Origin: a virus
Virus record (IMG/VR): IMGVR_UViG_3300036791_000045
Span: 1 to 29,503 of that record
DNA length: 29,503 nt
Strand: one strand, 5' to 3'
The notes below the pieces were generated by a model. It was not told the DNA's origin. It saw only the letters and a list, made by a program, of their open reading frames with translations, and made no database searches. Positions 1 to 29,503 of this stretch are shown here, one piece after another. The position numbers and the translations under genes are program-made. Numbering within the stretch: the stretch's first letter is position 1; each line of letters starts with the position of its first letter.

Positions 1-2224
1 CAGCCGCTCCGTTGCCATTCGGCCCAGCTGCACCGCCGCCAGAGCCAACGTAATTGGCTGCCGCCGTTGGACCGCCTTGGCCACCGGAGAATTTGATTGT
101 GCCAATGCCGCTTGCCGCAGCGCCACCGGCTCCACCGACAATGCTGGTGCCATAGGTTCCTGCAGCGCCGCCCTTGGCACCAGCAATTACCGCTGTGCCG
201 GCAATGGTCGCGCAATTTGTCGTGCTGTTGCAAATCCAGCTATCGGCACCCGAGGTCGCAACCGCAGCCACTGCTCCAACGCCGCCAGCGCCAACATTGT
301 ACCCGACGGATGCGCCCGCAGTCAGCGTGGCATTCACCAACTTCGAATAACCGCCACCGCCGCCGCCGCCATCATAAGTGCCGCTGCCGCCGCTTCCTCC
401 TGCGCCGCCGCCAATCAATTCAATCGTATTACCGCCGCTGTTCCAGTTACTAGGAACAGTCCAAGAGCATGCATTGCAGGCAGTAAGGGTCGTTATCTGC
501 CATCGCTGCGTGCCAGTGTAGGCAACGATAACGATGCCGCTGCCACCAGCGCCGCCGGGAAAAAAGGAACCGTTATAACCACCAGCGCCGCCGCCGCCAC
601 CGCTGTTTGCCGTTGCCACTCCACCAACAGCAGCAGGAGAGCCGCCGCCACCACCACCGGCGGTAGCAGTGCCCGGCGTGGTCGGTCCTACGTCGCTGCG
701 TGCACCACCGCCGCCACCTCCTGCGTAGCCCGTGGTGATGCCGTTGATGGAAGAAATGCAGCCCGCACCACCATTACCAGATGCACTGCCGACACCATTT
801 TGTCCGACACTGCCGCATCCACCACCACCGCCGGATGGAAATGGTGAAGGAGTACTGCTGCCACCGGCATTGCCTTGTCCTGACGTGCCAGCGCCGCCGG
901 CAAAATTGTTGCCACCGCCGCCGCCACCGGAACCGCCAGCCAGGCCATTTGCTGCTGAACCGCCACCGCCGCCGCCAATTACAGTCAGCGCGTTGAATGT
1001 CGTATTGCTGCCGCTGACGCCATTATTGGCGGCACCACCGGAACCACCACTGCCGCCGCCGCCAATGACAATTGAATAGGAAGTGGCAGAAAGCAAAGCC
1101 GAGCCAGTCAACAGACCGCCAGCACCACCACCGCCAGTCGAGGCTGAACCGCCACCGCCGCCACCGGCTGCCATCAAATAAAATGCCGAGCCTGCACCAG
1201 TACATGTCAACGTGCCATTGACAGTGAAGGTATGAATGCGATAGCTGCCCCATTGCCCGACAGTACCACCAGTGCAACTGAGAACAGATGTCGGGATAGT
1301 GTAGGAAACAATAACGACACCGGAACCACCGACAATGCCCGGCGCATTAGTTTGGGAAGTGGAATTCTGGCTGGTGGCACCGCCGCCACCGCCCAAGCCT
1401 GCCGTGCCTGCTACACCCTGACCGCCTGTTGCTGGACCGCCAGCACCGCCACCGCATGTTGCCAATCCGCCGTTGCTGCCATTACCACCGCCACCACCGC
1501 CGCCCGCATAGCAAACTTGCACGCCTGTGATTGACGACAAGAAGCCGGTGCCGCCGGGACCGCCAATGCTACCGGAAGCCACACCGCCAACAGAACCATA
1601 TCCGCCACCGCCGCCGCCTGCACGGCTTGCTGATCCGATGCCGCCAGCACTGCCTTGACCCGCAGTACCTGTACCCGCCGCTGGTGGGGTTGTCGTGCTG
1701 CCAGTACCGCCGCCGCCAGAACCACCATTGGCACCGATGCCAGTACCACCATTGACACTGCCACCACCACCACCGCCGACCGCATTGTGAGCATTGAATG
1801 CACTGTTGCCTCCATTGCCTGCGGGTAAACCGCCGGTTGTTAGAGCGGCGGTGCCGCCAAGTCCGACCGTTATTGCGTAAGCTGACGCTGCCAGCGCATC
1901 AGCGCCACTGAGCACGCCACCACCACCACCACCGCCAGCGCCGAATGATGCGGCGGCAGAACCACCACCACCGCCGCCGGCCACTATCAGATAGTTGGCG
2001 TTGCCAGCGCCGCCGCAATACAGCGTGCCACTGGTCGTGAAGGTGTGAACGCGCGTCGTTCCGTATTCCGTAACTGTGCCGCCCGAACAATCAAGCTGCT
2101 GGATCGGCGCAGCAGCCACAGCTAAAATGGTCGGCAGCGTCCCCGGCATATTGGCTGCTACAGGGTAGATCGTCAGTGCCAGTGCTGCCAGAGAGGCGAT
2201 AAATTTCCTTAACAAAATATTCAT
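1..2224 (-). CDS. Giant glycine-rich repeat protein with signal peptide, partial (runs off window)
   Basis: Reading from the ATG at 2224 to the window edge gives about 741 codons with no stop, so the C-terminus lies outside. The first 24 residues look like a Sec signal peptide: MNILLRKF, then a hydrophobic ASLAALALTIY stretch, then PVAA. The rest is extremely rich in Gly, Ala, Ser and Thr, with runs of 5 to 7 glycines. Three copies of a unit of about 270 residues begin near C46, C317 and C586. The first two share SGGTV/TGGTV, HTFT..GTL.C, G(A/S)A.YL..AGGGGGG and a closing GGSGVVIVSYT; a GGSGIVIVAYT precedes the third. This layout recalls the glycine-rich domains of phage tail fibres and bacterial surface proteins. 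The start overlaps the upstream stop as ATGA, so it is probably translated as part of the tail operon. The likely role is an adhesin or fibre tip. A signal peptide on a virion protein is unusual, and the exact function is unknown. Confidence 0.8.
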   Translation of the reverse strand, partial: MNILLRKFIASLAALALTIYPVAANMPGTLPTILAVAAAPIQQLDCSGGTVTEYGTTRVHTFTTSGTLYCGGAGNANYLIVAGGGGGGSAAASFGAGGGGGGGVLSGADALAASAYAITVGLGGTAALTTGGLPAGNGGNSAFNAHNAVGGGGGGSVNGGTGIGANGGSGGGGTGSTTTPPAAGTGTAGQGSAGGIGSASRAGGGGGGYGSVGGVASGSIGGPGGTGFLSSITGVQVCYAGGGGGGGNGSNGGLATCGGGAGGPATGGQGVAGTAGLGGGGGATSQNSTSQTNAPGIVGGSGVVIVSYTIPTSVLSCTGGTVGQWGSYRIHTFTVNGTLTCTGAGSAFYLMAAGGGGGGSASTGGGGAGGLLTGSALLSATSYSIVIGGGGSGGSGGAANNGVSGSNTTFNALTVIGGGGGGSAANGLAGGSGGGGGGNNFAGGAGTSGQGNAGGSSTPSPFPSGGGGGCGSVGQNGVGSASGNGGAGCISSINGITTGYAGGGGGGARSDVGPTTPGTATAGGGGGGSPAAVGGVATANSGGGGGAGGYNGSFFPGGAGGSGIVIVAYTGTQRWQITTLTACNACSWTVPSNWNSGGNTIELIGGGAGGSGGSGTYDGGGGGGGYSKLVNATLTAGASVGYNVGAGGVGAVAAVATSGADSWICNSTTNCATIAGTAVIAGAKGGAAGTYGTSIVGGAGGAAASGIGTIKFSGGQGGPTAAANYVGSGGGAAGPNGNGAA
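470..1276 (-). repeat. Glycine-rich repeat unit 2 (about 269 residues)
   Basis: The second unit opens with CTGGTV and HTFTVNGTLTC and closes with GGSGIVIVAYT. It matches unit 1 closely at its start and end, while the poly-Gly centre differs in length and composition. The third unit starts just below position 470 with a divergent opening (NACSWTVP) and is cut by the window edge. Confidence 0.65.
1277..2089 (-). repeat. Glycine-rich repeat unit 1 (about 271 residues)
   Basis: This is the first long unit of the glycine-rich protein. It opens with a CSGGTV motif and a HTFTTSGTLYC motif, runs through poly-Gly, and ends at a GGSGVVIVSYT strand. The next unit repeats the same order of motifs. Confidence 0.7.
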
Positions 2225-2820
2225 CGCACATCCTTGAGCAAAGCGGCAGCACAGAACGTCGCACTGCGACAGGTATAGGAAAGCACATCAACTGCGGTTG
2301 CGGAGCCAGTGGTCAGTGATGGCACCGTGCCGCCTGAGAACTTGAAAACCGAATTGAAAACCGTTGTGAACGATCCCGCGCCGGATTGGATGAATGTGAT
2401 CGTACCGGACTTGCCCGCAGTGACATTCGCCACGTTCATCGTGGCGATGTTCGCCGTCAACGTCACCGCAGTGTTGATGAAGGTCGAAAAATCGAATGTC
2501 GTGGTCGCACCGAACGTGGTGGTTGTCTCGGTCGGATAGATCACGCTTGGCGGAATGATCGTGTTGGGAGATACACCAGCCAAATATTGCGCAGCTGATG
2601 CAAATCCTGGAACCACGCCGCCGGACTGGAATGTCGGATCAGATGTTCCACCATTCGAAGTCAGTACCTGTCCTGCCGTGCCAGGTGGGATTGCACCCCA
2701 TCCAGTGAAGCCAACGCCAAGACCTGTCGGAATGTTATGGGCCGGAACCGAGCCGCTAGTTTGTGCCAGCGCTGAAGTTGACAGCAACGCAGCGAAGCAT
2801 AAAGCGAGAAGATGTTTCAT
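2221..2820 (-). CDS. Tail fibre-like protein with N-terminal signal peptide
   Basis: This protein has 199 residues. I place the start at the ATG at 2820, which overlaps the upstream stop as ATGA and directly precedes a classical signal peptide: MKHLL, a hydrophobic core, and an ALA cleavage site before residue 20 (QTSG). A longer reading frame to 2886 exists but would bury the signal peptide inside another gene. The middle carries GTAGQVLTSNGG, a motif common in phage tail fibre shafts. The C-terminal half (SGTITFIQSGAG, KFSGGTVPSLTTG, VDVLSYTCRSATFCAAALLKDVR-type ending) resembles the beta-strand ends of phage fibre proteins. Export of such a protein is hard to reconcile with simple virion assembly. 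It may be a membrane-anchored or secreted version of a fibre domain. The role is inferred. Confidence 0.75.
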   Translation of the reverse strand: MKHLLALCFAALLSTSALAQTSGSVPAHNIPTGLGVGFTGWGAIPPGTAGQVLTSNGGTSDPTFQSGGVVPGFASAAQYLAGVSPNTIIPPSVIYPTETTTTFGATTTFDFSTFINTAVTLTANIATMNVANVTAGKSGTITFIQSGAGSFTTVFNSVFKFSGGTVPSLTTGSATAVDVLSYTCRSATFCAAALLKDVR

Positions 2821-3710
2821 AGCGCATACCCTGTGCCTGCGATTGGCTGCAGCGTTAGAGCCGCATAATTTCCAGCGATGACCCAATTCACTTGCCCCAT
2901 AATCGTGTCAGGTGATGTCGGTGTAAGAGTGATGTTATAGGCAGCGGCATTGCCCTTCCAGTCTATGATGGTAACTGGACCAGTTTTACTGGATGCTAAT
3001 GGCAGGGTTACAGCCGTAGTTTCGTTCAATGACTTGTTGATTGCAATGGTCCGATCATTGTTGGCAACAGTCACAGGACCGGTAGCAACTACAGTACGCG
3101 CTACACCATCGACATATTGCTTTGTCGCCGTGCCTAATGCAGCAGTAGGATCAGCTGCTTGAATCAACGGTCCGACCATTGTATCACCGGCTTTTTGAAT
3201 GAATGTATTTGTAGCCGGTACAGGGCTGGCAGGCACCCATTGCGAACTATCAGGATCGGTATAGTACAAGTACAAATTGCCGTCGGAACTGTTCCACCAT
3301 AAGGCACCTTGGACTGTAGTAGTCGGGGCCGTGTCTTGAACGTAGACGCTAGCGCCACCGCCCAATCCCGGAGAACCCTGCGGCCCCTTAATGTTGCCAT
3401 CCTTGACCCATGCGCCGCCAGTCAATTGCCAAATATCACCACTGGCACTGTCAAGATAAAGATCACCGTTTATCGAACCACTGATCGCACCGGGAGCACC
3501 GCTGCCAGTAAACCAAACCGCACCACGCTGGCCCGGAGGCCCCACTGGACCGACATTGCCGGTTGGACCAGAAGGCCCTTGCGGTCCGGGCGGTCCTTGT
3601 GGCCCCATCGGACCTTGTGGTGAAACTGTTAATTGAACTGGCGATGATGGATCCATCGTCAATTGAATACGTGGCTCATTATCGCCAAGTTCAAACTCTG
3701 GACCGCTCAT
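2817..3710 (-). CDS. Collagen-like phage tail fibre protein
   Basis: This protein has 297 residues. A short N-terminal segment is followed by a Gly-X-Y collagen stretch at about residues 31-64 ([14 protein letters not shown] and similar). Next come globular repeats with [14 protein letters not shown] and [16 protein letters not shown], the kind of small WxxDGxLY modules found in fibre proteins. A typical fibre segment GDTMVGPL...TKQYVDG follows at about residues 175-203. The C-terminal 80 residues are predicted to be beta-rich. It starts as ATGA on the stop of the upstream gene. Probable role: a trimeric fibre whose collagen helix holds the strands together, taking part in receptor binding. 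The receptor is unknown. Confidence 0.8.
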
Positions 3711-4078
3711 CGTGTTGTTCCTTCAACCACCGTGGCAGTGCCTTCAAAAATGCGCTCCTGATAACCAGTAGTCATCGTGCGCACTAGATCGCAAACATAA
3801 TCGCCCGGTACCAGCTGCAACATCGCTCCACGCGTGATGATGATCTGAAATTTGCCATTTACGGCATCGTAGATCCAAATGCCATTATTCGGCGACCATA
3901 CTGAGATTTCAGCCTCATGATCGCTTTCCTGTTTACGCAATTGCATGCGCAGTGTTGAGCCTGTCAAATCAATAGGCACTGCTGGCGGTCCCACACTTGA
4001 AGTATACTGGAATGGCACCGCCCAATCCTCATTCATCGAGATAAAAATAGCGACGCTGTAATAGGCTGGACCGGCCAT
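3707..4078 (-). CDS. Small fibre-accessory protein, putative
   Basis: This protein has 123 residues, with a good AGGTG ribosome site before ATG at 4078. The sequence reads as an all-beta domain: NEDWAVPFQY, IDLTGSTLRMQLRK, GKFQIIITRGAMLQLVPGDYVCDLVRT and a closing [13 protein letters not shown]. This pattern is typical of small proteins placed before collagen-like or BppU-like fibres, where they probably form the attachment collar. It lies between an unknown 183-residue protein and the collagen-like fibre and shares an ATGA junction with the latter. I recognise the type but no named family, so the function is an inference from position and fold style. Confidence 0.65.
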   Translation of the reverse strand: MAGPAYYSVAIFISMNEDWAVPFQYTSSVGPPAVPIDLTGSTLRMQLRKQESDHEAEISVWSPNNGIWIYDAVNGKFQIIITRGAMLQLVPGDYVCDLVRTMTTGYQERIFEGTATVVEGTTR

Positions 4079-4086
4079 TATTTCAC

Positions 4087-4638
4087 CTATGGCAGTGCTT
4101 GATTGAACTGCGCTTCAACATCGTTCTTGGAATTAACGCGACCCTGCTGAATTGCCATATTGACCTTGTTCTGGGCATCACGGCACGCCATTAGACGATC
4201 CGTAATTGCTTTTTGCAACTGCGCTGCATCGACGCTAGCCACGCCGTGACCGACCAGATTAACCAACACCATCTTTGCGCCGCTTGCACACAGAGATAAA
4301 TTTTCCGTTCTATTAGCGCGATCCATTGCGATACTGAAACCGCCCATTGCCAGCGGCCTGATTTCTCGATCTCGCCGGATAACATCTGCATAGACTAACA
4401 AGTTTTCCGTTTTGCCGAGCTGCTTCCAATTAGGTTGAGCCATTATAGCTTGCACGTCACTAACAAGCGCATCCGAAACAGTCGCAGTGCCATCATTGGC
4501 CAGCCATATCAAAGCATCACTTGTGCCAATCGCTTTGCCCATCAATTGACCTAGCTGACCCCTGCTTTGTCTACGCGCTATCAACTGCGACGCCAATGCT
4601 TGGCAATCATCCACGCTCAATGTTGCTTGTATGGTCAT
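4087..4638 (-). CDS. Uncharacterised protein of the fibre cluster
   Basis: This protein has 183 residues. The start is supported by an AGGAG ribosome site about nine bases before ATG at 4638. The sequence looks mainly alpha-helical, with no signal peptide or membrane segment. An N-terminal helix-rich part (CQALASQLIARRQSRGQLGQL) is followed by a small central domain and a C-terminal helix (LMACRDAQNKVNMAIQQGRV). I do not recognise a family. Its place between the tail fibre and the small fibre-accessory protein suggests a chaperone or structural part of the fibre assembly. That is context only. Confidence 0.65.
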   Translation of the reverse strand: MTIQATLSVDDCQALASQLIARRQSRGQLGQLMGKAIGTSDALIWLANDGTATVSDALVSDVQAIMAQPNWKQLGKTENLLVYADVIRRDREIRPLAMGGFSIAMDRANRTENLSLCASGAKMVLVNLVGHGVASVDAAQLQKAITDRLMACRDAQNKVNMAIQQGRVNSKNDVEAQFNQALP

Positions 4639-4653
4639 CGCTATCTCTCCTCT

Positions 4654-5976
4654 TTACAGGTGACGGCTGACAAGATGAGCCGCAAAATTCGGATAAAGGT
4701 CATAACCTGTTATCGCTGACCCTTGCAGATTTTGAAACGGACCGCCGCTTGATTGTGGGGAACCCCACATAAAAACCTGATCTCCGACAGCCAGTTCCAT
4801 CGTGTCACTCGCGTAGCAAGTTACTTCTGCCATATAGATACTGCTATAAGTATCAAAGGCATGACAGAATGGGCGACTATTTACGCTTGCTCTTTGACGT
4901 ATCAATACCGATTGTATCGCATGCGGACTCGGCTGATTGCCAATACCCAGCATGGTTGAAAATGACCATAAGCCATCTTCGCCAGCGCCGATCTTCAACA
5001 CCGAACCATCCCAAGTTGACGTCACGAGCGTATTCTGTATGATCACGTTCATACTATTAATCTGATTGAGTGTCGGCCAGCTCGCTAGATATTGACCACC
5101 GGGATAAGGCACCGTTGCCAAGATTGATGGCCTCGCCTGAATGACCTGCCCAATCACAGCAATAATCTGGAAGCCGTTTACACCGTCATAGCAAAGCAAT
5201 AGCGTCTGATTGGCGACCGCATCGCCAACATTCGGACTGCTGCCGTCCGGATGGACAATCGGATATGGCGTCGGCAATGCATTGATGGCAATGGTGCAAG
5301 GACCAGTGACAAGTGAATATTTCAACTTTACTGCTATGAACATGCCCTCGGTAACGGCCGTAATCGCAGGCGTATAAATCGCACGCAATGCATTGGCAAC
5401 CGTGCCAGTATCACGAACATATGGAATGTTGACGTTATAAGTTGCGCCACCACCACTGCCACCACCACCGCCTAGGAAATTCGTCACATGCCATTTTGCA
5501 CCAGCAAAAACAAATTCATAAATACCACCAGCTATCATCTCATTGGTGGCAGGCATAGCACCATCAGCGCGCACCACCGCAGCAGGACCGGCACCGCCGT
5601 CAAGCGTCAATGATGTATGAGTTGCATCATTGATATTCGAATGAAGTATCTGCACACGGATTGGCAGGCCTTGGTTGTAAGCCAAAAGAGGTTGCGGCAG
5701 TGCCACAGCCATTGCGTTTTGCGTACCAGTATCGACCGCGAAATTTAAAGCACCAGATTGCACCGCCTTGGCAACCTGATAAAGATCACCGCCTGCAACT
5801 CCTTGAGAACCGCCATTCGGCGTTTGGCCAGCTAGTGTGATAAAGTTGACAAGCTCTCGTTGGTTTTCCTCGAATGCCGCCGCCGGCGGGATCGAACCTT
5901 GTCGGCCAATCGACGGATCGCCGTTGACATAAGGAGCATTCGTGTCGGAGACACCGTATGGCGCTTGATATTTCAT
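4654..5976 (-). CDS. Tail fibre protein (baseplate-proximal, receptor-binding candidate)
   Basis: This protein has 440 residues and directly follows the gp48 homolog, the position of the fibre gene (S) in Mu. The first 45 residues (YQAPYGVSDTNAPYVNGDPSIGRQGSIPPA) resemble the N-terminal attachment peptide of many phage fibres. Residues 50-165 form a conserved fibre shaft. A flexible glycine linker, GGGGGSGGG, lies at about 169-177. Residues 185-285 look like another shaft domain, and the C-terminal 150 residues are probably the receptor-binding head. No collagen or chaperone domain is visible. The assignment as a fibre is firm from position and composition; receptor specificity cannot be read. 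Confidence 0.75.
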   Translation of the reverse strand: MKYQAPYGVSDTNAPYVNGDPSIGRQGSIPPAAAFEENQRELVNFITLAGQTPNGGSQGVAGGDLYQVAKAVQSGALNFAVDTGTQNAMAVALPQPLLAYNQGLPIRVQILHSNINDATHTSLTLDGGAGPAAVVRADGAMPATNEMIAGGIYEFVFAGAKWHVTNFLGGGGGSGGGATYNVNIPYVRDTGTVANALRAIYTPAITAVTEGMFIAVKLKYSLVTGPCTIAINALPTPYPIVHPDGSSPNVGDAVANQTLLLCYDGVNGFQIIAVIGQVIQARPSILATVPYPGGQYLASWPTLNQINSMNVIIQNTLVTSTWDGSVLKIGAGEDGLWSFSTMLGIGNQPSPHAIQSVLIRQRASVNSRPFCHAFDTYSSIYMAEVTCYASDTMELAVGDQVFMWGSPQSSGGPFQNLQGSAITGYDLYPNFAAHLVSRHL

Positions 5977-5994
5977 CGCTCTAAATCCTGGATT

Positions 5995-6711
5995 TTATGG
6001 CGTGCCCGCCATCGGGTCGCCCGGGACAAGGTTGAAGTAATCAAAAACAACTGAGGTGTGAGCTGGCTTCCAGCGATTGATCAGACACTCTAGATCATCA
6101 AACAAGCCAATTTCCAAATGGTGATCGACACCTGCTTGTCCGCTGGAAGCCCGAAACCAAACCAGCTTGGCGGCATGGACATGAACCGTCCAGTAATATC
6201 GAAGCTCTGCCGGTCCGATATACCAACGGAAATCACCAACCAGCGGATTTGGATCCAGCGGCGGCGGTGGCATTGGTCGCGTATCACCTGCTCGCGACAC
6301 ACCGGCCATGAACGGCGAATACTCAGTGATAGTAATGGTGTAGCCCAGCAGGTTCTTCGCCACGTCAGTAATAAAGAAATCACGTGACTGCCCGCCAAGT
6401 AATGTCATCTTGAAGACGAGCATTGCTTGACGTTCTGCAAGGGTTGTCGTGTTCTTGAAACACGGATCAGGCAGACCCCAATTGCGTTCCCAATCCGGCA
6501 ACAGTTCTATAGTTCTGCGTGGATCGCTTTCCTGCTCCAACAGATCAGCCGCACGTGCATCGACCGTTCCCCAATACTGCGCCAAGCCATCGCAGGCCAT
6601 CCATAACGCGCTACTGATAACATGCTTGGGCCATGCCAGACCGCGCGGTAATAAAGCGAGAAATCCGTCGCGATAGTCGCTTCCTGATCGACGAGTGTGA
6701 ACGTCAACCAT
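5995..6711 (-). CDS. Mu gp48-like baseplate protein (DUF2313)
   Basis: This protein has 238 residues. The N-terminal third (YRDGFLALLPRGLAWP, then ADLLEQESDPRRTIELLPDWERNWGLPDPC) is the hallmark of the Mu gp48/YmfQ family, which completes the baseplate wedge and bridges to the fibres. The C-terminal part has HVHAAKLVWFRASSGQAGVDH and ends with LINRWKPAHTSVVFDY, also typical of the family. The gene begins with a TAATG overlap on the gp47 stop. Its position between gp47 and the tail fibre gene matches Mu. Confidence 0.9.
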   Translation of the reverse strand: MVDVHTRRSGSDYRDGFLALLPRGLAWPKHVISSALWMACDGLAQYWGTVDARAADLLEQESDPRRTIELLPDWERNWGLPDPCFKNTTTLAERQAMLVFKMTLLGGQSRDFFITDVAKNLLGYTITITEYSPFMAGVSRAGDTRPMPPPPLDPNPLVGDFRWYIGPAELRYYWTVHVHAAKLVWFRASSGQAGVDHHLEIGLFDDLECLINRWKPAHTSVVFDYFNLVPGDPMAGTP

Positions 6712-7796
6712 TAAGGTGTTCCCGTTGGATAGAAGATCGTGCCAAGCACGCCCATATAACCGGGAGCCGTCATCACACTATCGGTATTACTGACAAGATC
6801 AAACGAAACAACTCCAGGTGCATTCATAATCGCATAACTGATCCACGCTGAATATATCGTCTGACCTGGCGCAGCCATCGTCATAAACATATTGAGCAAG
6901 CTGGTTTCTATCTGTGCCTGAACCTGAGACGTATTGGGAACAAGGTTGGCAATAGTTACGTCAACTGCCTGCTTAATCGGCGCTTCGACAAAACAATCCT
7001 CAACAGTCACCGGCCGCTTGGTGTCCATGTAGGCTTGCACGTTATCAACATCTTGAGTTGTCGGCCAGCCATCGTTCTCCGGATATAGATCGTCCATCAG
7101 GAAACGAATGGTGACAGTACCAATGCCCATCTCTTGCGGAGCGCACCACGCCCTCGTCACGCCGGGAAATCCTTCAGCCCATATTACGTAATCGTTCTGA
7201 TCACCGCCCATTGGCGGTTGTCGAATGCGCAGCAAAACCCTTGCGCGCAATTCATCATCTGTTTCGGGATCGGTGCCACCACCAACTTCGATAACCGTAG
7301 CATCACTATCAATGCCGGCAATCGGTGCCATGAAAGACATAGTATCGCCCGGGTTCATATTGCCAATGATACCGGAAGTCAATGCTTTCACAGGAATTAC
7401 GATTGACGTTACACCCATCAATGCTTCAGCTTGAGTTTCATAATTCACTCCCAAAGCCGAGAGTTGTGTTGAATCAGGAATAACAAAACCCTGCTGTCCG
7501 GTTGCCGTTATGGTGCCACTGGCATAAGTCGCCGCTTTGCGCCCAGTAGTGCCATCTGCATTGACTAGCCAAATATTGCCGTGCCTGTCCAGCCATACGG
7601 TCTCAGCCGTATCCGGTAGCAACTGCAATGCCAGCCAGTCGATATAGCGCAAAACCAGATGGCAAAGGCCTGCCATCGTGTCCGACATTACCCGCAAAAC
7701 ACTGTTGCCGATTAATATCGAACCATAAAGCGCCGCTGTAACGTCGTTGCGAACCAACTCCCTCACAGTGCGCAGGTCTGGCGTGTTCCAAGGCAT
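6711..7796 (-). CDS. Baseplate wedge protein, gpJ/Mu gp47 family
   Basis: This protein has 361 residues and belongs to the baseplate J family (P2 gpJ, Mu gp47, T4 gp6). Visible marks are the N-terminal PWNTPDLRTVRELV, the domain around WLDRHGNIWLV and GRKAATYASGTITATG, and the segment GGGTDPETDDELRARVLLRIRQPPMGGDQNDYVIWA, which is the most conserved block of the family. The C-terminal half holds the alpha/beta domain (PENDGWPTTQDVDNVQAYMDTKRPV). The protein forms the six wedges around the hub. The start lies two bases after the gp46 stop. Confidence 0.93.
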   Translation of the reverse strand: MPWNTPDLRTVRELVRNDVTAALYGSILIGNSVLRVMSDTMAGLCHLVLRYIDWLALQLLPDTAETVWLDRHGNIWLVNADGTTGRKAATYASGTITATGQQGFVIPDSTQLSALGVNYETQAEALMGVTSIVIPVKALTSGIIGNMNPGDTMSFMAPIAGIDSDATVIEVGGGTDPETDDELRARVLLRIRQPPMGGDQNDYVIWAEGFPGVTRAWCAPQEMGIGTVTIRFLMDDLYPENDGWPTTQDVDNVQAYMDTKRPVTVEDCFVEAPIKQAVDVTIANLVPNTSQVQAQIETSLLNMFMTMAAPGQTIYSAWISYAIMNAPGVVSFDLVSNTDSVMTAPGYMGVLGTIFYPTGTP

Positions 7797-7798
7797 TA

Positions 7799-8284
7799 TT
7801 ATTCACTCCAGAGAACTTGAAACTGCAAGGCAATATCTTTCTTGTTACCGCGATACATAATGACATCGACGTAGATACGATCCAGACTTGCTCGCCAAGC
7901 GTAGACATCAAACGACGTACAGACGCGCTGATCCACAAATGGCTGCAATGCCTGCTGGGTATACTGTTGCGCTCGCAACACCGTACTGCCTTCAGAAGAT
8001 GGTGTATCCAGGATTTTGGCACGCTCAAGAAGCCAGTTCTTGCAGCCTATCGGCCAGCCGTTCCAGATTTCCTGTGCCTGATAATCGCCCCACCATCCAC
8101 GCAGGTCGGTACTATCGGGATCCGGCAATATATCCGTATTCAACACTAAAGCATCCGTCCCCAAAGCCACGCTAACAGCGGTCGCCAGCTCGTTGCTTTC
8201 ATCCAGTGTGCCGTCGCTCAGCAACAGCCAATCCATAAAACAACCTTCAAGATTGACAACGGATATAAGCCGGATATCGGTCAT
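7799..8284 (-). CDS. Mu gp46-like baseplate protein (phage GP46 family)
   Basis: This protein has 161 residues. The motif DSTDLRGWWGD at about residues 57-67 is the signature of the Mu GP46 family. It is followed by the usual helix GCKNWLLERAK and a C-terminal beta strand (LDRIYVDVIMYRG...IALQFQVLW). The family is related to T4 gp25, the wedge component that nucleates sheath assembly. The gene starts as ATGA on the stop of the gpN C-terminal part and is followed by gp47, as in Mu. Confidence 0.93.
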   Translation of the reverse strand: MTDIRLISVVNLEGCFMDWLLLSDGTLDESNELATAVSVALGTDALVLNTDILPDPDSTDLRGWWGDYQAQEIWNGWPIGCKNWLLERAKILDTPSSEGSTVLRAQQYTQQALQPFVDQRVCTSFDVYAWRASLDRIYVDVIMYRGNKKDIALQFQVLWSE

Positions 8285-8955
8285 GCGCTATATCCCATTA
8301 TCGACCGTGGCATGAACACCGGATTGACCACTTGATTGCCGACAATTAATTCATCACTGCGAGTAGTATCCTGATAAATAAGATTGGCGAGATACAAGCT
8401 GGGAAGACTTGCTTGATAATCGAACAGCACAACGCGCGGCAAAACCAAAGCTGTCTGGTTTAAATGACTGATGATACTGCCAGCCAAATAAGTTAATGTT
8501 TGATATGTGGCACTATCCATATTCGTAGCAGCTTGATCGCGAGCAGCATCGAATGCCGTCTTCATGACTTGCATCATAATTTCTACATCGTTCTGACTTT
8601 TAAAAGCTATTTGCGTAATCAAAATACATTCCGTGGTTAGGCAATCAATGATCGCTGTTTCCACTACAAGAATACTGATCAGACCAACAGGATTTTCAGC
8701 CATGATCTGCTGGCGCACGGCTGCCACCATCTGGGTCGTGACACCCAAGGTTCGTATGGTCGCAAAGATATTCAATAGCTCAGTACCAAATGTTTGATCG
8801 TTGAGATAGACGAGCCCGTTGGCTCGCATATCACCAATCTGCTGACGCAATAATGCTGCCTGATCAGTCTTGGCAGCAATCGCCATACCGCTGATGTAAT
8901 CGCAGATATTATTTATCAGCGTAATTAGTTCCAGCTTTTCCGAACTAATCGACAT
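8281..8955 (-). CDS. gpN (DNA circularisation/tail) C-terminal half, separate gene
   Basis: This protein has 224 residues from ATG at 8955. A GTG three bases upstream is an alternative start, giving 225. The first 190 residues are helical with no strong motif. The C-terminus, YQDTTRSDELIVGNQVVNPVFMPRSI, resembles the end of Mu gpN-type proteins, where a small domain recognising N.QV.NP.F.PRG closes the chain. It lies immediately after a protein that carries only the N-terminal gpN domain. Together the two proteins (219 and 224 residues) approach the length of one gpN. I infer that the ancestral gene was split. The function would be in the tail or baseplate hub. Confidence 0.7.
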   Translation of the reverse strand: MSISSEKLELITLINNICDYISGMAIAAKTDQAALLRQQIGDMRANGLVYLNDQTFGTELLNIFATIRTLGVTTQMVAAVRQQIMAENPVGLISILVVETAIIDCLTTECILITQIAFKSQNDVEIMMQVMKTAFDAARDQAATNMDSATYQTLTYLAGSIISHLNQTALVLPRVVLFDYQASLPSLYLANLIYQDTTRSDELIVGNQVVNPVFMPRSIMGYSA

Positions 8956-8958
8956 CAC

Positions 8959-9618
8959 TTACCTGTTACGCGATTGTGGTAATGGTGGCAATACTGGCGG
9001 CAACACTGGCCCCGGCGGTCCCAATGGCGGCGGCGGCGGGATCGGACCCGTCGGCGGAGGCGGCGGCCTAAGCGCAGGTGCTGCATTCGCCCAGACGCTT
9101 TCAGTTGGCGCCATATTCATCATATTAGTTATCGCGCTATCCACATTGGCAACCTGGCTCAGCACTTGAGCAATAGTGTTAACGAATGCCAGACTATTAC
9201 CGGGAGTGCCCGACTCCACAAATTGCATTTCAAATTCCGTAAAGCCGCCGCGCGTGCGGTTCTCAACCATGGTATATCGCTCGCACATGGCCTGCACACC
9301 GCCGGGAGCAAGCACTGGATGAACCAGCGTGCCAACGTCGTCGGATTCCAACGCACTGTAAAGCGCATAACGCTGGCTCGTATAGACGTACATTGGATTG
9401 CTCGGCCGATAGATCAGATAACCTTGAAAATTCCACCGCCGCGCCTGCCGCCCCATGTCCTCGGCATAAGGATCGTTGCGTTTTGGATATTCGTGAACGA
9501 CGGTACGGCGCCCACTCAATCTCGATCCAGTTTCAACGTGAAAGATGATGCCTCGAAACGAGGCCGGCTGCATCAATATGTCGCGCCATGGATTTGAGAA
9601 GTCCGAAATCTGGCTCAT
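8959..9618 (-). CDS. gpN-like protein, DNA circularisation N-terminal domain
   Basis: This protein has 219 residues. Residues 10-70 carry the conserved start of the DNA_circ_N family (Mu gpN): NPWRDILMQPASFRG, then FHVETGSRLSGRR, HEYPKRNDPYAEDMGR. FEMQFVESG near residue 130 is also typical. The last 37 residues are a proline-rich tail with runs of five prolines, after which the protein stops. The rest of a normal gpN is encoded by the next gene. In Mu, gpN precedes gpP; here it follows gp45, so it is both split and moved. gpN is a tail component despite the historical family name. The start overlaps the gp45 stop as ATGA. Confidence 0.85.
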   Translation of the reverse strand: MSQISDFSNPWRDILMQPASFRGIIFHVETGSRLSGRRTVVHEYPKRNDPYAEDMGRQARRWNFQGYLIYRPSNPMYVYTSQRYALYSALESDDVGTLVHPVLAPGGVQAMCERYTMVENRTRGGFTEFEMQFVESGTPGNSLAFVNTIAQVLSQVANVDSAITNMMNMAPTESVWANAAPALRPPPPPTGPIPPPPPLGPPGPVLPPVLPPLPQSRNR

Positions 9619-10628
9619 GGTCCTAGCCTTCGTTCTAGCTCAGCCAATCTCGCTTCCATGGCAGCTAACCTGCTGGACAATTCCAGCGGCTCCAGGTCTC
9701 CACTGGTTGGCGGTCCCGGATTTGGCGCATTGACCAGCACGGCACCACTGCCGCTTGTCGCTGTCGTCATACCTTTGCCACCGTTGACACCGTAGACCGG
9801 ATGATCGGCACTGTCGGTACCGAGATGCATCTCACCTGTAAACGACCATTTCGAGCCTTGCTGAGCGTAATAACCCACCTTGCTTCCGCCAACCCAGAAT
9901 TCAATTGTACCAGATGTGCATCGTACTTCTGAATTGACGCTTTCGCCTTCGTGCTGGTATTGCTGCGAGCTGCCCGACGAACTGCTGCCCGACGAGCCGT
10001 CAAGTGTAGAGACCGCAGCACTGGCACCACCACCGCCGCCCCCGCTTTGTTGCTGCGGTTTGCGGTCTTGCGGCTTTTTGTTAACGTGGCGGAGCGAGGC
10101 ATAACGTTCTGTCTGGTTGCCGGATTTGTCACCATGCTTCGGATTGTTAGTCACTATCAAATAGGAACCGGCATCGTTGTGATAAGCCATTTGACCTGTG
10201 CCAGTCGCAGCATAGAATGCGGATCCGCCTTCAGGTATTTGATAAGGCCGCACCCTTCGATCATCGACCATGGCAATAGGGTGACTGCGTTGGCCGTTAA
10301 GATACATCATAACAGCTTCGGCCGCATCGCCCTTGGGCTGATCATGATTCCAGTCGTCTTGACCTTGACCTCCTTGGCCTCCCTGCTGGCCTCCGCTCTG
10401 CTGGCTTCCCTGTTGTTGCTGATCCTGATCCTGTTTCATTGGCGTGGCTGTTATACCAACCATCTGCCATCGTTCAAAATCACTTGGCGTCTCGGAATGC
10501 AAAACATCTGCCTGCTTAACCTGTTGCATCAAATGGTTGTCGTCAAACTCGCGAACCGTTGCGCGCGACATTCCTCCCATCCTGGATTGGATGGAAGCCA
10601 TCTGTGAAGTTTGCCGCTCGATAGCCAT
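9615..10628 (-). CDS. Baseplate central spike protein, Mu gp45-like
   Basis: This protein has 337 residues. The N-terminal 35 residues and the block VGITATP..., RSHPIAMVDDRRVRPYQIPEGGSAFYA match the Mu gp45 family, whose trimer forms the membrane-piercing spike. Two low-complexity insertions are unusual: a Gln/Gly/Asp-rich stretch at about residues 65-95 (QDQDQQQQGSQQSGGQQGG) and a Gly/Ser-rich stretch at about 195-225. A beta-helical part follows (EVRCTSGTIEFWVGG) and a C-terminal coiled coil (LAAMEARLAELERRL). A GGGAG ribosome site precedes ATG at 10628. The tip histidine motif of the shorter Mu spike is not obvious. Confidence 0.85.
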   Translation of the reverse strand: MAIERQTSQMASIQSRMGGMSRATVREFDDNHLMQQVKQADVLHSETPSDFERWQMVGITATPMKQDQDQQQQGSQQSGGQQGGQGGQGQDDWNHDQPKGDAAEAVMMYLNGQRSHPIAMVDDRRVRPYQIPEGGSAFYAATGTGQMAYHNDAGSYLIVTNNPKHGDKSGNQTERYASLRHVNKKPQDRKPQQQSGGGGGGASAAVSTLDGSSGSSSSGSSQQYQHEGESVNSEVRCTSGTIEFWVGGSKVGYYAQQGSKWSFTGEMHLGTDSADHPVYGVNGGKGMTTATSGSGAVLVNAPNPGPPTSGDLEPLELSSRLAAMEARLAELERRLGP

Positions 10629-10635
10629 CGCTCCC

Positions 10636-11697
10636 TCACTGCTGCAATTGCGGGATCAATCCTCCCAGCGCGTTCGGATTAACCAATTCAAGAACCGTCA
10701 GCGTACCCTCATTGCTGTCCTGCGTAAACGTCGCCGACTTCAATGTTAGATCCATATCCATAATCAACATCGGGCTTGTGACGTGAACCTGCTGGTTGCG
10801 CTGCCACAACCCACCGCTAGGACGCAGCCATCCGTACACTGTGCCAAACACCGTAATTTGATCTTCCGATAACCAGTTCTTTTCGGTTTGCGCCCGTCCC
10901 TGCAAATGCTGTTGGTCGCTGGTCGGCAATTCTGAAGGAATGACAAACGGCATAAAGCCAGCTCCAAGCTGCACTAGATCCATATTCATAAAAGGAATAT
11001 GAGAAACCTTGGCGCCCCATGTCTTGTCATCGCCGGTCTGCTGCGCCATTGCCGGCACACCGCTGGCCATACTCGGATTGTAGATAATTTCCCTGCCGAC
11101 AAGAATGTTCTGACCTTCGATCAACGTATCGCTGCCCTGACCGGGACCGGCTATGGCAACGAAGCTACCTTGTGGATCGCTAGTGAAACTGGCACCAACA
11201 TTGCGAGCATACATATCCAGATGATCGAACGTACTCATTCCATGAATTAGTGATACTCGCGGAAACTTGATTTGCGATAATTGACCGCCTTCAACCTTGA
11301 AAGGAATGCCATAACGTTGCAGCAAACTTCTTGCGATCTGTTCAAAATTTACGTTCTTCTGCTCCATGGTTTTGCTAATAGGACTGGACTGAGTAAGTTC
11401 CTGATTGGTCGCTCCCTGAATCTCGATATAATGCCGTCGCTTGTCGTAATAGACTTGCCGGGTAGATACGGTGCCGGTGAAAGCCGGCTGTCCGGCCAGA
11501 GTAATTGTGCATTTGTTACCCGGCTTGATCTGCAACACGCCGAAATTCTTCGCTATCGGCTGCCCTTCAGAACACGTAAAACGAAAACGATATGGCGGCA
11601 CTTCGCGAATAGCGTGACGAACCATCACTGATTCCCAATCGCGATAGTCCTGTCCCTCGATTGTGAGAACACATTGCTCGGTTGCCTTTCCAACCAT
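10636..11697 (-). CDS. Baseplate hub protein, Mu gpP (gp44)-like
   Basis: This protein has 353 residues from ATG at 11697, which shares TAATG with the second tape measure stop. A GTG start 15 bases upstream would give 358 but overlaps that gene. The sequence has the layout of gpP/gpD/T4 gp27 hub proteins: VLTIEGQDYRDWESVMVRHAIREVPPYRF at the start, a beta barrel (AGQPAFTGTVSTRQVYYD, YIEIQGAT), then the LysM-like-containing central domain with SLLQRYGIPF, and a C-terminal barrel. The trimeric hub holds the gp45 spike, which is the next gene. Confidence 0.88.
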   Translation of the reverse strand: MVGKATEQCVLTIEGQDYRDWESVMVRHAIREVPPYRFRFTCSEGQPIAKNFGVLQIKPGNKCTITLAGQPAFTGTVSTRQVYYDKRRHYIEIQGATNQELTQSSPISKTMEQKNVNFEQIARSLLQRYGIPFKVEGGQLSQIKFPRVSLIHGMSTFDHLDMYARNVGASFTSDPQGSFVAIAGPGQGSDTLIEGQNILVGREIIYNPSMASGVPAMAQQTGDDKTWGAKVSHIPFMNMDLVQLGAGFMPFVIPSELPTSDQQHLQGRAQTEKNWLSEDQITVFGTVYGWLRPSGGLWQRNQQVHVTSPMLIMDMDLTLKSATFTQDSNEGTLTVLELVNPNALGGLIPQLQQ

Positions 11698-13766
11698 TAC
11701 TGAAAATACCACCTGTCTTTAAAATTGCTACTCTCGGAACCGGATTTTGGTGACTGCGGCGGTCGTTCATTTTGCAAATTCTTAAACACGTCACCGCCTT
11801 CCTTGCTTTCCTCGGTCCGCTTCTTGGTATCACCGAAATCAACTGTCACCGAAGCCGTACCTTTATCGCTTTTGGCTTTAGCCGCTTCCGCATCTATCTT
11901 CTCACGTGCTATCGCTGCACTTGTTTTCTTGAACCAATCGGATTCTTTCGCAACTGTGCCAGGACCGTGTATGTCGGGACGTATGTCTTTTCTCGTATAC
12001 TGGTCTCGAATGCCTTTAATGGCCTCGGCTGTGACCGTACTGGTCTGCGCAGCATTCGCTGCGACACCAGCTGAAGCATTCTGCGTACCAAGACCTGATA
12101 TGTTGGAACCAGCGGCTGCTCGCTCGATGTCCTCGAACGTTGCGGCTTTCAAAGTCGGGTCTCTAGCTAATTGCGCCGCAGAAGCTGGGCCAGTACCTCC
12201 GGGACGATTTGGTGCGTAATAGACATTCGGCCCGGAAGCGAGACCTTCAATCGAAGTTGCCATCTGCTCCGGAGGGATGCCATGGGAAATCATTCGATTT
12301 AAAAAAGTCTCTGCCGTACCTTGTCGCCCTTGTCGTGAAGGTTCTTCAGACACCAGCATGGCTGCCAGCTTTTCCTTTACTTCCGGGTGCTCGTTGAGAT
12401 ATTTCAAATAGGGAGCCCGTTGCTCGGCCAACGAGCCAAATTGCCGCGACTCTATCGCTGCCGTATCGCCGCCTCTGGTACCCGGACGGAAGCCGCCGCG
12501 GGTTGCCTGCATTGGTCCGGCTACATCTCCCTCGCTGGCTGCTCGCCCACCTCTGGCTATCCCGCCACCGCGAATGCCGACACCGCCGCCGCCAGCACCT
12601 CCCTGCTCGATCTTTTGCAATGAGTCCCGAATGTCACTGAGCAATTTCTTGTTTTCTTCTTCGAGGCGCATTCGTTCTGTTGCATTTAAATCCAGTGATG
12701 ACTTGCCTTCAAATTCCTTGAATGACTCCCCTAGTCGCCTGCCAGCTGCCTCGCCCTCATGCTTCTCCTTAATATCAGGTCGCCATAACTCGACAGCCCA
12801 ATCTGCCCAAACTTTGATCTGCTTTAACAGTTCCCAAAATGCTTGCACGTCTGCTATATCCTGCTGGAGCTTTTTGTCGAACGTATCGAAGCCTTCGATA
12901 AAGAATTTGCTGATGGCGTGTTCGTCCTGTTCTGCACCTACGTCTCTTAATCGGTCAAACCATTTGTTGACAGCATCGAGAGCGTGTTCCCCGAATATTT
13001 TCCATTCGTTGTCCATCTTCTCGCGAAAATCCGCCATGTGATCTTCGAAATCTTTCGCGACCTGCTCATTGATTTGATAGACATCCTTGACCTTGCCCAT
13101 GTACTGATCGAGATTTGCAAAAACCGATTGCGGCATCTGAAACATTTGCGCAATATAATATTGCATCTCCGGCGTCTGCTTTTTAAACAGCTCAGTAACG
13201 ATTTTCATCTGTTTAAAAACATCGGTCTCATTCATTAATTTTCTGGCAGCTTCCACACCTCCCGGAGCTTTTTCAAGTTGCTTGAATATCTCGGACCCTT
13301 CACGCATTGTCCGAAGTTCCTGCAACTTGCCAGCCATGCCGCCGATATATCCAGTAGCAGTCTTGAAGTCGATGCCCATGCGCATCATAGCACTGCGTAG
13401 TCGGTCGATATTCTCAGCTGTTATTCGTGTGTCCTGCGAGAACATCGCCAGCTGAACGCGCGTCATCGCCAGCTCTTGCAGCGACTCCGTTAGCTTGGTC
13501 ACGGCTTCATAGGTACCGCCAACACCAAGAATGCTTTTGCCAGACTCGGCAATTTTGCTAAAGAGATTTTGTACATCCGTAAAAGCAGCCTTAGAAGCTG
13601 CCATCAGATTAGCCGTCGATTTGCTTACTCGATCTATCTCATCAGCTGTCCCTTTTGCCGACTCTTTGGCAGCCTTGTTCAACTCGCGCAGCTCAGTCGC
13701 AATGGCTCGCAATCCTGGAGTTATGCTATCTCGTAACGCAAGCTCGAGCTCATCCTGTCGGGCCAT
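11697..13766 (-). CDS. Second tape measure protein paralog, with possible murein hydrolase domain
   Basis: This protein has 689 residues. The N-terminal 380 residues are helical and parallel the preceding tape measure protein: FEIALRD/LELALRD at the start, VQL.MFS.DTR near 104-113, NEWKIFGEHAL near 253-263, KLLSDIRD near 374. Residues 390-440 are a Gly/Arg-rich linker. Residues 451-525 form a different domain, with LNEHPEVKEKLAAMLVSEEPSRQG, AETFLNRMISHG and VYYAPNRPGG. The Glu-rich strand followed by ET.LNR resembles SleB-type or muramidase-like cell wall hydrolases, an inference only. The C-terminal 150 residues are low complexity. Tape measure proteins set tail length and may be injected into the periplasm. 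The stop is TAA, shared with the gpP start. Confidence 0.8.
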   Translation of the reverse strand: MARQDELELALRDSITPGLRAIATELRELNKAAKESAKGTADEIDRVSKSTANLMAASKAAFTDVQNLFSKIAESGKSILGVGGTYEAVTKLTESLQELAMTRVQLAMFSQDTRITAENIDRLRSAMMRMGIDFKTATGYIGGMAGKLQELRTMREGSEIFKQLEKAPGGVEAARKLMNETDVFKQMKIVTELFKKQTPEMQYYIAQMFQMPQSVFANLDQYMGKVKDVYQINEQVAKDFEDHMADFREKMDNEWKIFGEHALDAVNKWFDRLRDVGAEQDEHAISKFFIEGFDTFDKKLQQDIADVQAFWELLKQIKVWADWAVELWRPDIKEKHEGEAAGRRLGESFKEFEGKSSLDLNATERMRLEEENKKLLSDIRDSLQKIEQGGAGGGGVGIRGGGIARGGRAASEGDVAGPMQATRGGFRPGTRGGDTAAIESRQFGSLAEQRAPYLKYLNEHPEVKEKLAAMLVSEEPSRQGRQGTAETFLNRMISHGIPPEQMATSIEGLASGPNVYYAPNRPGGTGPASAAQLARDPTLKAATFEDIERAAAGSNISGLGTQNASAGVAANAAQTSTVTAEAIKGIRDQYTRKDIRPDIHGPGTVAKESDWFKKTSAAIAREKIDAEAAKAKSDKGTASVTVDFGDTKKRTEESKEGGDVFKNLQNERPPQSPKSGSESSNFKDRWYFQ

Positions 13767-13767
13767 T

Positions 13768-15864
13768 TTACTTTGTTAGATCCTCTTCCAAGGCTTTACT
13801 ATGACTGACTTCTACATGGGTAAACATGCCATCTGCCTCGGCATTGGTCTTGGTACCTGATGGCACATTATTAAAATTGAATTTGATAGATGCACCTTTG
13901 TTTTTCTTAATAGCCTCGCTCATGTCCAATGTATTTCTCGCGGATTCGAGCTCGCTATCAGAAGTCGCCGTCTTTTTTTCGGCTGCGGTCGCTGCCCTGG
14001 CAGCTGCGGCCATGGCAGCAATATCAGTTTTGGGAATTCGATCAAACGCAGCCGGATCCAAATCAGGATGCACAGCAGGTCTCGCTGTACTTGTGGGATC
14101 TCTCGCATGAGCCGGAAGAAGTTCTACAGTGGAACCCCGCGGCGTAATCGAAGCCATTCCGTCGCGACCAACATGCAGAGTAAGACCTTCTGGATGTTTC
14201 GCATTCTCTTCCAATAACTGTTGCTTGAACTTTGGCCATTCTGATGCGGCTATGGAAAAGCAGCCCAACGTATATAGCCGGTCAAGATTATCGCTGAATG
14301 CACGGTGTATCTGCACTCCGGCCCAACGATGACCACCGCCAGTGAATGTCCCGGATGGACCGCCAAGCGTCGCTACCGAACCGATACGCTGACCGATCGG
14401 ACCAATATCACCTTTGCCAATATTGATTGGATAATCGCCATATGGAATCGCTCCAGCGCCCTGTCCGCCACTGCCGTAATGATAAGTTTTGCCACCTAGT
14501 TCTACGGTGCCTTTCAAATAATACGGATGACCAGATTGCTCGGCAATTTTGGTTTCACCCCCGGAAGGCGAAGGCTGCGGCGGCAACTCACCTTTGCCAT
14601 CATTGCTTGTTGTGTCAGTCGTACTGACATCACCGCGCTGCGCACCTGGCCCGACGCCGGGACGATACACCGGCGCTGCCTCGGCCGAACCAACCAGCGC
14701 ATTGCCTATCGCACTGGCACCGGCAGCCAAACCCAACTCCATACGCTTTAATACATCACGTATGTCATTGAGCAGTTTATTGTCTTCTTTCTGCAATCGC
14801 TTTCGCTGCTCTTCCAGTGCACCGAAATCCTCGTCCCATCTGTTACCACTTCTTTTGCCACGCAATACATTGCGAACGGCATCGCCCAGAGCCTTGTTGA
14901 CAGCTTTTGGCTGCAACTTCTCTTGAAGCGTTTGATAGAGATGAAGCAACGCCTGAGCGTCTTTATAATCTTGCTGCAATATTTTATCTATGCCGTCGAA
15001 AAAATGGATTCCCCATTCACCCAGATGAATTTCACCAAGCTTATCCAGCTCCTCAAAAAACTGATTGAATCGACTCAATGCATGTTCGCCAAATATGTTC
15101 CACTCGTTTTCCAACCGCTCAGTCAGATCGTGCTGATGATTTTTAAAGTCTATAAAAACCTGCGGGTTAACCTTGGGTGATTCTTTTGCCCTGTCCATCG
15201 CCGCCAGCCATTCATTAAGAACTGACGGAGGAATTTTAAGCGCCTGCGACAAATAAAATTGCTGATCGGCTCCCTGCTTTTTAAAGACTTCCAGAATGCG
15301 ACGGATCGCTTTCATATAATCTTGTTCTTTTATCAATTCATAAGCAAGACCGGCCCCACCCATCTTTTCCAATGTCTGGAACAAAGAACTGCTCTCTTTT
15401 AGAGCCTTGAGTTCCTGTAATTGGGTTGATAAGCCGGCAATGGTCTGTTTTGACATATCGGCCGTTTGACCAAGACGCTCCAAACCACGTTGCATCTTTT
15501 CAATGTCTTCCACGGACAACCGCGTATCCTTGGAAAACATCTGCAACTGAACTCGTTGCTCTCCTAGAGTAACCAGCGCAGTTGAAACCTGCTTGAGTGT
15601 CTCCACACTGCCTAGTGTGCCGACAATACCCTTGCCCATGCCAACAAGGAAACTGCCCATGCCGGCAATCTCCTTAACCGTCTGCCGTGCGGTACCGGCA
15701 AACAGCTGTGAGCCGCGATTAAGCCGATCCAAACTTTGGGTGCCGGGCGTCGCATCCTTGGCGACTACCTCGTTCATCTCCTTCAGCTGGCGCGAGATTG
15801 CCTTGAGGCTAGGCGAAACAGCATCGCGAAGGGCTATCTCAAATGTTGTTTTCTCGTCAGGCAT
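13768..15864 (-). CDS. Tape measure protein with L,D-transpeptidase-like domain
   Basis: This protein has 698 residues. It directly follows the tail assembly chaperone frameshift gene, which is the fixed place of the tape measure in contractile and flexible tails. Residues 1-385 are helical with coiled-coil segments and a hydrophobic stretch at about 66-90. Residues 385-445 are a Gly/Pro/Ser linker. Residues 447-566 form a beta-rich domain with AIPYGDYPINIGKG, then H520 in VQIHRAF and C535 in YTLGCFSIA. This order (P.G.Y strand, catalytic His, Gly-Cys) is that of YkuD/DUF2778-like L,D-transpeptidase folds. If active, it would act on peptidoglycan during DNA entry. The gene starts eight bases inside the chaperone extension. 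Confidence 0.85.
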   Translation of the reverse strand: MPDEKTTFEIALRDAVSPSLKAISRQLKEMNEVVAKDATPGTQSLDRLNRGSQLFAGTARQTVKEIAGMGSFLVGMGKGIVGTLGSVETLKQVSTALVTLGEQRVQLQMFSKDTRLSVEDIEKMQRGLERLGQTADMSKQTIAGLSTQLQELKALKESSSLFQTLEKMGGAGLAYELIKEQDYMKAIRRILEVFKKQGADQQFYLSQALKIPPSVLNEWLAAMDRAKESPKVNPQVFIDFKNHQHDLTERLENEWNIFGEHALSRFNQFFEELDKLGEIHLGEWGIHFFDGIDKILQQDYKDAQALLHLYQTLQEKLQPKAVNKALGDAVRNVLRGKRSGNRWDEDFGALEEQRKRLQKEDNKLLNDIRDVLKRMELGLAAGASAIGNALVGSAEAAPVYRPGVGPGAQRGDVSTTDTTSNDGKGELPPQPSPSGGETKIAEQSGHPYYLKGTVELGGKTYHYGSGGQGAGAIPYGDYPINIGKGDIGPIGQRIGSVATLGGPSGTFTGGGHRWAGVQIHRAFSDNLDRLYTLGCFSIAASEWPKFKQQLLEENAKHPEGLTLHVGRDGMASITPRGSTVELLPAHARDPTSTARPAVHPDLDPAAFDRIPKTDIAAMAAAARAATAAEKKTATSDSELESARNTLDMSEAIKKNKGASIKFNFNNVPSGTKTNAEADGMFTHVEVSHSKALEEDLTK

Positions 15865-16045
15865 CTTCTTCCGGAGGTCGCTGCCGTTCCATCAAAATAC
15901 TGGTCCATTTCATGTGTTTGGCGACTTCTGAAATGGGCTTATTCAAAAATACATCCGGATCCACAGAGAACTTCTGGGCCAAGCGATAACAGTCCAGAAT
16001 ATATTCTTCTACAGGTCCGGAAGAAAAAAACCCGCCAGCTGCCAT
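15857..16045 (-). CDS. Tail assembly chaperone extension (T part, made by -1 frameshift)
   Basis: This frame extends the gp41-like chaperone after a -1 slip at 16024-16030. It adds 55 residues (SSGPVEEYILDCYRLAQKFSVDP...PPEEDA) to the first 99 residues of the upstream protein, giving a fusion of 154 residues. An ATG at 16045 lies inside the frame but has no clear ribosome site, so I treat this as an extension rather than a free gene. The arrangement matches the G/GT proteins of lambda and E/E' of P2, which load the tube protein onto the tape measure. The stop lies inside the start of the tape measure gene. Confidence 0.8.
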   Translation of the reverse strand: MAAGGFFSSGPVEEYILDCYRLAQKFSVDPDVFLNKPISEVAKHMKWTSILMERQRPPEEDA

Positions 16046-16320
16046 GCCGCTGTATTCCAATCTTTCGGATGGAGCTGGCGGATAGTTGAGGGAGGCACAG
16101 TCGCCAATGTCGCCATCATTTGCGTCATCGACTTAGCATCGAAATTGATTTTCGGTGGCTCGGCTGCCATATCCAGAATAACGGGATTGCCGCATCGCTC
16201 GATGTCACCTGCTGTCGGTTCCCTGAAAATCAATTCCATGGTTTCCTCTCCGTTTGCGATGACGGACTTTCGCAAAGCGAGAGTTATCTTCGGTTGTTCT
16301 TTGCCATTTAATTCTGCCAT
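16009..16320 (-). CDS. Tail assembly chaperone, Mu gp41-like
   Basis: This protein has 103 residues. The central motif LIFREPTAGDIERCG and the C-terminal LHPKDWNTAAWQLAGFF fit the Mu gp41 tail assembly family (Phage_TAC type). It lies directly between the tube protein and the tape measure, as expected. The reading frame ends shortly after a run of seven T residues that supports the -1 frameshift. The protein is not expected in the virion; it coats the tape measure while the tube polymerises. Confidence 0.88.
   Translation of the reverse strand: MAELNGKEQPKITLALRKSVIANGEETMELIFREPTAGDIERCGNPVILDMAAEPPKINFDAKSMTQMMATLATVPPSTIRQLHPKDWNTAAWQLAGFFLPDL
16024..16030 (-). promoter_or_regulatory. Programmed -1 frameshift slippery site (T TTT TTT)
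   Basis: On the minus strand the zero frame reads GCG GGT TTT TTT CTT. The heptamer T TTT TTT allows both tRNAs to slip back one base. After the slip the frame reads TCT TCC GGA and continues for 55 codons to the tape measure start. Downstream there are only weak pairing options, such as TTCTTC with GAAGAA and the palindrome AGAATATATTCT. Confidence 0.8.
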
Positions 16321-16321
16321 A

Positions 16322-16681
16322 TTACATCTCGTCGCAGCTCACGCCTTCAAATCGGATACGTGTCTGACCTTCTCGGGTATTGAGCTCGAAAGCAGAACGG
16401 CACCACGCCTCACGAAGAACATAAACCTTCCCGTTGGCAAGCTCCGCTGTAACCGTCGAATTGGTAACGGTTTCAACAACAGTCATTGAAAGTTCAGGCA
16501 CAAGCGAAACGTCGCCCTCGATAAAGGGAACTCGAGGCATTTCGCTAAAGCCATGGACATAGTCCTGACCGGCGAGACCTGCGCGTTCCAGCGACGAGGG
16601 ACTAACGGTGAAATTTCCTCGCAGCGGATAGATGGCTCCATCCACCTTGAGGAAAGCAGTACCAGCTATTCTTTGACCCAT
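16322..16681 (-). CDS. Tail tube protein, Mu gpM-like
   Basis: This protein has 119 residues with a strong AGGAGG ribosome site six bases before ATG at 16681. The sequence has the pattern of the Mu M tube family: GTAFLKVDGAIYPLRGNFTVSPSSLERAGLAGQDYVHGFSEMP, then a set of beta strands ending VYVLREAWC...TRIRFEGVSCDEM. It forms the inner hexameric tube under the contractile sheath. It follows the sheath gene by 13 bases, and the strong ribosome site suits a protein needed in many copies. Confidence 0.93.
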   Translation of the reverse strand: MGQRIAGTAFLKVDGAIYPLRGNFTVSPSSLERAGLAGQDYVHGFSEMPRVPFIEGDVSLVPELSMTVVETVTNSTVTAELANGKVYVLREAWCRSAFELNTREGQTRIRFEGVSCDEM

Positions 16682-16694
16682 CTATGCCTCCTGT

Positions 16695-18251
16695 TTAAGC
16701 TGCTGTGCCAATCAATGCACTCGGATTAACGGCCGCCGTCTGGTCCACGCCACGATTATATTGCAGTCTGAACTGAGCCAAGACCGCAAACAGGCGCAGG
16801 CCATTGATAAGATCAGGCGGATAGAGCACATTGACTCGCGTCGGATCAGTGCTGTCCCGCTCAACAATAAGATTGGCGATGAAGTCCAATGCGTTCTCTA
16901 CCAGACCATTGAACTCGTCAATACGATATTGCGCCACCAGTTCTGCCTTGATCGAGCTTGGCGTAACGATGGCTTGGCCGGCGCCAAATCGTGTACCGTC
17001 ATCAGCTAGCTTGTGCCGCGGCCATTTGCTCGTAACGGCCTGTCGCTGGTTACGAAGCAATTGAGCCAGCGTCGCCAGCGTCGTCGCATCCGTATAAGCA
17101 TCATCTGAATAGCCATACAGATTGAGTTGATACATGGTCGTTTCACGAGCGATCATTGGCACATTGTCGCTCTCGGTCCGTTGCGTCGCCATACCAGTAA
17201 GCGATAGTGAATTGAGCTCGCTCATAATAAAGCGATTGTGCAAACTAGCCGGAAGAATTCCATCAAGATGCAGTGACTGTAGCGGACGCGCGGGATCATT
17301 GGTGTATCCGCGAGCGGCTTTGCCAGCATAAGCCGCAGCAACTTGATAAATAGTGGAAGGCAGCAGCGGTTCCACCGCCATCACCGATACCTGCGGGCTA
17401 TTACGCGACGCTCCGAAGGTTAGAGCAGCACTATACGTTCCGCGATAGGCACTCCAGATGCTACCGAATTTCTGCCGCATCCAGCCCCAGCGACCACTAT
17501 CGCTGAAACCAAATTCGGTTTCCCATGCCAGCAACGAGGTGCTGTCGGTAAATGGCAAGCAAACATACTCGGCAGCCATTTCACCGAGATTGCTGATGGC
17601 ATTGGTAAAGGTTGGAATGCCGGCACCGCCGGTTAACTGCGGACCTGAATAGGTTAGCGTCAATCCGATTGGCAGCATCTCACCGCCCGGGCCACTGTAA
17701 TAAGAATCCATCAGCGTAATATCGTTTCCAGATGCTCCCTTCCAGTTACAGGTCAGGGTAACGGCACCAGCCGCAGCCACGGCATGGACCGGAAGATCCG
17801 GAAGGGCAGCAATAGCCGCAGTTATATTAGTCGCCACCGTGGCCACTGTATCGCCGGCGCCGCACACAATAGGAACATGCATGCCACCGATATAAAGATC
17901 AATCTGACCGGCCTGGGTCGGCGGCGTTGCAACCGTAATTGTTCCGGTTGCTGCCGTGGCACCCACAGCCTCGGCAACCGGAAGCGCCCATGTCTGCTGA
18001 CTTGCATTGACGGCAAAGAATGCCTTGCATATTGCTGCCAGATGGCTGCCTTTGCCGAATAGACTATCGGCAACGGAACCCGATTGTACGGCAACAGGAG
18101 TATCAGCTGGGGCGCTTCCAGTTGATAGCTTGATGCCGACAAGCAACGCCGGCTGTGCGTAGATCGGCAAGCCGGCCATAGATGGGTCGATCTCGACCCA
18201 ATACAAAGGCTGCCGCCAATTCGAGGGAATATTTGAAAATGATACAGGCAT
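16695..18251 (-). CDS. Contractile tail sheath protein, Mu gpL-like
   Basis: This protein has 518 residues, close to Mu gpL. The start is supported by AGGAGACAAAG before ATG at 18251. The N-terminus FSNIPSNWRQPLYWVEIDPSMAG is typical of the family. A central domain (GRWGWMRQKFGSIWSAYRGT) follows, and the C-terminal block LYGYSDDAYTDATTLATLAQLLRNQRQAVTSKWPRHKLADDG is the most conserved part of Mu-like sheaths. The protein polymerises around the tube and contracts on infection. It shows that the phage is a myovirus. Confidence 0.96.
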   Translation of the reverse strand: MPVSFSNIPSNWRQPLYWVEIDPSMAGLPIYAQPALLVGIKLSTGSAPADTPVAVQSGSVADSLFGKGSHLAAICKAFFAVNASQQTWALPVAEAVGATAATGTITVATPPTQAGQIDLYIGGMHVPIVCGAGDTVATVATNITAAIAALPDLPVHAVAAAGAVTLTCNWKGASGNDITLMDSYYSGPGGEMLPIGLTLTYSGPQLTGGAGIPTFTNAISNLGEMAAEYVCLPFTDSTSLLAWETEFGFSDSGRWGWMRQKFGSIWSAYRGTYSAALTFGASRNSPQVSVMAVEPLLPSTIYQVAAAYAGKAARGYTNDPARPLQSLHLDGILPASLHNRFIMSELNSLSLTGMATQRTESDNVPMIARETTMYQLNLYGYSDDAYTDATTLATLAQLLRNQRQAVTSKWPRHKLADDGTRFGAGQAIVTPSSIKAELVAQYRIDEFNGLVENALDFIANLIVERDSTDPTRVNVLYPPDLINGLRLFAVLAQFRLQYNRGVDQTAAVNPSALIGTAA

Positions 18252-18303
18252 CTTTGTCTCCTATCTACCTCCATGGGCTGAGATGCCCAATCAGTTGATT
18301 CTA

Positions 18304-18495
18304 CTACTCGGTTGTCTCTTCTCTTCTAGTCCCCTTGCTAGGAGCTTCTGTTAGCACATCGCCATCACGAACACGACGGAACGTGAAGCTATCGTCGGGC
18401 CAGTTGGCACCCGTGTTCATATCGGCAAAACCCTGCTTGCTGATTGGATGCTTGAGAAGTTTCTGCATGTTTTCATTTGCAGGCCAGACTTTCAT
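18304..18495 (-). CDS. DUF2635-like small protein before the sheath
   Basis: This protein has 63 residues, with an AGGAG ribosome site before ATG at 18495. It begins KVWPANE and carries NWPDDSFTFRRVRDGDVL, which follows the DUF2635 pattern. Genes of this type lie directly upstream of the sheath in Mu and related phages (Mu gp38 position). The function is unknown. A 52-base gap with a small hairpin separates it from the sheath gene. Confidence 0.75.
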   Translation of the reverse strand: MKVWPANENMQKLLKHPISKQGFADMNTGANWPDDSFTFRRVRDGDVLTEAPSKGTRREETTE

Positions 18496-18497
18496 TG

Positions 18498-19202
18498 CTA
18501 TCTCCTCTTGCTTGTCGGGAATATTGGCGGCGGTACCGGCGCTGGTTCCGGGGTTATGTTTCCATCCATATCATAGATACTAATCACATGCGGATTCTGA
18601 TCGGTGAAATCATCCGGCGGATGAACCGTCTCAACATGCAACGTCTCCAGCATATCTTCAACAATCGGTTCGTATTCGATGGCACCAAGATCGCAGACCA
18701 GCTCGGCACGCAATTCGGCATAAGGCGTCTCGTTATTTTGAATAACTGTCGAACCGTAGAAATGTTGCCGGCTACCTCGCGAAAAAGCTTCGATGATATA
18801 ATCCTCTACCTTATTGTTGTAGAACGTTGGATCGCGCAGCAGGGTATTGAATATCACCTGATGAGCATCATCGAGCCGATCTTCCATAATGTCCGGATCG
18901 TTGTTGATCATAATAACCTGAAAGCCGATTCTCGCTTCAGAACTAAAACGTATCTCACCAATGTTGGCATTGCCGTCCGGTCGCAGCTGCTCACTCATAA
19001 AATATACACAGCAATAAGGCATCAAAGCCGGCATTATCTTTAATGCGTGGCTACGCCTAAACGTGAAATCTTTAAAGAACGCCTTGGCCTGCAACCGCGG
19101 AATAATGGCATCGCGCACCCGCATGGCATAGGACCGCTCAATCGTGTCGATATGCGGTATCTTGCCATGAATACGAAGCTGAACAGTTGAAGGTGAGCTC
19201 AT
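18498..19202 (-). CDS. Putative tail completion/neck protein
   Basis: This protein has 234 residues. It lies just upstream of DUF2635 and the sheath, where Mu-like phages encode tail terminator proteins. The sequence looks alpha/beta with a segment SYAMRVRDAIIPRLQAKAFFKDFTFRRSHALKI, a central strand GEIRFSSEARIGFQVIM, and a proline-rich C-terminus. The pattern of helix then strands (EARIGFQVI...AELRAELVCD) fits terminator proteins such as lambda gpU or T4 gp15, but the match is by shape and position only. It starts as ATGA on the upstream stop. Confidence 0.6.
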   Translation of the reverse strand: MSSPSTVQLRIHGKIPHIDTIERSYAMRVRDAIIPRLQAKAFFKDFTFRRSHALKIMPALMPYCCVYFMSEQLRPDGNANIGEIRFSSEARIGFQVIMINNDPDIMEDRLDDAHQVIFNTLLRDPTFYNNKVEDYIIEAFSRGSRQHFYGSTVIQNNETPYAELRAELVCDLGAIEYEPIVEDMLETLHVETVHPPDDFTDQNPHVISIYDMDGNITPEPAPVPPPIFPTSKRR

Positions 19203-19564
19203 GGCGGATTAGCCGTCATCAGTTTACGCAACGTTAGCGTGGTCTCGCCACCGCCGTTAGTTTCAGTTGCATTGATTTCAAACATGCCGACTTCCGGCAT
19301 ACCATTGGGATCAGCACCGATAAAAACCTGATCCTGCTGTGTTGGCAATATCGCAAACTCGCGCTCCAAGATATCCAAGATTGTTCGCTGCTCGGAAATG
19401 TCGCTGGCATCCAGCGCAATGATGTCGATAGCCACCGTATTGAAAACACCTCGCGCATTAAAGGACGGCATCGTCGGCTGGCTCATCAGCGGATAAAACG
19501 TAACCGGCCGCGCCCACATATCGTAATTGGGCAAGTAGATATCAGTTGAATAATCCACGCCCAT
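19199..19564 (-). CDS. Putative head-tail joining protein
   Basis: This protein has 121 residues, starting one base after the stop of the small basic upstream protein. The sequence is mostly beta strands: MWARPVTFYPLMSQP, ARGVFNTVAIDIIALDASDISEQRTILDILEREF, and a closing GGGETTLTLRKLM. Proteins of this size and place, between head connector and tail terminator, usually serve as head-tail adaptors. No named family is clear to me. The short spacing suggests coupled expression with both neighbours. Confidence 0.6.
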   Translation of the reverse strand: MGVDYSTDIYLPNYDMWARPVTFYPLMSQPTMPSFNARGVFNTVAIDIIALDASDISEQRTILDILEREFAILPTQQDQVFIGADPNGMPEVGMFEINATETNGGGETTLTLRKLMTANPP

Positions 19565-19565
19565 T

Positions 19566-19838
19566 TTATTTCTCCCGGAATATATCGTAGAAGTGATCAG
19601 ACGTACTCTTGTCGATCAATTCGGCTGCCCGATTGGGATCTTTAACGATGGCAAATCTTTTGGTCCCGGATTTGCGCCGGCGAATTTTCGAGAACCTGAT
19701 CTTGCGACCTTTGCGTTGGCGTTCGTGCCGTTTCTTTACTTTCTTGAGCACCTCAGCGGCAAAATCGGCACCACGATTGTCCATGGTGTCAGCCCATTGC
19801 ATAATCTCGCCAGTGTCGATCGTAAGAAGATCTACCAT
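19566..19838 (-). CDS. Small very basic protein of the neck region
   Basis: This protein has 90 residues from ATG at 19838, which overlaps the TAG of the second capsid gene. A GTG at 19880 would give 104 residues but has no better ribosome site. Residues 30-57 are densely positively charged (KKVKKRHERQRKGRKIRFSK). This could bind DNA or the acidic inner face of a connector. Its place suggests an HK97 gp10-like or minor head-completion protein, but the sequence gives no family signature that I can see. Confidence 0.6.
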   Translation of the reverse strand: MVDLLTIDTGEIMQWADTMDNRGADFAAEVLKKVKKRHERQRKGRKIRFSKIRRRKSGTKRFAIVKDPNRAAELIDKSTSDHFYDIFREK

Positions 19839-20899
19839 GCCACTGCATTCATAAATGACACATGCGGTGCCCGCATACACCAGTCACACCATAGCGTCAT
19901 CTTCAATGCAATGGCATCAATCTGGAACATACTCTTGCTAGGCCATGCCGGAGTGCCGGGCGATGACCCGCCGATGATATCTGCCGGCGTTGTATCCTCT
20001 TGATGGATGGTCGCAATGGTGCCGACTTCAAATTCCGGTGCGCCAATCGTACTGGCAAAGCTCGATGGTTCGATAGCCATAACGGTCTTGTCCGGTAATG
20101 CCGCGCTGGCGGCCACTGGCATGTCCCTGCTTGGGTCAATGGCAAACTGCCCGCCGGCATAAAAACGAATGGCTATGGATTGCGACGGACTGGCAATAAA
20201 CATCGCATGAGCTCCGCCATTGCGCGTAGCTATATCCCCAACAAGCAAACCGAGATCGCGCCCGCAGGCATCAAATCCCGTAGCCGTTGAAGGCGTAAGA
20301 GGTGTCAGACCGTTAAGCAATCCCGCTGATTTTTGTGGTGATGAAGCTGCATTGGAAAGAATAGCGGCATCAACCGCCGGACCGGAAGCCTCGATAATCA
20401 ATGCGCGCAAGATCGTCTCGATATTGGATGCCTCGCTCATTTCTTGCGAGAATGTCGTAATAACCGACAGCTTGCGTGGACGCAATGTTGGTCCAAGCAA
20501 AGTATATTGCCTTGCCGGAATAACTCCGCCTTCCGTAACCCACTGACCGGCACCGGCCGGCGTCGTCGAGCGACCTGGCACGACCACGCTAGCAAACGTA
20601 CCGAGATCAATGTGCAAGCCCCCTGAAAGCATCAACCTGCCGAGAGCTGACATGGAAACGCTTTCCTGTACGGCATCGGATACACTAAGTGCCGCCAACG
20701 GCCCAGCCCAGCTTGCGTCCGTTAACTTTGCCGGAGCAGTAGCGCCACGTAGAATGATTGGCGTTACCGGATCATCTGGATAAAACTCACTGATGATCTG
20801 TTCGACGGGTCTTTTTTGTACAAAGCTACGAACCTTGGCGGCTGCGGCTCGCCATACATATTGCGAAGCCGGAATAACCCTGTTACGATCTTCTTTCAT
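19832..20899 (-). CDS. Second HK97-type major capsid protein, stand-alone
   Basis: This protein has 355 residues. It aligns with the C-terminal half of the 773-residue capsid fusion: QWVTEGGVIPARQ against SFVGEGLPIPVRQ, LRPRKLSVITTFSQEM against LTPKKMAVITTWTREM, and the end TPADIIGGSSPGTPAWPSKSM against NPADIVGGASSPGTPAWPTKSM. It has no protease domain and only a short N-terminal arm. It lies between the gp6-type connector and the neck genes, an unexpected place for a major capsid gene. It could be a minor or vertex capsid protein, a replacement copy, or a second shell component. An AGAGGA ribosome site precedes ATG at 20899. Confidence 0.88.
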   Translation of the reverse strand: MKEDRNRVIPASQYVWRAAAAKVRSFVQKRPVEQIISEFYPDDPVTPIILRGATAPAKLTDASWAGPLAALSVSDAVQESVSMSALGRLMLSGGLHIDLGTFASVVVPGRSTTPAGAGQWVTEGGVIPARQYTLLGPTLRPRKLSVITTFSQEMSEASNIETILRALIIEASGPAVDAAILSNAASSPQKSAGLLNGLTPLTPSTATGFDACGRDLGLLVGDIATRNGGAHAMFIASPSQSIAIRFYAGGQFAIDPSRDMPVAASAALPDKTVMAIEPSSFASTIGAPEFEVGTIATIHQEDTTPADIIGGSSPGTPAWPSKSMFQIDAIALKMTLWCDWCMRAPHVSFMNAVAW

Positions 20900-20911
20900 C
20901 GGTTTATCCTC

Positions 20912-21604
20912 TCATACCCAGAACCGGATATATTTATCCAGAATGCCTTGCACCTGCTTCCACGTATCCGGCAAACCAATAGCACTGCCGAGCAAGTTGG
21001 GAGCATAATAACCGACTCTCGCTTCCTTGTGTGATAGCTGCCGAACGCCGATCAGGGATGGATTGCGTATCCACATGGCATAGCTTTCCCGAGTAATTGC
21101 CTTCATGGCAAACTTCAAAGGACCGGGAGCATTGTCAGGCAACAAATAACCGCCGCTGTATTGAACATCAATTACGCCAATCCAAGGTCCCGTCGTCGGA
21201 AACGAATACAGGGTGCCGGTCTCCGATTCCAGCATCCACGTCTGCCCCTCACTGGCCAGCAGATCGTTACCATCCTGCGTTAGTGATTTGATATCAGACA
21301 GCTGTACCGGCCAGCGAGACAAATATAATCGCTGTGTGGTCGGACGAAACGGCATAACGGAATTATCAGCCCATGCATTGTATTCATCTTCCAGCTGATA
21401 AAACGTTTCGTCTACTTCCTCCAAACCAAACACCCGATTACACATCTTGGCGATGGTTTCCGAAATATTGGTAATCAGATCTGTAACCAATTCATCTTTG
21501 CTGGTATCAGTAGGCAGGATCATCAATGCATTTTTCATCTCGGCCAATGTCACCAAGTCATTGGAAGCAGCTGGCGTAATTACGTTGAGAATTTGCTGCA
21601 TCAT
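20912..21604 (-). CDS. Head-tail connector protein, HK97 gp6-like
   Basis: This protein has 230 residues. The N-terminal helices ([43 protein letters not shown]), followed by the strand [10 protein letters not shown] and the closing helix [17 protein letters not shown], match the gp6-like connector family that docks to the portal. It begins as ATGATG on the stop of the collagen-like gene. The length is somewhat greater than HK97 gp6, mainly through the middle strands. Confidence 0.85.
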
Positions 21605-22839
21605 CTGCCTCGCAACTGTCGCATGGCATCATATTGGTCGAATGCCGGGGAAAGCGAGAATGACGGCCCCATGGTGCCATCGCTCATCACCGCCTTCAGA
21701 GTAAGACCGTCAAACTTGACGCCAATCCAGTGCGGAGCCGGCTTGCCGGAATCACCCTTTGGTCCCTTCTCGCCGGACAAACCTTTCTCGCCTCGCTTGC
21801 CTACCGGACCCGATTGCCAATCTGGTCCCGGTACGGCTCCAGGATTTTCAACCTTGGCAATGAACCAGCCATGGTCGAGCGTCACGATATCCAGAGCATG
21901 GTATGTTTCTTCGGCTGAATACGTACCGCGAATTTTAAACGATGTTCCCGGTAAACCTGCCGCTGCTATCAACCGCCAATCAGCTGTGCCCGGTTGTTTG
22001 GCCGTGTCGCACTTGGCTTGCCAGCAACTTCCTTCATAAGTAACCAGCTCCCCTTCATAGAAAATGCGATCCGACCATGGCACGACTGGACCTAACATGC
22101 CACGCGGACCGCATTCTCCACGGGCGCCGGGCGCTCCTGCATCGCCCTTCTCGCCACGCTCGCCGCGCTCGCCTTGCGCACCAGCAGGACCGACAATTCC
22201 TAAATCACCTTGATCGCCACGCTCGCCTCTCTCGCCCTTCTCACCACGTTCGCCAGCCGGTCCCATAGGTCCGACCGTTTCCAAGCCTCTCTCGCCTTTC
22301 TCGCCACGCTCGCCCTTCTCGCCTTGAGGACCCGGAAGTCCGGGTGCGCCGGTTTCACCCTTCTCGCCCTGCGGACCCAAAATCCCGGATACTCCTTTTT
22401 CGCCAGCATCACCTTTGGCTCCGGGTTCACCGGGTTCTCCACGCTCGCCGGCATCGCCTCGGGGGCCGGGCTCGCCTTTTTCACCACAAGGTCCTTGCGG
22501 GCCGGGCTCACCTTTTTCGCCGGGCTCACCTTTTTCACCGGCATCGCCCTTCTCGCCTTTCTCGCCATGTAAGCCTCGCTCTCCCTGAAGTCCACGCTCG
22601 CCCGGCTGTCCGTCCTTTAATTCAAGCAAACGTAAGACAATGTCCTTCTCCAGCGTCGCCAAGATCGCTTCGCCTCGCGCCTTGGCAACCTCGAGATCAC
22701 GCAACCATTCTTGACGCAGCTGCGCAATAACGGCAGCACCGGCATCAAGAAGTGCGTCTGAGAAGTTTTCGTTGTCCATATTCAATCTGTCTGGATCGGT
22801 TGAGCATGATTCTGGTAAAGGCATCTCGCTGTGCTTCAT
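21601..22839 (-). CDS. Collagen-like protein with carbohydrate-binding-like modules, within head genes
   Basis: This protein has 412 residues if started at ATG 22839, which has GGAGG seven bases upstream. That start lies 95 bases inside the portal gene. ATG at 22779 (392 residues) is an alternative. After a helical N-terminus comes a collagen-like Gly-X-Y stretch of about 175 residues (residues about 77-252), dense in GEKGE and GERGE. It is followed by [16 protein letters not shown] and [16 protein letters not shown], a pattern like the CBM5/12 and chitin-binding modules of fibre proteins. A second similar module ([16 protein letters not shown]) comes next, then a short second collagen stretch. 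It lies between portal and connector, so it may be a head fibre or decoration. This is inferred from the domains and the neighbours. Confidence 0.82.
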
Positions 22840-24163
22840 TGTTAGCCTCCGGCTTCGCTGGTGCCGCTGGCTGTGGCGAAGCAGCTGCTGGCGCTGCAGG
22901 TATGCTCGCTGCTGCACTTAACGGAACAACCTGCTGCTGCACCCTTGGCTCGTCACCAAACTCGACATCCGGCAAGTCCTCGGAATTACGTGCCTCATTG
23001 GGCGACATAATGCCGCCTTGCGTTGCACGAGCCAATCCTTCAATGCGATCCTTAAAATCGGATCGTAACAATGCCTTGGTATCGAATTCAATATATTCAT
23101 CTGGCTGGCCCTTGAGCTCGAAAGTCTGACCGAAAGCTTCTTCGACATGGTTGAGACAAAAGCCGAGACCGCTGGCAACCCATTGCCGCATCATGGCTTC
23201 AGCTGAACCGACATGCCGGGTTTCCAGTCCAAGAATAGGCGGCGGTACCCGAAATGCCAAGGCGATGTCCTGATCGGATAGCTTAAGAACTTCTGCCAGC
23301 TGCGCGTCGCGGAATGGAATCATCGGCATCGCAACCGGCTTTATGCCATGCGTAAGAATTGGAGTGCCGCCAACATTAGCGCCAGTCGTCATTTCATTCC
23401 AGCGATCCCGCAACGCGCTGACCACGTCCTTGTCCAGATTTAGATCAGTTGCCAATACCGTTCCCGGCTTGGCTTGGTTCTGATAAAATGCTGCCTGCTG
23501 CGCCCTGATGGAAACGCCGGTCGCCACGTCCATGTAGGCGCTGACCAACGGGCTCTCGCCGCGCAATGGATTACGCAATTGATCACAATGCAATTTAATG
23601 TGCATGACGTCGCGGGCCGGTACCGTGGACAATGGACCATAACGGTTTTGCACGATCCAGTTGCCGCCTAGCGAATAATGAACCTCACCATCGCCGTCGA
23701 TTAAAGCTCGGCAGTAACGATTATCCATCAAATGAATCTCGTCGATCTCAAAACGCGCATTACGCAGGCAAAGAAAATACGCATTGCCTTCGACATATAG
23801 CTGGCGAACAGCATTCAGCATTATGTCAGAGATCGACTGATAATCATTTGGATAACGTAAAATCCTGGATAGCGCAGAAGTCGTAACTCGCTCGCGTCCG
23901 CCATTCGACAAGCCGCGCCAGTGATCGCCCGGACACATAGCCATGGTTTGACTATAGGCACTAACGCAGGCTTCGATGATTGCCAGCTTGGTGCCGACCA
24001 GCAACGGAGTATAACCATTCTGCCACCAGTTAATGGAATTGCCAACATCGGCCGGGAGCCAGCCATGCGTAACAGGGAGATAATATGGTCCCGGCCGATA
24101 CTCGCCCTCAGCCGCTTTCGCGACTGAGGTCAAGATTTGCGCTATGCGGGAACGCCAGCTCAT
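22745..24163 (-). CDS. Portal protein, HK97 family
   Basis: This protein has 472 residues. The family marks are [29 protein letters not shown]-type helix ([16 protein letters not shown]), [32 protein letters not shown], and [19 protein letters not shown] with [12 protein letters not shown]. The C-terminal tail is Ala/Pro-rich. The dodecamer forms the entry of DNA into the head. In most HK97-like phages the portal gene precedes protease and capsid; here it follows them. The start is ATGA on the stop of the small charged upstream gene. Confidence 0.95.
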
Positions 24164-24450
24164 TTTTCAGTCTTGGCCTGCCGCGTCTGATAACTGCCAC
24201 CGCTGGAAGCCGCCGTAACTTCCTTCTCTTTTTTGGCAAGAGGAGAAGGATGATTCGGATCAGGCGGAGAACCATCCGGCTCGAGCTCCGGATGATTGCC
24301 AAGCATAGCCAGATCGCATTCCATTTGCGTTGGCGTTGGCTTGCCGCGATTCTTGTGTCGCTCCTCAGCAGCTTTTTGTCGATCAGAATTCTGCTGCTCA
24401 AGCATCTTCTTGTCGTCAGCCATCTTTTTGGCTGCTGCGTCTTCTGCCAT
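24160..24450 (-). CDS. Small charged protein between capsid and portal
   Basis: This protein has 96 residues. I chose ATG at 24450 because AGAGGAG lies eight bases before it; a TTG further upstream would lie before that site. The sequence is highly charged and probably disordered or helical: AAAKKMADDKKMLEQQNSDRQKAAEERHKNRG, then a conserved-looking TQMECDLAMLGNHPELEPDG, then a Lys-rich end. It has no recognisable family. The place next to capsid and portal suggests a role in head assembly, such as a portal-capsid adaptor, which is only a guess. Confidence 0.7.
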   Translation of the reverse strand: MAEDAAAKKMADDKKMLEQQNSDRQKAAEERHKNRGKPTPTQMECDLAMLGNHPELEPDGSPPDPNHPSPLAKKEKEVTAASSGGSYQTRQAKTEK

Positions 24451-24480
24451 TTTCGATACTCCTCTCAATTATGCCAACTA

Positions 24481-24554
24481 GTCATCCACGAAGAAACCGG
24501 ACAACTGCTCTCAGCTATGCCAGCTAATGCCGGTCATCCACGAAGAAACCGGAC
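24481..24554. repeat. Direct repeat at the capsid 3' end (22-bp copies, 52 bp apart)
   Basis: A 22-base sequence at 24481-24502 is repeated exactly at 24533-24554. The second copy encodes the end of the capsid fusion (SSWMT region) and the first lies just past its stop. Flanking bases also match loosely. It looks like a small tandem duplication of the gene end. Confidence 0.8.
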
Positions 24555-26832
24555 GCCGCATAATCCAGTTTGTGAACATGATAAGCCGCAGCGCAAGGCT
24601 GTCGGTTTGCCACATGGATTTCGTCGGCCATGCCGGAGTGCCAGGTGACGATGCGCCACCGACAATATCAGCTGGATTGGTATCTTCCATGTGCAGCGTC
24701 GCCTGATCGGAAATCTCCAGACGAGGCCCTTCTTGTCCGGCCGTAGTAAAGTCGGCCGCATCGACCATGATTGCCGTGCCAGCCGTCACCGTCGATGACT
24801 CGATCAGGTCGGCCTTGAGTATTCGACCAGCATCAATCATCGTCATTAGCGGCAGAAACGGAGCAGCCGCAGCCGGAGGCTGTTGCAGGCTCAGTTGCAG
24901 TAAGTTGATCGGATTGCAGATCAAGGTCGGGCTACGCACATTGCCGTTCGTCAATGTAAGTAGCTGGCCATAGAGTGCCGCATAGTCGGCAATGAAATTG
25001 GCATAGCCATTGCCGGCGATGGCCGAAGCCGTCAAACCTGTCTGATAGGAACGCAGCCCGGGCGGCCGAATAGTGGTTGCGGCATTGTTATCGAGCAAGA
25101 TCGTATCCAGCGCGATTGACGTATCTTCCAAAATGGCCGCTCGCAACAATCCTTCAATAGCCGGAGTGCTGTGCTCATCCATTTCACGTGTCCAGGTCGT
25201 GATAACAGCCATCTTCTTTGGCGTAAGCGTTTGACTGGCGAATGCACCTTGCCGGACCGGAATCGGTAAACCTTCGCCAACGAAACTGCCAGCAATCGCC
25301 GGAGTTAGGTTACGGGTAGGAATCACAATCTTGCCATTGGCGCCGAACGTCAACGCCAATCCCTTGGCCGAAAGCTTCGGGAACACACTCATCGGGTATA
25401 GCACGGCCATAAAGTCTGCCCAGATGGTCTGCACCAACTCTTGAGCCCATCCCGCCACCGTGGTCTCTGCCGGTGCCGAAGCCGCTTTCAATATAAGATC
25501 GCTAACCACTCTGGTAGCTTCATCGTCGCCGTAAATCTTGCGGCGAGTATCGTCGATGCTGCGACCGGAAGACTTCGCTATGCCTGCAATCACCGCAGAA
25601 CGCCAAAGATAATCCAGCGGTTCCGGCTTCTTTGTCTGTCGCAATACAATATTTGCCGGCGGCCGAACTGAATCACCCGGCTTGCGTCGCACCATGTTAC
25701 CGGCATCCTCGGCTCCCGAAGCGTTCTTGACTTCGATGGCCTTGAGGCTGGCGAGATTGCGCTGACGCATTTCGATCTTGGCCGTTAAGTCCTCAGTGAT
25801 AGCCATCTGCTCTTCAGTCGGATTGCTATCATCGACAGTCTCCAGATGACTGTCGAGTTGTTCTTGAAGCGTGACGATTCCTTTCTCCGCTTCCTGGATT
25901 CGCTGACTGAGCAACATTGGTTGCCCTTTCCTGATTGGATGTTTCATATCGGCATGCTCGCCAGTTTGTTTCTCGCCTGCACCCCGCTTGTTGGCATGCT
26001 CGCCGCGGATTGCATCGTCGTTATTATGATCACTCGATTGCGGCAGTTGAACTGCTCTTACCACGGTGCTGCTGGCATGCTCGCCAAACACCATGCTGAT
26101 CGTATCTTTTGAAATCTTCAAACTCTTGGCTACTGCCAAGGCGTTCGGATTAGCTGGCACCGAGACCAGCGAGGTCTCGATCAATTCGCATTTGGTAAAG
26201 ATACTGCCCCACTTGCTTTCTTTGCGAGGCTGATCTTCCAGCGGAATAAAGCCGACGGAAACCGAACGTAAAATATCGGCCTCTACCAGCGTGCGAATCT
26301 CGTCGATGCGCGGCGATGTCCCTTTCGGCGCCAGCTGCAAATATCCCTTCAGCTGCTTGTCCTCAACCCGTAGGTTGCGCCATTTGCCAATCGGGAAATC
26401 ACTGCGATGGCCAAACAGCGCAATCGGATTCTTTTTGAAATTCTCCAGGTTCCAGCCGTCACTCATAATAACATCGTCCATGCGATCCGGCGTCTCGTCG
26501 GACAGCACGAACTCCATGCCGCCTTCTTCGGACGCATGGGTTTTAAACTTAACCTGCTGTTTCATCGACCTGTTGCTCCACATGGTATCACATGCATCCT
26601 GATCACCCAGCTGGTCAATGCAATCATCCATAAAATCTTCATAGGTATCGTAATCGCTGGGATCGAGCTCGTCGGCGTCCTGCTTGGTCTTGTCCTTGTT
26701 GCGCCAGATGTCCATGCAAATCGCAACTGCCTGTTCCTGCGGTCGCTTGTCGTCGCCGGTGCCGATCATCTCCGGCACGCAACGGGCCATGAAATCCTGC
26801 TGCGATTCACCCTTGTGTGGTTTCATCGGCAT
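24511..26832 (-). CDS. Prohead protease-scaffold-major capsid fusion protein
   Basis: This protein has 773 residues; a second ATG at 26826 is equally possible. Residues 1-90 carry a conserved N-terminal extension (KPHKGESQQDFMARCVPEMIG) and an acidic helical part. Residues 95-240 are an HK97-type prohead protease (S78 family), with H142 in LFGHRSDFPIG, S192 in LRSVSVGF and E219 in IETSLVSVPAN as the likely catalytic set. Residues 300-375 are a coiled coil that probably acts as scaffold (delta domain). Residues 405-773 are the HK97-fold capsid protein, with SFVGEGLPIPVRQ and the C-terminal PADIVGG..SPGTPAWPTKSM. Fusion of protease and capsid occurs in some phages; the fusion would self-cleave during maturation. 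The portal follows downstream instead of preceding. Confidence 0.93.
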   Translation of the reverse strand: MPMKPHKGESQQDFMARCVPEMIGTGDDKRPQEQAVAICMDIWRNKDKTKQDADELDPSDYDTYEDFMDDCIDQLGDQDACDTMWSNRSMKQQVKFKTHASEEGGMEFVLSDETPDRMDDVIMSDGWNLENFKKNPIALFGHRSDFPIGKWRNLRVEDKQLKGYLQLAPKGTSPRIDEIRTLVEADILRSVSVGFIPLEDQPRKESKWGSIFTKCELIETSLVSVPANPNALAVAKSLKISKDTISMVFGEHASSTVVRAVQLPQSSDHNNDDAIRGEHANKRGAGEKQTGEHADMKHPIRKGQPMLLSQRIQEAEKGIVTLQEQLDSHLETVDDSNPTEEQMAITEDLTAKIEMRQRNLASLKAIEVKNASGAEDAGNMVRRKPGDSVRPPANIVLRQTKKPEPLDYLWRSAVIAGIAKSSGRSIDDTRRKIYGDDEATRVVSDLILKAASAPAETTVAGWAQELVQTIWADFMAVLYPMSVFPKLSAKGLALTFGANGKIVIPTRNLTPAIAGSFVGEGLPIPVRQGAFASQTLTPKKMAVITTWTREMDEHSTPAIEGLLRAAILEDTSIALDTILLDNNAATTIRPPGLRSYQTGLTASAIAGNGYANFIADYAALYGQLLTLTNGNVRSPTLICNPINLLQLSLQQPPAAAAPFLPLMTMIDAGRILKADLIESSTVTAGTAIMVDAADFTTAGQEGPRLEISDQATLHMEDTNPADIVGGASSPGTPAWPTKSMWQTDSLALRLIMFTNWIMRRPVSSWMTGISWHS

Positions 26833-26882
26833 GGCTGGCTCGCGGCAATGGTTGGACCATCAACGATAATAAATTCTGCCAT
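26823..26882 (-). CDS. Nineteen-codon leader ORF coupled to the capsid fusion
   Basis: A strong AAGGAG ribosome site precedes an ATG at 26882 that opens a 19-codon frame (MAEFIIVDGPTIAAS...). Its TGA overlaps the second ATG of the capsid fusion gene (ATGA at 26826-26823). The capsid gene itself has no clear ribosome site at either ATG. The simplest reading is a leader peptide that carries ribosomes to the capsid start. The peptide may have no function of its own. Confidence 0.5.
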   Translation of the reverse strand: MAEFIIVDGPTIAASQPCR

Positions 26883-26909
26883 AGCACTTGCTCCTTTTTA
26901 TTGTGTCGA

Positions 26910-27464
26910 TCACTTTCGCATAAACGCCAGCCACGAATTTCTTACGCTGACGATCGGCCATCCTTGGGCTTCCAGTTTCAGCAAGGCTGCGGTCACTTCC
27001 ACCGCCGGATTTTGAAAATCGTGCCAAACGACAATGCCGCCAGTCCGAACCAACTGCATGGCCATTTCACTTTCGTGCGTAACGGCATAAAAACTGTGAT
27101 CGCCGTCGATGAACACCGCATCGCACGGTTCCAGCTCGTCGGCCTCGAGGTGCTGCGTCGGCCGTAGCAAAATAAAGAAACGTTTATCGTCAACATAGCA
27201 GCCGGCATTTTGCGGCACTTCCGTCAGCTGGCATTGCAGCGTCGTCGGAAAATCGGACTGCACGTCAACGCCGATATATTTCTGCAACGTTGGCACATTG
27301 TCCAAAACACGCTGTGCCGTAATCCCTTGGTTGCAACCGAACTCTATCATCACCTTTGGATTCACGCTCTTGACGAGCTCGATCAATATCGAGCACTCCG
27401 TGGCGCCAAGGTACCGGGAAAACTGCCCGCTAACCTGCGGCGGCCATATGCTGACAGTCTCCAT
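26910..27464 (-). CDS. Class I SAM-dependent methyltransferase
   Basis: This protein has 184 residues from ATG at 27464, with AGG six bases upstream; a GTG three bases further upstream is possible. Motif I is IEFGCNQG at about residues 40-47, followed by YIGVDVQ at strand 2. The segment DAVFIDGDHSFYAV at about 116-129 is the mark of the Methyltransf_24 type, and GGIVVWHDFQNP closes the core. The substrate is unknown; members act on sugars, small molecules or proteins. It lies between terminase and capsid genes, where it might modify virion parts or DNA-linked sugars. It has no DPPY-type DNA methylase motif, so DNA modification is less likely. Confidence 0.82.
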   Translation of the reverse strand: METVSIWPPQVSGQFSRYLGATECSILIELVKSVNPKVMIEFGCNQGITAQRVLDNVPTLQKYIGVDVQSDFPTTLQCQLTEVPQNAGCYVDDKRFFILLRPTQHLEADELEPCDAVFIDGDHSFYAVTHESEMAMQLVRTGGIVVWHDFQNPAVEVTAALLKLEAQGWPIVSVRNSWLAFMRK

Positions 27465-27466
27465 CA

Positions 27467-27832
27467 CTAACCTGTATCAGTAAGATGACGCGTAACGCTT
27501 ACAACCATGGGCGGTAGACCAACACAAAGAGCAAAACGCTTGCCTTTATGTTCGACCATCGCCTGAGAAGTTCTCATTTGAAAATCCACCGGATAGCCGG
27601 TTCTGTTACTGAGATAGTAACTGATAACGACGTTCAAAAGATTTATTAATTCACGCTCGTATTTGCGATCACAAACTGTTCGAACATCCAGATCTCGAAA
27701 ATAGGAACTATCCAAAGCGGAACCCACCAAAAAAGTATTTCCGGATCCCCATGCATGATTCAAGATACCACAAGCTTCGTTTAACTTCTTAAAAGTATAG
27801 GGCGGAATAAAGTGTGCATCGACATCTATCAT
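27467..27832 (-). CDS. Nucleotidyltransferase-like small protein
   Basis: This protein has 121 residues. I use the ATG at 27832, five bases after the terminase stop; a longer frame upstream overlaps the terminase gene and looks like its shadow. The segment VGSALDSSYFRDLDVR at residues 36-51 has the GS...DxD pattern of the nucleotidyltransferase fold (G37, S38, D47, D49). No partner domain is seen. Proteins of this fold transfer nucleotides to RNA, proteins or small molecules, and some are toxins or antitoxins. It sits with the methyltransferase between terminase and capsid. The substrate is unknown. Confidence 0.72.
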   Translation of the reverse strand: MIDVDAHFIPPYTFKKLNEACGILNHAWGSGNTFLVGSALDSSYFRDLDVRTVCDRKYERELINLLNVVISYYLSNRTGYPVDFQMRTSQAMVEHKGKRFALCVGLPPMVVSVTRHLTDTG

Positions 27833-27837
27833 TTGTA

Positions 27838-29469
27838 CTATCCGATCAATGCTTCCACATCTATCGCCCTCGCCTGCAACGGCGCCACCGAGAACGCATC
27901 CGCCAATGCCACCATACCGTCGATGCGTCCGGTGCTCTTGCCCCTGCTCAACTTGCGGGCGGCGTCGGTACCTTCGATGATGGCCGTGGCTGCGCACATC
28001 GCCATCACCGGATGATTGCCATGGGCAATCTCGCGCTCGACAATGGCCTGCTCAAGGTCCCGCAGCGCCGGCGTCATGGTTTGCGTTCCCTGCCCGACTT
28101 CCACGAACACGTCGTCTATAATCTCCTCGGTGAACCCGGCCTTGATCAGCCACGGTCGCAAGTACTTCATTCCCCATCGGTCGAAACCAATCTTGCGAAT
28201 CTGGTAGCGGCCAAACAAATCGTAGATTCGCTGTGCCACGTATTCGTAGCTGACGGAATTGCCCGGAGTCGTGTTCAAGTAGCCCTGAGTCTTCCACAAG
28301 TCATAAGGCACGCGGTCGCGTTCTGCCTTTTCCCTTAAACCTTCTTCCGGCAACCAGAACGTCGGCTGCACGTGCCAGGAACGTTCGATGCGGCCGATCA
28401 TCACAAACGCTGTCAGATCCTGCACCGACGACAGGTCCAAACCTGCGTAGACGTCAACCGGACGCAAGTCACCAACAGGTTCCCCGCACGCCTTCCACAT
28501 TGGCGCGCTGACAAACGGATTGTTGATTTCGACCCGGCGATTGAGCACGAGATTCTCGTACTCGGCCTGCCGGGCCGGCATGCGTCGTGCATTCTCGGCC
28601 ATGCTGCGCACTTCGTCCTTGTTCATAAAAACATCGAATCCAGGATTGGCGGCCCGGATCGCTGCTTCGCTAAACGGATCCTCGAAAGACGTGTCGGCAT
28701 GGTCCAGCCGGATGATCGTGTGCTTGTCGTGGCCGCCAAGCGCGTCGTCAATCAGAACCGATAGTAGATCATTATCATTGGGGGCCTGCGTGGATATGAT
28801 AATGGAGAGCGGGTTCGCCTGCGCCGCCGTCGCCGTTTCCAGCGCCTCGTACAGCGTCGAACGTGGACCCCTGACTTGACCGAGCTCGTCATGGATAATC
28901 AATGCCGGTGAAAGGCCAAAGGCAGTCGTCGCCTCGGCCGAGAGCGCCCGATAGGTGGTGCCAAGTAATCCGCATTGCAGCATCTTGTGGGAATCGCGGA
29001 TCGTAATTGCATCAAACAGCATGTGGTCCTGCCGGATCATCTTCACTGCCAGATTGAAAATCAGTGCAGCCTGATCGCGGCTTTGGGCATCGGAATAAAT
29101 CTGGGCGTTGGGATTGTTCTCGGCCTCAGGACCGCACAGGTGCAGCAGCACCAGCATCGCAGCCTCGGTGGTCTTGGCATTTTTTCGTCCGCGGCTGATG
29201 ATCGCCCGTCGCGTGCCGTGCTCGTTATCGTATATCTTACGGAAGTCCTCTTTCATGTACTCCGGCAGCTTCAGCTCTTGGCCGACAAACTTGCCTTCCG
29301 GGATTTTCAGGAAATCCTCGCACCATTTGATGTTGATTTCACTGCGCAGTAACTTGGAGTTTCTGCCATACATCCATGGTCTATACTCACGTGAACTGCG
29401 TCGCAACGCTTCCAACTCGGCAACTTGCGCCAGTCTCTTTGAATCTATCTTTCTCCCACGTTGTGCCAT
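27838..29469 (-). CDS. terL: Terminase large subunit (TerL), HK97/Terminase_1 type
   Basis: This protein has 543 residues. The ATPase part has a Walker A of the phage type (SRGRKNAKT, K99-T100) and a Walker B ALIIHDEL with D194 and E195; STQAP at about 226-230 may be the coupling motif. The nuclease part has YAGLDLSS with D345, IGFDRWG with D430 and RIDGMVALADA with D517, the three acidic residues of the RNase H-like fold. The enzyme pumps DNA into the prohead and cuts it. It is the first gene of the block on this strand. The small subunit, if present, lies beyond the right edge. The start has an AAGG ribosome site some 12 bases upstream. Confidence 0.95.
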   Translation of the reverse strand: MAQRGRKIDSKRLAQVAELEALRRSSREYRPWMYGRNSKLLRSEINIKWCEDFLKIPEGKFVGQELKLPEYMKEDFRKIYDNEHGTRRAIISRGRKNAKTTEAAMLVLLHLCGPEAENNPNAQIYSDAQSRDQAALIFNLAVKMIRQDHMLFDAITIRDSHKMLQCGLLGTTYRALSAEATTAFGLSPALIIHDELGQVRGPRSTLYEALETATAAQANPLSIIISTQAPNDNDLLSVLIDDALGGHDKHTIIRLDHADTSFEDPFSEAAIRAANPGFDVFMNKDEVRSMAENARRMPARQAEYENLVLNRRVEINNPFVSAPMWKACGEPVGDLRPVDVYAGLDLSSVQDLTAFVMIGRIERSWHVQPTFWLPEEGLREKAERDRVPYDLWKTQGYLNTTPGNSVSYEYVAQRIYDLFGRYQIRKIGFDRWGMKYLRPWLIKAGFTEEIIDDVFVEVGQGTQTMTPALRDLEQAIVEREIAHGNHPVMAMCAATAIIEGTDAARKLSRGKSTGRIDGMVALADAFSVAPLQARAIDVEALIG

Positions 29470-29503
29470 GTTTCTTAATCTACCTTGAATTGTGAATTTC
29501 TAG

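Follow-up and report, generated by a model that had tools for sequence, protein, structure and literature searches.

The tape measure of the archaeal virus HFTV1 is formed by six identical chains arranged in a threefold coiled bundle, and the C-termini of these chains alternate, three of them docking into the hub and three folding back onto the connector (PMC12494034). In diffocin, the tape is a homotrimer, and it is the hub protein that carries a transglycosylase and an endopeptidase (PMC10996793). The number of chains in a tape, and the match between a sixfold tube and a threefold hub, are unsettled, homotrimers and homohexamers having both been reported. Wall hydrolases fused to tape measures have been described for mt3 of TM4 (PMC1796659), for phiCbK, where the domain is of the CHAP type (PMC3556154), and for enterococcal tape measures (PMC10194240).

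Wall hydrolases on tapes and needles with two enzymes are thus already known; for a tandem pair of paralogous tape measures, a search of open-access literature found no report. The literature matches that mention SuMu, phiCbK and Shady concern other matters. We describe such a pair here, in a viral window of 29,503 nucleotides (IMG/VR record IMGVR_UViG_3300036791_000045), and compare it with its relatives. The comparison leads us to propose, with moderate confidence, that the two proteins jointly constitute the tape measure of the tail, as a hetero-oligomer that carries two wall enzymes and derives from a duplicated single tape.

Two tandem tape measure genes in a Mu/SfV-like tail module

The minus strand of the window encodes a Mu/SfV-like head and contractile-tail module, with portal, capsid and protease genes. 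Homologues of sheath, tube, chaperone, hub, gp45, DNA_circ, GP46 and wedge occur together in it, which identifies the tail as Mu/SfV-like and contractile. The sheath gene (16695..18251; phrog_165, E 2.8e-156) stands at 39-45% to the best-matching known sheaths, among them those of the SfV group. It is followed by the genes for the tail tube protein (16322..16681; PF10618, E 1.5e-33) and for the tail assembly chaperone Phage_TAC_7 (16009..16320; PF10109, E 3.1e-10). The -1 frame of the chaperone runs on to about 15857, overlapping the start of the next gene, and this extension (...DCYRLA...ERQRPPEE..., window 15857-16320) is conserved in seven loci, in which it ends at the same gene start. It is likely a programmed frameshift of the G/GT type. 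A tape measure gene that starts at the end of the chaperone's -1 extension is the expected arrangement.

Exactly two genes lie between chaperone and hub, and they occupy the same position in relatives. The upstream gene, A (13768..15864, minus strand), encodes 698 residues and the downstream gene, B (11697..13766, minus strand), encodes 689. The adjacent paralogous reading frames of the preliminary description were both found in place, as were the blocks ALRD, RVQLxMFSxDTR and NEWxIFGEHAL that it had listed as common to the two products. The homology of their N-terminal halves is clear: BLASTP aligned A and B with 34% identity over about 380 residues (228 bits, E 3e-69), as against 37 bits for the best locally shuffled version of B. 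Homology resumes in the last 55 residues or so, a stretch that the preliminary description had not included. Both N-terminal halves match phrog_2276, annotated as tail length tape measure protein (A, E 9.4e-6; B, E 2.9e-11), and this match, together with the position between chaperone and hub, places the two proteins in the tape measure family.

From the alignment, trees and lengths, the tape part of A was delimited to residues ~1-375 (14740..15864), a helical region which ends at the NKLLNDIRDVLK segment, and that of B to residues ~1-387 (12606..13766). The C-terminal tails were delimited from motif and profile comparisons. The tail of A, which we call alpha (FNFNNVPSGTKTNAEADG), covers residues ~640-698 (13771..13947), and the beta tail of B (VTVDFGD...RPPQSPKSG...DRWYFQ) covers residues ~632-689 (11700..11873).

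The genes are closely spaced. In the window, a gap of one base separates the stop codon of A and the start codon of B; in relatives including L003, L010 and L031, the two codons overlap (TAATG or TGATG). The Mu gpP/gp44-like hub (10636..11712, minus strand; PF21683/PF22255/PF21929) likely starts at the ATG at 11697, so that the stop of B overlaps the hub start (TAATG). From these junctions we infer that A and B are translationally coupled and synthesized in roughly even amounts.

Several other features of the module were recorded. The Mu gpN-like DNA circularisation protein is split into two adjacent genes (N part, 8959-9618; C part, 8281-8958), which sit after gp45 rather than before the hub. 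The split also occurs in relatives with pairs or with single tapes, and a link between the tape pair and the split was rejected, as single-tape phages such as L066 also have it. Two genes are capsid-like, a protease-capsid fusion of 773 residues (24511-26832) and a 355-residue protein (19832-20899) that matches the C-terminal half of phrog_617, the family to which the fusion also belongs. A collagen-like fibre gene (21601-22917) lies between the portal and head-tail adaptor genes, with similar genes at this place in L008 and L031, and the window ends with glycine-rich (PF21722) and collagen-like tail fibre genes (2-2224 and 2817-3710). In L031, which is on the same contig as L013, the hub gene (11096-13837) comes after a gap of about 960 bases behind B and has a 563-residue N-terminal extension with Laminin_G_3, also seen in L012.

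Relatives (loci L003-L113) were collected by profile scans of viral contigs with A/B, the hub and the tail tube; a single-sequence scan of these contigs with B gave no match, and profiles were required. Tape measures were counted as tape-measure-like genes between tube and hub, near copies were collapsed by hand, and the many fragmentary contigs were left out of the two classes. Two tape measures were found in about 30 distinct contigs, with both reading frames intact in the full-length cases, and a single tape directly followed by the hub was found in nine (L037, L054, L059, L061, L066, L070, L085, L086 and L090). The phages with paired tapes were found only in metagenomes: two hub queries retrieved no relative from 84,980 bacterial and archaeal species genomes, and tblastn retrieved no relative of A or B from 50,697 named phage records, in which the sole matches were to the enzyme domain of L028. 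Tandem paralogous tapes with different C-terminal domains, as originally described for this locus, are thus borne out, and the pair is kept across the roughly 30 related contigs.

Concerted tape parts and complementary tails

A tree built from 66 tape halves joins A with B from within a phage lineage in about ten separate places, mostly with good support, and single forms are interleaved among the pairs. Constraining all A, or all B, to a single clade was rejected for both the window's group and that of L010 (AU p 0.005 each). Sliding identity within the L010 group revealed a mosaic: over residues 41-290, the similarity between A and B is at least as high as that between orthologues, and the similarity between orthologues is highest in residues 1-40, residues 361-400 and the tail. 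This pattern fits gene conversion of the tape part, and repeated duplication is possible in some of the deeper lineages.

On average, the A and B tape parts are 19 residues apart in length (medians 371 and 392), and single tapes comparable in total size to the paired proteins have tape parts as long as theirs. The suggestion that two tapes might set two tail lengths is therefore disfavoured. The ruler, which had been taken as the whole protein of about 690 residues, is better predicted to be the helical part of about 370-390 residues. At 0.15 nm per helical residue, counted over the tape part alone, a tail of about 56-58 nm is estimated.

The tails behave differently from the tape parts. Both ends are readable in 19 pairs, and in every one of these a tail with the motif NxPxG is partnered by one with the motif RxPQxxxxG (PQ). 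Most single tapes have a composite tail, in which a strand-like NxPxG segment is followed by a segment of the TPQM/SPQA type, the motifs being weak in L037 and L066. Alpha and beta profiles built from eight phages were applied to the other 11 complete pairs, each of which was resolved into one alpha and one beta tail (by small margins in L051, L076 and L087), and both profiles gave more than 15 bits with seven of the nine single tails. The two tail types come in the opposite gene order in L101, L076 and L087.

Tails also cluster by type across lineages. The alpha type needs two changes on the tail tree, compared with a mean of 10.7 after shuffling, and none of 500 shuffles was as low; the tree was built from short sequences, and few of its branches are strongly supported. 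This clustering runs contrary to the tape trees, which on their own would call for about ten duplications, with single forms interleaved, and would thereby suit repeated independent tandem duplications of little functional meaning that left A and B redundant. As the domains also differ between the copies and the frames are intact in full-length cases, we regard redundancy as very improbable.

Another explanation is that each tail is built on either A or B, giving two alternative homo-oligomeric tapes and a mixture of particles with different wall enzymes. The near-equal tape lengths would yield similar tails with either protein, and the enzymes are exchangeable modules, as described below. However, given the complementary loss of motifs, a homo-oligomer of either protein would lack one of the two motifs of the single forms, and a clearly one-sided, beta-type tail is absent from the single tapes of the sample, making this explanation quite unlikely.

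Putative enzyme domains and their exchange among relatives

With regard to A, residues 446-573 (14146..14529, minus strand) form a putative L,D-transpeptidase-like (YkuD-like) domain with H520 and C535 as candidate catalytic residues. The AF2 model of this domain, built from two sequences, is of medium confidence (pLDDT 63.5). L,D-transpeptidases account for nearly all structures listed among its VIA-align matches (Z up to 6.8, rmsd 3.5, 92 aligned residues), with the related enzymes DpaA and Bd1075 also among the structural matches. Foldseek alone gave E 0.3, and no sequence match was found in Pfam or PDB. In L,D-transpeptidases, a GC motif comes 14-17 residues after the catalytic histidine; A has H520 and G534-C535 at a spacing of 15, invariant in four homologues. 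The L,D-transpeptidase-like domain that had been assigned to A is thus supported by the model matches and by the invariant H520/C535. The second histidine of the motif (SHGC) is not conserved, and the domain could hydrolyse rather than transfer.

The domain of B (residues 448-569; 12060..12425, minus strand), which we refer to as the G domain, is helical and has the conserved elements E, NR, SN and TDQG (E..NR..SN..TDQG). Homologues were found in most B proteins and in small single tapes. The AF2 model, based on eight sequences, is all-helical with a pLDDT of 72 (62-72 across the five models), and neither Foldseek nor VIA-align matched it to a PDB structure. PDB sequence searches with the A and B domains returned chance matches or none. 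The preliminary description had proposed a possible hydrolase in B: a conserved domain is indeed present, and matches of this domain to Pfam PF07486 (Hydrolase_2) or PDB were not found, the former being absent from the window and from 17 related records. The Glu...NR of B is nevertheless in register with Hydrolase_2 in a weak similarity detected by hhalign (P 0.008 with five plasmid-borne homologues, versus P 0.27 for the control); these homologues were retrieved with an approximate query sequence that served retrieval only. We regard the G domain as a putative glycan-cleaving enzyme, a reading based mainly on the domains that replace it in relatives, such as Phage_lysozyme2 in L003, together with the weak similarity to Hydrolase_2.

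Among members of the window's own group, tape part and tail stay conserved around a middle region that is swapped. The L,D-transpeptidase-like domain occurs in the upstream protein of the window and of L031. In L003, Amidase_2 upstream (E 4.7e-7) is paired with Phage_lysozyme2 downstream (E 4.2e-12); the upstream protein of L030 has a VanY-type domain (weak, E 0.006), and those of L010, L016 and L017 have domains that are M15-like by motif only. In the neighbouring group of L028, A carries a CHAP/TIGR02594 domain (E 3.9e-15) and the downstream protein a different domain, "NNPG". A CHAP-related family, whose profiles cross-match, was found in L093, L095, L106, L109, L110, L112 and L113, and the downstream protein of most other relatives has the G domain. 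In L101/L105, the upstream tape combines the G domain with the PQ tail and the downstream tape a CHAP-like domain with the NxPxG tail, so that in L101 the enzymes are reversed along with the tail types.

Fifteen of the 19 fully read pairs place an amide- or peptide-acting enzyme on the NxPxG protein and a glycan-type enzyme on the PQ protein, a count that is indicative, since the M15-like, SLT-like, NNPG and L051-pair labels come from motifs read by eye; the four pairs outside this pattern are L050, L073, L078 and L092. Both kinds of domain are also combined on one chain in four long single tapes, namely G and M15 in L054, SLT-like and CHAP in L059, G and L,D-transpeptidase-like in L061, and CHAP and SLT-like in L070.

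Five small single tapes (L037, L066, L085, L086 and L090) have the B-type G domain as their only domain, which indicates that one gene can suffice, and the upstream copies of L046, L092, L103 and L107 are without a recognised enzyme. Both observations would suit a tail in which one copy is the tape and the other a duplicate kept as a second enzyme carrier of the virion, low in copy number or located at its own site in the baseplate. Such a division of labour is unlikely in our view: both copies keep full-length, near-equal tape parts, the tape halves evolve in concert, and the complementary tails leave neither copy with the complete tail of the single forms. Paralogy, close tandem spacing, domain swaps, tail complementarity and discordant trees can all be read from the sequences themselves.

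A proposed two-component tape and comparison with known systems

Among the options put forward for this pair, the comparative evidence favours the hetero-oligomer and the delivery of two wall-acting enzymes, because the tails are complementary, the near-equal tape halves co-evolve and the enzymes are exchangeable modules. The model makes predictions about co-assembly, stoichiometry, tail contacts and enzyme activity. Inside the tube, the tape parts would mediate the assembly of A and B into a single hetero-oligomer, which would measure one tail length. The stoichiometry would most likely be three A to three B, arranged about the threefold axis of the hub, with each chain type providing one of the two kinds of C-terminal contact that the identical chains of the HFTV1 homohexamer divide among themselves. 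Split tails are what would be expected if two genes had taken over these two C-terminal roles. On contraction, the peptide- or amide-acting domain proposed for A and the glycan-acting domain proposed for B would be delivered to the peptidoglycan like the two blades of a pair of scissors. In its strictest form, which we advance tentatively, the model holds that the 3+3 heterohexamer is obligate, that duplication fixed two quasi-equivalent C-terminal states, and that the needle tip thereby presents cutters for glycan and for peptide, each in fixed position and number.

The pair would have arisen by duplication of an ancestral single tape with a composite tail, a different half of which survived in each copy. 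Gene conversion may later have homogenised the tape parts, or duplication may have recurred, and enzyme cassettes would have been swapped freely between tape and tail. Several observations count against the model. Concerted tapes could also arise by repeated duplication without co-assembly, four of 19 pairs depart from the enzyme pattern, the tail order is reversed in several lineages, and the tape of diffocin is a homotrimer (PMC10996793). If the two-component tape is correct, the assumption of a single tape would misjudge both the tail length and the enzyme load of such phages. The series from single tape, to single tape with two enzymes, to pair would illustrate how phages add wall-cutting activities at unchanged tail length, and a tape pair with split, complementary tails would make the question of chain number testable by genetics and cryo-EM.

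Among the closest known systems are Mu/SfV-like tapes (Mu gp42 position; PHROG 2276), which share the order of sheath, tube, chaperone with -1 extension and tape, and whose family, phrog_2276, is matched by both N-terminal halves; here, in contrast, two tandem paralogues each have their own C-terminal domain and half a tail. TM4 mt3, phiCbK and the enterococcal tapes likewise carry a wall-acting domain on the tape measure, with one tape per phage as described in those accounts, whereas different domains reside on two paralogues in the present phages. Diffocin also unites two wall enzymes in a contractile needle, but both are on one hub protein alongside a homotrimeric tape, rather than on two tape paralogues. 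The resemblance to HFTV1 concerns the proposed mode of working: of the six helical chains in the model, half would dock by their C-termini to the hub and half to the connector ring. HFTV1 achieves this with six copies of one protein that has no evident enzyme, whereas in the present phages each state would be fixed by a gene of its own.
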